Below are positions 1-64,000 of a DNA stretch of 64,000 nt, in pieces. A program made the position numbers and the translations under genes. Each line of letters begins with the position of its first letter. The first letter of the stretch is position 1. Location: NCBI RefSeq assembly GCF_013044135.1, contig NZ_JABEPP010000001.1, forward strand, positions 620,001-684,000, given 5' to 3'. Origin of the DNA: Enterovirga aerilata. Its GTDB lineage: Bacteria; Pseudomonadota; Alphaproteobacteria; Rhizobiales; Beijerinckiaceae. The notes under the pieces were generated by a model that saw nothing but the letters and a program-made list of their open reading frames with translations, searched no databases and had not been told where the DNA came from.

Positions 1-434
1 AGGTCCAGCATGAGCAGCGCATGCGCTGCGCCCAGGCGCGGAGGCGACATCAGGGCCGTCCTCAGCGCCTCCGTGAACTGCCGGCGGTTCGGGAGCCCCG
101 TGAGCGGGTCGCGGAAGGCGAGCTTGCGCACGTCGCGCTCGGCCGCGCTGCGGCGCCGGGTCTCCCGCTTCAGCTCGCGAAGCCGGCGCCAGGCGAAGAC
201 CAGGAGCCCGATCATCAGGACGGCGCCGATCACCGGCAGCTCGTCAGTCTCGATTCCGGGCAGGTGCCCTCGGCCGCCGGAGACGAACACGTCTATCTCG
301 AGGCAGACAAAGGCGGTGCCGAGGACCGCCAGGAGAACGAGGGTAAGATCCTGAATGCTGACGCGGTTACGAATGATGAAACTCCAGGCCCGGGCCGACA
401 GGGTGAGCGGAGGAGCCGCTGCGCTGCGATGCAT
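1..434 (-). CDS. Membrane-anchored diguanylate cyclase (GGDEF), N-terminal part
   Basis: The gene runs off the left edge, so only the first 144 residues are seen, starting at ATG 434. Residues 29-46 and 66-81 are hydrophobic and look like two membrane segments. A charged linker follows and then DPLTGLPNRR (109-118), the hallmark opening of a GGDEF domain, which makes cyclic di-GMP from two GTP. The active-site GGDEF loop itself lies outside the window, so activity cannot be judged. It is transcribed away from its neighbour tyrA's promoter, in the same direction as tyrA-hisC but 114 bp beyond tyrA's stop. Confidence 0.85.
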   Translation of the reverse strand, partial: MHRSAAAPPLTLSARAWSFIIRNRVSIQDLTLVLLAVLGTAFVCLEIDVFVSGGRGHLPGIETDELPVIGAVLMIGLLVFAWRRLRELKRETRRRSAAERDVRKLAFRDPLTGLPNRRQFTEALRTALMSPPRLGAAHALLMLD

Positions 435-548
435 GGGACCAGTGTCGCCCGAGCTTCCTGACGAGACGTGAATCGGACGCGAGCGTCGTGGGACAGCGTG
501 ACCGGAAGCCTACCGCGGCGCGCGCAATTGCCGGAGCCGCGGCTCGCC

Positions 549-1493
549 CTACTCCTCGCGCCGCCGCCCGAAATCGGGCTCGGGCGTCTCCTGCCCCTGC
601 GAGATGATGCCCCGCCGGATGGCGCGCGTGCGGGTGAAAAGGTCGAACAGCGCATCGCCGTCGCCCCAGCGGATGGCGCGGGCGAGGATCGCGATGTCCT
701 CGTTCAGCCGCCCCAGCATCTCCAGAACGGCTTCCTTGTTATGCAGGAAGATGTCGCGCCACATCGTCGGGTCGGAGGCCGCGATGCGCGTGAAGTCGCG
801 GAAGCCGCCAGCCGAGAACTTGATCACCTCGCCCTGCGTGACCTCCTCGAGGTCCGCGGCGGTGCCGACGATGTTGTAGGCGATCAGGTGCGGCACGTGG
901 CTGGTGATGGCGAGCACGAGGTCATGGTGCTCGGCCGTCATGACTTCCACATTCGCACCCATCGCGCTCCACAGGGCGGCGACCTTCGCGACGGCTTCCG
1001 GATCACTCCCCTCGGGCGGCGTCAGGATGCACCAGCGGTCGCGGAACAGGGTCGCAAAACCGGCATCCGGCCCGGAATGCTCCGTCCCCGCCACCGGATG
1101 GGCCGGCACGAGATGGACGCCCTCGGGCAGGTGGGGCGTCACCTGTTCGATCATGGACTTCTTGACCGAGCCCGTGTCGGACAGGATCGCGCCGGGCTTC
1201 AGAGCGGGCGCGATCGCCTTCGCGACGGCCGCGAAGCCGCCGACCGGGATGCACAGGATGACGAGGTCGGCATCGCGAACGCCGGCCGTGGGATCCGTCG
1301 TCGCCTCGTCCGCGATGCCGAGCTCCTCCACGCGACGGATCACGGCCGGATCGCGGTCGACTGCCACGATCGTGCCGGCGAGGTTCCGAAGTCTTGCGGC
1401 CCGGGCGATCGAGGAGCCGATGAGGCCGAGGCCGACGAGCGCAAGCCGGGAGACGAGCGGCGTGTCGAGCGGCGGCCCGAGACGGTCAGGCAT
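549..1493 (-). CDS. tyrA: Prephenate/arogenate dehydrogenase family protein
   Basis: This 314-residue protein oxidatively decarboxylates prephenate (or arogenate) in tyrosine synthesis. A Rossmann dinucleotide loop GLGLIG is at 21-26, the substrate-site segment [10 protein letters not shown] at 132-141, and TSHVPH around 197-202 is the second conserved histidine block. Length and motifs fit the stand-alone TyrA/TyrC family without a chorismate mutase or ACT domain. Its start overlaps the end of the upstream hisC by 8 bp, so the two are almost certainly cotranslated. A chorismate mutase gene lies nearby at 3961-4791. Confidence 0.94.
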
Positions 1494-2601
1494 GGCCCGC
1501 GCCCATGAAGTCCCGCATGGCCGAGATGACGAGTTCGTTCGCCTCCGCGGAGCCGATGGTCATCCGCAGCGCGTTGGGCAGGCCGTAGGCCGCGACCGCG
1601 CGCAGAACCAGGCCGCGCCGGCACAGGAAGGCGTCCGCGTCCTTCGCGGTCCGGCCCGGCGTGCCGGGGAAGTGGATCAGGATGAAGTTGCCCACGCTCG
1701 GCGTGACCTCGAGCCCGAGCGCCGTCAGCTCCTTCGTGAGGCGCGGCAGCCATTCCTCGTTATGGGCGAGGGCTGCCGCGACATGGGCGTCGTCGCGCAT
1801 CGCCGCCGCGCCGGCCGCGATCGCCGGCGCGTTGACGTTGAACGGGCCCCGGATGCGGTTCAGCGCGTCCACGACATGGGCCGGTCCCACGAGCCAGCCG
1901 ATGCGCAGGGCTGCAAGTCCGTAGATCTTCGAGAAGGTGCGGCACATCACGACGTTCGGCGCCGTGAGCGCGAGCTCGAGCCCGGCCGAGTAGTCGTTGC
2001 GCCGGACATATTCGGCGTAGGCCGCATCGAGCACGAGGAGCACGTTCGTCGGCAGCCCGGCATGGAGGCGCTTCACCTCCTCGAAGGGCAGGTAGGTGCC
2101 GGTCGGGTTGTTGGGGTTGGCCAGGAAGACGATCCTCGTCCTGTCCGTCACCTTGGACAGGATCGCGTCGACCGAGGCCGTGAGGTCGGTTTCCTCGGCC
2201 ACCACGGGCCTGCCACCCGCGCCCAGGATGTTGATCCGATAGACCAGGAAGCCGTGCTGGCTGAAGATGCCCTCATCGCCCGGACCGATATAGGCGTTCG
2301 TGAGGAGCGCGAGCAGCTCGTCCGAGCCCGTGCCGCACAGGATGCGGTCGGGATCGATCCCGTATTTCTGGCCGATCGCCTCGCGCAGCGCCGTCGCGCC
2401 GCCATCGGGATAGGTCTCGAGCGAGGCGGCTGCCGCCCTAAAGGCTTCGACCGCCTGCGGCGAGGGCCCGAGCGGCGTCTCGTTGGAGGAGAGCTTGTAG
2501 ACCTTCTCCACGCCCTCCACATGGTCGCGCCCCGGCACATAGGCCGAGATGTCGAGGATGCCCGGGCGCGGCTGCGGGATGGGGGTGGCTGTATCGGTCA
2601 T
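1486..2601 (-). CDS. hisC: Histidinol-phosphate aminotransferase (possibly also aromatic)
   Basis: A PLP-dependent class I/II aminotransferase of 371 residues. NPNNPTG at 162-168, an Asp in LDAAYAEY (192) that contacts the pyridine nitrogen, and the Schiff-base lysine in RTFSKIYG (225) are all present. HisC transfers an amino group in histidine synthesis. The tight coupling to tyrA suggests it may also work on aromatic keto acids, as is known for several HisC-like enzymes next to tyrA. The open frame extends far upstream, but ATG 2601 gives the family's normal N-terminus, and the divergent MFS gene begins just beyond. Confidence 0.93.
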
Positions 2602-2652
2602 GGCTGGGATGCGGACGTGACGGGAAGGTCCGCTTAGCGGAACGGAGGGGGC

Positions 2653-3957
2653 TTGGCACGTCCAATCCGCCGGCACCCGCTCCGCCTTCCGCGCAGGCTG
2701 CCGACGCTTGATCGTCCCGGGGTCGCGTGCGACTGCCCGGCCGCACGGGAGGAGCGGTTGGTCAGGATCGGAGCTTCGGGTGCGCTCCGGCGCACGGTCG
2801 CGGCGCTCGCCCTCACGCAGCTCATCGGCTGGGGCACCACCTTCCACCTGCCGGCTGTGCTCGCGCCCGATATCGCGGCCGGAACGGGCCTCACCAGCGC
2901 GGCCGTGTTCGGCGGCGTCACGATCATGCTGCTGGTGGCGGCCGCGATGGCGCCGGTCGCCGGCCGCATCCTCGACCGGCAGCCGGCGCGCGGCTGCATG
3001 GTAGCGGGCTCGCTCCTCGTCGCGACGGGGCTCCTCGTGCTGTCGCAGGCGACCGGCTGGCCGGGATTCCTGTCCGGCTGGATGGTGCTCGGGCTCGCGA
3101 CGCCCTTCGCGCTCGGGCAGGCCGCTTCGGTCGGGATCGTGCAGGTCGCGCCCGACCGCGCCAGGCAGGCGCTGACGCTGCTTCTCCTCTTCGGCGGGGT
3201 CGCCTCCACGGTCTCCTGGCCGCTGATGATCTGGCTGGGCGGCGCGCTCGGCTGGCGGGGCACGCTCCTCGCTTTCGCGCTCGCGCATGCGCTGGTCTGC
3301 GCTCCGCTGCACTGGCTCGCGCTGCCGCGCCGCCCCGCCGAGCTCCCGGCGGCGCCCGGCGGGGCGGCGGCCGTCTCGGAGCTCGATCCCGATCCCGAGC
3401 CCGTCCGCGGCGCCTTCCTGCTCGCCGCGATCTCGTTCTCGCTCGCCGGGTTCGCCACCTGGGGCCTGCCGCTCCAGCTCATCCAGGTGCTCCAGACCTA
3501 CGGCCACACGGAGGTGACGGCGGTGGCGGTCGCGATGCTGTTCGGCCCGGGGCAGGTCGCGGCAAGGATCATCGAGGTGGTCGTGGGCCATCGCTTCGCC
3601 ATCCTGACGACGGGGGTCGTCGCGACGGCCCTCCTCCCGACGTCGCTGCTTCTCCTGCCCCTGATCGGCCCGACGGTGGCCGGCGCCGTCCTGTTCACGG
3701 TCTTGTACGGCATCGCGGCGGGCGCGCTCTCCGTCGTGCGGGCGGTCGGCCCGCTCAGGCTCTTCGGCCGGAGGCGCTACGCTGTCATGGCGGGCTGGCT
3801 CATGGCGCCGCAGAACGTCGCCTTCGCGGCCGGGCCCTTCGTGTTCGCGGCGATTCGCGAGAACTTCGGGACGCAGGTGCTCGTCTGGGTCGCTGCCGCG
3901 GCGGGGTTCGTCTCCTTTGCGGCGACGGCTCTGCTGGCCCGTCGGGCGGGGGGCTGA
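2653..3957 (+). CDS. MFS transporter
   Basis: A 434-residue protein with about twelve hydrophobic segments and the inner-loop motif [11 protein letters not shown] after the second segment, as in the major facilitator superfamily. The substrate cannot be told. The first 35 residues from ATG 2653 are rich in Arg and Pro and unlike a transporter N-terminus. A TTG at 2758, just after a GAGGAG stretch, would give a more normal protein beginning before [10 protein letters not shown]. It is divergent from hisC and convergent with the chorismate mutase gene. Confidence 0.85.
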
Positions 3958-3960
3958 GGC

Positions 3961-4791
3961 TCAGCCGCCCACACTGAACCGCGCCGCGTGCGACCCGACC
4001 TCGACGACCGGGCGCCCGCCGAGGCCTGCGGGGGCGAGCGCCGCGGCGAGCTGGCTCGGCGACAGGCTGCCAGGCAGAGCCGCGAGCACGGACAGGCCCT
4101 GCGCCTCGCCGGCGCTGCCGACAAGCTCGCCTCCGAGCTGTGCGAGCGCCTCCGCGGCCGCGCCGCTCCAGCGCTCGAGCCGGGCCGAATAGAGCACGAC
4201 CTCGCGGGCGCCCGGGCTCGCGAGCGGCCGCGACACGACGAGGACGGGTGTTCCGGCCGGGTGGTCCGGGCGCTCGATGAAGGGAAGGCGCGCTATCACC
4301 TTCGGGGCGTCCGTGCCTTCGAGCCGCCGCCACCAGGCGCCCGCGCTTGCGCCCTGGTCGAGCCGAACGAGGCCGAGATCGCCGCGCGAGGCCGCGACTG
4401 CCGCGATGACGGAGGGCGCCGCGTCGTGCTGCCGGTAGGGCACCGTGAAGCCGAAATGGAAGCGGGCCGAATCGCGCATAGGCGCGTCGCCGCCCGAGAT
4501 GTCCGCATGGACGGAGAAGGGCGCCTGGACATACGTGAAGGTCGCGATGATCACGCGCCAGATGCCCTCGGCCGTGTCGAGCGGCAGGAGGCCGCGATGC
4601 CGCTCGGCGAGCGCCCGCATCATGGAAGCCTCGCGGTCCGGCCGGAACGCCGCGCCGGACTGCGCGGTCCCCTTCGTGGCGATCAGCCGGTCGATGATCT
4701 CGCCGCGCTCCATCAGGAGGCGGTGCATCGCCTCGTCGATGCGGTCGATCTCGCGCCGGAGATCCGCAAGGGTAGGGGCTGGCTCTGTCAT
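3961..4791 (-). CDS. Chorismate mutase family protein
   Basis: The first 90 or so residues ([19 protein letters not shown]) form the helical AroQ-type chorismate mutase domain, which converts chorismate to prephenate, the substrate of the nearby tyrA product. The remaining 180 residues are a C-terminal extension whose role I do not recognise. ATG 4791 is chosen because the AroQ domain begins right after it. An ATG at 4863 would add 24 residues that overlap the metX promoter candidate. It is divergent from metX and ends 3 bp from the MFS stop. Confidence 0.85.
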
Positions 4792-4856
4792 CGTGGTCCC
4801 GTCGGAGGATCGTCCCCGTCTAGGTTCACCCGCACAGGCTGCCAACAGCCGTTTCG

Positions 4857-4884
4857 TTGACATCGCGGCTGTTCGGAATAAAGA
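4857..4884 (+). promoter_or_regulatory. Candidate sigma70 promoter for metX, near-leaderless
   Basis: A perfect TTGACA (4857-4862) is followed 16 bp later by TAAAGA (4879-4884), a weak -10. Transcription would start within a few bases of the metX ATG at 4892, which has no clear Shine-Dalgarno sequence. No SAM-II-type riboswitch, common before metA/metX genes in this class, is visible in the short upstream region. Confidence 0.4.
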
Positions 4885-4891
4885 ACGCTCG

Positions 4892-6076
4892 ATGAACGAG
4901 CACGTCCTCAGGACGGCCGCGCCGGGCGTCGCCCCCCTTCCGGAAGTCGACCACCCGTCGAGCCCCGTCGCCGCCTTCGGTGCAGAGGAGCCGCTGCGGC
5001 TCGATGCCGGGGTCGATCTCGGGCCCTGGCAGATCGCCTACCAGAGCTACGGCGCGCTGAACGCGGAGCGCTCCAACGCCGTCCTCGTCTGTCATGCGCT
5101 CACGGGCGACCAGCACGTCGCGAACCGGCATCCCGTCACGGGCAAGCCCGGCTGGTGGGAGACGCTGGTCGGGCCTGGAAAGCCGGTCGACACGGACCGC
5201 TACTTCGTGCTCTGCGCGAACGTGGTCGGCGGCTGCATGGGAACGACCGGGCCGGCCTCGCGCAGCCCGCATACCGGCCGGCCCTACGCCCTCGACTTTC
5301 CGCTCGTCACGATCCGCGACATGGTCCGGGCGCAGGCCATGCTGCTCGACCGGCTCGGCATACCGAGCCTCTTCGCGGTGGTGGGCGGCTCCATGGGCGG
5401 GATGCAGGTCCTGCAATGGGCTGCGAGCTACCCCGAGCGCGTCTTCGCGGCGATCCCGATCGCCGCCTCCGCGCGGCACTCGGCCCAGAACATCGCCTTC
5501 CACGAGGTCGGCCGGCAGGCCGTCATGGCCGATCCCGACTGGCGGCGCGGCCGCTACATCGAGGAGGGCGTGCGCCCGCGCAAAGGGCTCGCGGTCGCCC
5601 GCATGGGCGCGCACATCACCTATCTGTCGGAGGGCGCCCTGCACCGCAAGTTCGGCCGCTCCTTCCAGGATCGCGCAGCCCCCACCTTCTCCTTCGACGC
5701 CGATTTCCAGATCGAGAGCTACCTGCGCCACCAGGGCATGTCGTTCGTCGAAAGATTCGACGCGAATTCCTATCTCTACGTGACGCGTGCGATGGACTAT
5801 TTCGACCTCGCGGCCGATTACGGCGGGGTGCTGGCCAAGGCCTTCAAGGGCTCGCCGACCCGCTTCTGCGTGATGTCGTTCACGTCCGACTGGCTCTTCC
5901 CGACGGTCGAATCCCGGGCCGTCGTGCATGCGCTGAACGCCGGCGGCGCGCAGGTGGGGTTCGTGGAGATCGAGAGCGACAAGGGCCACGACGCGTTTCT
6001 GCTGGAGGAGCCGGAGATGTTCGCCGCCGCGCGCGGCTTCCTGGACGCGGCCGCGGTCGCTCGGGGGATCCGATGA
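4892..6076 (+). CDS. metX: Homoserine O-acetyltransferase
   Basis: A 394-residue alpha/beta-hydrolase-fold enzyme that acylates homoserine for methionine synthesis. The nucleophile is Ser167 in GGSMGG, with Asp333 in TSDWLFP and His366 in KGHDAF completing the triad. [12 protein letters not shown] around 110-121 is a family signature. The frame is open upstream, but ATG 4892 gives the normal N-terminus. The stop overlaps the metW start (ATGA), the classical alphaproteobacterial metXW arrangement. Confidence 0.96.
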
Positions 6077-6816
6077 GCACCGACGCGCCTTCCCTGCCGG
6101 TCGAGTCGCGCGGAGCGCGAACCGGCCTGGGCAGGGCGAGGATTCAGGGCGCCACGGGTTCGGGCATTCCCGCCCCCAATCTCTCCCCGCAGAGAGGAGG
6201 AGAGAACGCCGGCGAGCCCCGCCGCGACCACCTCCTGGTCGCCAGGATGGTGGAGCCGGGCTCGCGCGTGCTCGACGTCGGCTGCGGCGATGGCTCGCTC
6301 CTTGCGCTCCTGCGCGACCGCCGCGGCAGCGACGCGCGCGGCATCGAGCTGTCGCGCGAGGGCGTCAGCGATTGCCTGGCCAAGGGCCTGGCGGTGATCC
6401 AGGGCGACGCCGATACCGATCTCGCCGATTATCCGGACGACGCCTTCGACTACGTCATCCTGTCCCAGACCCTGCAGGCGACGCGCCGGCCGCGCGCGGT
6501 GCTGGAGCACATGCTTCGGATCGGGCGCCGGGCGATCGTATCGTTCCCGAATTTCGGCCATTGGCGCGTGCGCTGGGAACTCGGTGTCCGCGGCCGCATG
6601 CCGGTGACGGACAACCTGCCGCATAGCTGGTACGACACGCCCAACATCCATTTCTGCACCATCCGCGACTTCGTCGGCCTTTGCCGCGAGATCGGAGCGC
6701 AGATGGAGGAGGCCCACGCGCTCGATGCCGGCGGGCAGCCGGTCAGGTTCCACATGCCGTGGTGGTTCTGGAACCTGTTCGGCCAGCAGGGCGTGTTCCT
6801 GCTCAGGCGCGGATAG
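6073..6816 (+). CDS. metW: Methionine biosynthesis protein MetW, with an N-terminal insertion
   Basis: A SAM-dependent methyltransferase-like protein of 247 residues that works with MetX; its exact reaction is not settled in the family. The cofactor loop [10 protein letters not shown] and the downstream blocks SFPNFGHW and [10 protein letters not shown] are typical of MetW. The start overlaps the metX stop. Most MetW proteins reach the cofactor loop within about 20 residues, but here about 55 precede it, roughly residues 12-52 being encoded by repeat-like DNA (about 6106-6225) that includes a TCTCT/AGAGA hairpin. The insertion stays in frame. Confidence 0.92.
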
Positions 6817-6829
6817 CGCCCCGCCCAGC

Positions 6830-8509
6830 CTATTTCGTGATGCGGAGCGCGCCGATCCCCTGGGCGATGGCCGCGAAAGTCGAGTTGAGCGAGGCGGCAT
6901 CGCTCGCCAGGAAGTACTTGTCCGCCGAGCTCGCGCAATCCTTGATCAGCTGCTGGCCGCTCGCATCGATCGCATCGCCGGGCGTCGAGAACGCGACCGA
7001 GTAGATCACGATCCCCTTCGCCTTGGCGTTCGTGCAGGTCTCGCGGGTGAGCTGATCTATCGCGTTGCGCGCGTCGGTGTTCGAGGCGAGCGTCGTGCCC
7101 GCGGGAAACCGGCTCGCCGCCGCCGTACTGCCGTCTGTGTTCGTGAAGTAGCCGTAGGCCGAATATTCCGAGTTTCCGACGGAATAGACCGTTCTGTACC
7201 AGCCCCTGTCTGTCTCGTGGTTCCATGTATTGACGCCGTCCGTCATCAGGACGATGATTTTTGTCGTGTTGGGCGTCCCGTAGTCAGAAGCCTCGGTGAA
7301 GACGCCGGTCTTCGTGATCGTGCGCCAACCCCAGTGCAAGCCTTCGGCGATGTTGGTCTGACCATCCGCGGCAAGATTGCCGATTTCGGTCGTCAGGGCC
7401 GATTTCACGTTCGTGAGCCGAGTGAGAGCCCGCGACGTGCAGCCCCAGTTGGGGCCGCTCGCGCTGCTGTCGATATTCTTAGGCGTGACATACTTGCACG
7501 CTTGGCTCATCCGGGTGGTCTTGTTGCCGTTCAGGCTGTTGCAGGTGCCGCTCGTCGACGAGCCGTCGTCGAGATAGGTGTTGACGGGCGAGGTGCCGCC
7601 ATCGTCGGTGCAGGTATAGTTGCCCCACCGTGAGGAGCACGTCGACTGCGTGCCGACCTCGTCAGGTGCGAAAAGCGGAACGTAGCGCGTGTTGGGCGTG
7701 CCGGAAGACGGTGTGACGTCCTGGGTGTTATAAGGATAGGGCAGTGACTCGAAACAGCCCGCCCAGGTCCAGCTGGACCGTGCCGTCTTCAGCTTCTTGA
7801 AGATGTCGAAGCGGCTCGTGAAGCTGGAAACGCTGGGGTTGCTGACGTTCTGCCAATGAATGCTCGACCCTCCCGACGAGTCGATCCAGGCGGCATTGGG
7901 CACGTTGTTGGGCGCATAGGTGTCCGGGTTCACCTTCACGGAAGCTGCGAAGGGCACGATCGACATCTTCAGATGCGTCGTATCGAAATTCGTGAACATC
8001 GTGTTCACGAAGTTGGTCGCGGCCGTCCGCAGCGCCTGGATCTTGGTGCCCGATCCCGCCGATTGGCTCATGGAGCCGGTTGTATCGAGCACGAGCGCGA
8101 TCTCGTAGAAGTTCTCGCCCGCCGCGCAGGTCGCCGTGGTCGAGATCGGCATGGTTCCGGCGAACTTCATGAAGCGGGGCTCGTAGGTCACCCGCGTCGT
8201 CAGCGTGATGCTGCGCGGATTGTTCGTGGCCGTGAACGGGTCGAGGATCTCGACCGTGCGGCCCGGCATGAAGCCGCTGAGAACCTGCCGGGCGAGATTC
8301 CTGAGGTCGGCCGTTGCCGTGAGGGGGGACTTGCAGGCGGCGAGCGCGGCGGCATCCGTATCGGCCTGGAGCTGCGACTGCAGGTTTGCCGCCGAGGAGT
8401 AGTCGACGGCGGCGCCGACGACCGCGAGCAGCGGCACGGCGCTCACGGCGAAGATCATCGCAACGTTGCCGTCCTTGCGCTTCGCGAAGCGTCGGAGCAA
8501 CCGTTTCAT
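6830..8509 (-). CDS. TadG-like pilus assembly protein with vWA domain
   Basis: A 559-residue secreted or membrane-anchored protein. Residues 14-36 form one membrane segment followed by NLQSQLQADTDAAALAA, the TadE/TadG-type N-terminus. A von Willebrand A domain follows with the metal-site motif DTTGSMS (142-148) and IVLMTDGVNTW later. Between these lies a long Cys-, Ser- and Thr-rich insertion. TadG proteins act in Flp/Tad pilus or envelope assembly, but no other tad gene is near. ATG 8509 is preferred over an earlier start 17 codons upstream because the basic MKRLLRRF stretch is the natural N-terminus. Confidence 0.87.
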   Translation of the reverse strand: MKRLLRRFAKRKDGNVAMIFAVSAVPLLAVVGAAVDYSSAANLQSQLQADTDAAALAACKSPLTATADLRNLARQVLSGFMPGRTVEILDPFTATNNPRSITLTTRVTYEPRFMKFAGTMPISTTATCAAGENFYEIALVLDTTGSMSQSAGSGTKIQALRTAATNFVNTMFTNFDTTHLKMSIVPFAASVKVNPDTYAPNNVPNAAWIDSSGGSSIHWQNVSNPSVSSFTSRFDIFKKLKTARSSWTWAGCFESLPYPYNTQDVTPSSGTPNTRYVPLFAPDEVGTQSTCSSRWGNYTCTDDGGTSPVNTYLDDGSSTSGTCNSLNGNKTTRMSQACKYVTPKNIDSSASGPNWGCTSRALTRLTNVKSALTTEIGNLAADGQTNIAEGLHWGWRTITKTGVFTEASDYGTPNTTKIIVLMTDGVNTWNHETDRGWYRTVYSVGNSEYSAYGYFTNTDGSTAAASRFPAGTTLASNTDARNAIDQLTRETCTNAKAKGIVIYSVAFSTPGDAIDASGQQLIKDCASSADKYFLASDAASLNSTFAAIAQGIGALRITK

Positions 8510-8754
8510 CGTCTTCGTCCAGCCTCGCTCGCGCCGCCAGCCTGCGCCTCGCGAGCACAAAGCCTTCCGATCACGCGGTTGAGATGTGGTTACGCCGAAT
8601 GCACAACCTCACATTTTCGTCGAATGTCGAAGAGAGCTGGTTAGTGAGGCCTGACCCGGATGCGACAATTCGAGCGGCCGGCAAATTCATCTTCTTGTAG
8701 TCTAGTCGCGAGATCGGCCCGCCCCGCATCGAGCCGTTCTGCCGAAAGCTTCCG

Positions 8755-9690
8755 TCAAGCGGCGGCGCTCGACATCGGGTGCAGGTCCCGCACCATGGTC
8801 TTTAGCCGGTCGTCGAGGACGTGGGTGTAGATCTGCGTCGTCGAGATGTCCGAGTGGCCGAGGAGTTCCTGGACGACGCGGAGATCGGCCCCGTTCTGGA
8901 GCAGGTGGCTCGCGAAGGCGTGCCGCAGGACATGCGGGCTGATCCGGTCGCTGCGCAGGCCGGCGGCGGCCGCAAGGATCTTCAGATCGCGTGCGAAAGC
9001 CTGGCGCGTGAGGTGGCCGGATTCGGCGTCGGCGGGAAACAGCCAGGGCCCGGTCTGGCCGCGCCCTTCCAGCAGGGCGAGGTAGTCGCGCGCCGCGTCC
9101 AGCGCGGCCTCCGTCAGCGGGACGAGCCGCTCCTTCGCGCCTTTCCCCCGGACGATCAGGAAGCGCTCGCGCGCTCGCGCCGCCGCGGCGGGGAGCGAGA
9201 CGAGCTCCGAGACGCGCAGCCCCGTCGCGTAGAGAAGCTCGACGAGGCAGCGCATCCTGGCGGCGCGCAGCCGGGCACCGGATCCCGGCTCCGCCTGCTC
9301 GACGAGCTCGCGGGCGACGCGCAGCAAGCGGTCGACATCGGCGACCGAGAGCACCTTGGGCAGCGTGCGCCCGCGCTTCGGGCCCGCCGCGGCGGCCGTC
9401 GGGTCGGCCGGGGCGTAGCCCTCGGCATAGAGGAACTTGTGGAATTGCCGCACGGCCGAGAGCCGCCGGGCCGCCGACGAGCTCTTGAGCCCACGCTCGT
9501 CGAGGCTCGCCAGGAAGCCGGAGATCGTGGCGGGTTCTGCCGCGGCAGGTTCCGTTCCGGCCTCCGCAAGGTAATCGAGATAGTCTTCCAGGTCGCGTCG
9601 GTAGGCGGCAAGCGTGTTCGCCGCCGCGCCGCGCTCGGCCGCGAGCATATCGAGGAAGAGCGAGGCGAGGCGGGAGGCGGGGAGGCTCAT
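8755..9690 (-). CDS. xerD: Site-specific tyrosine recombinase XerD
   Basis: A 311-residue recombinase that with XerC resolves chromosome dimers at dif. All catalytic residues are visible: R159 in ATGLRVSE, K183 in RGKGAKER, H253 and R256 in HVLRHAFASH, H279 in LGHSDIST and the nucleophile Y288 in TTQIYTHV. The N-terminal 100 residues form the SAM-like DNA-clamping domain. It is divergent from aroK, a gene order widespread in Hyphomicrobiales, which argues for the housekeeping Xer rather than a phage integrase. Confidence 0.93.
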   Translation of the reverse strand: MSLPASRLASLFLDMLAAERGAAANTLAAYRRDLEDYLDYLAEAGTEPAAAEPATISGFLASLDERGLKSSSAARRLSAVRQFHKFLYAEGYAPADPTAAAAGPKRGRTLPKVLSVADVDRLLRVARELVEQAEPGSGARLRAARMRCLVELLYATGLRVSELVSLPAAAARARERFLIVRGKGAKERLVPLTEAALDAARDYLALLEGRGQTGPWLFPADAESGHLTRQAFARDLKILAAAAGLRSDRISPHVLRHAFASHLLQNGADLRVVQELLGHSDISTTQIYTHVLDDRLKTMVRDLHPMSSAAA

Positions 9691-9761
9691 CGGGTAAGCG
9701 AGCCACCATTCCGGTTAAGGGCGGGTGTGGCGGAGTCGAGGCGGCGTGTTAAACCTCGCCC

Positions 9762-10394
9762 ATGGACAGGCACATCCCGGGCGGGCAGGAGGCCGCAGGC
9801 GACGACCGGCCCCGGTCTTCCGGTCGGGATGCGCCGGCGCGCGACCTCCGCGAGCGGCTCCGGGACCGCGCGATCGTGCTTGTCGGGCTCATGGGGGCGG
9901 GGAAGACAACGGTCGGGCGTCGGCTCGCGACACGTCTCGACCTGCCCTTCCGGGATGCGGATGTGGAGATCGAGACCGCGGCCGGGATGCCGATCTCGGA
10001 CATCTTCGCCATCTACGGCGAACCGGCCTTCCGCGACGGGGAACGGCGGGTCATCGCGCGCCTCCTCGATGAAGGGCCGCTCGTGCTCGCGACGGGGGGC
10101 GGAGCCTACATGAATGCCGAGACGCGGGCCAAGATCGCCGCCCGCGGCATTTCGGTGTGGCTGAAGGCGGATCACGAGACGCTGATGCGGCGGGTCAGGC
10201 GACGCTCCCACCGGCCGCTCCTCGCAAATCCGGACCCGGAAGGCACGATGCGGCGGCTGATCGCCGAGCGCTATCCGGTCTATGCGGAGGCCGACGTGGC
10301 GGTCGAATCCTGCGACATGCCGCATGACAGGGTGGTGGCCGAGGTGGTGAAGGCGCTCGAGTCCTGGTTCGAGGCGCATGAGGTAGAGGCGTGA
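9762..10394 (+). CDS. aroK: Shikimate kinase
   Basis: A 210-residue P-loop kinase that phosphorylates shikimate. The Walker A motif GLMGAGKTT is at 42-50, the shikimate-binding Asp in FRDADVEIE and the GGGAYMN loop follow. The first 35 residues are a polar extension that is common in rhizobial AroK. Its stop overlaps the GTG start of aroB (GTGA), so both are cotranslated. Confidence 0.95.
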   Translation: MDRHIPGGQEAAGDDRPRSSGRDAPARDLRERLRDRAIVLVGLMGAGKTTVGRRLATRLDLPFRDADVEIETAAGMPISDIFAIYGEPAFRDGERRVIARLLDEGPLVLATGGGAYMNAETRAKIAARGISVWLKADHETLMRRVRRRSHRPLLANPDPEGTMRRLIAERYPVYAEADVAVESCDMPHDRVVAEVVKALESWFEAHEVEA

Positions 10395-11545
10395 GACCGG
10401 CGCTCGGCGAGCGGATCGGGCCGTCCCGGCAGGAGATCATCCGCGTCCCGCTGGGAGAGCGGGCCTACGACATCGTGGTCGGCCGGGGCGCGATCGAAGA
10501 GGCGGGTGCCCGGATTGCGGCGCTCGGCGCCCGCACGGTCGGGCTTGTCACGGACGGCACGGTCGCTGACCTTCACGCCGCGCGCGTATCGGCCGATCTG
10601 GAGGCGCATGGCCTGCGGGTCGCGGCCGTGGTGGTGCCGCCGGGGGAGGCGTCCAAGAGCTTCGGGCAGCTCGAGGCGATCTGCGACGCGCTCCTCGGGG
10701 CGAAGCTCGAGCGCGGCGATGTCGTCCTTGCGCTCGGGGGAGGGGTCGTCGGCGATCTCGCGGGCTTCGCGGCTGCGATCCTGCTGCGCGGCATCCGCCT
10801 CGTCCAGGCGCCGACGACGCTGCTCGCGCAGGTGGATTCCTCCGTCGGGGGAAAGACCGGCATCAACACGGCGCGCGGCAAGAACCTGGTCGGCGCCTTC
10901 CACCAGCCTTCCCTCGTGCTCGCCGACACCGCGCTTCTCGACACGCTCCCCGAGCGCGAGATGAAGGCCGGCTATGCGGAGGTCGCGAAATACGGCCTCA
11001 TCGGCGATGCCGGCTTCTTCCGCTGGTGCGAAGGGCATTGGCGCGAGATCTTCGCGGGCGGCCCGGAGCGCGACCGGGCGGTGGCGCAGAGCTGCCGCGC
11101 CAAGGCCGCGGTGGTCGTCCGCGACGAGCGCGAGGAAGGCGACCGCGCCCTCCTCAATCTCGGCCATACCTTCGGCCACGCGCTGGAGCGGGCCGTCGCC
11201 TATGACGGCGCGCGCCTCGTCCATGGCGAGGCTGTGGCGATCGGGCTGGCGCTCGCGTTCCGGTTCTCGTCGCGGCTCGGCCTCTGCCCGCGGGAGGATG
11301 CCGAGCGCGTCGCCGCTCATCTCGACTCGGTCGGCCTGCCGACCCGAATCCGGGACGTGCCGGGTGCGGAAGCGTTTTCGGCCGCGGATCTGCTCGCCGC
11401 GATGGGGCAGGACAAGAAGGTGAAGGCTGGCGAGCTCACCTTCATCCTGGCCCGAGGCATCGGAAGGAGCTTCGTCGCCCGGGGCATCGACCGCACCGAG
11501 GTGCAGGCCTTCCTCGATGCGGAGCTGGCTCGGCGCTCCTCGTGA
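10391..11545 (+). CDS. aroB: 3-dehydroquinate synthase
   Basis: A 384-residue NAD- and metal-dependent enzyme that closes DAHP to 3-dehydroquinate, the second shikimate step. The block LGGGVVGDLAGFAA, the stretch QVDSSVGGKTGIN and the metal-ligand region NLGHTFGHALE are all conserved. It starts with GTG inside the aroK stop, so the two form a coupled operon. Confidence 0.96.
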   Translation: MRPALGERIGPSRQEIIRVPLGERAYDIVVGRGAIEEAGARIAALGARTVGLVTDGTVADLHAARVSADLEAHGLRVAAVVVPPGEASKSFGQLEAICDALLGAKLERGDVVLALGGGVVGDLAGFAAAILLRGIRLVQAPTTLLAQVDSSVGGKTGINTARGKNLVGAFHQPSLVLADTALLDTLPEREMKAGYAEVAKYGLIGDAGFFRWCEGHWREIFAGGPERDRAVAQSCRAKAAVVVRDEREEGDRALLNLGHTFGHALERAVAYDGARLVHGEAVAIGLALAFRFSSRLGLCPREDAERVAAHLDSVGLPTRIRDVPGAEAFSAADLLAAMGQDKKVKAGELTFILARGIGRSFVARGIDRTEVQAFLDAELARRSS

Positions 11546-11578
11546 TCTGGCCGCGGAACCGGCCTCCCGCAATCGCGC

Positions 11579-12367
11579 TCAGAAGAGCGTGTAGGCGCCG
11601 TCGATCACGATGCTGTCGCCCGTGTGGTAGCGGCTCGCCTCGCTCAGGAGGTACACGGCGATCCCGGCGAAATCCTCCGTCTCGCCCCAGCGCCGCATCG
11701 GGATGCGCGGCAGGACGTTCCCGGCGAAGCGTGCATCCGCAAACTTGTCGGCCGTCATCTCCGTCTCGATCCAGCCCGGCACGATGCCGTTCACGGTGAT
11801 GCCGTAGCGGGCGTATTCCACCGCCAGCGCCCGCACCATGACGTTCAGCGCGCCCTTGCTCGCGCCGTAGGCTACCGCGCCCGCGGGCCCGTGCACGGTC
11901 GAGGTGGACGAGGTCACGACGATGCGGCCGCCCGGCTCTCCGGCCTTGGCGCGCTCGACCATGTGGCGCGAGGCGGCGCGGAGCGTGAAGAACGCGCCGT
12001 CCAGGTTCACGCTCATCACTGCGCGCCAGTCCTCGGTGGAAAGCTCATGGAAGGCGGTCCGCGCGAGCGAGCGTCCGGCATTGGCGAAGCAGCCGTCGAG
12101 CCGCCCGAGGGTCGCGATCAGCTCGGCCATGCGGGCATCGACCTCCTGCTCGTCCGCCACGTTGCAGGTCTGCGCGAGCACGCGCCCGCCGAAAGCCTTG
12201 AGCCGCTCCTCGGCGGCTCGGTTCTTGTCGGGGTTCGAGCCCCAGATCGCGACGCTCGCCCCGGCGCGTGCCAGGCCCTCCGCCATGCCGAGCCCGATCC
12301 CGCCGTTGCCGCCGGTGACCAGCGCCACCTTGCCCGTCAGATCGAAGTTGCCCTTGTCCGCTGCCAT
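11579..12367 (-). CDS. SDR family NAD(P)-dependent oxidoreductase
   Basis: A classical short-chain dehydrogenase of 262 residues. TGGNGGIG is the cofactor loop, NAGR the stabilising motif, and a Ser of the TSSTST segment with YGASK supplies the catalytic Ser-Tyr-Lys. C-terminal GDSIVIDGAYTLF is typical of the FabG/gluconate-dehydrogenase-like group. The substrate is unknown. Two ATGs sit side by side; 12367 lies 5 bp after GGAGG and is the better start, although 12370 is possible. It is divergent from the ferredoxin reductase of the aromatic module and may belong to the same regulon. Confidence 0.9.
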   Translation of the reverse strand: MAADKGNFDLTGKVALVTGGNGGIGLGMAEGLARAGASVAIWGSNPDKNRAAEERLKAFGGRVLAQTCNVADEQEVDARMAELIATLGRLDGCFANAGRSLARTAFHELSTEDWRAVMSVNLDGAFFTLRAASRHMVERAKAGEPGGRIVVTSSTSTVHGPAGAVAYGASKGALNVMVRALAVEYARYGITVNGIVPGWIETEMTADKFADARFAGNVLPRIPMRRWGETEDFAGIAVYLLSEASRYHTGDSIVIDGAYTLF

Positions 12368-12443
12368 CATGCCCTCCCGCTCGGCAGGCCTATAACCCGT
12401 CGGGACGGCTGGCGACAGGAGCTGGAAGGACGGCGGGATTTGC

Positions 12444-12455
12444 TTGCCAAGGCAA
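12444..12455. promoter_or_regulatory. Palindrome in the SDR/ferredoxin-reductase promoter region
   Basis: TTGCC-AA-GGCAA is a perfect inverted repeat in the 188-bp divergent spacer between the SDR gene and the ferredoxin reductase gene. The shape resembles sites bound by MarR-type dimers, and a MarR gene is 1.4 kb away. Binding is only inferred. Confidence 0.35.
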
Positions 12456-12555
12456 CGAATTTCGGGCAACTCTGACGACGGCAGAGGCGGGACAACCGCC
12501 CGGCCGGAGGAAACCCGATGCAGAGCCGAGCGCCCGGGCAGCGGGCGGCAGAAGC

Positions 12556-13806
12556 ATGAGCGGTATCGTCATCGCGGGCGCCGGCCAGGCCGGCTTCCAG
12601 GCTGCGGCCTCGCTCCGCGATAACGGCTATGCGGGCCCGGTGGTGCTCCTCGGCGACGAGCCGGAGCTGCCCTATCAGCGTCCGCCGCTCTCCAAGGCCT
12701 ATCTCGACGGCAAGGCCGATGACGAGATGCTGCGCCTGCGGCCGCAGAGCTTCTTCGACGAGCACCGCATCGAGTACCACCCGGGCGAGAGCCTCGTCCG
12801 CATTCGGCGGGCCGAACGCCAGGTCGAGCTGAGCTCCGGCCGCCGGCTCGCCTACGACCACCTGGTCCTGGCGACCGGCTCCCGCAACCGCGTGCTGCCC
12901 GTCCCGGGGGCCGATCTCGACGGCGTGGTCCAGCTGAGGACCCGCGCCGACGCCGCCGACCTGAGAAGGCGGCTGTCCGGGGTTCGCCGCGCCGTCGTGA
13001 TCGGGGCGGGCTTCATCGGGCTCGAATTCGCAGCCGTCGCCGTCCAGCGCGGCATACCGGTCAGCGTGATCGAGGCGACGGAGCGGCCGATGTCGCGCGC
13101 GCTCTCCGTCCCCATGTCGTCCTTCTTCCGCGCCGCGCACGAGGCGAAGGGCGTCCGCTTCCTCTTCGATGCACCGGCGACGCGGATAACAGGCGAGAAC
13201 GGCCGCGCGACCGGGGTCGAGACGGCCGGGGCCGGGCATGTGGAAGGCGATCTCGTCCTGGTCGGGATCGGGGTCGTTCCCAATGTCGATGCGGCGGTGG
13301 ATGCGCAGCTTGCGGTCGCGGACGGCGTCCTCGTGGACGAGCAGCTCGTGACCAGCGACCCGCATATCTCGGCGATCGGGGATTGCGCATCCTTCCCGAC
13401 GCCCTTCGCGGACGGAAGGCGCGTCCGGATCGAGTCGGTCCAGAACGCCGCCGATCAGGCGCGCTGCGTCGCGTCGCGGCTCGCCGGCAGGCCTGCCTCC
13501 TACGCGGCCGTACCGTGGTTCTGGAGCGACCAGGGCTCGCTGAAGCTGCAGATCGCGGGGCTCTCCACGCCGCACGAGGAAGCGGTCCTGCGTGGCGCCC
13601 CGGCGGGCGGCGCCTTCTCGGTGTTCTGCTTCGCGCGCGGGCGCCTGGTCGGGGTGGAGTCGGTGAACCGCCCGGCCGATCACATGGCGGCGCGCCGCCT
13701 GCTCGCCGGCCGGATCGGCATCACGCCCGAGCAGGCCGGCGATCCCGGCTTCGACCTCAAGGCTCTGGCGAGCGCGCCGCGCTCGGCGGGGGCCGCCGCG
13801 GCATGA
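12556..13806 (+). CDS. FAD-dependent ferredoxin reductase of the P450 system
   Basis: A 416-residue FAD/NAD(P)-binding reductase of the putidaredoxin/rhodocoxin reductase type. The FAD loop GAGQAG lies at the N-terminus, the NAD(P) loop VIGAGFIGLEFAA near 150, and the flavin-binding IGDCASFP near 275. It would pass electrons from NAD(P)H to the [2Fe-2S] ferredoxin at 16929 and on to the P450 at 15663. ATG 12556 has only a weak upstream purine stretch. The gene ends 11 bp from the convergent MarR gene. Confidence 0.92.
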   Translation: MSGIVIAGAGQAGFQAAASLRDNGYAGPVVLLGDEPELPYQRPPLSKAYLDGKADDEMLRLRPQSFFDEHRIEYHPGESLVRIRRAERQVELSSGRRLAYDHLVLATGSRNRVLPVPGADLDGVVQLRTRADAADLRRRLSGVRRAVVIGAGFIGLEFAAVAVQRGIPVSVIEATERPMSRALSVPMSSFFRAAHEAKGVRFLFDAPATRITGENGRATGVETAGAGHVEGDLVLVGIGVVPNVDAAVDAQLAVADGVLVDEQLVTSDPHISAIGDCASFPTPFADGRRVRIESVQNAADQARCVASRLAGRPASYAAVPWFWSDQGSLKLQIAGLSTPHEEAVLRGAPAGGAFSVFCFARGRLVGVESVNRPADHMAARRLLAGRIGITPEQAGDPGFDLKALASAPRSAGAAAA

Positions 13807-13817
13807 CCGGGGCGCCG

Positions 13818-15613
<1,796 letters not shown>

Positions 15614-15662
15614 ACGGCGGCGGAGCCCTCCGGGCACAGGAACAAGAACAGGGAGGAGAGCC

Positions 15663-16919
15663 ATGACGCCGAACGCAGCCCCCGAGCTCAGAGGCGGCGC
15701 CCTGCACGCGGCGCTCGCGGCCGGCGCGCCCGTCCCGGGCGTCCCGGTCTCGGATGTCGACCCGTTCTCGGTCGAGTTCTTCGAGGATCCGCACCGCATC
15801 CATCACGAGCTGCGCGAGGCCGGGCCGGTCGTGTGGCTCTCTTCCTGGAACGTCTGGGCTCTGGCGCGCTACGCCGAGGTCCATGCCGTCCTGAACGACT
15901 GGGGGACCTTCTGCTCGAGCCGCGGCGTCGGCATGAGCGACTTCGCGCGGGAGAAGCCCTGGCGGCCGCAGAGCCTCATCCTGGAGCAGGACCCGCCGAA
16001 GCACACGCGCGCCCGCAACGTCCTCGGCCGCGTGCTGTCGCCCGCCGTCATGAAGACTTTGCGCGAGCGCTTCGCCGCGGCGGCCGAGCGCAAGGCCGAC
16101 GAACTTCTCGCCCTCGGCACGTTCGACGCGATCACGGACCTGGCGGAAGCCTTCCCGCTCGCGGTCTTCCCGGACGCGATGGGGCTGCCGAAAGAGGGGC
16201 GCGAGCACCTGCTTCCCTATGCGGCGCTCGCCTTCAACGCCTTCGGGCCGGATAACGAGCTGCGCCGGAAGGCCATGGCCGAGGCGGGCCCGCACGTCGC
16301 CTACGTGACCGACCAATGCGCGCGCGAGCGCCTGGCGGCCGGAGGCTTCGGGGCCGCGATCCATGCGGCGGTCGATGCGGGCGAGATCACGGCCGAGGAG
16401 GCACCGCTCCTCGTCCGGTCGCTGCTCACGGCCGGGATCGACACGACGGTGAACGGGCTCGGGGCCGCGATCTACTGCCTCGCCCGCTTCCCGGAGGAAT
16501 ACGCCAAGCTGCGCGCAAATCCGGCGCTCGCCCGCAACGCCTTCGAGGAGGCGGTGCGGTTCGAAAGCCCGGTCCAGACCTTCTTCCGCACCACGACGCG
16601 CCGTGTCGAGATCGGCGGGGTCGAGATCGGCGAGGGCGAGAAGGTGCTCATGTTCCTGGGCGCGGCCAACCGCGACCCGCGCCGCTGGGAGGAGCCCGAG
16701 CGCTACGACATCGAGCTCAAGACGAGCGGCCATGTCGGGTTCGGTTCGGGCATCCATATGTGCGTCGGCCAGCTTCTCGCCCGGCTGGAGGGCGAGGTCA
16801 TGCTCGCCGCGCTCGCCCGGAAGGTCGGCTCGGTCGAGATCGCCGGGCCGACGAGGCGCCGCTACAACAACACGTTGCGCGGCCTGGAGAGCCTTCCCGT
16901 GACCATCCGCCCGGCCTGA
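15663..16919 (+). CDS. Cytochrome P450, CYP199A-like (4-methoxybenzoate demethylase candidate)
   Basis: A soluble class I bacterial P450 of 418 residues. The oxygen-activating I-helix motif AGIDTT is at 257-262, the ExxR motif EAVR at 296-299, and the haem ligand is Cys367 in GFGSGIHMC. The I-helix region and overall sequence resemble CYP199A enzymes, which O-demethylate 4-methoxybenzoate to 4-hydroxybenzoate; R252-S253 sit where that family is known to hold the substrate carboxylate. The adjacent pobA would consume that product. A strong SD (GGAGGAG) precedes ATG 15663, and a ferredoxin follows after 9 bp. Confidence 0.9.
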   Translation: MTPNAAPELRGGALHAALAAGAPVPGVPVSDVDPFSVEFFEDPHRIHHELREAGPVVWLSSWNVWALARYAEVHAVLNDWGTFCSSRGVGMSDFAREKPWRPQSLILEQDPPKHTRARNVLGRVLSPAVMKTLRERFAAAAERKADELLALGTFDAITDLAEAFPLAVFPDAMGLPKEGREHLLPYAALAFNAFGPDNELRRKAMAEAGPHVAYVTDQCARERLAAGGFGAAIHAAVDAGEITAEEAPLLVRSLLTAGIDTTVNGLGAAIYCLARFPEEYAKLRANPALARNAFEEAVRFESPVQTFFRTTTRRVEIGGVEIGEGEKVLMFLGAANRDPRRWEEPERYDIELKTSGHVGFGSGIHMCVGQLLARLEGEVMLAALARKVGSVEIAGPTRRRYNNTLRGLESLPVTIRPA

Positions 16920-16928
16920 GGACGCGAA

Positions 16929-17252
16929 GTGCCATCCGTCATCTACATCCACCCGAACGGGTCCCGGCAGACGCTCGACGTCCCCGCGGGACAGAGCGTC
17001 ATGCAGGCGGCGGTCAGTCGCGGCATCGAGGAGATCCTGGGCGAATGCGGGGGCAACGCCATGTGCGCGACCTGCCATGTCTATGTGGAGCCGGACCAGC
17101 TCGACCGGCTGCCGCCGATGGGCGACGACGAGGACGCGCTGCTCGACGGGGCGGCGGCCGACCGGCTGCCGAACAGCCGCCTGTCCTGCCAGATCAAGGT
17201 CACGGGGGAGCTCGACGGCCTCGTCGTCCGGCTGCCCGACAGACAGGTCTGA
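16929..17252 (+). CDS. [2Fe-2S] ferredoxin, P450 redox partner
   Basis: A 107-residue vertebrate/putidaredoxin-type ferredoxin. The cluster ligands are C40, C46, C49 and C87 in the CX5CX2C...C pattern (GECGGNAMCATC and RLSCQIK). It starts with GTG 9 bp after the P450 stop, so the two are cotranslated. With the reductase at 12556 it completes a three-component P450 electron chain. Confidence 0.94.
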   Translation: MPSVIYIHPNGSRQTLDVPAGQSVMQAAVSRGIEEILGECGGNAMCATCHVYVEPDQLDRLPPMGDDEDALLDGAAADRLPNSRLSCQIKVTGELDGLVVRLPDRQV

Positions 17253-17322
17253 GCATGCGCCCAGGCCGGCAACGACGAGAGCACCGGAAGGGGCTCCGGA
17301 GAGGGAACGAACAGGAGACACC

Positions 17323-18540
17323 ATGAGACGCAATCTTGCTGCGGCCGCGGCCGCCGTCACGCTCGCCCTCGCGCCGGCCGCGCGGGCGCAGGTCTCGGAC
17401 GACGTGGTCCGCATCGGCGTGCTCAACGACATCTCCGGCGTGTTCCAGGACACGAACGGGATGGGATCGGTCGAGGCCGCCCGCATGGCCGCGGAGGATT
17501 TCAACGGCGGCGGCAAGGGCATCAAGGTCGAGATCGTCTTCGCCGACCACCAGAACAAGCCGGATATCGGCTCGACCATCGTCCGCAAGTGGCTTGACGT
17601 GGACAAGGTCGACGCGGTTGTCGACGTGCCGAACTCCTCGGTCGGGCTCGCGATCAACTCGCTGCTGCGCGGCACGAAGATGACGTTCCTGGCCTCCTCG
17701 ACGGCCACCTCGGACCTCACGGGCAAGGATTGCTCGCCCAACACCATCCAGTGGGTGAACGACGCCTGGGCGACGGGCAATACGACCGCAGCCGCCATGA
17801 TGAAGCGCGGCGGCAACGACTGGTATTTCCTGACCGTGAACTACGCGCTCGGCCACGGCATCGAGGCGGAGGCCACGAACTACATCACCAGGAACGGCGG
17901 CAAGGTCCTCGGTTCCAGCCGCCACCCGCTCGGCACGTCGGACTTCTCGTCCTTCCTGCTCCAGGCGCAGGGCTCGAAGGCAAAGGTGATCGGGCTGGCG
18001 AATGCCGGCGCGGACACGATCAACGTCGTCAAGCAGGCAGGCGAGTTCGGCCTCAAGGAGGGCGGGCAGTCGCTCGTCGCCTTCCTGGTCTTCATCAACG
18101 ACGTGCACGCGATGGGGCTGAAGGCCGGCCAGGGGCTGCTGCTCACCGAGTCCTTCTACTGGGACATGGATGACGAGACTCGCGCCTTCGCGAAGCGTTT
18201 CGCGCAGCGGCCGGGCATGAACGGCAAGATGCCGAGCGGCACCCAGGCCGGCGTCTATGCGGCCACGCTCGCCTATCTGAATGCGGTCGCGGCGACCGGC
18301 ACGGACGATGCGCAGAAGGTCGTGCCGCAGATGAAGACCTTCAACGGCAAGGGCAAGCTCTTCGGCGACCTCGCCATCCGGCCCGACGGGCGGGTGATCC
18401 ACCCGATCCACCTGTTCGAGGTGAAGAAGCCCGAGGAGTCGAAGTACCCTTACGATTACTACAAGCTCGTCGGCACCGTGCCGGCCGACCAGGCCTTCCG
18501 GCCGATCTCCGAGGGGAATTGCCCCCTGGTGGCAAAGTGA
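17323..18540 (+). CDS. ABC transporter substrate-binding protein (Leu/Ile/Val or aromatic acid type), first copy
   Basis: A 405-residue periplasmic protein with a Sec signal peptide (about residues 1-22, ending in ARA) and the type I periplasmic binding fold of the hydrophobic amino acid family (Pfam Peripla_BP_6-like), beginning VVRIGVLNDISG. Proteins of this subgroup bind aromatic acids in several soil bacteria. It lies 70 bp after the ferredoxin in the same direction, and the transporter genes follow, so uptake of the P450/PobA substrate is the likely role. An SD (ACAGGAGACACC) precedes ATG 17323. Confidence 0.9.
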   Translation: MRRNLAAAAAAVTLALAPAARAQVSDDVVRIGVLNDISGVFQDTNGMGSVEAARMAAEDFNGGGKGIKVEIVFADHQNKPDIGSTIVRKWLDVDKVDAVVDVPNSSVGLAINSLLRGTKMTFLASSTATSDLTGKDCSPNTIQWVNDAWATGNTTAAAMMKRGGNDWYFLTVNYALGHGIEAEATNYITRNGGKVLGSSRHPLGTSDFSSFLLQAQGSKAKVIGLANAGADTINVVKQAGEFGLKEGGQSLVAFLVFINDVHAMGLKAGQGLLLTESFYWDMDDETRAFAKRFAQRPGMNGKMPSGTQAGVYAATLAYLNAVAATGTDDAQKVVPQMKTFNGKGKLFGDLAIRPDGRVIHPIHLFEVKKPEESKYPYDYYKLVGTVPADQAFRPISEGNCPLVAK

Positions 18541-18717
18541 CGGATTCCGTTGTCGGAACGGCAGGCGGAGCCGAGGCGACCGGCTCCCCAGCTATGCTGA
18601 TCCCTGATAGCTATTGAGCCGAACGTATAAGACATGGCCGGCAACCAAGGTTGCGTTTTCAACGCCTCGGCTTCAAGGAACGGCCAATATAAGGGAATGC
18701 GGTTGGGAGGACCTACG

Positions 18718-19884
18718 ATGACGACACGACGCGATCTGCTGGCCGGCGCCGCCATGCTCTCGGCCGCGCTCGCCGCGGGCGGCGCCTTCGCGCAGGAACC
18801 GGTGAAGATCGGCCTCATACTGCCCATGACCGGCCCCTTCGCCTCGACGGGCCGGCAGGTCGAGGCCGCCGTGAAGCTCTACCAGCAGCGTAACGGCGAC
18901 ACCGTCGCAGGCCGCAAGGTGCAGATCATCCTGAAGGACGATACCGGCACGGCCGACGTCACCAAGCGCCTCGCCCAGGAACTCATCGTCAACGACAAGG
19001 TCACCGTGCTCGCGGGCTTCGGCCTGACCCCGCTCGCGCTCGCCGCGGCGCCCCTCGCGACGCAGGCGAAGGTGCCGGAGGTGGTGATGTGCGCGGCCAC
19101 CTCCTCGATCACGGAGGCCTCGCCTTTCGTGGTGCGCTCCGGCTTCACGCTGCCGCAGGTCTCCGCCCCGATGGCGGAATGGGCCGCCAAGAACAACATC
19201 AGGAAGGTCGTGACCCTGGTCTCCGATTACGGGCCGGGCATCGATGCCGAGAAATGGTTCTCCGACACGTTCAAGGCCGCGGGCGGCACCGTCGAGAACC
19301 TGCGGGTGCCGCTGCGCAACCCGGATTTCTCGCCCTTCCTCCAGCGCGCGGCCGACGCCAAGCCGGACGCCGTCTTCATCTTCGTGCCGTCCGGCGTCGG
19401 CGCGCAGTTCATGAAGCAGTTCGCCGAGCGCGGGCTCGACAAGTCCGGCATCAAGCTCATCGGCACGGGGGACGTCACCGACGACGACCTCCTCAACGAC
19501 ATGGGCGAGACGGCGCTCGGCGTGGTCACGAGCTTCCACTACTCGGCCGCACACGAGAGCCCCGAGAACAAGGCCTATGTCGAGGGCTTCAAGAAGGCCA
19601 ACAACAACATGCGGCCGAACTTCCACTCGGTCGGCGGCTATGACGGCATGCACCTCATCTACGAGGGGCTGAAGAAGACGAACGGGCAGGGCGGCCAGGC
19701 GCTCGTCGACGCCATGAAGGGGATGAGCTGGAACTCGCCGCGCGGGCCGGTCACGATCGATCCGGACACGCGCGAGGTCGTCCAGAACGTCTATATCCGC
19801 CGGGTCGAGAAGAAGGACGGCGAACTCTACAACGTCGAGTTCGCGACCATCGAGAAGGTGAAGGACCCGGCGAAGAAGAAGTGA
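18718..19884 (+). CDS. ABC transporter substrate-binding protein, second copy
   Basis: A 388-residue type I periplasmic binding protein with a twin-arginine-like signal (TTRRDLLAGAAML) and cleavage near AFAQ. The mature part opens PVKIGLILPMTGPF, typical of branched-chain amino acid or aromatic-acid receptors. It shares the fold but not close sequence with the preceding copy, so the two may deliver different ligands to the same permease. ATG 18718 follows GGGAGG at 7 bp; a 177-bp gap before it may hold its own promoter. The permease gene follows. Confidence 0.9.
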   Translation: MTTRRDLLAGAAMLSAALAAGGAFAQEPVKIGLILPMTGPFASTGRQVEAAVKLYQQRNGDTVAGRKVQIILKDDTGTADVTKRLAQELIVNDKVTVLAGFGLTPLALAAAPLATQAKVPEVVMCAATSSITEASPFVVRSGFTLPQVSAPMAEWAAKNNIRKVVTLVSDYGPGIDAEKWFSDTFKAAGGTVENLRVPLRNPDFSPFLQRAADAKPDAVFIFVPSGVGAQFMKQFAERGLDKSGIKLIGTGDVTDDDLLNDMGETALGVVTSFHYSAAHESPENKAYVEGFKKANNNMRPNFHSVGGYDGMHLIYEGLKKTNGQGGQALVDAMKGMSWNSPRGPVTIDPDTREVVQNVYIRRVEKKDGELYNVEFATIEKVKDPAKKK

Positions 19885-19996
19885 TCGGGCGAATGGCGAG
19901 CGGCTGGCGGCGAGTGGCGCATGACGGCGCTGGACCCGGCCAGCCTGCTTCTGCTGCTCTCCGCTCGCCACGCTCCGCGCGCCACCCGCCACACCC

Positions 19997-20851
19997 ATGC
20001 TGACCATCCTGTTCGACGGGGTCGCCTACGGCATGCTGCTGTTCGTGCTGGCCTGCGGGCTGGCCGTGACGCTCGGCCTGATGAACTTCGTCAACCTCGC
20101 CCATGGCGCCTTCGCCATGGCCGGTGGCTATGTCAGCGCCCTGATGCTGAACCGCTGGGGCGTGCCCTTCGTGGCGACGCTGCCCTTCGCCTTCATCATC
20201 CCGGCTGCGATCGGGCTCGTGCTCGAGCGCACCCTCTACGTCCACCTCTACGGACGGTCGCATCTCGACCAGGTGCTGTTTTCCATCGGCCTCGTCTTCA
20301 TGTCGGTCGCGGCGGTCGACTACGCCTTCGGCTCGCAGCAGCAATTCATCCGCCTGCCGGCCTGGCTGCAGGGCCGCGTGGAGATCGCGGGCGTGCAGGT
20401 CGGGCTCTACCGCTCCTTCATCATCGCGATCTGCGCGGTGCTGGTGATCGCGATCCAGCTCGTCCTGACGAAGACGCGGTTCGGCAGCCGGCTGCGGGCC
20501 GCCGTCGACGACCCTCGCGTCGCGCGCGGGCTCGGGATCAACGTCAACGGCATCTTCGCGGCGACCTTCGCAGTCGGGTCCGGGCTCGCGGGACTCGGCG
20601 GGGCGCTCGGGGCGGAGATCCTGGGGCTCGACCCGAGCTTCCCGCTCAAGTTCATGATCTACTTCCTGATCGTGGTGACGGTGGGAGGAACCTCCGGCAT
20701 CGTCGGCCCCTTCGTGGCCTCGCTCATCCTCGGCATCGCGGACGTGGCCGGCAAATACTACGTGCCGGCCTTCGGGGCCTTCGTGATCTACACGCTGATG
20801 ATCGTGGTCCTGGTGCTGCGGCCGCAGGGGCTCTTCGCCCGTGCCCGCTGA
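19997..20851 (+). CDS. Branched-chain/aromatic acid ABC transporter permease, LivH type
   Basis: A 284-residue inner-membrane permease with about eight hydrophobic segments. The conserved stretch GLMNFVNLAHGAFAMAGGY and the cytoplasmic coupling region with GLGINVN and SGLAGLGGALGA are typical of LivH. It pairs with the LivM-type permease that begins 11 bp before its stop. Confidence 0.93.
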   Translation: MLTILFDGVAYGMLLFVLACGLAVTLGLMNFVNLAHGAFAMAGGYVSALMLNRWGVPFVATLPFAFIIPAAIGLVLERTLYVHLYGRSHLDQVLFSIGLVFMSVAAVDYAFGSQQQFIRLPAWLQGRVEIAGVQVGLYRSFIIAICAVLVIAIQLVLTKTRFGSRLRAAVDDPRVARGLGINVNGIFAATFAVGSGLAGLGGALGAEILGLDPSFPLKFMIYFLIVVTVGGTSGIVGPFVASLILGIADVAGKYYVPAFGAFVIYTLMIVVLVLRPQGLFARAR

Positions 20852-21887
20852 GGCAGGCTCCCGCTCGCCCGTCGAGGCCGGGCTCCGCCACCGCCCGCGC
20901 TGGCGCTGGCAGGAGACCGTCTTCTGGATCCTGGCTTTCGGCTCCTTCTTCCTGACGAGCGACAAGCACCTGCTCGTCAGCGAGATCGCGATCCTGGCGC
21001 TCTTCGCCCTCTCGCTCGACCTCATCCTCGGCTATGCCGGCATCGTCTCCCTCGGCCACGCGGCCTTCCTCGGGCTCGGCGCCTATGTGGCGGGCCTCCT
21101 CGCCAAGCACGGTGCCGGCGAGCCGCTGCTCGGCCTCGTCGCAGCCGCCGCGGCGGCCGCGCTCGCCGGTTTTGCGACGAGCTTCCTCGTGCTCCGCGGG
21201 GCGGACCTCACGCGCCTCATGGTGACGCTCGGGGTCGCGCTCGTCTTCGGCGAGATCGCGAACCAGGCCGCCTGGCTCACGGGCGGCGCCGACGGGCTGC
21301 AGGGCATCACCATGGGGCCGGTCCTCGGCCTGTTCGAGTTCGACATCTTCGGGCGGACCGCGCACGCCTACACGCTCGTCGTCCTCTTCATCCTGTTCCT
21401 GCTCGCCCGGCGCGTCGTTCATTCCCCGTTCGGCCTCTCCATCATGGCCATTCGCGACAACCCGCTCCGGGCGCGGGCGGTCGGCGTCCCGGTGAACCGG
21501 CGCCTCGTCGCCATCTACACCATGGCCGCCGCCTATGCGGGGGTCGCGGGCGCGCTTCTCGCCCAGACGACGCAGTTCGTCTCCCTCGACGTGCTCGAGT
21601 TCCACCGCTCGGCCGACCTCATCCTCGTCCTCGTGATCGGCGGGGCGGGCTATCTCTATGGCGGGCTGATCGGCGCGGTGGTGTTCAAGCTCCTGCAGGA
21701 CGCCTTCGCGACGCTCACGCCGCAATACTGGCTGTTCTGGATCGGCCTGATCCTCGTCGTCCTCGTGCTCGTCGGCCGCGAGCGGATCAGCCTTCACGCC
21801 CATGGCGTGCTCGGCCGTATCTTCGGCCGCCTCGGCCTGCCCGGCCGCAGGGTCGCGCCGCTGGCGGGCGGGGAGCCCCGGCCATGA
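20841..21887 (+). CDS. Branched-chain/aromatic acid ABC transporter permease, LivM type
   Basis: A 348-residue permease starting with GTG inside the end of the LivH-type gene. LILGYAGIVSLGHAAFLGLGAY and the coupling loop AIRDNPLRARAVGV mark the LivM family. It forms the heterodimeric channel with the preceding product. The stop overlaps the ATPase start (ATGA). Confidence 0.93.
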   Translation: MPAEAGSRSPVEAGLRHRPRWRWQETVFWILAFGSFFLTSDKHLLVSEIAILALFALSLDLILGYAGIVSLGHAAFLGLGAYVAGLLAKHGAGEPLLGLVAAAAAAALAGFATSFLVLRGADLTRLMVTLGVALVFGEIANQAAWLTGGADGLQGITMGPVLGLFEFDIFGRTAHAYTLVVLFILFLLARRVVHSPFGLSIMAIRDNPLRARAVGVPVNRRLVAIYTMAAAYAGVAGALLAQTTQFVSLDVLEFHRSADLILVLVIGGAGYLYGGLIGAVVFKLLQDAFATLTPQYWLFWIGLILVVLVLVGRERISLHAHGVLGRIFGRLGLPGRRVAPLAGGEPRP

Positions 21888-22633
21888 CGGCCGCGCTCGA
21901 GACGATCGGCCTGAAGAAGCGCTTCGGCGGCCTCACGGCGACCGACGATGTTACCTTCCGGCTTGAGAAAGGCGCGCGGCACGCGCTCATCGGCCCCAAC
22001 GGCGCCGGCAAGACGACCTTCATCAACCTCCTCACCGGCGTCCTCGCCCCGAGCGGCGGCACCGTCCTGCTCGAAGGCGCCGACATCACGCGCCTCCCGC
22101 CCGATGCACGCGTCCGACGCGGCCTTGCCCGCACCTTCCAGATCAACCAGCTTTTTCCCGCGCTCACGCCGCTGGAGACGATCGGGCTCGCGGTCTCCGA
22201 GCGGCTTGGCGGCGGTTGGCACTGGTGGCGCAGCCTCGGCACGCGCCGGCCGATCATGGCGGAGATCGAGGCGGTGGCCGAGCGCTTCGGCCTGACCGAT
22301 ATCCTGGGCGAGCGCACGGCGACGCTGCCCTATGGCAAGCAGCGCCTCCTGGAGATCGCGGTCGCGTTCGCGTCGAAGCCGCGGGTTCTGCTCCTCGACG
22401 AGCCGGCGGCAGGCGTGCCGGAAGCGGAGCGGGCGGACCTGCTGGCCGCGGTCGCGGCGCTGCCGCGCGAGGTTTCCGTGCTCCTCATCGAGCACGACAT
22501 GGACCTTGTCTTCTCCTTCGCCGAACGGATCTCGGTCCTCGTGAACGGCGCGCTCTTCACGGAGGGCACGGTCGAGGAGGTCTCGACGGATCCGCGGGTG
22601 CGCGCCGTCTATCTCGGGGAGGCGGAGCATTGA
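21884..22633 (+). CDS. ABC transporter ATP-binding protein, LivG type
   Basis: A 249-residue ATPase. Walker A is GPNGAGKTT, the Q-loop region reads ARTFQINQLFP, and Walker B is VLLLDEPAAG. The signature helix is unusually PYGKQRLLEIA rather than the canonical LSGGQ form, a variant common in LivG. Downstream D-loop and switch His (LIEHDMD) are present. It is coupled to both neighbours by 4-bp overlaps. Confidence 0.93.
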   Translation: MTAALETIGLKKRFGGLTATDDVTFRLEKGARHALIGPNGAGKTTFINLLTGVLAPSGGTVLLEGADITRLPPDARVRRGLARTFQINQLFPALTPLETIGLAVSERLGGGWHWWRSLGTRRPIMAEIEAVAERFGLTDILGERTATLPYGKQRLLEIAVAFASKPRVLLLDEPAAGVPEAERADLLAAVAALPREVSVLLIEHDMDLVFSFAERISVLVNGALFTEGTVEEVSTDPRVRAVYLGEAEH

Positions 22634-23346
22634 GCGGCCTTCTTACGGTCTCGGGGCTGCGCGCCGGCTATGGCGAGGCGGTCGTCATCGACGGCATCGA
22701 CCTTGCCCTGGGGGAGGGGCGCTCGCTCGCGGTCCTCGGCCGCAACGGCGTCGGCAAGACGACCCTCCTCAACACGATCGTCGGCGTCACGCGTCACCGC
22801 GGCGGTACGATTGCGCTCGGCGGCCGCGACATCACGCGGCTGCGGCCGGAACAGCGCGCGCAGGCCGGCATCGGCTGGGTGCCGCAGGAGCGCAACATCT
22901 TCCGCTCGCTGACGGTGGAGGAGAACATGACCGCCATCGCCCGCCCGGGCCCCTGGACGGTGGAGCGGGTCTACGGCCTCTTCCCCAGGCTCAAGGAGCG
23001 GCGCTCGAACATGGGCAACCAGCTCTCGGGCGGCGAGCAGCAGATGCTCGCGGTCGGCCGCGCGCTCGTGTTGAACCCGAGGCTCATGCTGCTCGACGAG
23101 CCGACGGAGGGTCTCGCCCCCATCATCATCGAGGAGCTGCTGGCCGCGCTCCAGCGCATCCTCCGCGAGGAAGGCATGTCGGCGATCGTAGTCGAGCAGC
23201 ACGCCCAGAAGATCCTGGGCGTGACCGACGAAGCCGTGATCCTGGAGCGCGGCGTGGTCGTGCACCGGGCCGCGAGCGCAGCTTTGCGGCAGGACGCGGC
23301 GGCGCTCGAGCGCTATCTCGGGGTGGCCGGCAAGAAGGTCACCTGA
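22630..23346 (+). CDS. ABC transporter ATP-binding protein, LivF type
   Basis: A 238-residue ATPase that starts with TTG inside the preceding stop (TTGA); the frame is open upstream but SGLLTVSGLRAGYGE is the normal N-terminus. Walker A GRNGVGKTT, signature LSGGEQQMLAVGRAL and Walker B LMLLDEPTEG are intact. It completes the LivHMGF set and ends the aromatic module. Confidence 0.92.
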   Translation: MSGLLTVSGLRAGYGEAVVIDGIDLALGEGRSLAVLGRNGVGKTTLLNTIVGVTRHRGGTIALGGRDITRLRPEQRAQAGIGWVPQERNIFRSLTVEENMTAIARPGPWTVERVYGLFPRLKERRSNMGNQLSGGEQQMLAVGRALVLNPRLMLLDEPTEGLAPIIIEELLAALQRILREEGMSAIVVEQHAQKILGVTDEAVILERGVVVHRAASAALRQDAAALERYLGVAGKKVT

Positions 23347-23442
23347 CACCGCGACGCATACCGGAAACGTATGTCACCACAGACGCACGGGACTGGAACA
23401 GCCGGGCTTTATATGCTTTCATTCCTGGAAAGGGAGGAAAGC

Positions 23443-23703
23443 ATGAGAGAATTGCCCCAAGATGCAGGCGCGGCGGTGAAATTGCTCGCCGACGAGGTGA
23501 AGCGCCTCAACGGCAAGGTCGCCGCGCTCGAGGCTTACGTCGCCTCGCTGCATGGCACGGTCACCCGGGATCCCGAGGCATTGCGGCGGTTCGCCGACTA
23601 CTGCTGCAAGGAACGGCCGGCCGTCGGCTCAGCGGAATACGATTGGGCCTGCGCGACCCTCGATACGCTGATGCATAACCGCTGGTGCGATCCGCGGCCC
23701 TGA
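23443..23703 (+). CDS. Small hypothetical protein
   Basis: An 86-residue protein I do not recognise. Residues 10-40 (AVKLLADEVKRLNGKVAALEAYVASL) read like a short coiled coil, followed by a region with three cysteines. ATG 23443 has a strong SD (GGGAGG) at 5 bp. An earlier in-frame ATG at 23371 lacks one. It lies alone between livF and a convergent oxidoreductase gene. Confidence 0.7.
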   Translation: MRELPQDAGAAVKLLADEVKRLNGKVAALEAYVASLHGTVTRDPEALRRFADYCCKERPAVGSAEYDWACATLDTLMHNRWCDPRP

Positions 23704-23821
23704 TTGGGCGCGCTGGCACGCTTGCAAGAAGCTGCGCGGAGCGCGCATGCCGGGAGGTGCCGGAATCGGGCGGAAGCAGGACGGAAGGCCTCAGTGATGT
23801 CGAGGCGGGATTTGCGCGGGG

Positions 23822-24826
23822 TCAGGCCCCGCCGACCGTCACCACCAGCTTTCCCGTCGCGCCGCGGCTCGCGAGCTTTCGGATCGCCTCTGCCCCGCGC
23901 TCCAGCGGGTAGCGCTCCGACACGTAGGGCCGGATCTTGCCGGCGGCGTAGAGGTCCAGGAGTTCGCGGTTGTTCTGAGCGTTTCCGGCCGGGTCGCGCC
24001 GGGTGAACTCGCCCCAGAACACGCCCACCACCTGGCACGACTTCAGCAGCGTCAGGTTCAGCGGCAGGCGCGGGATGCCGGCCGGAAAGCCGACCACCAG
24101 ATAGCGCCCTTCCCAGGCGATCGCCCGGAGCGCCGGTTCCGCATAGTCGCCGCCCACCGGATCGTAGATCACGTCGGCGCCGCCCTCGCCGCAGGCGGCC
24201 TTGAAAGCATCGGCCAGGGCCTTCGACTCCTCCCTGGATGAGGGAGCCGGCCCATAGACGAAGCCCGAATCCGCCCCGTGCTTCCTGGCGAGCGCCAGCT
24301 TCTCCTCGGACGACACCGCCGCGACCACGCGCGCGCCCATCGCCTTGCCGAGCTCGACGGCCGCGAGTCCGACCCCGCCCGCGGCGCCGAGCACCAGCAG
24401 CGTCTCGCCGGGCTTCAGCCCAGCCCGGTTCTTCAGAGCGTGGTACGAGGTCCCGTATGTCAGGATGAAGGCGGAAGCTTCGTCGAACGGCATGGTGTCC
24501 GGGATCGCGAGGCATTTCGCGGCTGGGACGACCGCCTTCTCGGCCATGCCGCCGGCGAGCAGCGAGCCGATCACCCGGTCGCCGGGCTTGAGACCGGTCA
24601 CGCCCTCGCCGACCCGCTCGACCACGCCGGAGATTTCGGCGCCCGGCGCGAACGGGCGGGGCGGCCGGAACTGATATTTGTCCTGGATGATGAGGACGTC
24701 GGGGAAGTTCGCCCCGCAGGCCTTCACGGCGACGAGCACCTCGCCCGGGCCGGGCTCCGGCTCCGGCATGTCCCTGAGCACGAGGGTTTCGGGCCCGCCC
24801 GGAGCCTCGCTGACCAGCGCCTTCAT
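23822..24826 (-). CDS. NADPH:quinone oxidoreductase family protein
   Basis: A 334-residue medium-chain dehydrogenase/reductase without the structural zinc cysteines, as in zeta-crystallin-type quinone reductases. The N-terminal GroES-like fold is followed by the cofactor loop GAAGGVGLAAVELGKAMG. Such enzymes reduce quinones or enoyl compounds with NADPH. The physiological substrate is not evident from its neighbours. Confidence 0.9.
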   Translation of the reverse strand: MKALVSEAPGGPETLVLRDMPEPEPGPGEVLVAVKACGANFPDVLIIQDKYQFRPPRPFAPGAEISGVVERVGEGVTGLKPGDRVIGSLLAGGMAEKAVVPAAKCLAIPDTMPFDEASAFILTYGTSYHALKNRAGLKPGETLLVLGAAGGVGLAAVELGKAMGARVVAAVSSEEKLALARKHGADSGFVYGPAPSSREESKALADAFKAACGEGGADVIYDPVGGDYAEPALRAIAWEGRYLVVGFPAGIPRLPLNLTLLKSCQVVGVFWGEFTRRDPAGNAQNNRELLDLYAAGKIRPYVSERYPLERGAEAIRKLASRGATGKLVVTVGGA

Positions 24827-24856
24827 GCCGTTCCGTCCACCTCTTCCAGCGTGAAA

Positions 24857-25072
24857 CTACTTTCCGTAGCCCGGCGCGCCGATCGTCGGAAGGGTCGGGG
24901 CGGTCGCGCCGCCATAGACGTCCATGCGGCGGTTGGTGCCGTAGGTGTCCCGCCCGAGCGCCCCGCTCATGCTGGAGCTGAGGTCGCCCATGGCGTCGTC
25001 GCCGGAGCTGGACTGGCAGCCGGCGAGGAGAGAGCCCGCCACGAGCAGGCCGATGAGGGTGATGATGCGCAT
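24857..25072 (-). CDS. Small lipoprotein
   Basis: A 71-residue protein with a lipoprotein signal: basic start MRIITLIG, hydrophobic core and lipobox LLAGC (Cys about residue 19). The mature part is short, Ser- and Gly-rich and unrecognised. The chosen ATG 25072 gives an exact signal peptide, whereas the longer reading frame does not. Confidence 0.7.
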   Translation of the reverse strand: MRIITLIGLLVAGSLLAGCQSSSGDDAMGDLSSSMSGALGRDTYGTNRRMDVYGGATAPTLPTIGAPGYGK

Positions 25073-25240
25073 GGGAGCCTTCGCGAGATGGCGATTCGAC
25101 CGCTCCTCATAAGCCGCGCCGGCCTCCGAAGGAAACGGTCCGCGTCGCGCGGCAAGGCCAGCCGACAACTTCAAGCAAAGGTGCAAGACGATCGCGGCGG
25201 TTGCTGGAGGCGAGAGACGAAAACAAAGCAAGGCGGTCGA

Positions 25241-25255
25241 TTAACCAAGCTTTAA
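25241..25255. promoter_or_regulatory. CtrA-type binding site
   Basis: TTAA-N7-TTAA (TTAA 25241-25244 and 25252-25255) is a perfect match to the CtrA half-site consensus of alphaproteobacteria. It sits 58 bp before the 83-residue gene at 25314 and in the divergent spacer with the small lipoprotein, so either could be controlled by the cell-cycle regulator. Confidence 0.5.
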
Positions 25256-25313
25256 TCATGATCTTCAAACTCGGTACAAAGCGGTTATCGTAGGCTCGAT
25301 CTGGACCGAAGAC

Positions 25314-25565
25314 ATGGCGTCGGACACACCCGAGATACGAACCGAGCTCAACGCGGCCTGGCGGGCGGTGTCGGACCGGCTGATCAGCTGCGGCTACGCA
25401 CGCTCGGCGGTGGTCGAGACGATGATGGGCGTCGCGCTCGCCGATCTGGACGAGCTATACGGTCTACAGGAGGCGACGCATTTCATCCTCAAGACGCGCA
25501 GCGCTCGGCGCAAGGCGGCAGAGAGCGAGATGCGGATGGAGGCGAGGCGCGCGGCCTTCGGCTGA
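25314..25565 (+). CDS. Small conserved-looking hypothetical protein
   Basis: An 83-residue, mostly helical protein of unknown function (SDRLISCGYARSAVVETMMG in the middle, a basic C-terminus). It has a plausible CtrA box upstream and overlaps no other gene. It is convergent with the TPR protein gene, 13 bp apart. Confidence 0.65.
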   Translation: MASDTPEIRTELNAAWRAVSDRLISCGYARSAVVETMMGVALADLDELYGLQEATHFILKTRSARRKAAESEMRMEARRAAFG

Positions 25566-25578
25566 TCGCCGCCGGACC

Positions 25579-26217
25579 CTATAGGTCGCGCCCTTCCACT
25601 TCGGGCGAGATGCGGTCGACGACCTTCTTCGCATCCTCCAGGAACGGGTGCAGCGCGAGCGCCTTGCGATAGGCCTCGAGCGCCCGGCGCTTGTCGCCGC
25701 CCGCCATGTAGACATGGCCGAGCGCCGCCCAGGCCGCGAAATGGCGCGGCTCGGCGCTGAGCGCCTTGTGCAGGTCGGCCATCGCGTCGGCAGGGTCCTC
25801 CAGCATGTAGAAGGCCGCGGCGCGGCGATGCCACGCCTCCGCCCAGCCGGGCCTGAGCTGGGTCACGCGGTCCAGGAGCTCGATGGCGAGCGGCGCGTCC
25901 TTCGCCTCCAGGGCCTGGACGGCGCGGGACATCAGCAGGTCCGCCGTATCGCTGCCCGACCGGGCGAGCCGGCGCTCGATCAGGTTCTCGATCCCCTTCG
26001 CCTCCGTCTCGTCGGCAGCCGCGGCGAGCCGGGCGAAAAGGTCGTCGAGCGTGGACGGCCGGCGCGTCTCGGCCTTCTGCGGCCCGGGCGTGCGCTCGGC
26101 AGGCTTCGGCTCGATCGCCAGACTCGGGGGCGTGGCCGGCCGCGGCGCCTGCCCGAGCGCCGCCGTCGTCCCGAAGGGGGCGGCGAGCGCGAGCGCCAAG
26201 AAGAGAAGCCGTCGCAT
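25579..26217 (-). CDS. Periplasmic tetratricopeptide repeat protein
   Basis: A 212-residue protein with a signal peptide (MRRLLFLALALAAPFG, cleavage after about residue 22), a Pro-rich linker and three to four TPR units in the second half, such as EAWHRRAAAFYMLEDPADA and AWAALGHVYMAGGDKRRAL. TPR proteins are scaffolds; the partner is unknown. The frame is open far upstream, but ATG 26217 yields the signal peptide. It is divergent from rmuC. Confidence 0.87.
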   Translation of the reverse strand: MRRLLFLALALAAPFGTTAALGQAPRPATPPSLAIEPKPAERTPGPQKAETRRPSTLDDLFARLAAAADETEAKGIENLIERRLARSGSDTADLLMSRAVQALEAKDAPLAIELLDRVTQLRPGWAEAWHRRAAAFYMLEDPADAMADLHKALSAEPRHFAAWAALGHVYMAGGDKRRALEAYRKALALHPFLEDAKKVVDRISPEVEGRDL

Positions 26218-26355
26218 GGAGGGATGATGGGCGTCCTGCAGGGCGCGGTCAATGCGGCGGGCTGCCCGTGCTGGCTGTGCATGACCGTATCGCCGCTCTC
26301 GTCTCCGGGGCCGAGACGTTCTAGCTTTGTTCGGAAACTGACTCGCACGGACCCG

Positions 26356-27891
26356 ATGCCGTTTGATCCCGTCTGGCTCGCTATCCTCCTCGGCTGCATC
26401 ACGTCGATCCTGTCCGGGGTCGCCGCCTTCCGGCCGCGAGTCGCGGGCGACCCGTTGCTCCGGAACGCGCTGGACGAGCTGAGCAGGGATCTGGGCCAGC
26501 TCCGCACCGCGCTCGCGGAGGACCTGAAGCGGGGACGGGACGAGACCGGCAGCCAGGCCCGTGACCTCCGCCAGGAGGTGCAGACGATCGTGGCGCGCCT
26601 CGGCGAGACGCTCGGGGCCAATATCGGGCTCCTCGGCACGGCTCAGGCGGAGAAGCTCGACAGCGTGGTCGTGAACGTGAAATCGCTTGCGGAGGCGAAC
26701 GAGCGCCGGCTCGGCGAGATGCGGCGCGACGCCGACGAAGGCGGCAAGGCGCTGCGCGAGGAGGTGGTGCGGCAGCTCAAGGCCCTCGCCGAGTTCCTCG
26801 ACGGCAACCTGGAGAAGGGCGCGGCGAGCCAGAAGGAGCGGCTCGACGGCGTCGCGACGGAGATCCGCCGGCTCATCCAGACCAATGCCGAAGCCAACGA
26901 GAACCTCCGTCAGACTGTCGAAGGCAAGCTCGAGACGCTGCGCAACGACAATGCCCAGAAGCTGGAGGAGATGAGGCGGACGGTTGACGAGAAGCTGCAG
27001 GGCACGCTGGAGGAGCGGCTCGGCGAGAAGTTCAAGATCGTCAGCCATCAGCTCGAGCAGGTCTTCAAGAGCGTGGGCGAGATGCAGTCGCTCGCCTCGG
27101 GCGTCGGCGACCTGAAGCGCGTCCTCACCAACGTGAAGACGCGGGGAACCTGGGCGGAGGTGTCGCTCGGCCATCTGCTGGAGCAGGTGATGGCGCCCGA
27201 GCAGTTCGTCCGCAACGTGGAGGTGAAGCCGGGCTCGGGCGAGCGGGTCGAGTTTGCGATCCGGCTGCCGGGACAGGGCGAGGGCGACGCGGGGGTCCTG
27301 CTGCCGATCGACGCGAAGTTCCCGAGCGAGGATTACGAGCGCCTGCTGGACGCCTCCGAACGCGCCGACGGCGCCGCGGTCGAGGCCGCGCTCAAGGGGC
27401 TGGAAGCCCGGATCCGGCAGGAGGGGCAGACCATCTGCACCAAATACATCTGGCCCCCGGACACGACGGATTTCGCCATCCTCTACCTGCCGACGGAGGG
27501 CCTCTATGCCGAGGTCATCCGCCGGCCGGGTCTCGTCGACCATCTCCAGGCGCAGTGCCGGATCGTGGTCGCCGGCCCGACGGTGCTGCTCGCCATCCTC
27601 AACAGCCTGCGCATGGGCTTCCGGACGCTCGCGATCCAGAAGCGGTCGAGCGAGGTGTGGCAGACGCTCGCGGCCGTGAAGACCGAGTTCGGGAAATACG
27701 GCGAGGTCCTGGATGCCGTCCGGAAGAAGCTGAACGAGGCGACGAACCAGATCGACAAGGTGGCCGTACGCAAGCGCGCCATCGACCGGAAGCTGCGCGA
27801 GGTGGAGAGCCTGCCCGAGGGAGAGGCGGGTGCGGTGCTCTCGCTGGAGAAGCTGATCCAGGAAGGCGACCTCCTGGACGCCGCGGAGTAG
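26356..27891 (+). CDS. rmuC: DNA recombination protein RmuC
   Basis: A 511-residue protein with an N-terminal membrane segment (VWLAILLGCITSILSG), a long central coiled coil (about 40-240) and the RmuC nuclease-like domain at the C-terminus, including GTWAEVSLGHLLEQ and LLPIDAKFPSEDY. RmuC limits inversions at short repeats. ATG 26356 is chosen because the membrane helix follows at once. It converges on hrcA, 30 bp apart. Confidence 0.93.
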   Translation: MPFDPVWLAILLGCITSILSGVAAFRPRVAGDPLLRNALDELSRDLGQLRTALAEDLKRGRDETGSQARDLRQEVQTIVARLGETLGANIGLLGTAQAEKLDSVVVNVKSLAEANERRLGEMRRDADEGGKALREEVVRQLKALAEFLDGNLEKGAASQKERLDGVATEIRRLIQTNAEANENLRQTVEGKLETLRNDNAQKLEEMRRTVDEKLQGTLEERLGEKFKIVSHQLEQVFKSVGEMQSLASGVGDLKRVLTNVKTRGTWAEVSLGHLLEQVMAPEQFVRNVEVKPGSGERVEFAIRLPGQGEGDAGVLLPIDAKFPSEDYERLLDASERADGAAVEAALKGLEARIRQEGQTICTKYIWPPDTTDFAILYLPTEGLYAEVIRRPGLVDHLQAQCRIVVAGPTVLLAILNSLRMGFRTLAIQKRSSEVWQTLAAVKTEFGKYGEVLDAVRKKLNEATNQIDKVAVRKRAIDRKLREVESLPEGEAGAVLSLEKLIQEGDLLDAAE

Positions 27892-27921
27892 CGGTCCGAC
27901 CGCAGGTTGGCCGCCGAGTGA

Positions 27922-29010
27922 CTACCGTCCCCCTTCCAGCAGCCGCGATACGACCCGGGCCGTGAAGTCGACCATCGGCACGATGCGGGCGTAGTTGAGC
28001 CGGGTCGGGCCGATGACGCCGACGGCGCCCACGACGCGCTGCTGACCGTCGCGGAAGGGCGCGGCGATCATGGACGAGCCGGAGAGCGAGAACAGCCGGT
28101 TCTCCGACCCGATGAAGATGCGCACCCCCTCGCCCTCGTCCGCGCGGGTGAGGAGGTCGATCACGTCCGTCTGCGTCTCCAGATCCGCGAAGAGGAGGCG
28201 GATGCGCTCCAGGTCCTCGGCCGCGCGCAGGTCTTCGAGAAGGTTCGCCTGGCCGCGGACGATGAGCTGGCGCCCCTCGGCCGCCCCGACCGTGGTGGCG
28301 AGGCCGGCATCGACGAGCCTTGCGGTGAGCTCGTCGAGCTCGCGCTCCATCTCGGCGCGGCGCTGCTGCAGCTCGGCCCGCAGCTCCGGCAGCGTGCGCC
28401 CGGCGATCCGGGCGTTCAGATAGTTGGACGCCTCCACGAGCGCCGAGACGGGAAGGCCGGGCGGCAGGTCGAGGAGCCGGTTCTCGACGGAACCGTCGTC
28501 GGAGACGAGCACCACCAGCGCCCGGCCCGGATCGAGCCGGACGAACTCGATATGCTTCAGCCGCGCATTCGTCTTCGTGGTCACGACGACGCCCGCCCCG
28601 CGCGAGATGCCGGAGAGCATGGACGAGGCTTCCGCGAGCGCCGTCTCGAAGGTGTGGCGGGACGCGGCCGCGCGCATTTGCGATTCGATGCGGTCGCGCT
28701 CGTCCGCCGCCACGTCGCCGATCTCGAGCAGCGCGTCGACGAAGAAGCGAAGCCCGTACTGGGTCGGCAGGCGGCCGGCGCTCGTATGGGGGGCGAAGAT
28801 GAGCCCGGCCTGCTCCAGGTCGGCCATGACGTTGCGCACCGAGGCCGAGGAGAGGGTCATCGGCAGCATGCGGGCGATGTTCTTCGAGCCGACCGGCTCG
28901 CCCGTGGCGAGGTAGCTCTCGACGATCTGGCGGAAGATCTCGCGCGAGCGCTCGTTCAGCTCCGCGATCGCGCGGGTCGGCGGCGAGGGCGGGACGGTCG
29001 GTGCGTTCAT
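27922..29010 (-). CDS. hrcA: Heat-inducible transcription repressor HrcA
   Basis: A 362-residue repressor of groESL-type operons that binds CIRCE elements. The N-terminal winged helix ([37 protein letters not shown]) is followed by a GAF-like middle domain. It is divergent from rph, the common order in Hyphomicrobiales. No CIRCE element is seen in this window. ATG 29010 is chosen because the longer frame adds an unrelated basic stretch. Confidence 0.95.
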
Positions 29011-29120
29011 GTCAGCCGGACTATGTGCCGTCGCGTTCGGGCCGCCGCAAGGGCACTCAGGTGCGGCTTGCCGCCCGGGAGGCGAGCCCGTAAGGACCCC
29101 CGATCCCACAGGAGACAGGC

Positions 29121-29837
29121 ATGCGGCCTTCAGGGCGCCGACCGGACGAACTCAGGCCCGTGACATTGGAGCGCGGCGTGGCGCGCTATGCGGAGGGCTC
29201 CTGCCTCGTGTCCTTCGGCAACACCAAGGTGCTGTGCACGGCCTCGCTTGAGGAACGCGGCCCGCCTTGGCTGCGCGGGTCGGGACGGGGCTGGGTCACG
29301 GCCGAATACGCCATGCTGCCGCGAGCGACGCACGAGCGGACGCGACGCGAGGTCACCTCCGGCAGGCCGTCCGGCCGCACGCAGGAGATCCAGCGCCTGA
29401 TCGGGCGCTCGTTGCGTGCCGTCGTGAACCTCGCGGCCTTGGGCGAGCGCCAGGTCACCATCGATTGCGACGTGCTCCAGGCGGACGGCGGGACGCGCAC
29501 GGCCTCCATCACGGGGGCCTGGATCGCGCTGCACGAGTGCTTCGCCTGGATGCGGGAGCGCTCCATCATCTCCGTCGATCCGATGAAGGACCATGTCGCG
29601 GCGATCTCCTGCGGCATCCATGCCGGGACGCCGGTGCTCGATCTCGACTATGTCGAGGACTCGGCCGCGGAGACGGATGCCAATTTCGTCATCACGGGCT
29701 CGGGCGGCATCGTCGAGGTTCAGGGCACCGCGGAGGGAAAGCCCTTCACGGACGACGAGCTCCTGGCGCTGCTGCGCCTCGCCAAGGCGGGCGTATCCGA
29801 GCTCGTCGCGAAGCAGAAGGCCGTCCTCGCAGGCTGA
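29121..29837 (+). CDS. rph: Ribonuclease PH
   Basis: A 238-residue phosphorolytic exonuclease that trims tRNA 3' ends. The conserved opening [14 protein letters not shown], the block [16 protein letters not shown] and [20 protein letters not shown] are all intact. An SD (AGGAG) lies 7 bp before ATG 29121. Confidence 0.96.
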
Positions 29838-29885
29838 TCCGCGCCCCCCGCCCGCCTGCCTGCCGGCAAGCCGAGGAGCCCCGCC

Positions 29886-31064
29886 ATGCGCGCCGTCACC
29901 GATCCCGAAACCCGCCTTCCGATCGGCCCCGAGGTGACCGCCACGCCGGCGCGGCGGCCGGCGCCCAATATCCGGCTCGAGGGGCGGACGGTGCTGCTGG
30001 AGCGGCTCGATCCGGACAAGCATGCCGCGGCCCTGTTCCGCGCGGTCGAGGCGGGCGATCCGGCGCAGCTCTATCTCTATCTCTCGCCGCCGCCCCCGAC
30101 CGATTTCGCCGGCTTCCGCAGCCTGATGGCCGCGATGGCGGCGGCCGAGGATCCGTTCGCGCTGGCGGTGGTGGACAGGGAGACGGGCGAGGCCGTCGGC
30201 CACGCCACCTTCATGCGGATCGAGCCGACCCACCGCGTGATCGAGGTCGGCAACATCCTCTACACGCCTGCCCTCCAGCGCAGCGTCGCGGCGACCGAGG
30301 CCATGTACCTCATGGCCCGGCACGCCTTCGAGGAGCTCGGGTACCGGCGCTACGAATGGAAGTGCAACGCGCTCAACGCACCGTCCCGGCGCGCCGCGGC
30401 GCGCTACGGCTTCACCTACGAGGGCACCTTCCGCAGCCACATGATCGTGAAGGGGCGCTCGCGCGACACCGCCTGGTTCTCGATCACGGAGGAGGAGTGG
30501 CCGGCCCGCAGGCGCGCCTTTGAGCGCTGGCTCGATCCGGCCAATTTCGATTCCGGGGAGCAGCGGGTGTCGCTGTCCACGATCAATTCTCCCACCCTCC
30601 GGGCGGGCGACGCCGTCCTGCGGCGGGCCGGGCGGGACGACGTGGAAGCCTTCGACGCGGTGCACCGCGCCGCCTTCGCCCAAAACCGCGAGATCCTGGG
30701 GCGCGAGCCGCTGCCGCTGCTCATCGGGCCCGATGAGGTGCTCTCCCGCTACGAGACCTGGCTCCTGGAGGACGAGCGCGGGCTCGCCGGCACGCTGGCG
30801 CTTGAACCGAGGGCAGATGACCTGGAGATATGGAGCGTCGCGGTCGAGCCCTCGCGCCAGGATACCGGGATCGGCCGGAAGCTCCTGTCCGCGGCCGAAG
30901 CACGGGCGAAGGCGCTCGGGCTCGGGACGCTCCGCCTCTATACGGGCGCGGCGCTCACGAAAAACGTCGACTGGTACGGCCGCAGGGGCTACGCGGTCGA
31001 GCGGACGGAAGAGCTGCCCGACGGGCGGCAGGTCGTCCACATGGTCAAGCACATAGAACCATAG
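29886..31064 (+). CDS. Tandem GNAT acetyltransferase (two fused domains)
   Basis: A 392-residue protein made of two GNAT domains. Residues about 30-220 resemble RimJ/RimL-type N-terminal acetyltransferases (YEWKCNALNAPSRRAAARYGF is the acetyl-CoA-side motif). Residues about 235-390 are a second, unrelated GNAT with the pyrophosphate-binding loop SRQDTGIGRKLL. Substrates are unknown. No frameshift or stop separates the halves. The SDR gene follows after 15 bp. Confidence 0.85.
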   Translation: MRAVTDPETRLPIGPEVTATPARRPAPNIRLEGRTVLLERLDPDKHAAALFRAVEAGDPAQLYLYLSPPPPTDFAGFRSLMAAMAAAEDPFALAVVDRETGEAVGHATFMRIEPTHRVIEVGNILYTPALQRSVAATEAMYLMARHAFEELGYRRYEWKCNALNAPSRRAAARYGFTYEGTFRSHMIVKGRSRDTAWFSITEEEWPARRRAFERWLDPANFDSGEQRVSLSTINSPTLRAGDAVLRRAGRDDVEAFDAVHRAAFAQNREILGREPLPLLIGPDEVLSRYETWLLEDERGLAGTLALEPRADDLEIWSVAVEPSRQDTGIGRKLLSAAEARAKALGLGTLRLYTGAALTKNVDWYGRRGYAVERTEELPDGRQVVHMVKHIEP

Positions 31065-31079
31065 CTCGGGAGACGACGC

Positions 31080-31826
31080 ATGGCCGGAAGGCTCGAGGGC
31101 AAGACCGCGCTGGTGACGGCTGCGGGTCAGGGGATCGGGCGCGCCATCGCGGAAGCGTTCGTGCGGGAAGGCGCCACGGTCTGGGCGACCGACCTCGATC
31201 CGGCGAAGCTCGCCGGACTCGGCGCCGCCGAGACCCGCAAGCTCGATGCGCTGTCCACCGAAGCCGTCGATGCGCTCGCGAAGGAGACCGGCCCGATCGG
31301 CATCCTCGTCAACGCCGCCGGCTACGTCCATGCCGGCACGGTCTTCGAGACGTCCGACCGCGACTGGGACTTCTCCTTCGACCTGAACGTCAAGTCGATG
31401 CACCGGACCATCAAGGCCTTCCTGCCGGGCATGCTGGAGCGGGGAGGCGGCTCCATCATCAACATCGCGTCCGGGGCCTCCTCGGTGAAGGCGGCACCGA
31501 ACCGCTACGTCTACGGCGCCACGAAAGCCGCCGTGATCGGGCTCACGAAGGCGGTCGCGATCGACTTCATCCGGCGCGGGATCAGGGCCAACGCGATCTG
31601 CCCGGGCACCATCCAGTCGCCGTCCCTGGACGAGCGCATCGCCGCGCAGGCCAAGGCGACCGGCAAGAGCCTGGACGAGGTTCGCCAGATGTTCATCGAC
31701 CGCCAGGCGATGGGCCGGCTCGGCACGCCGGAGGAGGTGGCCTACATGGCGCTCTATCTCGCCTCGGACGAATCGAAGTTCACGACGGGCCAGATCCATC
31801 TCGTCGACGGTGGCTGGTCGCTCTGA
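31080..31826 (+). CDS. SDR family oxidoreductase (3-hydroxybutyrate or deoxy-sugar-acid dehydrogenase-like)
   Basis: A 248-residue classical SDR. TAAGQGIG is the cofactor loop, NAAG the stabilising motif, and S with YGATK the catalytic group. The pattern, including the short SIINIASGASSVK segment and the LASDESKFTTGQIHLVDGGW end, resembles the DHRS6/2-keto-3-deoxy-L-fuconate dehydrogenase group. It lies 23 bp before the epimerase-type gene, pointing to sugar-acid metabolism. Confidence 0.88.
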   Translation: MAGRLEGKTALVTAAGQGIGRAIAEAFVREGATVWATDLDPAKLAGLGAAETRKLDALSTEAVDALAKETGPIGILVNAAGYVHAGTVFETSDRDWDFSFDLNVKSMHRTIKAFLPGMLERGGGSIINIASGASSVKAAPNRYVYGATKAAVIGLTKAVAIDFIRRGIRANAICPGTIQSPSLDERIAAQAKATGKSLDEVRQMFIDRQAMGRLGTPEEVAYMALYLASDESKFTTGQIHLVDGGWSL

Positions 31827-31849
31827 CTGCGGCCGGAGGGAGCGGTCCC

Positions 31850-32833
31850 ATGCACATCCTGGTTCTCGGTGCGGCCGGCATGATCGGCCGCAAGCTCGTC
31901 GGCCGGCTCCTCGCGGACGGCCAGGTCGGCGGCCGCCCGATCAGCCGCCTCACGCTGTTCGACATGGTCGAGCCCACGGCCCCGGGCGGATCGGTCCCGG
32001 CCGACACGGTCGCGGGCGATCTTGCCGCGGCAGGGCAGGCCGCGAAGCTGGTCGCGGACCGGCCGGACCTGATCTTCCATCTCGCGGCGATCGTGTCGGG
32101 GGAGGCCGAGGCCGATTTCGAGAAGGGCTACCGGGTCAATCTCGACGGGACGCGCGAGCTCTTCGAGGCCATCCGTCTTGTCGGGGACGGCTACAGGCCG
32201 CGGCTCGTCTTCACCTCGTCCATCGCGGTCTTCGGCGCGCCCTTCCCGCCGGACGGCATCCATGACGAGTTCCACACGACGCCGCTCACGAGCTACGGCA
32301 CGCAGAAGGCGATCGGCGAGCTGCTGCTCGCGGATTATTCGCGCCGCCTCTTCTTCGACGGAATCGGAATCCGGCTTCCCACGATCTGCGTCCGGCCGGG
32401 CAAGCCCAACAAGGCCGCCTCCGGCTTCTTCTCCGGGATCATCCGCGAGCCGCTGAACGGGCAGGAGGCCGTGCTGCCGGTGCCGGAGACGGTGCGGCAT
32501 TGGCATGCCTCGCCCCGCGCCGCGATCGGCTTCCTGATGCACGCGGCCAGCATGGATACGGCCCGGCTCGGGGCGCGGCGCAACCTCACCATGCCGGGGC
32601 TCTGCGCGACGGTCGGCGAGCAGATCGCGGCCCTGCGGCGCGTTGCAGGCGACCGGGTCGCGAACCTGATCCGACGCGAGCCCGACGAGACCATCATCCG
32701 CATCGTCCAGGGCTGGCCCGAGACCTTCTCGGCGAGGCGCGCCGAGGCGCTCGGCTTCCGGGCGGAGCGGAGCTTCGACGAGATCATCCGGGTCTATGTC
32801 GAGGACGAACTCGGCGGAAGGCTGCCCGCCTGA
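31850..32833 (+). CDS. NAD-dependent epimerase/dehydratase family protein, D-erythronate dehydrogenase-like
   Basis: A 327-residue extended SDR. LGAAGMIGRKL is the NAD loop, SSIAVFG carries the catalytic Ser/Thr position and SYGTQK the Tyr and Lys. Overall it resembles DenD, which oxidises D-erythronate at C2. Together with the upstream SDR, the 2-hydroxyacid dehydrogenase and the sugar ABC transporter just downstream it suggests four-carbon sugar-acid use, which is inference. ATG 31850 is preferred over the open upstream frame, as an SD-like GGAGGG lies 10 bp before it. Confidence 0.85.
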   Translation: MHILVLGAAGMIGRKLVGRLLADGQVGGRPISRLTLFDMVEPTAPGGSVPADTVAGDLAAAGQAAKLVADRPDLIFHLAAIVSGEAEADFEKGYRVNLDGTRELFEAIRLVGDGYRPRLVFTSSIAVFGAPFPPDGIHDEFHTTPLTSYGTQKAIGELLLADYSRRLFFDGIGIRLPTICVRPGKPNKAASGFFSGIIREPLNGQEAVLPVPETVRHWHASPRAAIGFLMHAASMDTARLGARRNLTMPGLCATVGEQIAALRRVAGDRVANLIRREPDETIIRIVQGWPETFSARRAEALGFRAERSFDEIIRVYVEDELGGRLPA

Positions 32834-32840
32834 AAAGGAT

Positions 32841-32865
32841 GTGGCGGCGGATGGGCCGCCGCCAC
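32841..32865 (-). terminator. Rho-independent terminator of the GCG_CRPN-type gene
   Basis: A perfect 10-bp stem (GTGGCGGCGG and CCGCCGCCAC) with a 5-base loop lies between two convergent genes. On the minus strand it is followed by TCCTTTT, so it best serves the gene at 32872. On the plus strand no T-run follows. Confidence 0.7.
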
Positions 32866-32871
32866 GTCGCA

Positions 32872-33189
32872 TCACCAGAATACCGGATGCGGTGCGTAGA
32901 ACCCGACCGAGATGACCGGCCGGTAGGGCTTGTAGTAGCGCGGACCGTACCAGCCGTATCGGACGGGCCGGTAGTGACGAGGCCCATACCAGCCGTACCG
33001 AACGGGACGGTAGTAGCGCGGGCCGTACCATCCGTAGGGCCCATAGACCGGCCCTGGCTTGAACGGACGGCAGAAGCCGAAGGCGTCGCGTCCCCAGCCC
33101 GGGCCGCAACCCTGCGCCGCTTCGGCCGTCGTCGTATTCGCGAGACCGGCTGCAATAAGCGCAGCCAAGCCGATCAGCATCTTCTTCAT
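32872..33189 (-). CDS. GCG_CRPN-type repeat protein, secreted
   Basis: A 105-residue protein with a signal peptide (about 1-25, ending in AEAA), then the paired-cysteine prefix GCGPGWGRDAFGFCRPF (28-43), then three 13-residue repeats (YGWYGPRYYRPVR type, about 52-90). This matches the GCG_CRPN prefix-to-repeats family of small secreted alphaproteobacterial proteins of unknown function. An EcfG-type promoter candidate lies upstream and a terminator downstream, so it is a single-gene, probably stress-induced unit. Confidence 0.8.
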   Translation of the reverse strand: MKKMLIGLAALIAAGLANTTTAEAAQGCGPGWGRDAFGFCRPFKPGPVYGPYGWYGPRYYRPVRYGWYGPRHYRPVRYGWYGPRYYKPYRPVISVGFYAPHPVFW

Positions 33190-33235
33190 TTTTCGCTGTC
33201 GTTCCCTGGCGTGTTGGTCGCCCCTTGCGCCCCAA

Positions 33236-33260
33236 AACCGGCAAGGGCCGCGCAGGTTCC
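33236..33260 (-). promoter_or_regulatory. EcfG-type (general stress) promoter candidate for the GCG_CRPN-type gene
   Basis: On the minus strand GGAAC (33260-33256), a 17-bp spacer and GTT (33238-33236) match the EcfG consensus GGAAC-N16/17-(C)GTT, with GGTT in place of CGTT. It ends 46 bp before the ATG at 33189. Confidence 0.5.
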
Positions 33261-33282
33261 CGGGGAGCCCGGATGACGCCGT

Positions 33283-34242
33283 TCAGCGCCTGTAGGGCGT
33301 CTCCGCCACGGGCGTGAGCGGGCCCTTGCCGGCGAACCACGAGACGAGGTTGTCGACCACGAGCTGGCCCATGGCGCGCCGGGTCTCGACCGAGGCCGAG
33401 CCGACATGGGGCAGGAGCACCACGTGCTCCATCTCGATCAGCTCCTTGGGCACGCGGGGCTCGTCCGCGAAGACGTCGAGGCCGGCCGTGAGGATCGTCT
33501 TGGAGCGGAGCGCCTCGATCAGCGCGGGCTCGTCCACCACGCTGCCGCGGCCGACATTGACGAAGACGCCGTTCGGTCCGAGCGCGCGCAGCACCTCGGC
33601 ATTCACCATCCGGTCCGTCTCGGCGCTGCCCGGCGCGACCGAGATCAGCACGTCAACCGCCTCCGCGAGGCCGACGAGCGTGGGATAGTAATCGTAGGCG
33701 ACGTCCTCCTGCCGGCTGCGGCCGTGATAGCTGATCGGCAGGCCGAAGGCTTCGAGCCGTTTTGCCACCGCCTTGCCGATGCGGCCGAGCCCCAGGATGC
33801 CCACCTTGCGGCCGCGCAGCGTTGCCGTGAGCGGGTAGGGCTTCTCCAGCCAGCGGCCCTCGCGGAGATAGCGGTCGACCTGCGGGAGCTGGCGGATGGT
33901 GGCGATGAGGAGCCCGACGGTCAGGTCCGCCACCTCGTCCGTCAGCACGTCGGGCGTGTTCGTGACGATGATCCCGCGCCGCCCCGCCTCGACCGCGTCG
34001 ATGTAATCGTAGCCCACCCCGAAGCTCGACACGATCTCGAGCTTCGGGAAACGGTCCAGGAACGCCGCGTCCACCTTCGTGTGCCCGCCGAGCGCGATTC
34101 CCCGTATCGTCGGGCCGACCTCGCGCAGAAAGGCCTCCCGGTCGGGCGCCTCCCAGGCCTTGTGCAGCGTGAACTGCCGCTCCAGCCCCTCGATCACGAC
34201 GGGCGGCATCTGGGCCGGCATCAGGACGGGTACGCTCGTCAA
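33283..34242 (-). CDS. 2-hydroxyacid dehydrogenase (glyoxylate/hydroxypyruvate reductase type)
   Basis: A 319-residue NAD(P)-dependent D-isomer-specific dehydrogenase. LGLGRIGKAVAKRL is the cofactor loop, and the conserved Arg, Glu and His are in NVGRGSVVDE, DVFADEP and VVLLPHVGSA. The typical substrate is glyoxylate or hydroxypyruvate. It faces the zinc-ribbon gene and ABC operon, whose imported sugar may feed it. Confidence 0.9.
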   Translation of the reverse strand: MTSVPVLMPAQMPPVVIEGLERQFTLHKAWEAPDREAFLREVGPTIRGIALGGHTKVDAAFLDRFPKLEIVSSFGVGYDYIDAVEAGRRGIIVTNTPDVLTDEVADLTVGLLIATIRQLPQVDRYLREGRWLEKPYPLTATLRGRKVGILGLGRIGKAVAKRLEAFGLPISYHGRSRQEDVAYDYYPTLVGLAEAVDVLISVAPGSAETDRMVNAEVLRALGPNGVFVNVGRGSVVDEPALIEALRSKTILTAGLDVFADEPRVPKELIEMEHVVLLPHVGSASVETRRAMGQLVVDNLVSWFAGKGPLTPVAETPYRR

Positions 34243-34291
34243 CGGGCTCTCCTCGGATGTGGCGCGCCGGCGGCGCGCTCTTGTCGGGCGT

Positions 34292-34561
34292 TCAGGCGCG
34301 GCTCGATCCCATGCGCGCCCGCATCAAGCGCGCAAGGTCGCGCGGCGTCTCGATCCGGGCGGCCTTCACGGCACGCGAGCCGCATTCGGAGCATCTGAGG
34401 CGCCTCGTCAACTGGACGAGCGGGATGTCGCCGAGACCGTCATCGTCCCGGCCGATCGCCGATCGCCGGCCGCAGGACAGGCACTCCACGAGAATGCCGG
34501 AGACCGGAGGCCCCTGCCGTGTGCGCTCGTTCCGGCTCGCCATGGACCGGATTCGGCCCAT
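34292..34561 (-). CDS. Small zinc-ribbon protein
   Basis: An 89-residue protein of unknown role with two CxxC knuckles (CLSCGRR and CSECGSRAV) about 30 residues apart, the layout of a zinc ribbon. The C-terminus is basic. An internal ATG at 34543 is an alternative start. It lies 50 bp downstream of nothing it clearly belongs to and is divergent from the ABC ATPase gene. Confidence 0.7.
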   Translation of the reverse strand: MGRIRSMASRNERTRQGPPVSGILVECLSCGRRSAIGRDDDGLGDIPLVQLTRRLRCSECGSRAVKAARIETPRDLARLMRARMGSSRA

Positions 34562-34703
34562 GCCGTCATTCAGGAGTCAAGCACGGCCCCTAGGGCCTGC
34601 GTCCGAAAGCATGAGGGGCTCCGGCTTCCGCATGCTCCTGCGGCTGTGCTACGCCAAGGCAAGGCCGCTCTTTTCGCGAAGCGGCTGCGATACGGGAGGT
34701 GGC

Positions 34704-35768
34704 ATGGCGTCGGTCGGCATCCGGGACGTGCAGAAGGCCTTCGGTTCGACGCGCGTCATCCATGGCGTCTCCGTCGACATCCAGGACGGGGAATTCGTCA
34801 TCCTCGTCGGCCCCTCCGGCTGCGGAAAGTCGACGCTGCTGCGCATGATCGCGGGGCTCGAGAACATCTCCGGCGGCGAGATCCGCATCGGCGACCGCGT
34901 CGTGAACGACGTCCCGCCCAAGGAGCGGGACATCGCCATGGTGTTCCAGAACTACGCGCTCTACCCGCACATGACGGTTCGGGAGAACATGGCCTTCTCC
35001 CTGAAGCTCCGGAAGGCGCCGAAATCCGAGATCGAGACCCGGGTGGCCAAGGCCGCGCAGATCCTCGGCCTCGGCGCCCTGCTCGACCGCTATCCGCGCC
35101 AGCTCTCGGGCGGTCAGCGCCAGCGCGTCGCCATGGGCCGCGCCATCGTGCGCGATCCGCAGGTCTTCCTCTTCGACGAGCCGCTTTCGAACCTCGACGC
35201 CAAGCTCCGCGTCGCGATGCGGACCGAGATCAAGGAGCTGCACCAGCGCCTTCGGACGACCACCGTCTATGTGACGCACGACCAGATCGAGGCCATGACC
35301 ATGGCCGACCGGATCGTGGTCATGCATGACGGCGTCGTCGAGCAGATCGGTGCGCCTCTCGAGCTCTACGACAAGCCGCAGAACCTGTTCGTCGCGGGGT
35401 TCATCGGGTCCCCTGCGATGAACTTCTTCAACGGCAGGATCCGGACGAACGGTCAGGCGACATTCGTCGGCGACAGCGGGATCGAGATCCCGCTCGGCCA
35501 CAGCGCGCCTCCTGCGTCCGACGGCCGCCCCGTGACGCTCGGGGTCCGCCCGGAGCATTTCCGGGTTGCGGAAGACGGCGTCCCGGTCGAGGTGGTCGTC
35601 GTCGAGCCGACCGGCTCCGAAACGCTTCTCGCCCTGAAGGCAGGTGGCCAGGAGCTCACCTGCGTGTTCCGCGAGCGCGTTCTGCCGAAGCCCGGCGAAA
35701 CGATTCGGATCCGTCCAGACACCGCGTCGGCGCACTTCTTCGACCGGGAGAGCGGACAGCGGATCTGA
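34704..35768 (+). CDS. Sugar ABC transporter ATP-binding protein, UgpC/MalK type
   Basis: A 354-residue ATPase with Walker A GPSGCGKST (36-44), signature LSGGQRQRVAMGR (134 on), Walker B FLFDEP and the C-terminal OB-like regulatory domain (about 240-354) typical of MalK/UgpC. It powers the importer encoded by the next three genes. ATG 34704 has an SD (GGGAGG); the frame is open upstream but the family N-terminus starts here. Confidence 0.93.
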   Translation: MASVGIRDVQKAFGSTRVIHGVSVDIQDGEFVILVGPSGCGKSTLLRMIAGLENISGGEIRIGDRVVNDVPPKERDIAMVFQNYALYPHMTVRENMAFSLKLRKAPKSEIETRVAKAAQILGLGALLDRYPRQLSGGQRQRVAMGRAIVRDPQVFLFDEPLSNLDAKLRVAMRTEIKELHQRLRTTTVYVTHDQIEAMTMADRIVVMHDGVVEQIGAPLELYDKPQNLFVAGFIGSPAMNFFNGRIRTNGQATFVGDSGIEIPLGHSAPPASDGRPVTLGVRPEHFRVAEDGVPVEVVVVEPTGSETLLALKAGGQELTCVFRERVLPKPGETIRIRPDTASAHFFDRESGQRI

Positions 35769-35812
35769 GGCAAGACTTCAGAACAGAAGAAAACCTAGGG
35801 AGTGAAGCTGCG

Positions 35813-37132
35813 ATGACAATGAACAGGCGCGACCTTCTTCTGACGGGCGCGGCCGGTCTGGCCGCGACGTCGCCGTTCCTGAGCCGGACGCCTGCCCTCG
35901 CCCAGGCTGCGGAGCCGAACTACAAGCCTGAGCAGGGAGCCGAACTCCGCATCCTGCGCTGGTCGCCCTTCGTGAAGGGCGAAGAGGACGCTTTCCTCGC
36001 CAACGCCAAGAAGTTCACCGACCAGACGGGCGTGCAGGTCCGGATCGACAAGGAGAGCTGGGAGGATATCCGGCCGAAAGCTGCGGTCGCGGCCAATGTC
36101 GGATCCGGCCCGGACATCGTCCTCGTCTGGTTCGACGATCCCTTCCAGTACCCGGACAAGCTCGTCGACGTCACGGACCTCGCGACCTATCTCGGCGGCA
36201 AGTACGGCGGCTGGTATCCGGGCCTGGAGGGCTACACGAAGACGCGCGAGGGCAAGTTCATCGGCCTGCCGCTTGCGACCATCGCCAATGCGGTCTGCTA
36301 TCGCGAGTCGCACGTGAAGGATGCGGGCTTTTCGACCTTCCCGACCAAGACGGACGAGTTCCTGGCCCTCTGCAAGGCGCTGAAGGCCAAAGGCACGCCG
36401 GCCGGGTTCACGCTCGGGCACGGCGTCGGCGACGGCAACAACTTCGCGCATTGGGTCCTTTGGAGCCACGGCGGCAAGATGGTCGACGAGAACGGGAAGG
36501 TCACGATCAACTCTCCCGAGACCATCGCGGCGCTGCGCTACGTGCGGGAGCTGTACCAGACGTTCATTCCGGGCACGGAGAGCTGGCTCGACGTGAACAA
36601 CAACCGGGCCTTCCTGGCAGGTCAGGTCTCGGTCACCGCCAACGGGGTATCGCTCTACTACGCGGCCAAGAACGACCCGAAGCTCGCCGACATGGCGAGG
36701 GACATCAGGACAACCAATTTCCCGATCGGACCGGTCGGCCAGTCCGTGGAATTGCACCAGGTCACCTCGACCGTGCTGTTCAGGCACACCAAATACCCGA
36801 ACGCGGCCAAGGCCTTCCTGAAGTTCATCTTCGAGGAGCCCCAGATGAACGCCTGGATCACCGCCTCATCGGCCTATTGCTGCCAGCCGCTCAAGGCCTT
36901 CGCGAACAACCCCGTCTGGACGTCGGACCCGAACCACGCCGCCTATGCGAGGGCGTCCGAGACGCTCCGGCCGAACGGCTATGCCGGCCCGCTCGGTCCC
37001 GCATCCGCCTCCACGATGGCCGATTACGTGCTCGTCGACATGATGGCGGAGGCCGCAACCGGCTCCCGGACGCCCGAAGAGGCCGCCCGCCGCGCCGAGC
37101 AGCGCGCCACGCGCTTCTATCGCAACGCCTGA
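35813..37132 (+). CDS. Extracellular solute-binding protein of a sugar ABC transporter
   Basis: A 439-residue periplasmic receptor of family 1 (MalE/UgpB-like). The N-terminus MNRRDLLLTGAAG is a twin-arginine signal with cleavage near LAQA. The domain has the usual sugar-binding stretches such as PKAAVAANVGSGPDIV and the C-terminal SSAYCC and ATRFYRNA. The ligand cannot be read. A terminator just downstream suggests it is made in excess over the permeases. Confidence 0.9.
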   Translation: MTMNRRDLLLTGAAGLAATSPFLSRTPALAQAAEPNYKPEQGAELRILRWSPFVKGEEDAFLANAKKFTDQTGVQVRIDKESWEDIRPKAAVAANVGSGPDIVLVWFDDPFQYPDKLVDVTDLATYLGGKYGGWYPGLEGYTKTREGKFIGLPLATIANAVCYRESHVKDAGFSTFPTKTDEFLALCKALKAKGTPAGFTLGHGVGDGNNFAHWVLWSHGGKMVDENGKVTINSPETIAALRYVRELYQTFIPGTESWLDVNNNRAFLAGQVSVTANGVSLYYAAKNDPKLADMARDIRTTNFPIGPVGQSVELHQVTSTVLFRHTKYPNAAKAFLKFIFEEPQMNAWITASSAYCCQPLKAFANNPVWTSDPNHAAYARASETLRPNGYAGPLGPASASTMADYVLVDMMAEAATGSRTPEEAARRAEQRATRFYRNA

Positions 37133-37149
37133 CGCTGAGTTCGACGCCC

Positions 37150-37178
37150 GGCCACCGCGGAGTGCCTCCGCGGTGGCC
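37150..37178 (+). terminator. Terminator/attenuator between binding protein and permeases
   Basis: A perfect 13-bp stem (GGCCACCGCGGAG and CTCCGCGGTGGCC) with loop TGC is followed by CGATTCTTT. It lies 17 bp after the binding-protein stop and 71 bp before the permease. Partial read-through would give more receptor than permease, as in mal operons. Confidence 0.75.
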
Positions 37179-37249
37179 CGATTCTTTAGGGGCGAGGCGC
37201 CGCGCCACAGGTAGGTGCGGGCCGCTTTGTCCGCCGGGAGGACGCCGAC

Positions 37250-38206
37250 ATGGCGAATGCTGCCTTGGCCGGCACGGCCGGGACGAAAGACCGGGCGGGT
37301 CGCCGGCCCGTTTGGGGCCTCGGCCAGAGCCGCAACGCGCTCGGCATTCTCTTCATGGCGCCGGCCGCGCTCATCCTGCTCGTCTTCCTGGCCTATCCGC
37401 TCGGTCTCGGGGTCTGGCTCGCCTTCACCGACACGCGGATCGGCCGGGCTGGGACCTATGTGGGGCTGGAGAACTACGAGCTTCTCCTCGACGACAGCGT
37501 TTTCCGGCTCTCGATCTTCAACACGATCTTCTACACGGCCGTCGCCTCCGTCCTGAAGTTCGGGCTGGGGCTCTGGCTCGCGCTGATCCTGAACGAGCGG
37601 CTGCCCTTCAAGGCCTTCTTCCGCGCGATCGTGCTCCTTCCCTGGGTGGTTCCGACGGTGCTGTCCGCGATCGCCTTCTGGTGGATCTACGACGCGCAGT
37701 TCTCGATCGTGTCCTGGGCGTTGATCAAGCTCGGGATCATCGACAGCAACATCAACTTCCTCGGCGATCCCTGGAATGCCCGTGCCGCCGTGATCGCGGC
37801 CAATGTCTGGCGCGGCATCCCCTTCGTGGCGATCTCGCTCCTCGCCGGCCTCCAGACGATCCCCCCCTCGCTGCACGAGGCGGCGACCCTTGACGGCGCG
37901 ACGCCTTGGCAGCGGTTCCGGAACATCACGCTTCCCATGCTGACCCCGATCATCGCGGTGGTGATGACCTTCTCGGTCCTGTTCACCTTCACGGACTTCC
38001 AGCTGATCTACGTGCTGACGCGCGGCGGGCCGCTCAACGCGACGCATCTGATGGCGACGCTGTCCTTCCAGCGCGCTATCCCCGGAGGGCAGCTCGGCGA
38101 GGGAGCGGCGATCGCGGTCGCCATGATCCCGTTCCTGCTCGCCGCGATCATGTTCTCCTATTTCGGCCTTCAGCGCCGGCGCTGGCAGCAGGGCGGAGCC
38201 GATTGA
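37250..38206 (+). CDS. Sugar ABC transporter permease, UgpA/MalF type
   Basis: A 318-residue permease with six or so membrane segments. The cytoplasmic EAA-like loop reads EAATLDGATPWQRFRNITLPML. It pairs with the MalG-type permease whose start overlaps its stop (TGATG). A 38-residue polar N-terminus precedes the first helix. Confidence 0.92.
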   Translation: MANAALAGTAGTKDRAGRRPVWGLGQSRNALGILFMAPAALILLVFLAYPLGLGVWLAFTDTRIGRAGTYVGLENYELLLDDSVFRLSIFNTIFYTAVASVLKFGLGLWLALILNERLPFKAFFRAIVLLPWVVPTVLSAIAFWWIYDAQFSIVSWALIKLGIIDSNINFLGDPWNARAAVIAANVWRGIPFVAISLLAGLQTIPPSLHEAATLDGATPWQRFRNITLPMLTPIIAVVMTFSVLFTFTDFQLIYVLTRGGPLNATHLMATLSFQRAIPGGQLGEGAAIAVAMIPFLLAAIMFSYFGLQRRRWQQGGAD

Positions 38207-39093
38207 TGGCCAGGATGTCACGCTCGCTTCCCGCGGACGACGCGGAGGGCATGAGCTATCTCGACCGGCTGCCGCGCCGGGTTGCGCTGGTCTATCTGCC
38301 GCTCGCGGTCTTCGTGTTCGTACTGCTGTTTCCGTTCTACTGGATGGCGATCACCGCCGTGAAGCCGAACGCGCAGCTCACCGATTACGAGAACTACAGC
38401 CCGTTCTGGGTGGTGCAGCCGACGCTCGAACACATCCGCTATCTCTGGACGACGACCTATCCGGCCTGGCTCTGGAATACGATCATCATCTCGGTCGGTT
38501 CGACCTTCCTGTCGATCGTCGCATCCGTGATGGCGGCCTATGCGATCGAGCGCGTGCGCTTCAAGGGCTCGCGCACGACGGGCCTCGCCATCTTCCTCGC
38601 CTACCTCGTCCCGCCCTCGATCCTGTTCATCCCGCTTGCCGCGATGGTGTTCCGGCTCGGCATCTACGACACCAAGCTCGCGCTGGTCCTCTCCTACCCG
38701 ACCTTCCTGATCCCGTTCTGCACCTGGCTCCTCATGGGGTATTTCCGCTCGATCCCCTACGAGCTCGAGGAATGCGCCCTCGTCGACGGTGCGTCCCGGC
38801 TGCAGATCCTGTTCAAGGTCCTGCTGCCGCTCTCGGTGCCGGGACTCATCTCGGCTGGCATCTTCGCCTTCACGCTCTCCTGGAACGAGTTCATCTACGC
38901 GCTCACCTTCATCCAGTCCTCGGAGAACAAGACCATCTCGGTCGGCGTGCTGACCGAACTCGTCCGCTCGGACGTCTACGAATGGGGAGCCCTGATGGCC
39001 GGCGCGCTGATCGGCTCCCTCCCGGTCGTCATCCTCTACTCGTTCTTCGTCGAGCACTACGTCTCGTCCATGACGGGGGCCGTGAAGGAGTAG
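38206..39093 (+). CDS. Sugar ABC transporter permease, UgpE/MalG type
   Basis: A 295-residue permease with the EAA loop EECALVDGASRLQILFKVLLPL and MalG-type membrane layout (FPFYWMAITAVK at the start). It begins inside the stop of the preceding permease. The frame is open upstream, but the sequence before ATG 38206 belongs to the MalF-type frame. Confidence 0.92.
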   Translation: MARMSRSLPADDAEGMSYLDRLPRRVALVYLPLAVFVFVLLFPFYWMAITAVKPNAQLTDYENYSPFWVVQPTLEHIRYLWTTTYPAWLWNTIIISVGSTFLSIVASVMAAYAIERVRFKGSRTTGLAIFLAYLVPPSILFIPLAAMVFRLGIYDTKLALVLSYPTFLIPFCTWLLMGYFRSIPYELEECALVDGASRLQILFKVLLPLSVPGLISAGIFAFTLSWNEFIYALTFIQSSENKTISVGVLTELVRSDVYEWGALMAGALIGSLPVVILYSFFVEHYVSSMTGAVKE

Positions 39094-39114
39094 TCCGCTC
39101 GGTCCGATCCGACG

Positions 39115-39139
39115 GGAACGGTCGCCGGGCGCCGCGGTT
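39115..39139 (+). promoter_or_regulatory. EcfG-type (general stress) promoter candidate
   Basis: GGAAC (39115-39119), a 17-bp spacer and GTT (39137-39139) match the alphaproteobacterial EcfG consensus, again with GGTT at the -10. It ends 25 bp before ATG 39164, and an SD (GGGAGG) lies between. Confidence 0.55.
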
Positions 39140-39163
39140 TCGCCCTCCTCGGGAGGGGCTGCC

Positions 39164-40501
39164 ATGGACGGGCTGCGGCTGCGCGGGCGGGATCGGGACA
39201 GGGTGCCGGAGGCCGAGATCGCGGCCGTGCGGGCCCATGCGGAGCCTCTGCCCGACATCGAGGATCCGGCCTTCGGGGCGATGTTCGACCGCTTCGCGGA
39301 TGCCCGGGTGGTGCTGCTCGGGGAGGCGACCCACGGCACGAGCGAGTTCTACCGTGCCCGCGCGGCGATCACGCGGCGGCTGATCGAGCGGCACGGCTTC
39401 ACGATCGTGGCGGTCGAGGCGGACTGGCCCGACGCCGCCCATATCGATGCCTTCGTGCGCGGGCGCGAGCGGCCCACGGCCGATGGCCCGCCCTTCACGC
39501 GCTTTCCGACCTGGATGTGGCGCAACGCCGAGGTGCATGCCTTCATCACCTGGCTGCACGCCCACAACCGCGAGCTGCCGGCCGAGAGGCGCATCGGCTT
39601 CCGCGGGCTCGATATCTATTCGCTCGGCGGCTCGATCGCGACCGTGCTGCAATACCTCGACCGGGTCGATCCGGAGGAGGCCAGGGATGCGCGCGGGCGC
39701 TACGGCTGCCTTTCGCCCTGGCTCGCCGACCCCGGCCGCTACGGCCGGGCGGTGCTGAATGGCGACAAGAAACCCTGCGCGCAGGCGCTGCTGGACCAGC
39801 TGAACGAGCTTCTGGAGAACCGCCTCGCCTATGCGCGCCTGTCGGGCGAGGAGGACTTCTTCGACGCCGTGCAGAATGCCCGGATCGCGCGGGCGGCCGA
39901 GCACTATTACCGGGTCATGTACCAGGGCTCGACGGAGTCCTGGAATCTGCGCGACCGGCACATGTTCGACACGCTGGAGCGCCTGCTCGCCGCGGGCGGA
40001 GCGGAGGCGCGGGCGGTCGTATGGGCGCACAATTCCCATATCGGCAATGCGACCGCGACCGCGATGGGCTGGCAGGGCGAGTTCAACATCGGCGAGCTCT
40101 GCCGCATCGCCTACCGGGACGGGGCCGTGCTGATCGGCTTCGGCACGGATCGGGGAACCGTCGCGGCTGCGGACGACTGGGACGAGCCGATGCGGGTGAA
40201 GAACGTCCTTCCCGCCCGGGCCGACAGCCACGAGCGCGTCTTCCGGGAGGCAGGCCTGCCGGCCGCGCTGACCGATTGGCGGCAGGATGCCGAGCTTCGC
40301 CAGACCTTGTCCGCCTCGCGGCTCGAGCGCGCGATCGGCGTCGTGTACCGGCCGCAGAGCGAGCTCGCGAGCCACTATTTCGAAGCCGTGCTGCCCGAGC
40401 AGTTCGATGCCTTCGTCTGGTTCGAGAAGACGAAGGCAGTCACCCCGCTCCCCGTCGCGCCGCAGCGCGGCGGCGGCGACCTGTATCCTTTCGGGCTGTG
40501 A
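39164..40501 (+). CDS. Erythromycin esterase family protein
   Basis: A 445-residue protein of the Ere superfamily. The block LLGEATHGTSEFYRAR and a central HNSHIGNA segment are the conserved histidine and glutamate sites. Only some members hydrolyse macrolide lactones; many in soil bacteria have unknown esterase or stress roles, and nothing here marks it as a resistance gene. The EcfG-type promoter upstream favours a stress role. Confidence 0.88.
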   Translation: MDGLRLRGRDRDRVPEAEIAAVRAHAEPLPDIEDPAFGAMFDRFADARVVLLGEATHGTSEFYRARAAITRRLIERHGFTIVAVEADWPDAAHIDAFVRGRERPTADGPPFTRFPTWMWRNAEVHAFITWLHAHNRELPAERRIGFRGLDIYSLGGSIATVLQYLDRVDPEEARDARGRYGCLSPWLADPGRYGRAVLNGDKKPCAQALLDQLNELLENRLAYARLSGEEDFFDAVQNARIARAAEHYYRVMYQGSTESWNLRDRHMFDTLERLLAAGGAEARAVVWAHNSHIGNATATAMGWQGEFNIGELCRIAYRDGAVLIGFGTDRGTVAAADDWDEPMRVKNVLPARADSHERVFREAGLPAALTDWRQDAELRQTLSASRLERAIGVVYRPQSELASHYFEAVLPEQFDAFVWFEKTKAVTPLPVAPQRGGGDLYPFGL

Positions 40502-40602
40502 TCCGCCGGTCCCGGGATCGGCGGGCAGTCGCTTTCCCCAGAAAAGTTCTCGATATTTGCGGCCGAGCTGAAACTCTCTGGGTACCATGCCGTTCATCCG
40601 GC

Positions 40603-40836
40603 ATGCGGACCGGCGGCAAGACCTCGTTCTCCTCGGACGCGTCCTTCGAGACGCGGTGCGACGCCATGCTCCTGGGCAGGCTCGGCCGCGAGCTCGCGCA
40701 TGTCTATCACGACACGCTGCACGCGCCGCTGCCGGCGGCACTCAGGGCCCTGATCGACCAGCTCGAAGCCGCCCTCGACACGGGCGAGGGAAGCCGGCCG
40801 CAAGTCGCAAGCGCGCACAATCGCCCGCTTCGTTGA
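40603..40836 (+). CDS. NepR-like small protein (putative anti-sigma factor)
   Basis: A 77-residue protein. Residues 31-55 (LAHVYHDTLHAPLPAALRAL then IDQLE) follow the NepR pattern: a Leu-x3-Tyr helix, a PxP turn (P42-L-P44) and a second LL/I-x-QLE helix. NepR proteins bind EcfG sigma and are released by PhyR in stress. No ecfG or phyR is adjacent. ATG 40603 is the best start, but no strong SD is seen. It could also be a chance open frame, though the pattern and length fit. Confidence 0.5.
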   Translation: MRTGGKTSFSSDASFETRCDAMLLGRLGRELAHVYHDTLHAPLPAALRALIDQLEAALDTGEGSRPQVASAHNRPLR

Positions 40837-40901
40837 AGGGCGCCGGCCCGACCGCCCCGGCATGGACAAACCCCGGGAAGGCTTGCTATGCCTGCCCGCA
40901 G

Positions 40902-40976
40902 GCGGGCGTAGTTCAGTGGTAGAACGTCAGCTTCCCAAGCTGAATGTCGTCGGTTCGATCCCGATCGCCCGCTCCA
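40902..40976 (+). tRNA. tRNA-Gly (anticodon CCC)
   Basis: A complete cloverleaf: acceptor GCGGGCG/CGCCCGC, D-stem GTTC/GAAC, anticodon stem TCAGC/GCTGA with loop TTCCCAA, and T-arm around GGTTCGATCC. The CCA end (40974-40976) is encoded. Its 3' part is the left attachment repeat of the integrated element, and the gene stays intact after integration. Confidence 0.95.
40929..40976. repeat. Left attachment repeat (attL) in tRNA-Gly
   Basis: This 48-bp stretch, from the anticodon stem to the CCA end, recurs at 58401-58448 with one mismatch (C at 40940, T at 58412). Flanking sequence diverges at once on both sides. Confidence 0.9.
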
Positions 40977-41060
40977 AATTTCGCAGGCTCGACAAGAGCT
41001 TAAGACGGTCTGCCACTAATCTCCGTTCCCCACGTTCCCCGTCGCGTTCCCCATATCCGT

Positions 41061-42284
41061 TCAGGCCCCGTTCTTCGCGGCCCGGTGGGCGACGCGAAGT
41101 TTTGCGACCTTCCTGGATTTCCCGACCGCTCCCCGCGAGTAGCGGGCCGTGGTCGAAGCCTGTGAGTGGGCAGCCGACGACCTGATCGCGTCCAGGTCCG
41201 CTTCGGCGTCCTCTGCCTCAGTGATCGCGCCGGCGCGGGCGTCCATGTTCCAGACGTGGTCCGGTACCCCGGCCGCGCGAGCGACGGCTCGCCACTCCCG
41301 GGAATAGGCATCGTCGGCGTACGGCCGGCCGGCCTTCTCATCCATGATCACGGGGCCGACTCGTCGCTCTGGCGGAACGTGCGCCACGACCTGCAGAACG
41401 TGCGGGCAGAGCGAGACGTCATGGGCGGCGATAGCGCCGGTCTTGGACGTCACCTTGCGCGTCACGCCGTCGAGGACGAGCTCGCTCCAGGTCAGGCCGT
41501 TCACCCAGCGCTTGCCGTTCAGGACAATTCCGGTCGCGGGAGTGTCGGCCGGGATCGGCTCCCATTCCCCGATCACATCCTTCTGCCGGAGGAGAAGGTC
41601 GAACTGGATGGCGGTCCCAAGCGCGAGGGAAACGCGGCCCATCTCGATTGCCTTCGGGATGAACGCGGCCACGTGCTCAGCATCGAGCGTAGTGCGGCGC
41701 CGTTCCGGGCCGGGGAAGCGGGTCTCCTGAAGGATCGCGTGCACCCGACTGCATCCTGACAGCTCGGCCGCGACGCCGTAGGAGAACATCTCCCGGAGCT
41801 TCTTCATGATGCCCCAGGCGCGGCGGACGCGCGGAGGGGCGCCCGGCTCTTTCGGCTTTTTCGCCGCCTCGTACCAGCGCCAGAGGTCAGACAGGCCGAT
41901 GGCGGCTATGGCTCGATCGCCGAAGGCCTTCTCGATGAGCTTGAGGACGTGGAGATCCTTCTCCCGCGTGTTGTGCTTCATCCGCTGGAACGGGCTGGCC
42001 TCGTCCGTCTGGTAGCGCCGGGACAGGCCGCGGATCGTGCCGTCATAGCGATTCAGGTCCCGCTTACGACCGCTGGACCACTCCAGCATCTCGGCTTGGA
42101 AGCGCATGCAGGCAGCCGAGATCAGTTCCCGGTCACCCGGCTTGCTCTCGTCATAGGGGAGGGGGATCGTCTTGGGCGTGTAGCCCTTCTTCACGAGGTC
42201 GGGCCGGGCGCACCAATACAGCCGGGGCGGTCCCGACTTGTTCGGCCGGCGCTTCAGGCCGGGCATGTCGGCGTCAGAGGGCAT
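41061..42284 (-). CDS. Tyrosine-recombinase-type integrase
   Basis: A 407-residue phage integrase. The C-terminal catalytic region shows an Arg in LLLRQKDV, an Arg in MDARAGAITEA where most families have HxxR (the His is Met here), and His and the nucleophile Tyr in AAHSQASTTARYSRG. The N-terminal 150 residues bind arm sites. It lies 85 bp inside attL and reads toward it, the normal place. ATG 42284 has an SD (GGAG) at 8 bp; an ATG 17 codons upstream lacks one. Its start overlaps the preceding gene by 11 bp. Confidence 0.87.
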   Translation of the reverse strand: MPSDADMPGLKRRPNKSGPPRLYWCARPDLVKKGYTPKTIPLPYDESKPGDRELISAACMRFQAEMLEWSSGRKRDLNRYDGTIRGLSRRYQTDEASPFQRMKHNTREKDLHVLKLIEKAFGDRAIAAIGLSDLWRWYEAAKKPKEPGAPPRVRRAWGIMKKLREMFSYGVAAELSGCSRVHAILQETRFPGPERRRTTLDAEHVAAFIPKAIEMGRVSLALGTAIQFDLLLRQKDVIGEWEPIPADTPATGIVLNGKRWVNGLTWSELVLDGVTRKVTSKTGAIAAHDVSLCPHVLQVVAHVPPERRVGPVIMDEKAGRPYADDAYSREWRAVARAAGVPDHVWNMDARAGAITEAEDAEADLDAIRSSAAHSQASTTARYSRGAVGKSRKVAKLRVAHRAAKNGA

Positions 42285-42540
42285 CGAGGTTCTCCATTCC
42301 GTCCGCTTGGACGACCTCGATGCTAGAAAGGGCATAGCGCCGGAGCCAATAGGCCTCGACGGCGGGCCAGAACCGGCCGCCCATGATCGGATCCACCTTG
42401 GGCAGGCCGTCGCGCTCGAGCACGATCGACTTCGCGGCCCACTCCTTGGGAGTCTGGCTCAGCCGCCGGGCGACCTCTGCCTCGCAGGGAAATAGCCCCG
42501 TCATCTTCACAGCCCGGTCGGAGGCGGCGGAGCGGGGCAT
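42274..42540 (-). CDS. Small helix-turn-helix-like phage protein (excisionase position)
   Basis: An 88-residue protein with a helical stretch EAEVARRLSQTPKEWAAK that reads like an AlpA/excisionase-type winged helix. It lies directly upstream of the integrase and overlaps its start, the usual place for a directionality factor. ATG 42540 is chosen; the longer frame upstream overlaps the next gene. Confidence 0.6.
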   Translation of the reverse strand: MPRSAASDRAVKMTGLFPCEAEVARRLSQTPKEWAAKSIVLERDGLPKVDPIMGGRFWPAVEAYWLRRYALSSIEVVQADGMENLDAL

Positions 42541-42544
42541 CGGC

Positions 42545-42757
42545 TTAGGAGCGGCTAGTCCGCTCGGGACGGGATTTCCGCCCAGCGATCTTGAGGCCCT
42601 CTCGCACAAGCGCCCGAATAGCGTCTGAGCGGCAGGACTGCCCGGCAGGAATCGCCCAAGCGTCGATCGCGTCCAGATCCGACTTATCGAACACAACGAG
42701 TGTTCGATGGCGAGCAGGCGCGCGGGTGCGCCGCTCAGCTCCATAAGCTGATCGCAT
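42545..42757 (-). CDS. Small ribbon-helix-helix-like protein
   Basis: A 70-residue protein with the pattern RTLVVFDKSDLDAIDAWA ... SCRSDAIRALVREGL, which fits a short beta strand followed by two helices, as in ribbon-helix-helix DNA-binding proteins. It ends 4 bp before the excisionase-like gene. The start is uncertain because no clear SD precedes ATG 42757. Confidence 0.55.
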   Translation of the reverse strand: MRSAYGAERRTRAPARHRTLVVFDKSDLDAIDAWAIPAGQSCRSDAIRALVREGLKIAGRKSRPERTSRS

Positions 42758-42796
42758 GGGGAACGACCTTCGATTTTCGGGGGTAGAAACAACGAC

Positions 42797-42823
42797 GCCC
42801 GGCAGCCATTTCTGGCTCCGGGC
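42797..42823 (-). terminator. Hairpin, possible terminator
   Basis: GCCCGG and CCGGGC flank AGCCA/TGGCT around loop TTTC, with one unpaired C. On the minus strand GTCGTTGTTTCT follows, a weak T-rich run. It lies in the 245-bp gap between the 43003-43317 gene and the 42757 start, where I see no gene. Confidence 0.45.
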
Positions 42824-43002
42824 GCGGCTCGATGTGCTGGGCGCGAGAATTAGCCCGTAAGTTCGCAGACCGCAAAGTCCAAAGTTGCCGCTGGAGTGTC
42901 CTTCAACGGCATTCGGTGGGAGGGTAAGCGACTGCAAGAACGTGCGTTTTTGGCTGCGGTAGTGCCATTTCGCCGCACGGCGGAGATCAGGGGCATTGGC
43001 GC

Positions 43003-43317
43003 TCATTTCTGATGTGCCTGGACCTTGGATCGCGCACGCCTCACCATTCCCCTGAGACGGTCCATGGTCCCGTCGCGACTGAACCCTTTCTCCTGAAGAG
43101 CGCTCACCATGGTGCCGGGCACCAAGCCGCACGTCTTAGCGTCGGGGCCGGCGGCTAGTAGGTCGACGAGCGCCGTCAGACAGGCGCGGGCCATCTCATC
43201 CCGGTCTGGGATGTTCGCTGCTTCGAGCTTGTCGCGGTAGTTCTGCGAGTATCGCTGCTGCTTGCGAAGGCGAGCGCGGTAGCGCTTGGCGTCTTCAGCG
43301 TCGTGGAAGTCGGTCAT
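43003..43317 (-). CDS. Hypothetical phage protein
   Basis: A 104-residue, helical, charged protein I do not recognise. The N-terminus MTDFHDAEDAKRYRARLRKQQ is strongly charged. ATG 43317 lies 9 bp after AGGAGG, so the start is well supported. It reads toward the integrase. Confidence 0.65.
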   Translation of the reverse strand: MTDFHDAEDAKRYRARLRKQQRYSQNYRDKLEAANIPDRDEMARACLTALVDLLAAGPDAKTCGLVPGTMVSALQEKGFSRDGTMDRLRGMVRRARSKVQAHQK

Positions 43318-43526
43318 CAGCACGGGCCTCCTCGCTCCCGTGCTGATCCATCTCGGACGAGATCATGAAAGTGACCAGCGGATCCTGTTCCGCTGGATCG
43401 TGTGGCGGAGCTATCCGAAACCCGGTGAGATCGGCGGGTTTCCCCCTTCATACATCCTATAGGCCCTGCCCGGCGGGGCTAACCGGGTGAGCAAATCCGG
43501 GCCTGGGCATCCGACTAAATGATGAA

Positions 43527-43548
43527 GGCCCGGCGCTTTGGCCGAGCC
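43527..43548 (-). terminator. Rho-independent terminator
   Basis: An 8-bp stem (GGCTCGGC and GCCGGGCC, one G-T pair) with loop CAAAGC on the minus strand is followed by TTCATCATTT. It lies 9-30 bp after the stop of the 43557-44378 gene. An 8-bp inverted repeat (CCAGCGGA/TCCGCTGG, 43375-43396) lies further downstream in the same gap. Confidence 0.6.
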
Positions 43549-43556
43549 CTATCCGA

Positions 43557-44378
43557 TCAATCGGTATCCTGCTTCGGTGTCAGGAGCTCGGCCGGCGGCC
43601 GGCCGAAACCGCTGCGGAGTGGGGTGTCGCCATGCCAGTAGCTCCACTTTCGCATCGGACCTGCGCCGGGTCGGATCACGCGTTCGGCCTGTTCCCGGAG
43701 CCGTGGCGGCAACACCGGAATCAGGTTCTTCAGCGTCTCGCCCTCATGATAGATCCTGAGATCGCGCAACGCGTCGCTCTGCTTACTGAACGCCACATCG
43801 CCAACGGACATCCACGCGATCAACTCGATCGCCCGGAAAGCCAGTCGAGATGGAGACGGCGGGGTCTTCCCGATCATGGTCGACCAGCGAGAGAGACGGA
43901 GGTGATGCTCGCTCTCAATGCGACGAGCTGAGGCGGTTCCAGACCGTCGCATCTCGACAGCCTGCGCCTCCTCACGCTCCTTCAGCCTCGCCATCGCCTT
44001 ATCGAAGGCATGTTGGCGCTCGTCCTCCCGAAGGAATGGATGGTTGAGATAGCGCTCGCGGAACTCGGACTCTCCGGGCCGGATGATGATGTGAACCATG
44101 CCGGTCGGAAGCTCGAACTGCTGCAGCGCGGGGATCCAGGAGTTCCTTCCCGAAAGCCTACCATCCGAGTGGACCGTCGACGGCCCCGGCTGCGCCCACC
44201 AGGGCATCGCGGCGATACACTCCGCAAGGATACGCTGCGCCCGCTTTAGCTCGAGCACCTGATCGAGCCATTCCGCGAACAGCTCGTCGACGCGGCGCGC
44301 GCTCTCATCACTGAGCGTGACGAGATCTGCCGCGCTGATCGGTGTCGCTTCTCCCGTAAAGGCCTCGTGTCGAGACAT
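43557..44378 (-). CDS. Hypothetical phage protein
   Basis: A 273-residue protein I do not recognise. The middle (about 120-190) has an ALERKE-rich helical stretch and no membrane segment is visible. ATG 44378 follows GGAGG at 5 bp; the frame upstream to 44564 has no such signal. It is divergent from the XRE regulator, in the position of an early or lysogeny gene. Confidence 0.65.
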   Translation of the reverse strand: MSRHEAFTGEATPISAADLVTLSDESARRVDELFAEWLDQVLELKRAQRILAECIAAMPWWAQPGPSTVHSDGRLSGRNSWIPALQQFELPTGMVHIIIRPGESEFRERYLNHPFLREDERQHAFDKAMARLKEREEAQAVEMRRSGTASARRIESEHHLRLSRWSTMIGKTPPSPSRLAFRAIELIAWMSVGDVAFSKQSDALRDLRIYHEGETLKNLIPVLPPRLREQAERVIRPGAGPMRKWSYWHGDTPLRSGFGRPPAELLTPKQDTD

Positions 44379-44594
44379 GCCGTCCTCCAAATTGCTGCCC
44401 CGATTGGGGCGAGGAGGAACGTCGGTGGCAATCTCGGCCGGATCGGTGCTCCGGCGAACATCACAAGACGCCGTTCGGGGCTGCTTTGAGCGGTTCGGGC
44501 GGGCCGGCGATTCGTTGGATGCAGGCAAGCCGAGGGCGGCTGCCGGAACGGTGTCGTTCGGCATTGATCAAGTTGCTCCGTCAACGGATCGTTG

Positions 44595-44605
44595 ATAGTT
44601 TCTAT
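44595..44605. promoter_or_regulatory. Operator-like palindrome O1 for the XRE regulator
   Basis: ATAGTTTCTAT (ATAG-TTT-CTAT) in an AT-rich stretch of the divergent region. A second related palindrome lies 38 bp further on, about 3.6 helical turns centre to centre. Confidence 0.45.
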
Positions 44606-44631
44606 ATCAAATCGCCGACGTTCGGCTGTCA

Positions 44632-44644
44632 ATAGAAATTCTAT
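44632..44644. promoter_or_regulatory. Operator-like palindrome O2 for the XRE regulator
   Basis: ATAGAA-A-TTCTAT, a near-perfect palindrome ending 5 bp before the XRE start. A repressor bound here would block its own transcription. The gene has no clear SD and may be leaderless. Confidence 0.5.
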
Positions 44645-44648
44645 CGAA

Positions 44649-44891
44649 ATGACGATCAGCGTCCGCCAGGTGAAAGCCGCTCGCGCCCTTCTCGGCTGGT
44701 CGCAAGCCGACCTCGCAAAAGCGTCGGCAGTTTCCTATCCGACGATCGCGCGTCTTGAATCAGACGACGGCGCTGGCCCGATCGGCGGGCGACAGGACAC
44801 GGTCGACAAGATCACGAAGGCGTTGCAGGACGCCGGCGTGGAATTCACGAACGGTGGACAACCAGGGGTCAGGCTCAGGGGGGTCGGCTAG
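44649..44891 (+). CDS. XRE-family helix-turn-helix regulator
   Basis: An 80-residue protein that is almost all HTH: ARALLGWSQADLAKASAVS and YPTIARLE are helices 1-3. Such small Cro/C1-type repressors hold prophages silent or act as antitoxins. It is divergent from the 43557 gene and has two operator-like palindromes upstream. The longer frame from 44592 is disfavoured because it lacks an SD and crosses O2. Confidence 0.85.
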   Translation: MTISVRQVKAARALLGWSQADLAKASAVSYPTIARLESDDGAGPIGGRQDTVDKITKALQDAGVEFTNGGQPGVRLRGVG

Positions 44892-44945
44892 CGCGCATTT
44901 CGTTGACAGGGCAGGATCGCCGAACAATGGGCTGGGGAGCTCCAC

Positions 44946-45341
44946 TTGCGTCATCTGCTTTGGATCATTGCGGCACTCGGCCTAGCGGGTTGCGCGACTC
45001 AGATCTCCGTTCCAGTCTCAGGCCAGTTCGGGAACGGCGTACCCGCTGCGGGGCAGGCAACGGCGCGCACGAGCGGCGAAGGCGATTTCTGGGTGCAGGC
45101 GCCGGGCGGAAAGCGCTGCTCGGGGACCTACAACTCGCTCGACACGAACCCCACGATCGTTGTCCCGGTCACATGCTCCAACGGCGCGCGAGGTGAGATC
45201 GTCGTCACTCGCCAGCTGAACGGGCTGTCGGGGACGGCCATCGGGAAGCTTTCCGACGGAACGACCGGCCAGTTCGTGTTCGGTGACCTGAAGTTCGAAC
45301 AGGCGTTCGGGGCCGGCGGAAAGGCGAAGTCCGGCGGCTGA
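44946..45341 (+). CDS. Putative phage-encoded lipoprotein
   Basis: A 131-residue protein with signal MRHLLWIIAALGLAGC, lipobox LAGC (Cys16), and a Gly/Thr-rich soluble part with two further cysteines. TTG 44946 is preceded by GGGGAG at 6 bp. Prophage lipoproteins can block superinfection, but no such family is recognised here. Confidence 0.65.
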   Translation: MRHLLWIIAALGLAGCATQISVPVSGQFGNGVPAAGQATARTSGEGDFWVQAPGGKRCSGTYNSLDTNPTIVVPVTCSNGARGEIVVTRQLNGLSGTAIGKLSDGTTGQFVFGDLKFEQAFGAGGKAKSGG

Positions 45342-45371
45342 CCCGAGCTACACACCTATGCGAGGGACAGG

Positions 45372-45656
45372 ATGAGGAAGCTCGACTCCTTCACCGGCGA
45401 AGGCACGATCTCGTCGCGGCGGTTCGAGCCTTTCCCGTGCACCTATACGGTCGAGGTCTGGCACGACAGCGCTCGGAACCGCCGCGAAGCAAGCGGCACG
45501 GTCCGTGGCTCCGTGAACGACCTGTTCAGCGCGTTCGACTCGGACGATGCCCGCCTCACTATGAGCAATGGTTGGGTGCTCGAGATCGTACTCGGGAAGA
45601 CGTCGGGCGATGGTACGGCGGAGATCTTCGTCAACAGCCGGATTCCGGGGTACTAG
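45372..45656 (+). CDS. Hypothetical protein
   Basis: A 94-residue soluble protein of unknown role, beta-rich in appearance (CTYTVEVWHDSARNRREASG). It follows the lipoprotein in the same direction, 30 bp downstream, within the accessory part of the element. Confidence 0.6.
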   Translation: MRKLDSFTGEGTISSRRFEPFPCTYTVEVWHDSARNRREASGTVRGSVNDLFSAFDSDDARLTMSNGWVLEIVLGKTSGDGTAEIFVNSRIPGY

Positions 45657-45761
45657 GAACGCAGTCTCGCCGCCCCTACATCACTGCTTCGTGAACCGGG
45701 ACGGCGACCGCGGACGGACGGCGCCGGGCCGGGGATCGCGCCGCATCGCGGGAAGAAGCGG

Positions 45762-45971
45762 CTATGACGCCTCCCGCGCCTCACTCTCCGCCGTGATCCG
45801 TTCCAGCTCAATGAGATCGTAGTGCCGCCCCTCGGGGTCCACGACGTCGATATCGGTCAGGCCTCGGTCAAGCATGTCCCGCACATGATTGAGTGCCTCG
45901 CGGGCGTCTTGCGCGATTACGGCGAACCCACCGCTCGCGGTGCTTTCGCCTGGCCTGATGGTGAATCGCAT
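45762..45971 (-). CDS. Small hypothetical protein
   Basis: A 69-residue protein of unknown role with a helical core (AREALNHVRDMLDRGL). ATG 45971 follows GGAG at 5 bp. It is convergent with the preceding hypothetical gene and divergent from the PIN pair. Confidence 0.55.
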   Translation of the reverse strand: MRFTIRPGESTASGGFAVIAQDAREALNHVRDMLDRGLTDIDVVDPEGRHYDLIELERITAESEAREAS

Positions 45972-46165
45972 CGCCACTCCACCCTCCATCGCTGCTGCCG
46001 GTAGCTCAGGGATGGCATCCTGCTTAGATCAGTCAAGGGCGCGGCAGCCGAGAGCGCCGTTACATCCGCGGTCGCTCTCGGCTCAGCCCGCCGCGTTGCG
46101 GAGCGATCAACCATGTTCAAAGGCCGAATGGCGGCTAGCGATCCGCTGAGGCATACTCCCAGGAA

Positions 46166-46921
46166 ATGAGCCGCGAGATCACATTTCGCATCGACAGCTG
46201 GACGCCAGAGACGATCCCGATGGAGCGGCTCGGCGAGTACCTGGTCGAGCTTGGCCGCCTGTACGGCGAGAGCGCCAGCGTCCATTTCAAGAGACTGAAG
46301 AAGGGCAGCACGGTGATCGTCTCGGCTGTGGCTGAGCCTGCCGTTCCGAAGGTCGAAAGGCGCCTTGCTCAGGCACGGCAGATCCAAGCGCCGGCGGATG
46401 TCGTTCGAATCTATCGGCGAATCGACCAGATGCTTGCCGAGGATAATGCCGTTGGCGTGGTACGCTTCGGGCGAGGGAACGTCGTGCCGTTTCCAGGCCG
46501 CGAGCGAGAGATGCCGGTCGACTATGGCGTGGTCCGAGAGGAGGGCTTCATCGAAGGCGAGTTGGTCCGGCTCGGCGGGATCGACAAGTCGGTGCACCTG
46601 CAGCTGCAGGACGGCGACACGCTCTATACGAATGTTGTCACCAATCGCGAGACAGCACGTGAACTCGGGAAGCTGATTTTTGGCCCGATCATCCGGCTCT
46701 GGGGCACGGGCGCGTGGAGGAGATCGGCTGAGGGTGGCTGGGCGCTGGACAGCTTTAAGGTTGGTCGATTCGAGGTTTTGAGCGAGCAGGACCTAACGGA
46801 GGTGATTGCGGACCTGCAGGCAGTGCCCGGGAACTCGTGGCACCTCGAGCAGGACCCTATTGACGCCTTGCTAAGGATGCGAGCTGGCGAGCCGCCGGCC
46901 GCTCGGAAGCGTTCGCAGTGA
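46166..46921 (+). CDS. Unknown protein cotranslated with a PIN nuclease
   Basis: A 251-residue soluble protein I do not recognise. It starts MSREITFRIDSWTPETIPM and looks alpha/beta overall. Its stop overlaps the GTG start of the PIN gene (GTGA), so the two are made together. In toxin-antitoxin pairs the first gene is usually the antitoxin, but at 251 residues it is larger than VapB-type antitoxins. Confidence 0.75.
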   Translation: MSREITFRIDSWTPETIPMERLGEYLVELGRLYGESASVHFKRLKKGSTVIVSAVAEPAVPKVERRLAQARQIQAPADVVRIYRRIDQMLAEDNAVGVVRFGRGNVVPFPGREREMPVDYGVVREEGFIEGELVRLGGIDKSVHLQLQDGDTLYTNVVTNRETARELGKLIFGPIIRLWGTGAWRRSAEGGWALDSFKVGRFEVLSEQDLTEVIADLQAVPGNSWHLEQDPIDALLRMRAGEPPAARKRSQ

Positions 46922-47496
46922 TAGGCGCCTTCGACGCGTCCATGCTGATCCTGCTGCTCAATGAGAGGGCAGCAGCGCCGACGGACCATCAGACGGGCGA
47001 ACCGGTGAGCCTGGTGCAGGAAAGAATTAAGTTCATGGTCCAGCAGACCGTGAAGGCGCGAGGCCGCCTCATTGTGCCGACACCTGCACTTGGAGAGGTG
47101 CTGGTGAAGGTCGAGCCCGAGAGCGCAGCGGAGTATCTTTCCATTATGGAGCGCGCCCGCGGGTTCAAGATCTCACCGTTCGGGATCAAGGCCGCGATCG
47201 AGTTCGCCGAGATGCAGCGTCAGCTGTTAGGCAGCCGGCGGCGGATCAAGCGTGGCGACCTTGAGACGCGTGCCAGGGCCAAGTTCGACCAGCAAATCGT
47301 CGCGATCGCGAAAGCCGAAGGGGCATCGGTGATCTATTCGGACGACAGCGGGCTCAAGACCTACGCGAAGCACTTCGGCCTGGAGACACTCGGCATCCGC
47401 GATCTGCCGACACCACCGCCCAGCGATCTTCAACAGGAGCTGCCACTTGAGCCCCCCGAGCCGGAGATCCCGGCTGAAGTTGAGACGGCTCGCTAA
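46918..47496 (+). CDS. PIN-domain protein (putative RNase)
   Basis: A 192-residue PIN nuclease of VapC type. Acidic metal-binding residues fit: D6 in FDASML, E60 in ALGEVL, D124 in FDQQIVAIAK and D142-D143 in IYSDDSGLKTYAK. The last 30 residues form a Pro/Glu-rich tail. The start is GTG, overlapping the preceding stop. PIN toxins cleave tRNA or rRNA; the target here is unknown. It is convergent with the tail gene at 47502. Confidence 0.85.
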   Translation: MIGAFDASMLILLLNERAAAPTDHQTGEPVSLVQERIKFMVQQTVKARGRLIVPTPALGEVLVKVEPESAAEYLSIMERARGFKISPFGIKAAIEFAEMQRQLLGSRRRIKRGDLETRARAKFDQQIVAIAKAEGASVIYSDDSGLKTYAKHFGLETLGIRDLPTPPPSDLQQELPLEPPEPEIPAEVETAR

Positions 47497-47501
47497 CGTG
47501 T

Positions 47502-48119
47502 TCACCCCGCGATCCTCTCGCCGACTCGGTCCGGCCAGCGCTCGAGGATGCGGCTCTCGATGCGGTCGCGGTACACGGTCGTGAGCTGGGCGAACCCGCC
47601 GACCTTTGCGGGCTCTGCCACGTGCTGTCGCCGGAGGATGGCCAAGCCGGCCTCGATCGCGTTCATGGCCCCAAGCCGGTCGACAGAGACCGCCGGCGTG
47701 ATGACGCACTCCTGGAGCTCCGCTAGCTGCCCAGCCGGGCAGACGCCGGGGATCTCGTGCGTGCTGAACATGAGCGTGACGAACCGCTGGCCCTGCTCTG
47801 ACCAGCCGGCGACCGTGTGGTCCGACCGGTGCACCTTTCCGGCGAACCGCTCCGCGAGCGCTTCCAGACGATCACCGACGGTGGGAACGAGCGTCGGGAG
47901 GGCCGCCACTATCTCCTCGACGCTGCTCAGCGTGTTGAGTTCGAAGAAGACGCTCGCTGTAAGCTCAACCTGCCCCCGGCCGACATAGACCGCCCTGGCC
48001 TGCGGGATTGGAAAGGCTTTCCCCATCCGGCCGACCGCGGCGCCTTCGGGGGTCGCCATCAGCCCGTCCGTGAATACGTGAACGGCATCGGTCGTCCGAA
48101 TGACGTTGACCGCGGTCAC
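47502..48119 (-). CDS. Hypothetical phage tail-module protein
   Basis: A 205-residue protein at the end of the tail transcript. The segment DAVHVFTDGLMATPEG resembles N-terminal regions of Ntn-hydrolase-like folds, but I cannot name the family. GTG 48119 follows AAGGAG at 7 bp. It overlaps the small hydrophobic frame upstream. Confidence 0.65.
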   Translation of the reverse strand: MTAVNVIRTTDAVHVFTDGLMATPEGAAVGRMGKAFPIPQARAVYVGRGQVELTASVFFELNTLSSVEEIVAALPTLVPTVGDRLEALAERFAGKVHRSDHTVAGWSEQGQRFVTLMFSTHEIPGVCPAGQLAELQECVITPAVSVDRLGAMNAIEAGLAILRRQHVAEPAKVGGFAQLTTVYRDRIESRILERWPDRVGERIAG

Positions 48120-48270
48120 AGGGCAGCTCCTTCAGATTCAGGCCGGTCGGGATCGCTGGGGTTAGGAGTCCGCTGACCGTGAGCCCGGGGATGATCGTGG
48201 TCGCGCCAAGGCTTCCGAGGCCAGCCGCACCGAGACCGGCGCCAACGAGTGGTCCGACAAGAAAGGGCAT
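47965..48270 (-). CDS. Small hydrophobic protein, overlapping the next gene
   Basis: A 101-residue frame whose first 50 residues (MPFLVGPLVGAGLGAAGLG...) are Gly- and Leu-rich and hydrophobic. The last 50 share 155 bp with the next gene in another frame and look random. The ATG overlaps the tape measure stop (TGATG), which suggests coupled translation. The true product may be shorter. Confidence 0.4.
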   Translation of the reverse strand: MPFLVGPLVGAGLGAAGLGSLGATTIIPGLTVSGLLTPAIPTGLNLKELPCDRGQRHSDDRCRSRIHGRADGDPRRRRGRPDGESLSNPAGQGGLCRPGAG

Positions 48271-51200
48271 CAGCCGAACCTCCTGTCCCACACGCGACCC
48301 ATGTTCCCGAAATTCCTCTGGATGTGCCGGACCGTCTCCTCGTTACCCTGGCGGATCGCAGCGAGGATCTGCTCGGGGGTGTAGCCCTGGGCGGGCTGCA
48401 CGTTGATCGGTGCCTGGTTGATGGTGATCGGCGCCCCGCCGCCTCCGCCGGTGTTCACCGGCATGGGGACATTCATCGAGACCGGGATCGAGCGTCCGTC
48501 CGGGAGGGGGACGACGGCTTCGTTCATCTGGCCTTCGCCGATGATGTTGACGAAGGGCTGCCCGGCTTGCGCGATCCCGCCCTTCGCCATGTAGCGGAGA
48601 GGCATCGGGCCATCCGGCGTCAGGACGTTCCCGTTCGCGCTCCAAGACGCACCGGCGGCGTCGATGAACGGCGCACTGCCTCCGCCGCCTCCGAAGAGGC
48701 TTCCGAACAGGTTGCCAAGCCCGAACCCGCCTCCGCCCCCGCTGCCGATCGCGACTTGGCTCAGCTTCGATCCGAAAGCGTCGAGACCGGAGCCGAACGA
48801 GCCGAGGCCGCTGGTCGCCTCGGTGGCACTCGAGGAGAGCGTGGAGAGGCTTTGCGTCGCCTGTTCGGTCGAGCGGGTGATGCCTTCCCAGTTCCCGATC
48901 CCGGAATTGCGGGCCCCGTACCAAGGCCCCCAGCCGCCGCTCCTCGCCTGGTCGAGTGCGAAATCGGTCTGCTGGCGCCACGTCGAGGGATCGCGCACGT
49001 TGATCCCGCGGGACAGTGCCGTGTTGCCGAGCCCGCCTCCGGTGAAGAGCTGCCAGGGTCCGAACGAGCGGCCCTGGTCGCCAATGGTCCCGGTCGGATT
49101 CGATTGCGTCAGGCCTTCCGAGCGCGCGACCCGGAGCGCGATGTCGGGATCGATGCCCCGCATAGCCGCGGCTTGGCGGATATAGCCCGCGACCTCCGAA
49201 TAGCTGGCCGAAGCTCCGCCGCCGAACTTGGAGGAGTCCAGGATCTGGGAAGCGCCCGGGATCAGGTTCTGCCCGGAGCCCCCAATGCCCGGCAGACCGC
49301 CGGTCCCGATGCCTCCGTTCACCACCACCGACGCGGCGTTGACCGTCATGGACGCCGTCGTGGACTGCGCCAGCGGGTTCGGCAGCTTGATCCCGCTCGC
49401 GTCGCCGAAGATGCGCGAGATCCAATCGCCGGTCGCGCCGCCGCCTGGCTTCCCGAACTGGCCTAGCAGCCCCTCGGTGAGCGGGCGGGAGATCAGCCGA
49501 TCGAACATCTGATCGGTCTGCCGGCCAAGCGAGTTCACGATCCCTTCGAGCGGGCTCTTGCCCTGCCGAACGTCAGAGAACGCCCCCGTGAGCAGCCCGC
49601 TCGTGCTGGAGCGCAGCTCGTCCATGCCGCCGACGACATTCTGTTGAACGCGGCGAAGCTCTTCCTGAGCCGCTGCTGCCTTGCCCGCGGCGGCCGCGAG
49701 CTGATCGAGCCGCGCCGAGTAGTCGGACAGATCGGTGATGCCTCGCCGCGTGAGGTCGTTCACAAGCTCCTGACGAGCGGCCATGGCAGCCGCGGCCTCG
49801 GTGCTCAGCGTGAAGCCGTCGCGCTGAACCCGGAGGGCGGAGACCTGCTCGTTGATCCGGGTCGCGGCGTCCCGGAGCGGCACGTCGATCTGCTCGCGCC
49901 GGAACGTCGCCTGCTCCAGACCCTTCGCGACGTTGAGGCCTCCGATGATGCGCTGATCGCCGCCCGCCGCCTTCGCGAGGTCCCGGTACTTCTGCTCGAT
50001 CTGGGCAAGGCCGCGCTCGTAGGGGAGAAGCCCGGCAGCGTCGAAGGCGTCCTGTGCCGCCTTCCGGAGCTCATAGGCCGCGGTCCCGCCTGCCTTGAGC
50101 TTCTCCTCGATCTGCGCCAGTCCGGCCCGGGCGCGCTCGATATCCGGAAGGTTGGTGGCGTCCTTCAGTGCCCGGCCGAATGCCGCCGCATCTCCGGCAA
50201 GCTCGTCCAACTCCCGACCGCCCGGGAACATGCGATCGAGCACGCCGAGCGCCCGGGTCGACGCATCCCGATTCAGCTGATCGATCTCCCGCTGCATCGC
50301 CAGCGCGGATTGCCGCCGGCGCTGCTCCTGAACGTCGGAGAGATCCTGCGTTGTCTGCTCGACCTGCCGCGGCGTCATCGTCCGATAGGAGGGCACCTGC
50401 GCCCGGATCTGCGGGTCATCCAGCCCCATGGCCCGGAGCGCCTCGACGAGGTCCGGCTCCGTGGACGTGTCATTGCTCCGGAGCCGCTGCTGCAGCTGCG
50501 CCGCGCGCTCCTGGAGCGTGGGCTGCGCCAGCGCGCGACCGATTGCGTCCGCGGCGTTCGAGGCGCTGTTCTTCACCGCGTCCCAGGCCTGCGCCCAGGC
50601 GGAGGTCTGCTCCGTCACCTTGAGCAGCGACGGCACGAGCGCGGCGTAGAGCGTGCGCTGCGCCCCGAGCGTGTCGCCCATGGCCTGTTGCCGGCGGATG
50701 GCGTCGAGCGTGGTCCCGCTCAGGAACCCCAGCCGAGCGTTGAGCTGCTCGGCCCCCTTGGTCGGGTCCGCGAAGGCCCGGGCGAGATCGGTGTTCGCCT
50801 GCTCGAGATCCTGGCCCGTGGTGACCGCGTAGTCTCGCGCGACCCGAACGAGGTCACCGAACATCGCGCCCCCGACTTTCCCTGTCCGGGCGTACTCCGC
50901 CTGCATCGAACGGGCGGCGGAGATCGAGACGCTGCCGGCCGCAGCCGTCGCGAGCGCGGTCTGGTTGATGCTGTCCCGGGTGGCGCCGGTCGCCCGCCCT
51001 ATTCCGGCGACAGAGCGCTCCACATCTCGTTGCTGCGTCTCGTAGCGATCCCAGGCTGCGGCGGAAGCGATCGCCGCGGCCCCGACTGCGGCCACGGATC
51101 CCACCAGCGCAGTGGTCGGGTTGATCAGCCCGAGCGCGCTCTGCCCGGCCTGCTTGAGCCCTGCGGCGATTCCGCCCTGGCCCGCGAGAGCCTCGTAGAT

Positions 51201-51689
51201 TTGCGGCCCCTGCTGGCTGAGCACCGTGAACGGGTTCTGACCGCCTTGAAGCGACGCGACGACATCGAACAGCTGCGATCGGAGGTTTCCGACTTGGTGT
51301 GCCGCGAGCCCCGAGCTCCGGGCGAAATTCTCGTTCGCCTGAGCGGCTACCCCGTATTTCTGCGCCGCCAGGCCGAGCAGCCGGTCCCGCTCCCGCATGT
51401 CGACAAGGCCTTGACCGGCCGCGCGGGCAAGGCGGGTCTCCACCTCAGCGTACCGCGCCTGCGAGCGGTGAACCTCGTCCACAGTCCGCCTGAGCCGCTC
51501 CAGGTCGTTGACGGCGCTCGTCTGCCGACGCGCGGACGTTTCGCTAACCTGCCCCATCGTGCCGGCGCTGCGCGCGACGGCCTCTTGCGCCTGATCGAGG
51601 CGGTTAAGGTCGCTCGCAAGCTTGTCGACCCCCTGCGAGCTGCCTCGAATGACGAGCTCGCGGATGACGGTCTGCTGCTGGGCGGACAA
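48270..51689 (-). CDS. Phage tail tape measure protein with lytic-transglycosylase-like domain
   Basis: A 1139-residue protein, the longest in the window. The first 800 residues are helical with Ala/Gln-rich coiled-coil segments and two short hydrophobic stretches, as in lambda gpH-type tape measures that set tail length. Residues about 825-930 (AAAMRGIDPDIALRVARSEG, QGRSFGPWQLF) form a transglycosylase-like domain with the catalytic Glu in RSEG, for crossing peptidoglycan. The Gly-rich C-terminus follows. Its reading frame is intact. Confidence 0.9.
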   Translation of the reverse strand: MSAQQQTVIRELVIRGSSQGVDKLASDLNRLDQAQEAVARSAGTMGQVSETSARRQTSAVNDLERLRRTVDEVHRSQARYAEVETRLARAAGQGLVDMRERDRLLGLAAQKYGVAAQANENFARSSGLAAHQVGNLRSQLFDVVASLQGGQNPFTVLSQQGPQIYEALAGQGGIAAGLKQAGQSALGLINPTTALVGSVAAVGAAAIASAAAWDRYETQQRDVERSVAGIGRATGATRDSINQTALATAAAGSVSISAARSMQAEYARTGKVGGAMFGDLVRVARDYAVTTGQDLEQANTDLARAFADPTKGAEQLNARLGFLSGTTLDAIRRQQAMGDTLGAQRTLYAALVPSLLKVTEQTSAWAQAWDAVKNSASNAADAIGRALAQPTLQERAAQLQQRLRSNDTSTEPDLVEALRAMGLDDPQIRAQVPSYRTMTPRQVEQTTQDLSDVQEQRRRQSALAMQREIDQLNRDASTRALGVLDRMFPGGRELDELAGDAAAFGRALKDATNLPDIERARAGLAQIEEKLKAGGTAAYELRKAAQDAFDAAGLLPYERGLAQIEQKYRDLAKAAGGDQRIIGGLNVAKGLEQATFRREQIDVPLRDAATRINEQVSALRVQRDGFTLSTEAAAAMAARQELVNDLTRRGITDLSDYSARLDQLAAAAGKAAAAQEELRRVQQNVVGGMDELRSSTSGLLTGAFSDVRQGKSPLEGIVNSLGRQTDQMFDRLISRPLTEGLLGQFGKPGGGATGDWISRIFGDASGIKLPNPLAQSTTASMTVNAASVVVNGGIGTGGLPGIGGSGQNLIPGASQILDSSKFGGGASASYSEVAGYIRQAAAMRGIDPDIALRVARSEGLTQSNPTGTIGDQGRSFGPWQLFTGGGLGNTALSRGINVRDPSTWRQQTDFALDQARSGGWGPWYGARNSGIGNWEGITRSTEQATQSLSTLSSSATEATSGLGSFGSGLDAFGSKLSQVAIGSGGGGGFGLGNLFGSLFGGGGGSAPFIDAAGASWSANGNVLTPDGPMPLRYMAKGGIAQAGQPFVNIIGEGQMNEAVVPLPDGRSIPVSMNVPMPVNTGGGGGAPITINQAPINVQPAQGYTPEQILAAIRQGNEETVRHIQRNFGNMGRVWDRRFG

Positions 51690-51698
51690 GATGCGCTC

Positions 51699-51992
51699 CT
51701 AGTTCGGCAGGCCGGAGAGGGTGGCGTCGAGCAGCGGCTGGGCGCCGCCGAGTCGCTCTTTCAACGTCCAGAGGGCGCCCAACCGGAACGCATCCAGGTC
51801 CGCGTCGCTGGCGCCGCGGGCCCGAAGCCCAGGTTCGGCCCGGATCACCTCGACCAGCGCATCCTCAAGGATCTGTGCGACCTGCAGCGGCGTCGGCGAT
51901 GCCGGCAGAGCGGCAACGGCCGCGATCATACCCTGCGCGACCTGCTCGGCACGGGCCTGCCCCTGCGCGATCATCTCGGCGAGCGATGGCAT
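51699..51992 (-). CDS. Small tail-assembly-like phage protein
   Basis: A 97-residue helical protein starting MPSLAEMIAQGQARAEQ, placed 9 bp before the tape measure gene where tail assembly chaperones usually lie. No family is recognised with certainty and no frameshift site is evident. Confidence 0.55.
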   Translation of the reverse strand: MPSLAEMIAQGQARAEQVAQGMIAAVAALPASPTPLQVAQILEDALVEVIRAEPGLRARGASDADLDAFRLGALWTLKERLGGAQPLLDATLSGLPN

Positions 51993-52120
51993 TTAGAGCT
52001 CCGTCGTGGAGAAGGGTTGCCGGCCGCGCCCGAACCCCATCGGGCCGCCGGCTTCTCGGCTGTTTCAGGCCACCTGCCGAGTGGGCCAGGCGCGGGATGG
52101 AGGCGCCCGCGCCGGTCTCG

Positions 52121-53362
52121 TCAGCTCGCGGAAACCAGCAGGAGCTTGATCGCCTCAGAGTTGGCTAGCCCGCCCCCGACGCGCTTGTACGCGTAGAACA
52201 TCACGTAGGGCTTCGCGCTGAACGGGTCCCGCAGCCACTTGATGCCCGCCCGGTCCACGATGATGTAGCCGAGCTTGAAGTTGCCGAAGGCGATCGGCAC
52301 TGCTCCCGCGACAACGTCGGGCATGTCCTCGCTGAAGGTGACAGGGTAGTTCAGCAGCATCGGCGGCGCCCCGGCGATCATGCTGTCGCGCCAGATATAC
52401 GCTCCGCTCGAGTCCTTCAGCTTGTCGATCCTCGCGGCCGTGTTCGTGTTCATGAGCCAGCCGGCCCCTTGCCTATAGGGAGCACGCAGCGACCAGGTGA
52501 GATCCTTGAGGCCGTCGGCCGTGATCTCCGTCGCATGTCCGCTGGGGACCGTCTGAAGCGAGGACCAGGGACGCGAGCCGTCCTTTTGCGCGCTGGTCCC
52601 GTAACTCAGGAAGCCGCGGGGCTTCTTGACGCCGTCGCCCGTCACGAAGGACGCGCCCTCCGTTCGCCCGAACCGGTCGCTGATCTTGCCCTCGAGCCAG
52701 CCGCCAATGTCGAAGCCGGAATCGTCGAGCAGCCGCTGAGTGACCTTCGGGTTCGCATAGATCTCCTCCAGCGGGATCCGGAGAATGCCGACCTGCGGGG
52801 TGCTGGTCTCGGGACGGGACTCGGTCTCGCCGACCCACGTGGCGCCGACATCGTCCAGGTCCAGCGGCTCCTCGAAAGCGTCCCCCTGCGTGATGGTCTC
52901 TACGCGTGCCAGCTGACGCATGGGCGTGGTGTCGAAGAGCCTCTTCGTCATCCGGCTGGAAAGGACCGGGTGCACGAGGAAGCCGCCATCCGGATCCGAG
53001 CCAACGCTCATCGCCTTCAGCTCGGCGTCGTCGCCGCGGCGGGCGAAGGTTGCGAGGGCCTTGTGCTCGGCCGAGGCGTCGCCGGCCTTCATGTCAACGG
53101 ACCCCGGGCGGTTCAGGCGCTTCTCGAAGCCGTCGAGACGGTCGCCGTGGGCCTGCAGCTGCGTGTCGAACTCGCCCAGCCGGGCGCCGGTCCGTTCGAG
53201 CAGCCCTTTCACCTCACCGTGATGCGCGGAGAACTGGCGCGAGAGCTCGGCCAGATCCGCCCCGCTCTCACGCGGAGCGTCGAGTACGGGCCGGGGCCCG
53301 ACGGATGCGGAGAAGATGCGTGCGGCCGAAGCGCCGCCGAGAACCATGTCACGAGTGTTCAT
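52121..53362 (-). CDS. HK97-family major capsid protein
   Basis: A 413-residue capsid precursor. Residues 1-115 are a helical scaffolding (delta) domain that the protease removes, and the mature fold begins near MSVGSDPDGGFLVHP. Further markers are GEGAS-like ATWVGETESRPET and the C-terminal YAYKRVGGGLANSEAIKLL. Its start overlaps the protease stop (ATGA). A connector and tail tube gene would be expected downstream but only a 128-bp gap precedes the 51992 gene. Confidence 0.92.
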   Translation of the reverse strand: MNTRDMVLGGASAARIFSASVGPRPVLDAPRESGADLAELSRQFSAHHGEVKGLLERTGARLGEFDTQLQAHGDRLDGFEKRLNRPGSVDMKAGDASAEHKALATFARRGDDAELKAMSVGSDPDGGFLVHPVLSSRMTKRLFDTTPMRQLARVETITQGDAFEEPLDLDDVGATWVGETESRPETSTPQVGILRIPLEEIYANPKVTQRLLDDSGFDIGGWLEGKISDRFGRTEGASFVTGDGVKKPRGFLSYGTSAQKDGSRPWSSLQTVPSGHATEITADGLKDLTWSLRAPYRQGAGWLMNTNTAARIDKLKDSSGAYIWRDSMIAGAPPMLLNYPVTFSEDMPDVVAGAVPIAFGNFKLGYIIVDRAGIKWLRDPFSAKPYVMFYAYKRVGGGLANSEAIKLLLVSAS

Positions 53363-54114
53363 GCGGTGAACCCTTTCAGGGAGCTCAGAGAGCGAAGATC
53401 GGCGAGAGCCGCGCCGACGGCGTCAGCCGCCGCAGTGAGGGCGGGATCCGGGGTGTTAGGTTCGGAACGGGAAAGGCCGGACCATCCGGCCGCGGTGAGC
53501 CGCTTCGCCTCCGCCCGGGAAAAGCCGGCCCGGTGCAGGAAGCGCTCAAGGTCCGCCGGTGAGGCGATCGACTTCACATTGTCGACGAGCGCCTGGTCGT
53601 TCATCCCGAAGAGCACGACGGAGACCTCGAAGAGGTCGAGGCGCTTGATGGTGCGGTAAGGTTCGGAGGGCTTGGTGCCGAGGGTGAATTCCTTCACCCG
53701 GTAGCCGATCGACAGACCGTCGAGCTCCCCGGCCTTCATTGCTTCATGTACGGCGCGGCCACGGTCGGTATCGAGCCCGAGAAGCCGGCCCTCGACGTAG
53801 AGGCCCTTTGTGTCCTCGCTCATGCCCGTCCATTGGCCGAGCGGAATCGCGTCCATGGCCGATCCGCCGAACAGGCCGGGCCCATGCTGTAGGAGCATCT
53901 TCGGCAGCTTGCCGCGAGCCTTCCACTCGCGAAGGGTCTGCGCGAACGCGCCCTTGGCGATGACGTCGCCGCCGAAGTCCTCGTGGTTGAACACGGAACC
54001 GTAGCCGCTGAACGTGCCCTCGGCCGCGCCGGAGGCGAACTTGACCTCCAGGCCGAGCGACATCCGGCCCATCGGCTCGGTCGCGGAACGCTTCGTTTCG
54101 TCAGGAAATGACAA
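53359..54114 (-). CDS. HK97-family prohead protease
   Basis: A 251-residue serine protease that matures the capsid. The typical blocks FSGYGSVFNHEDFGGDVI, KMLLQHGPG (catalytic His) and AGELDGLSIGY (catalytic Ser) are present. It is coupled to the capsid gene. No portal gene lies upstream; the next 201 bp hold no gene. Confidence 0.9.
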   Translation of the reverse strand: MSFPDETKRSATEPMGRMSLGLEVKFASGAAEGTFSGYGSVFNHEDFGGDVIAKGAFAQTLREWKARGKLPKMLLQHGPGLFGGSAMDAIPLGQWTGMSEDTKGLYVEGRLLGLDTDRGRAVHEAMKAGELDGLSIGYRVKEFTLGTKPSEPYRTIKRLDLFEVSVVLFGMNDQALVDNVKSIASPADLERFLHRAGFSRAEAKRLTAAGWSGLSRSEPNTPDPALTAAADAVGAALADLRSLSSLKGFTA

Positions 54115-54315
54115 GGGCCACCTGCATGCGCGAAAGCGATCGGGCGAAGTGCCCGTTCAAGCCCTGCGAGAGCCGCCATCACGGCGGACTGCTAGGTGAC
54201 CTTCTGAACCGTCCAGCCCGCATCACGCGGGTGGCAGTCCGTTCGGATCACCTATGAATGTAGACGGATCGATAGCCGTCGTAAATTAATGTGATCTGCG
54301 GCGGGCCGTCGCGGC

Positions 54316-54582
54316 CTAGTGCTTCAACACGGACGCGATCGCACCGGGATCTGCAGCGTCGTCCTCGACGAGCTTCGCCAACTCGCGCAGCATCTCTGCC
54401 ACTCCCTCGCGGGATACGCCTTCGGTGAAGAGGATATCCGCGGCCTGGAACATCAGCGCGGCGCCGAGTTCAATTGGGGGCTGACCCATCTTCCGCCACT
54501 TCCCGACGATCATCGCCGCGTAGTCAGTCGCGAGGTCGCCTGGGGCTTCGTCATCCTGCTCAAAGCCTACGTCTTGGCTCAT
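54316..54582 (-). CDS. Small hypothetical phage protein
   Basis: An 88-residue acidic, helical protein (MSQDVGFEQDDEAPGDL start). ATG 54582 follows AGAGGAG at 7 bp, which fixes the start. Function unknown. It lies 201 bp before the protease and reads the same way. Confidence 0.65.
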   Translation of the reverse strand: MSQDVGFEQDDEAPGDLATDYAAMIVGKWRKMGQPPIELGAALMFQAADILFTEGVSREGVAEMLRELAKLVEDDAADPGAIASVLKH

Positions 54583-54839
54583 CGTAATGCTCCTCTGAAA
54601 ATGCGATTTTTGTCCAATTACTTCCCGCCCTTCTGGGGCGAGATTTCCGTTGCGCAGCAAGGCTTTGGCGCGCGTCCACTTTCCAGTCGCTCGCTTGCGA
54701 AAACTGGTTTTCTGCGCAATAATTCCAGTTCTCAGGCACCTGAAATTTCGCCTCGCGCCGGAAAATAAATGCGCGTGGGACCCCGTGCGGTGGGGCGTCC
54801 TACCAGCGCGGGAACTTCTGCTCCCCCTACCCCCCTCGG

Positions 54840-55181
54840 TCACTGCCGCCTCCCGGGCGCGTCGTGGCTCCCGTCGACGAGGAAGGCTCGCTCGGCATCG
54901 AGACCAGCGCTGAAGCCGACGCGAGCTTGGGCAAGCCAGATGTCCCGCTCGTCCTCGCTGAGACCGAGAACCTGACGGCGATGATCAGCGGCCGTGCGCA
55001 TTGCGCGCTCCGCACGCTCGTTGATGGCGGCGAGCTGCGCCTGGGCGTCCTTCGCAACGATCGGGATTCGCTGGATGGCGGTGACGGTGAAGCTGGCGAT
55101 GTCTCGGCCGAAGCGGTCGGGATCAGCCGTTGGATCAGGGGTAGGGGCTTGCACTGGCGCGCGCCGGCGTGGATCAGGCAT
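54840..55181 (-). CDS. Hypothetical phage protein
   Basis: A 113-residue protein with a Pro-rich N-terminus (MPDPRRRAPVQAPTPDP) and a helical remainder (DAQAQLAAINERAERAMRTA). ATG 55181 follows GGAGG at 7 bp. Function unknown. It is divergent from the gene at 55210. Confidence 0.6.
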   Translation of the reverse strand: MPDPRRRAPVQAPTPDPTADPDRFGRDIASFTVTAIQRIPIVAKDAQAQLAAINERAERAMRTAADHRRQVLGLSEDERDIWLAQARVGFSAGLDAERAFLVDGSHDAPGRRQ

Positions 55182-55209
55182 AGTGATCCTCCGAGGTAAG
55201 GCGAGAAGA

Positions 55210-55422
55210 ATGAACGAGCGACGTGGTGTGCCGTCTCTGGTGAACTTCGAGGGGACGACCGTCGGAGAGTTGATCGACTTCCTTCGCGAGTATCCGCCCG
55301 ACATGGGAGTCGTGTTCCAGGACGACGCGATCCTGGTCACGAAAGCAAAGGCCGGCTACATCATCCTTCGACTTGATGACCGAGCTGACTACGCCGACGC
55401 ACCACCGCCCTACCAGGGATAG
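55210..55422 (+). CDS. Small hypothetical protein
   Basis: A 70-residue acidic protein with a helical stretch TTVGELIDFLREYPPDMG and a beta-like C-terminus. Function unknown. A weak GA-rich stretch precedes ATG 55210. Confidence 0.55.
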   Translation: MNERRGVPSLVNFEGTTVGELIDFLREYPPDMGVVFQDDAILVTKAKAGYIILRLDDRADYADAPPPYQG

Positions 55423-55446
55423 TCGGGATCGAGAGCCAATCGAACT

Positions 55447-55947
55447 ATGTCGTTGAGGCGCCACACAGACCATGGGAAGTGGTCCGAGGCGAAGGTTCCG
55501 CACCGAGGCTGGAGTTGCATTTACGACGACGATCTTGGGGAGCCATCGCAGCTTTGCGAGATGTGCGAATCGGCAGAGGTGCGCTTCGTTCATTACATGC
55601 AGCACCCGGAGTACCCCGACGTCTTGGGCGTCGGCTGCGTCTGTGCCGAGCGCATGGAAGAGGACTACACGCGCCCGAGGGAGCGCGAGCGACGCCTCAA
55701 GAATGTCGCCAGGCGGCGGGCGGCTTGGCGTGGACGTGAGTGGCACCGTTCCGCCAAGGGCAATCCGTATGTGAATGTGAACGGCTTCAACCTGACCCTC
55801 TATGAGGCCGCGCGGGGCTGGCGTGTGTCGGTGGCGAACCGTGCGACCGGAGCCTCTCAGAAGGGCAAGAAGCTGTTCCCTGATCTGGCCGCCGCTCAGG
55901 CGGCGGCATTCGAGGCACTGATCTGGGCCGAACAGAACCTCCCGTGA
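55447..55947 (+). CDS. Hypothetical phage protein with cysteine pairs
   Basis: A 166-residue protein. CEMC and CVCAE, about 25 residues apart, could hold a zinc ion, followed by a basic region RERERRLKNVARRRAAWRGRE. Proteins of this kind are seen on other mobile elements in this group, but their role is unknown. Confidence 0.65.
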   Translation: MSLRRHTDHGKWSEAKVPHRGWSCIYDDDLGEPSQLCEMCESAEVRFVHYMQHPEYPDVLGVGCVCAERMEEDYTRPRERERRLKNVARRRAAWRGREWHRSAKGNPYVNVNGFNLTLYEAARGWRVSVANRATGASQKGKKLFPDLAAAQAAAFEALIWAEQNLP

Positions 55948-56144
55948 TCGACGATTGTTGCCGCGATCTCGACCGCGACCTCTTCCGGCACGCCCACGTC
56001 GAGCGCCCGGCTCAGCACGGCCAGTGCCGTCGGTCGGATCCCCGCGTCGCGAAGATCGGCCAGGATCGCGGCCGCATGCTCTGCCACGTTCAGCCGCGGC
56101 ACGTAGGCCGGTGGTGGTCGGATCGGTTCGGCGATCGTCGGCAT
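55896..56144 (-). CDS. Small hypothetical protein
   Basis: An 82-residue protein with an Ala-rich helical core (AAAILADLRDAGIRPTALAVL). ATG 56144 follows GAGG at 8 bp. Its end overlaps the end of the convergent gene at 55447-55947 by 52 bp. It shares an operator-like region with the HU-like gene. Confidence 0.5.
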   Translation of the reverse strand: MPTIAEPIRPPPAYVPRLNVAEHAAAILADLRDAGIRPTALAVLSRALDVGVPEEVAVEIAATIVDHGRFCSAQISASNAAA

Positions 56145-56163
56145 GGCTGGTCCTCGACAACTC

Positions 56164-56190
56164 ACATCCATCATATATCGTTATGGATGT
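56164..56190. promoter_or_regulatory. Inverted repeat before the HU-like gene
   Basis: ACATCCAT (56164-56171) and ATGGATGT (56183-56190) form a perfect 8-bp inverted repeat around an AT-rich 11-bp spacer, in the 70-bp divergent region between 56144 and 56215. It is a candidate operator. Confidence 0.4.
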
Positions 56191-56214
56191 TGCCGTTATC
56201 GAGAGGCTTCCGTT

Positions 56215-56559
56215 ATGAACCTGCCGGACTTGATCGAAGCCATGGCGAAGGCGAGCGGCCGGCCTGAGGCAGAATGCCGACGGCACGCCAATGCGTTCAT
56301 CCAGGCCGTCAGGCTCGGGTTGCGCACCGATGGAGAGGTCGCGATCCGCTCGTTCGGCGCCTTTGTGGTCGACACATCCCCGGCGCGGCCGTGCAGGAAT
56401 TTCCAGACCGGCGAGCCGATGCTGTCCGAGCCGAAGCGCAAGATCAGGTTCAAGCCCGCGCCTGACGTCGAAACGGGCCCGCCGCATCCGTTCGGAGCGC
56501 ATCGGAAGAGGAGAGCGGGCGCGGATCATGCCGCCTCGCTCTCGGGCTCGAGCACCTGA
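56215..56559 (+). CDS. HU/IHF-family DNA-binding protein
   Basis: A 114-residue histone-like protein. MNLPDLIEAMAKASG is the helical dimer half, VAIRSFGAFVV the beta core, and PCRNFQTGEPM and RKIRFKPAP the DNA-contact arm and conserved end. A 20-residue tail extends beyond the usual 90-95 residues. SD GAGAGG lies 8 bp before ATG 56215. Phage HU-like proteins aid packaging, replication or integration. Confidence 0.85.
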   Translation: MNLPDLIEAMAKASGRPEAECRRHANAFIQAVRLGLRTDGEVAIRSFGAFVVDTSPARPCRNFQTGEPMLSEPKRKIRFKPAPDVETGPPHPFGAHRKRRAGADHAASLSGSST

Positions 56560-57887
56560 TTACGAGATCGCTCGGCACCGCCTTCGATGAGCGAGAACAG
56601 CCGCAAGGTCGGGAACACCGGGCCTGGATCGGGCGGGCGCTTCCCGCCGCGGCGGTGATGAGGCGGGCGCATTGCGCGCTCGCGATCCCACTCGGCCGGC
56701 GGGGGCAGGTCAGCGTCGTCGGCGAGCAGCCATCGCTTCAGGTTGGCGATGATCTCAGGAGAGAGGTCGAATGCGTTCGGCAGGCCAAGCGCGCGCCGCT
56801 CAGCGGCATGCATCGCGTTGGCGAGCTGCGGCCTCGAGATCCCGATCGCGGTTGCGACATCCTCTTGCCGGAAGGCTCGTCTGCGCTTGGCAGCGATGAC
56901 GGCAACCCGGACAGCCTCGGGCATCTCGCCGGAATGCCAGCGATCCAGGACGGCCCGGAGCTCGTCACGAGCCTGCGGGGGAGCGAGGAACGACAGTTGC
57001 CTGGCGTCGCCTTCCTGAGCCGGGATGGCACTGCTTCGGCCGCAGTACCTAGAAGCTATGCTTCTTACTGTAGCCGTTGTGGTGCCAACCTGCCCAGAAA
57101 CCTCGTTCCCGGTCGTGGACGTTGTGGTGCCAAGGTCACCGGGAGCGGCTCTTTCGATTGTGGACGTTGTGGTGCCACGGGCCACAGCCTGGTTCCGAAA
57201 CCAAGTCCGTCGAGACACCCCCGCAGCCTTCCATGGCTCGGCTTTCGCGACCGTGTCGGCGTACGATCGGGCGCCTTCCGCTCTCCGCTTCTCGGCTTTG
57301 CGTATCCGCGCGTCTTCCCGCCTCGCAGCCTCACGCTCCTTCTTCGACCAGTCGATCGCACCGATCGTTCGGATCTCAAGGGCTGTCCTCTCGGCTCTCG
57401 TTAGACGAAGGCGATTCGCCAGAGCGTCGGCTTTGAGCGTCCGGCCCGGGTCCCTGGCGATCTCCCGCAGATCGTCGAGCGCGATCTCACCGAGAGCTTT
57501 CCGGCACCACTGGGATGCCCAACCGATCAGCCGCGCGAGCGGATCGCCCATGACAACCCGGTTCGGGCCTTCGTGCGGCGCCGGCTGAGCCAAGATGTGA
57601 GGTGCTAGAGCTCGGATGTAGATCTCGCCTTCGCCATCCGTGTCCACACCGCCGTCGCCGTGGCGATACCGGATGAGGCGTTCGCCCTCGGCGACTCTGA
57701 GGGTGTCGATCCCGGGGCGCCTCGAGATGCGTGCTGGGGTGTGCTCGTAGCCCAGCCGCAGCTTCGCAGAGAGCTTCCCGGTCTTGTCCCGGAGGGGCTT
57801 CGCCCCGCGCGGGACGACGCGCGCGACAGGCGCGTTCTGATCCTCGATCACCGCTGCGGGGAGGTGCGTCGGGCGGGGCGGTTTCAT
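56526..57887 (-). CDS. HTH-containing replication-like phage protein with internal repeats
   Basis: A 453-residue basic protein. A helix-turn-helix segment RQEDVATAIGISRPQLANAM lies near 360-385, and another helical region AERTALEIRTIGAIDW at about 165. In the middle, three 15-residue repeats start GTTTST/GTTTAT. The Toprim-like gene ends 4 bp inside its start, so they form a pair. Position and shape suggest a replication initiator or helper, which is inference. Its end overlaps the HU-like gene by 34 bp. Confidence 0.65.
   Translation of the reverse strand: MKPPRPTHLPAAVIEDQNAPVARVVPRGAKPLRDKTGKLSAKLRLGYEHTPARISRRPGIDTLRVAEGERLIRYRHGDGGVDTDGEGEIYIRALAPHILAQPAPHEGPNRVVMGDPLARLIGWASQWCRKALGEIALDDLREIARDPGRTLKADALANRLRLTRAERTALEIRTIGAIDWSKKEREAARREDARIRKAEKRRAEGARSYADTVAKAEPWKAAGVSRRTWFRNQAVARGTTTSTIERAAPGDLGTTTSTTGNEVSGQVGTTTATVRSIASRYCGRSSAIPAQEGDARQLSFLAPPQARDELRAVLDRWHSGEMPEAVRVAVIAAKRRRAFRQEDVATAIGISRPQLANAMHAAERRALGLPNAFDLSPEIIANLKRWLLADDADLPPPAEWDRERAMRPPHHRRGGKRPPDPGPVFPTLRLFSLIEGGAERSRNQVLEPESEAA
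57076..57210. repeat. Three tandem 45-bp repeats (iteron-like)
   Basis: GTTGTGGTGCCA begins at 57076, 57121 and 57166, exactly 45 bp apart. The first two copies share more bases up to GTGGAC at the end. They encode the 15-residue repeats of the HTH protein. In-gene direct repeats in an initiator gene are typical of lambda-like origins. Confidence 0.65.
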
Positions 57888-58336
57888 CGGCCCGCCTCCG
57901 ACTCGGAGCGGCAGAACAGCGCCTCACGGGTCCGCAGCCACTCGCGCTCGCTTTCCTCGGCGATCTTGAGAACCTGGAGTTCGTACCCTGAGAGGTGCCG
58001 ATTGATGGCGCCCTGAACGAGGTGACGAAGCTGGTCGGGCGGGAGGGCGTCTAGCTCACACGCGAAGGCGTGTGGCCATTTCAGGTCGGCCACCGTCTTC
58101 CGCTTCGGGACCCGAGTGGGCAACCTATGCAATCGGATCTGATCAAGCGTGACGCCCACCGTCTCGAAAACGACGGTGATCCCCTTCTCGGCGGCGAAGC
58201 GTGTCAGCTTCTCCTGCAGGCTCCGACCAGCATCCCTGCCCGCCCTGTCGAAATCGCCCAGGTAGTACACGTAGTAGGGCCGCTGATCGTCGCCGCGCGC
58301 CGTCCTACCGGCCGCGGGGCTTTGCTTTTGTGCCAT
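57884..58336 (-). CDS. Compact Toprim-like protein
   Basis: A 150-residue protein whose YYLGDFDRAGRD (D28, D30) matches the DxD end of Toprim domains of the topoisomerase VI/Spo11 kind. The RLHRLPTR and LDALPPDQLRHLVQGAI blocks resemble the C-terminal half of longer phage proteins; the N-terminal half is missing here. A real SD (AGGAGA) lies 7 bp before ATG 58336, inside a hairpin, so the short form seems genuine and not merely cut by the att site 65 bp upstream. Confidence 0.65.
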   Translation of the reverse strand: MAQKQSPAAGRTARGDDQRPYYVYYLGDFDRAGRDAGRSLQEKLTRFAAEKGITVVFETVGVTLDQIRLHRLPTRVPKRKTVADLKWPHAFACELDALPPDQLRHLVQGAINRHLSGYELQVLKIAEESEREWLRTREALFCRSESEAGR

Positions 58337-58338
58337 GT

Positions 58339-58363
58339 TCGCGTCTCCTGAATCGAGACGCGA
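58339..58363 (-). promoter_or_regulatory. Hairpin covering the Shine-Dalgarno of the Toprim-like gene
   Basis: TCGCGTCTC and GAGACGCGA form a perfect 9-bp stem with a 7-base loop. The SD AGGAGA sits in loop and stem, so folding would hide it. It could be a translational switch or an operator. Confidence 0.5.
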
Positions 58364-58400
58364 CGGGGAACGTGAGGTCAGAAAATCAGTGACTTACCTA

Positions 58401-58448
58401 AGCTTCCCAAGTTGAATGTCGTCGGTTCGATCCCGATCGCCCGCTCCA
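58401..58448. repeat. Right attachment repeat (attR)
   Basis: A 48-bp copy of the 3' part of tRNA-Gly(CCC), identical to 40929-40976 except for T at 58412. It lacks the acceptor and D-arm, so it is not a tRNA. The next 298 bp, to 58746, hold no supported gene: only a short CTTCC/GGAAG hairpin and a CG-rich palindrome. Confidence 0.9.
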
Positions 58449-58746
58449 CTTCTCATTCGAAAATCCAACAACTTAAGGGCTTCCGCCGGAAGATCGGCGA
58501 TCCGCGCGCGCGCGGACCCGATACGGCGCGGCAACGCATCTCGTAAGGGCGAACCGCACGGCCTGTCATGACGTGGCCAGCCGAGCCCGGACCGGCAAAC
58601 CGCGCAGCCTTCCCTTCCTCCGGTAGGCCCGCCGTCGAGCTGAGCCAGGCCAGCAGCTTGGCGGCGCGCCGACTGCGCCCGACCGGGGGCGTCCGTCCGA
58701 TCCGGTTTCGGATGGTCCGCATGCCCGCCGGGCGGAGAGCCTCCCG

Positions 58747-60207
58747 CTACTCGGCAGCGAGCAGGCGGGGGAGGGCGGCCCGCAAAACCTTCCCGCTCGT
58801 GTTGCGCGGCAGCGCCGTCACGAGCGCGAACAGCTTCGGCACCTTGTAGCTGGCGAGCCGGGAGCGGGCGTGATCCCGCAATTCGGTTTCCGCGACCTCC
58901 AAGCCCGGCCGGAGCACGATCGCCGCGGCGAGCTCCTCCCCGAGATCCGGGTGCTCGACGGCGAAGACGGCGACTTCGAGCACGGCCGGGTGGTCCGCGA
59001 GCGCCGCCTCGATCTCGGCCGGGTAGATGTTCACGCCGCCCCGGATGATCACGTCCTTGGCCCGGCCGGTCAGCTGCACATGGCCGGAGGGCGTGATGCG
59101 CCCGAGATCGCCGGGCATGAACCAGCCGTCCGGATGGGCCGGCACCACCGCACCTTCGGCGTCCACGAGACGCGTCGAGACGCCCGGGCCGCGGTAGCGG
59201 AGCCGCCCGATCGCCCCGGCCGGCAGCGGGCTTCCCTCCGCATCGACGACCTCGATCTCGACCCGGAAGGCGGGCCGGCCGACGGTCGCGGCATGTTCGA
59301 GCTGCTCGGCGGGCTGGAGAACCGCGATCCCGCCGCCCTCGCTCGTCGCATAATAGTCCGTCAGCCCCGGCGACAGGCGCTCCAGCGCGCGGCGGCGCAA
59401 TTCGGGCGGCATGGCGGCACCGCTGACAACGAGGCGGCGTAGGCTCGGCATGGCCGGACCTTCCCCGGCCCATGCCTCGATCGTGCGGCCGACCTGCGTC
59501 GGCACGAGGAAGGTGACGGTCGCTTCCGCCTCGCGTGCGGTCGCGATCAGCTCCTCTGGCGAGACGGGCGGCGGCTTCAGGATCACGGTCGCGCCGGCGA
59601 CGAGGAAGCTCATCGCGAAGGACCGTCCACCGCCGAAATAGAGCGGCGTCGCGAGGAGGTAACGGTCGCTCCCGTTGAACGTCATGCCGACCCACTGGCC
59701 GACGAAGCGCTCGTAGAGCTCGCGATGCGACACGAGCGCTCCCGTCGGACGGCCCGTCGTCCCGGAGGACAGCGACAGGACGACCGGCAGGTTTTCGTCG
59801 ATGTGAACCGGAGGCGCCCGGCCGGCCGCCTCGCGCCAGGACGGGTCGATGCGGATGCCGCCGAAAGGTTCGGGCGTCGCCTCGTCGTCCTCGACGAGCG
59901 TCACGCGGCAGGCGAAGGCGCGCGCGACCGCGGCCTTTTCGGTCGCGGTCCAGCGTTGGTCGAGCGGCACGATCGTCCCGCCGAGCCAGGCGACGGCGTA
60001 GTGCATCAGGAGATGGTCGGCGCTGTCCCGCAGCGAAAGACCGATCCGGTCCCCAGCCGACACGCCCCGCTCCGCCAAGCCTGCCGCGAAGCCGAGCATC
60101 CGCGTGACAGCCGCCTCGTAAGTCAGGCTGCCCGCATCATCCCTGATCGCGACATGATCTGGCCTGCTTCTCGCATGATGAGAGAAGATGTAAGATAGGT
60201 TAAGCAT
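58747..60207 (-). CDS. Acyl-CoA synthetase/AMP-ligase family protein
   Basis: A 486-residue ANL-superfamily ligase that activates a carboxylate as an acyl-AMP and then usually CoA thioester. Motifs: phosphate loop SLSSGTTGRPTGALVSH, YATSEGGG, hinge GWFMPGDLGRI, GRAKDVIIRGGVNIYPAEIE and the C-terminal lysine in NTSGKVLR. The substrate is unknown, but the neighbouring amidohydrolases suggest an aromatic or heterocyclic acid. It is divergent from the 60280 gene. Confidence 0.9.
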   Translation of the reverse strand: MLNLSYIFSHHARSRPDHVAIRDDAGSLTYEAAVTRMLGFAAGLAERGVSAGDRIGLSLRDSADHLLMHYAVAWLGGTIVPLDQRWTATEKAAVARAFACRVTLVEDDEATPEPFGGIRIDPSWREAAGRAPPVHIDENLPVVLSLSSGTTGRPTGALVSHRELYERFVGQWVGMTFNGSDRYLLATPLYFGGGRSFAMSFLVAGATVILKPPPVSPEELIATAREAEATVTFLVPTQVGRTIEAWAGEGPAMPSLRRLVVSGAAMPPELRRRALERLSPGLTDYYATSEGGGIAVLQPAEQLEHAATVGRPAFRVEIEVVDAEGSPLPAGAIGRLRYRGPGVSTRLVDAEGAVVPAHPDGWFMPGDLGRITPSGHVQLTGRAKDVIIRGGVNIYPAEIEAALADHPAVLEVAVFAVEHPDLGEELAAAIVLRPGLEVAETELRDHARSRLASYKVPKLFALVTALPRNTSGKVLRAALPRLLAAE

Positions 60208-60279
60208 CGATATTTTCGTTCTTGCTTCAGGATGAATGCGCGTCTATTCGCATCATATTCTGTCTCGGAGCGGGTTGAG

Positions 60280-61140
60280 ATGACGGTTCGTGCGATCGAT
60301 GCGGTGGTGAATATCTGGACGACGGAGGCGTTGTCGCGTCGACCCGGCTGGGCCGGCGGGTTCTTCGTCGGCAAGATGAAGGCGCAGTCCGGGCTGATGG
60401 GTGGCCTCTCGCTTGAGGAGATGATCGACCGGATGGACGCGGCCGGAATCGACCGCGCCTTCCTGATCGCGCCGAAATCCGGCCGCCTCGGGCTGCCCGG
60501 CTCCTACCACCTTCCCTACGAGATCGTGGCGAAGGCGGTGGAGCGTCATCCGGACCGGTTCTGGGGGCTCGCCGGCATCGACCCGACCGAAGGCATGAAG
60601 GGCGTGCGGGCCTTCGAGAGCGCCGTCCGGAACGACGGCTTCATCGGGGCGCATTGCTATCCGCATTGGTTCGAGCTCGCGCCCGACCACGCGAAGTACT
60701 ACCCGTTTTATGCGAAGTGCTGCGAACTGGGCGTGCCGTACCAGCTGCAGGTCGGGCAATCGATGGTCTACGCGCCCGAGCAGCCGACCCGGAGCGTCGG
60801 CCGGCCCATCACCTTGGACGCGGTCGCCTGCGACTTCCCGGAGCTCAAGCTCATCGGGATCCATGTCGGGATCCCCTGGCACGACGAGATGATCGCCATG
60901 GCCTGGAAGCACCCGAACGTGTTCATCGGCTGCGACGCGCACAGCCCGCGCTACTGGCCGCAGAGCTTCGTGCATTTCATCAAAACCTGGGGGCAGGACA
61001 AGGTGATCTTCGGCACCGACTTTCCCGTCCTCGACTTCGCCCGCACGATGAAGGAGATCGACGCGCTCGACCTGGGCGAGGTGCCGCGCCGCAAGCTCCT
61101 CGTGGAGAACACGGCGCGGATCTACGGCCTGACCCTCTGA
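60280..61140 (+). CDS. Amidohydrolase family protein lacking the HxH motif, first copy
   Basis: A 286-residue TIM-barrel protein of the amidohydrolase 2 group (ACMSD/resorcylate decarboxylase-like). The N-terminal metal motif, usually DxHxH, reads DAVVNIWT. Later sites are present: HCYPHW, IHVGIPWHDE and FGTDFPV. Loss of the first two His may change the metal or the chemistry. ATG 60280 is chosen over 60232 because it follows GGAG. Confidence 0.85.
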   Translation: MTVRAIDAVVNIWTTEALSRRPGWAGGFFVGKMKAQSGLMGGLSLEEMIDRMDAAGIDRAFLIAPKSGRLGLPGSYHLPYEIVAKAVERHPDRFWGLAGIDPTEGMKGVRAFESAVRNDGFIGAHCYPHWFELAPDHAKYYPFYAKCCELGVPYQLQVGQSMVYAPEQPTRSVGRPITLDAVACDFPELKLIGIHVGIPWHDEMIAMAWKHPNVFIGCDAHSPRYWPQSFVHFIKTWGQDKVIFGTDFPVLDFARTMKEIDALDLGEVPRRKLLVENTARIYGLTL

Positions 61141-61155
61141 CGCGAAGGCCGTCCC

Positions 61156-61935
61156 GTGAACGTCTTCCTGGTCTTCGCCCATCCCGAGCCCAAATCCTTC
61201 AACGCCGCATTGCGGGACCGGGCCGTCGACGTGCTTCGTGAATGCGGCCACGCGGTCGTCGTGTCGGACCTCTACGAAATGAAGTTCAAGGCCGTTATCG
61301 ACCACGACGACTTCCCCGATCCGCTGAATCCGGCGATGCTGCAGATACCGCTGGAGCAGGAGGCGGCCCATGCGCGCGGGACGACAGCGGCCGACATCGC
61401 TGCCGAGCAGCGAAAGCTGATCGCGGCGGATCTCGTCATCTTCCAGTTCCCCTTGTGGCTCTATGGTCTGCCCGCGATCCTGAAAGGCTGGTGCGAGCGG
61501 GTGTTCTCGAGCGGGTTCGCGCACGAGACGACACCGAGCGGAGAGCGGCGCTGGTTCGAGAACGGCGGCCTGAAGGGCCGCAGGGCGATGCTGTCGCTCA
61601 CCTGCGCGGGCGCCGAAACCGCTTTCCAGCCGGACGGGCGGCACGGCGACATGGACCGCATCCTGTGGCCGATCCACAACGCGCTGCGTTACGCGGGCTT
61701 CGACGTCCTGCCGCCGGTGGTCAGCTATGCGGTCCTCCGCGGCGGAGAGCTCGGCCGCGCCAACGCCCTCGACCGCCTGGAAGGCAGGCTTCGCGGGATC
61801 GAGACGGACACGCCCATCCCGTTCCACAGCCTGGACGAATACGACGACGCCCATCGGCTGAAAGCCGGGATCGCGCCGCGCACGCCGGGGCAGCATCGCG
61901 GCCCGGGCTACCTCAGCCGAACGCCTTCTTCCTGA
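61156..61935 (+). CDS. NAD(P)H-dependent oxidoreductase, flavodoxin-like (NQO1/KefF type)
   Basis: A 259-residue FMN/FAD quinone reductase-like protein. VFAHPEPKSFNAAL is the phosphate-binding loop, and FQFPLWLYGLPAILKGWCERVF the dimer and isoalloxazine region. GTG 61156 lies 15 bp after the amidohydrolase stop. Its end overlaps the convergent binding-protein gene by 23 bp. Confidence 0.88.
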   Translation: MNVFLVFAHPEPKSFNAALRDRAVDVLRECGHAVVVSDLYEMKFKAVIDHDDFPDPLNPAMLQIPLEQEAAHARGTTAADIAAEQRKLIAADLVIFQFPLWLYGLPAILKGWCERVFSSGFAHETTPSGERRWFENGGLKGRRAMLSLTCAGAETAFQPDGRHGDMDRILWPIHNALRYAGFDVLPPVVSYAVLRGGELGRANALDRLEGRLRGIETDTPIPFHSLDEYDDAHRLKAGIAPRTPGQHRGPGYLSRTPSS

Positions 61936-62920
61936 TCGCGTCCGTGAAGTAGCCGTCGTCCTTCGGTTCCGGGATGATGCCTGCCGCGACCATCAGGTCC
62001 CGGGCGGACACGAATGTGGCGGGCGCGACCGCGAGCTTGGCGCGGTGCACCGCCGCGAAGTTCGTCCTGGCGAAATCGAGCGATGCCACGCCCCGGTCGG
62101 GCGATTTCGTCTCGGGAATGTCGTAGAGCTTCGACATGGACGCGATCAGCGCGGGCGTGTCGGCGGTCGCGCCGATTGCCGCGAGCGTTGCATCCACGCC
62201 GCGCAGGAACCGGACCAGCGTCTCGGGCCGCTCCTCGACGGTCCGCTTGGTCGTGACGTAGAGGTCTCCGGGAGACGGCGCGACCTCGTCGATGCACCAG
62301 GCGTGGATCGGCTGCCCGGCCGAGCGGAGGCGATGCACGGTGAGGTGGGTCGCGATATAGCCTGAAAGCCGGCCGGCCTTGACCAGCTCGAAGGCGCTCG
62401 GCGCGTTGCCGGCCGCCTCGCGGGAAACGGAGCTCTTCGGGATCGAGGCCTTCGCCAGCATCATGTCGAGCAGGTTCTCGGTCGCGCCGCCGACGGAGAT
62501 GACGCCGACCGTCTTGCCCGCCAGGTCGGCCGAGCCCTGTATCGGCTTGTCGCGGTGGCTGATGACCCAGAACAGGTCCTTGGGATAGACGCCCGCGATG
62601 GCGATCAGCTGCGGGTCGCGAACATAGGCCTTGAGGAGGTCCGTCCCGCCCGTGCGCGAGATCAGGACGTTCCCGGCCGTCAGCTGCTGGATCCCGAAGG
62701 CCGACCCCTTTCCGCCCTCGTTGACCAGATCGAGCCCCTGCTTGGCGAAGAAGCCACCGGAGGTGCCGTACATCGTCTCGGCATAATCGATCAGGAATCC
62801 GAAGGGCGTCAGGTAGGTCACGCGCTCGGGTGCCTGGGACAGGGCGGGTCGAGCAGAAGCGGCCCCGAAAAGGGCGCCCAAGCCGGCCGAGACGGCGCGG
62901 CGCGTCACCTGGGTGGTCAT
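61913..62920 (-). CDS. ABC transporter substrate-binding protein, NMT1/SsuA type
   Basis: A 335-residue periplasmic receptor of the NMT1/THI5-like fold. The signal peptide starts MTTQVTRRAVSAGLG and ends near ALSQA, a twin-arginine-like form. The GKTVGVISVGGATENLLDMM segment marks the ligand cleft. It belongs with the permease at 63815-64000 and the amidohydrolase between them. The ligand is unknown. Confidence 0.88.
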   Translation of the reverse strand: MTTQVTRRAVSAGLGALFGAASARPALSQAPERVTYLTPFGFLIDYAETMYGTSGGFFAKQGLDLVNEGGKGSAFGIQQLTAGNVLISRTGGTDLLKAYVRDPQLIAIAGVYPKDLFWVISHRDKPIQGSADLAGKTVGVISVGGATENLLDMMLAKASIPKSSVSREAAGNAPSAFELVKAGRLSGYIATHLTVHRLRSAGQPIHAWCIDEVAPSPGDLYVTTKRTVEERPETLVRFLRGVDATLAAIGATADTPALIASMSKLYDIPETKSPDRGVASLDFARTNFAAVHRAKLAVAPATFVSARDLMVAAGIIPEPKDDGYFTDAIRKKAFG

Positions 62921-62960
62921 TGTGGAACTCCTGCCTGCTCGTGATCTCTGGGGCGAGGTC

Positions 62961-63812
62961 TCAGCTTGTCGCCGGCGGCCGCAGTCCGAGGATGCGGATC
63001 GCGTTCTCGCCGAGCAGCTTCGGCTTCGTCTCCTCCGGGATGTCGAGCGCGCGCACCTGCCTGACCGACTCGGCGATGGTCTGGACCGGCCAGTCGGTGC
63101 CCCACATGACCTTGTCGGCGCCGTCGTTGTTGCCCCAGTCGCGCTGGGCGATGAAGTCGACGAAATGCTTCGTCCAGGACGAGGGCGGCCAGGCGTCGGC
63201 GAGGATGTAGATGTTCTCGTGGACCCGCACGGCGCTCGTCATGTCGGCCTCGTGCGGGAAGCCGATATGGAGCCCGATGATCTTGAGCTCGGGAAAATCG
63301 AAGGCCACCTCCTCCAGCATGGAGGGATGCGCGCAGTAGCGTCCGCCGGAGCGCGGCGACTGCCGCCCGACCTGGAGCGTGATCGGCACCCCGAGCTCGC
63401 AGCATTTGGCGTAGATCGGCCAGTAGGTGCGGTGGTTCACCTCCACGCCGAACCAGTGCGGATAGACGTGCACGCCGATGAAGCCGAGCTTCGTCACCGC
63501 CCGCTCGATGTAGCGGAGCGTCTCCATGCCGCCGAGCGGGTTGATCCCGCACCAGCCGAAGAAGCGGTCGGGATGCGCTTGGAGCACCGGGTAGACCTCG
63601 TCGACATGGGTGGCGAGGAGCTCGCCTCCCACCCCGTTCTGCGCGACATTCGCGACGATCCCGGCCATCGCGACGCCGTTCCTGTCCATCTCGGCGATGT
63701 AGCTCTCCGCGACGAAGGGCTTTCGCGCCTCCTCCGAAATCTTCAGCACCTCGTAGAGCTTGAGCTGGGTATGCGGCTTGAAGTTCACCGTGACGTCGAT
63801 GATGCGGCCCAT
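62961..63812 (-). CDS. Amidohydrolase family protein lacking the HxH motif, second copy
   Basis: A 283-residue paralogue of the 60280 product. DVTVNFKP replaces DxHxH; the later HVYPHW, LHIGFPHEADM and WGTDWPV are conserved. It lies between the ABC permease and binding-protein genes in the same direction, so it probably acts on the imported compound. Its start is 2 bp from the permease stop. Confidence 0.85.
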   Translation of the reverse strand: MGRIIDVTVNFKPHTQLKLYEVLKISEEARKPFVAESYIAEMDRNGVAMAGIVANVAQNGVGGELLATHVDEVYPVLQAHPDRFFGWCGINPLGGMETLRYIERAVTKLGFIGVHVYPHWFGVEVNHRTYWPIYAKCCELGVPITLQVGRQSPRSGGRYCAHPSMLEEVAFDFPELKIIGLHIGFPHEADMTSAVRVHENIYILADAWPPSSWTKHFVDFIAQRDWGNNDGADKVMWGTDWPVQTIAESVRQVRALDIPEETKPKLLGENAIRILGLRPPATS

Positions 63813-63814
63813 GG

Positions 63815-64000
63815 TCAGGTCTCTCGCGTGATCAGGACGGATTCGTGCCAGGGCGTGACGAAGCGGCGCAGCATGACGACGAGCGCGTAGAGCAGGAACC
63901 CGATCACGGTCAGGATGATGATGACCGCGAACATGCCGGGGACGTCGAAGGCGTTGAGGGCCGCGACGGCCATGTAGCCGAGCCCGTTCGAGCCGCCGAG
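63815..64000 (-). CDS. ABC transporter permease, C-terminal end
   Basis: Only the last 61 residues are in the window, running off the right edge. They include the final hydrophobic helix (MFAVIIILTVIGFLLYALVV) and the basic tail RRFVTPWHESVLITRET, as in SsuC/TauC-type permeases. The stop is 2 bp before the amidohydrolase start, so they form one operon with the binding protein. Confidence 0.8.
   Translation of the reverse strand, partial: LGGSNGLGYMAVAALNAFDVPGMFAVIIILTVIGFLLYALVVMLRRFVTPWHESVLITRET

Follow-up and report, generated by a model that had tools for sequence, protein, structure and literature searches.

We analysed a 64,000-nucleotide stretch of the Enterovirga aerilata chromosome (hereafter the window; assembly GCF_013044135.1, contig NZ_JABEPP010000001.1, positions 620,001 to 684,000). 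The host genome is 4.65 Mb and belongs to the same genus as Enterovirga rhinocerotis DSM 25903. An integrase gene lies next to a tRNA-Gly(ccc) gene, and the last 48 bases of this tRNA (40929–40976) recur at the far side of the locus with one mismatch, 36 bp being exact. The element is therefore bounded at both ends and spans 40977–58448 (17,472 bp). Its structural genes, read from right to left, are those for a prohead protease, an HK97-type capsid, a small protein, a tape measure protein and the protein of gene 47502 (genes are named by their first coordinate). Upstream of these are three small genes, an HU gene and genes 56526 and 57884, while a PIN-domain pair, an HTH gene and unknown genes fill the rest. 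PADLOC, searched for defence cargo, gave no match for 10 proteins, and NCBIfam gave no useful match for 10 proteins. The features are listed below.

Features of the element and its attachment sites (window coordinates)
Coordinates	Strand	Feature	Evidence
40902..40976	+	tRNA-Gly(ccc), integration target; its last 48 bases are one att copy	ARAGORN; repeat search
58401..58448	+	other att copy, tRNA-Gly 3' end (48 bp, 1 mismatch)	repeat search
41061..42335	-	tyrosine integrase, 424 aa	phrog_1 integrase 1e-12; Pfam Phage_integrase below its cut-off
42545..43132	-	frame whose 3' part resembles small transcriptional repressors	phrog_18767 3e-8, phrog_4738 7e-4, residues 133-181
43557..44564	-	335-aa protein	no match
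44592..44891	+	HTH regulator	HTH_3 7e-7
46166..46921	+	partner gene overlapping the PIN gene	phrog_19868 4e-38
46918..47496	+	PIN-domain protein, possible cargo	PIN 5e-6
47502..48119	-	protein with predicted proteasome/HslV fold, predicted N-terminal-nucleophile protease (Thr2, Asp18, Lys34); gene used to define the family	predicted structure and alignments (see text)
48270..51689	-	tail tape measure protein, 1,139 aa	TMP_2 4e-49, phrog_24 6e-43
51699..51992	-	97-aa helical protein in the position of a tail assembly chaperone; function unproven	AF2 from single sequence, pLDDT 79.5; no fold match under E 1
52121..53362	-	HK97-type major capsid protein	Phage_capsid 2e-79
53359..54114	-	S78 prohead protease	Peptidase_S78 4e-27
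54316..54606	-	small gene; weak look-alike in the E. rhinocerotis C1 element	BLASTP 25%, E 0.026 for one comparison
54840..55187	-	small gene shared with the E. rhinocerotis C1 element	53%
55896..56174	-	small gene shared with the E. rhinocerotis C1 element	44%
56143..56559	+	HU-like DNA-binding protein, also in the E. rhinocerotis C1 element	Bac_DNA_binding 8e-17
56526..57887	-	453-aa protein, replication role only guessed	phrog_2339 HTH 0.049 only; homologues in 8 of 298 family genomes, own included
57884..58336	-	150-aa protein like the C-terminal part of a phage topoisomerase family	phrog_6247 3e-9

An earlier note, made from the sequence alone, had reported that capsid, protease and tape measure are kept here in intact frames while portal, terminase, connectors, tail tube and lysis genes are missing. 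This observation is confirmed, and the coordinates and frames given in the note are right. The note had also called gene 51699, which follows the capsid gene after 128 bp, a small tail gene. This gene has no PHROG or Pfam match, no sequence match in phages or plasmids and no fold match, so that assignment is unproven. The note did not identify the far att site or the gene that turned out to be constant in the family, 47502.

Next, we tested the absences. Of 107 frames of at least 60 aa that overlap the element, 93 were scanned against PHROGs at E 0.05. The 14 frames left out of the scan are the six recognised genes (integrase, tape measure, capsid, protease, HTH and HU), two frames that straddle the ends and six frames of 60–73 aa. 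Nine families matched, and none of them is a portal, small terminase, connector, tail tube or lysis family. Shorter or very divergent genes could still be missed. The only terminase label was that of gene 47502 against phrog_13702, 'terminase large subunit' (2.5e-4), a profile 218 positions long, and this identity was rejected because the predicted structure of the protein is a proteasome fold and not a terminase.

The AF2 model of gene 47502, built from 16 aligned sequences, has a mean pLDDT of 91. Foldseek against the PDB gave proteasome subunits at E 8e-9, and structural alignment with VIA-align gave Z 19.2 and an rmsd of 2.2 over 170 residues, the first aligned pair being model residue 2 and chain residue 1. 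A weak profile match to HslV (E 0.96) is colinear from the first residue and places the conserved Asp and Lys on an Asp and a Lys of HslV. Position 2 is Thr or Ser, position 18 is Asp and position 34 is Lys in all 10 rows of one alignment and all 16 rows of another, although the two alignments share members. Of five genes read later, three have all three residues at these positions, one has the Lys one residue later, and one has both Asp and Lys two residues later. With Met1 removed these are residues 1, 17 and 33, which is the Thr/Ser1-Asp17-Lys33 triad named for the proteasome homologues of phages (PPH) and their relatives RPC and DPH in proteobacteria (PMC8665760). We saw no mention of satellites there, protease activity was not assayed, and to which of these sequence clusters gene 47502 belongs was not examined. 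Three members of the 47502 family gave no tblastn match at E 0.01 in 50,697 phage records, though single-sequence tblastn can miss distant relatives, and Foldseek finds some viral proteins of the same fold at 8–18% identity.

We then searched for relatives of the element. The capsid was a poor handle, as it matched in 186 of 298 genomes of the family, and of 19 loci examined 18 carried a capsid close to that of the host's own gene transfer agent (GTA), locus L009 being the exception. Scans of viral contigs with the capsid and with small gene 54840 found nothing, and the tape measure found one partial relative. Gene 47502 was sparse (10 of 298 genomes of the family) and its scans gave 16 loci in GTDB genomes and 6 in IMG/VR, two of which are the same DNA as others; the contexts of three matches (in genomes G285 and G294 and on contig C28 of G258) were not read. 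In 26 regions examined with local profiles, window included, an integrase was found in 19, but a 34-kb stretch of the host chromosome used as control also gave one integrase-type hit, so that its presence alone is weak evidence. The tape measure and 47502 occur together in 11 of the 26 regions, counting the short E. rhinocerotis C1 tape measure that is recognised only by PHROGs, and they are neighbours in all 11. In nine of these the tape measure comes first, overlapping or within 2 bp in eight and 150 bp apart in the window. In elements with terminase, 47502 lies after TerL in loci L087, L095, L098 and L103 and in the locus of genome G008, but it precedes the portal in L099, lies after the capsid in L056, and in the locus of genome G431 the terminase is on the other strand.

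Repeats between a tRNA gene and the far end were sought in 18 loci and found in nine: the window element, 17,472 bp (48 bp, one mismatch; the others exact); two elements of E. rhinocerotis, C1 (locus L089), 16,527 bp (19 bp), and C3, 18,481 bp (18 bp); Chelativorans (L090), 16,135 bp (46 bp); a Xanthobacteraceae MAG, 17,935 bp (45 bp); L103 from IMG/VR, host unknown, 19,103 bp (46 bp); G655 (region G655a), 18,315 bp (47 bp); G008, 17,973 bp (51 bp); and G431, 16,267 bp (20 bp). The mean is 17,579 bp and the SD 1,054 bp. No repeats were found in L082, L083, L084, L088, L091, L092, L098, L099 and G655b, several of which are fragments or have short flanks. By local profiles, TerL with portal occurs in 4 of the nine bounded elements (E. 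rhinocerotis C3, the Xanthobacteraceae MAG, G008 and G431), TerL alone in 1, and neither in 4 (the window element, E. rhinocerotis C1, Chelativorans and G655a). The capsid was found in 6, the tape measure in 6, one of them only the C-terminal part, and an integrase in 8 (not in G655a). The kits differ, ranging from terminase, or terminase-portal-protease-capsid, to tape measure without capsid and capsid plus tape measure. As a test, we subsequently read the four other regions from a class-wide search, in which 4 of 376 genomes, own included, matched. Three of them (G655a, G008 and G431; 16.3–18.3 kb) are bounded, and the fourth, G655b, has an integrase 1.3 kb from the gene and a tape-measure-like gene but no repeat. 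The wider surroundings of these regions had not been read before, although the G008 gene itself had been seen in the earlier search and is in the 10-row alignment. One size with varied content is what a packaging limit predicts and random decay does not, though nine is few and only elements with findable ends are counted.

The nearest element, E. rhinocerotis C1, is bounded by tRNA-Asn repeats and has an integrase, HU, homologues of 55896 and 54840, a capsid (40% identical overall), a 520-aa tape-measure C-terminus and 47502, with no prohead protease found. We scanned 59 frames of this locus, Tardiphaga L088 and Afipia L083 (frames of 100 aa or more, recognised ones left out) and observed no portal and no terminase other than phrog_13702, the profile that also takes gene 47502, which was matched for two members. 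The scan also gave replication families and, for one member each, tail fibre J (3.5e-6) and tail assembly (0.021), the source of which was not traced. L083 also has a small terminase, L088 a head maturation protease and L102 a small terminase; L102 is a fragment, so genes missing there prove nothing. In Chelativorans L090, two frames match phrog_6454, one of them also a tail-protein family, and one frame matches a small terminase weakly (0.0022). A scan of eighty of 90 listed unassigned frames of six loci gave 91 PHROG families. The first 25 of these were inspected; the named ones among them are head-tail adaptor, terminase small subunit, primase, polymerase/primase, helicase, HNH, invertase, integrase, acetyltransferase and a regulator, and no tail tube, fibre or lysis family is among the 25. 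Local profiles for tube, fibre and endolysin found none in the 26 regions, but they rest on few seeds, some of which were supplied by their own positive control, the host's prophage. On the capsid tree the reduced members do not form one clade, and long branches leave the place of the window capsid unsure. A search for an empty attachment site in the genus found the left flank in genome G160 (78% identity), but the right flank did not follow in the short contig.

The same genome holds a candidate helper. Contig C8 (about 119.8–146.9 kb) carries a siphophage prophage with TerL, fused protease-capsid, portal, head closure, neck, major tail protein, tape measure, tail, fibre and endolysin genes; its integrase and ends were not examined. 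Its tape measure is 34% identical to that of the element over 472 columns.

The element shares with capsid-forming PICIs (cf-PICIs) an integrase, att ends and its own capsid and prohead protease, and like them it would depend on a helper for tails; putative tmp genes are shown in a sampling of cf-PICIs (PMC12987554, Extended Data Fig. 10 legend). Portal, connectors, TerL, TerS and HNH, which cf-PICIs encode (PMC10690885), were not recognised among the frames scanned, and induction and packaging with a helper's tails were not assayed. The relatives L086, L087, L098 and G008 carry TerL, portal, S78 protease and capsid, and L086 also a head-tail adaptor. PLEs of Vibrio cholerae encode their own tape measure and have been shown to put it, together with a hub protein, into helper tails (PMC12987554). 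PLE11 virions hold the helper's capsid protein and PLEs parasitise ICP1 in Vibrio; the present element has its own capsid and an Enterovirga host, and its sequence relation to PLEs was not tested directly. As for a tail assembly chaperone beside the tape measure, gene 51699 is predicted to be helical and matched nothing, which leaves its identity undecided. The element also does not qualify as a complete temperate phage, as no portal, terminase, tail tube or lysis gene was recognised in the frames scanned.

The earlier note had offered two options, clean deletions or a helper-dependent satellite with an unusual kept set, and its satellite option is supported. Of the two outcomes it had set against itself, profile hits to the missing genes were not obtained for portal, terminase or connectors in the 93 frames, and no full-length phage version of the element turned up in the searches made. 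The search for similar gene sets at tRNA sites that it had suggested gave elements of the same size with overlapping partial kits in other genomes, one of which, E. rhinocerotis C1 in the same genus, has nearly the same kit. This support comes only from comparison of sequences, and because four bounded relatives do have terminase and portal, loss in this copy is not excluded. With moderate confidence, we consider that the element is best read as an integrated, helper-dependent phage satellite and not a decayed prophage. What the sequences demonstrate is the pair of att ends, the open integrase, the open frames for capsid, prohead protease, tape measure and a protein of predicted proteasome fold, the failure to recognise the missing genes, and membership in a set of 16–19-kb tRNA-bounded elements that share the 47502 gene and differ in head, packaging and tail modules. 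Every step of assembly is inferred, by analogy with PLEs and cf-PICIs. In this view, when a siphophage helper is active the element excises, its protease and capsid assemble a head sized for about 17 kb around the helper's portal, the helper's terminase fills it, and the helper's connectors, tube and tip are assembled around the element's own tape measure, giving particles chimeric in head and tail. There are no induction, excision or particle data, and we found no tested precedent for a satellite with its own capsid but no portal. The 47502 protein, usually encoded at or near the end of the structural gene cluster, probably cleaves a late protein of satellite or helper, although this role is a guess and its substrate is unknown.

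An alternative that we regard as unlikely, though not negligible, is a no longer mobile remnant of a cf-PICI-like element that lost terminase, portal and connectors by clean deletion. Elements of the same size with TerL and portal exist (E. rhinocerotis C3, the Xanthobacteraceae MAG, G008 and G431), the protease and tape measure of the window have strong matches in the E. rhinocerotis C3 element (8e-29 and 4e-92), and a broken remnant of the same type in E. rhinocerotis indicates that decay occurs in the family. However, loss should shorten the element, yet it is as long as those with terminase and portal (17.5 against 16.3–18.5 kb), reduced kits also occur in the bounded elements L089, L090 and G655a, and the main frames and att ends are intact.

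Two further readings are very unlikely. The element could be a satellite of the host's GTA, which would supply portal, terminase and tail. The genome has a GTA-like cluster on its contig C3, and GTA-type capsids, at most 42% identical on the tree alignment, are the nearest rows to the related HK97 capsid of the element by path. But GTAs package host DNA without preference for one element, the element capsid lies outside the GTA clade (though its place is unsure), and the tape measure matches the siphophage prophage and not the 19.5-kb GTA locus read, which has no tRNA and no match to the element's integrase. Alternatively, phage structural genes domesticated by the host as an injection or shell device might happen to sit in an integrative element; the open frames and the lack of a recognised lysis gene speak for this. 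Against this, the locus was not found in this form in the other 8 genomes of the genus that were searched, and the family gene is sparse, as expected of a mobile element.

A broader reading, possible but tentative, is that these elements are a so far undescribed family of mainly alphaproteobacterial satellites, marked by a predicted proteasome-type protease and a packaging size of about 17.5 kb, whose members carry interchangeable subsets of head, packaging and tail-ruler genes. The window member would then make particles chimeric in both head and tail, and the protease would be a dedicated tool for remodelling or sabotaging helper assembly. Full-text searches listed no paper that we recognised as describing satellites marked by proteasome homologues or capsid-bearing satellites of Rhizobiales, although their limited coverage makes this weak evidence. 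Substitution of a helper's tape measure by a satellite was first reported in 2026, for PLEs (PMC12987554). A family that keeps one size while differing in head, packaging and tail-ruler modules would give natural experiments on which virion parts can be exchanged. Its constant proteasome-like gene would be a marker to find such elements where curated families fail, and would suggest a function for proteasome homologues in mobile elements.

We observed that the genome carrying the element (G000) also contains a siphophage prophage with a full structural set, the tape measure of which is 34% identical to that of the element, and this prophage is a candidate helper. A GTA-like cluster having capsid, protease, portal- and terminase-like genes is also present in this genome, and it is separate from the element. 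The locations of these and of other features are listed in the table.

Locations of the prophage, the GTA-like cluster and other features in the window, the host genome and other loci
Sequence	Position	Feature
G000 contig C8 (loci L060, L061)	about 119.8-146.9 kb	siphophage prophage
G000 contig C3 (locus L057)	about 894-905.5 kb	GTA-like cluster
window	47502-48119	gene for the predicted proteasome-fold protein, matching phrog_13702
window	46166-47496	PIN-domain gene and its overlapping upstream partner
L075 (contig C4 of genome G264)	6334-18206	element with a tape-measure match but no capsid match
L102 (satellite-like element)	6832-9794	integrase followed by head-tail connector-like genes
L080/L094 (E. 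rhinocerotis 13.7-kb contig)	700-1555	broken remnant of the same satellite type

In the window, the predicted proteasome-fold protein was matched by phrog_13702, a profile of 218 positions named 'terminase large subunit'. This PHROG takes proteasome-fold proteins here; its label may be wrong. The PIN-domain gene overlaps an upstream partner, and both of them match phage families of unknown function (phrog_19868 and phrog_21691). This pair could be a toxin-antitoxin or defence cargo, although no PADLOC match was obtained.

The bounded 18.3-kb element of genome G655 (L129 and L130 together) carries two copies of the proteasome-fold gene, one located after an S78-like protease and the other after a short tape-measure-like gene, while no integrase was detected in it. 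The element in L075 has a 368-aa protein matching the N-terminal part of the tape measure and a weak homologue of gene 54840 (a small gene of the window element), but it gave no capsid match. It also has one frame that reads like an integrase and another that reads like an S49 protease, neither of which was tested. Tape-measure genes were also observed on the small Methylobacterium/Methylorubrum plasmids pAMS5c (L069) and p3META1 (L070), together with ParA and a recombinase. No head genes are annotated on these plasmids, for which the gene table is incomplete.

In L102, the integrase of the satellite-like element is followed at once by the head-tail connector-like genes, as if one element had inserted in or beside another. 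Finally, the E. rhinocerotis contig holds a remnant of the same satellite type that is broken, and so decay also happens in this family.
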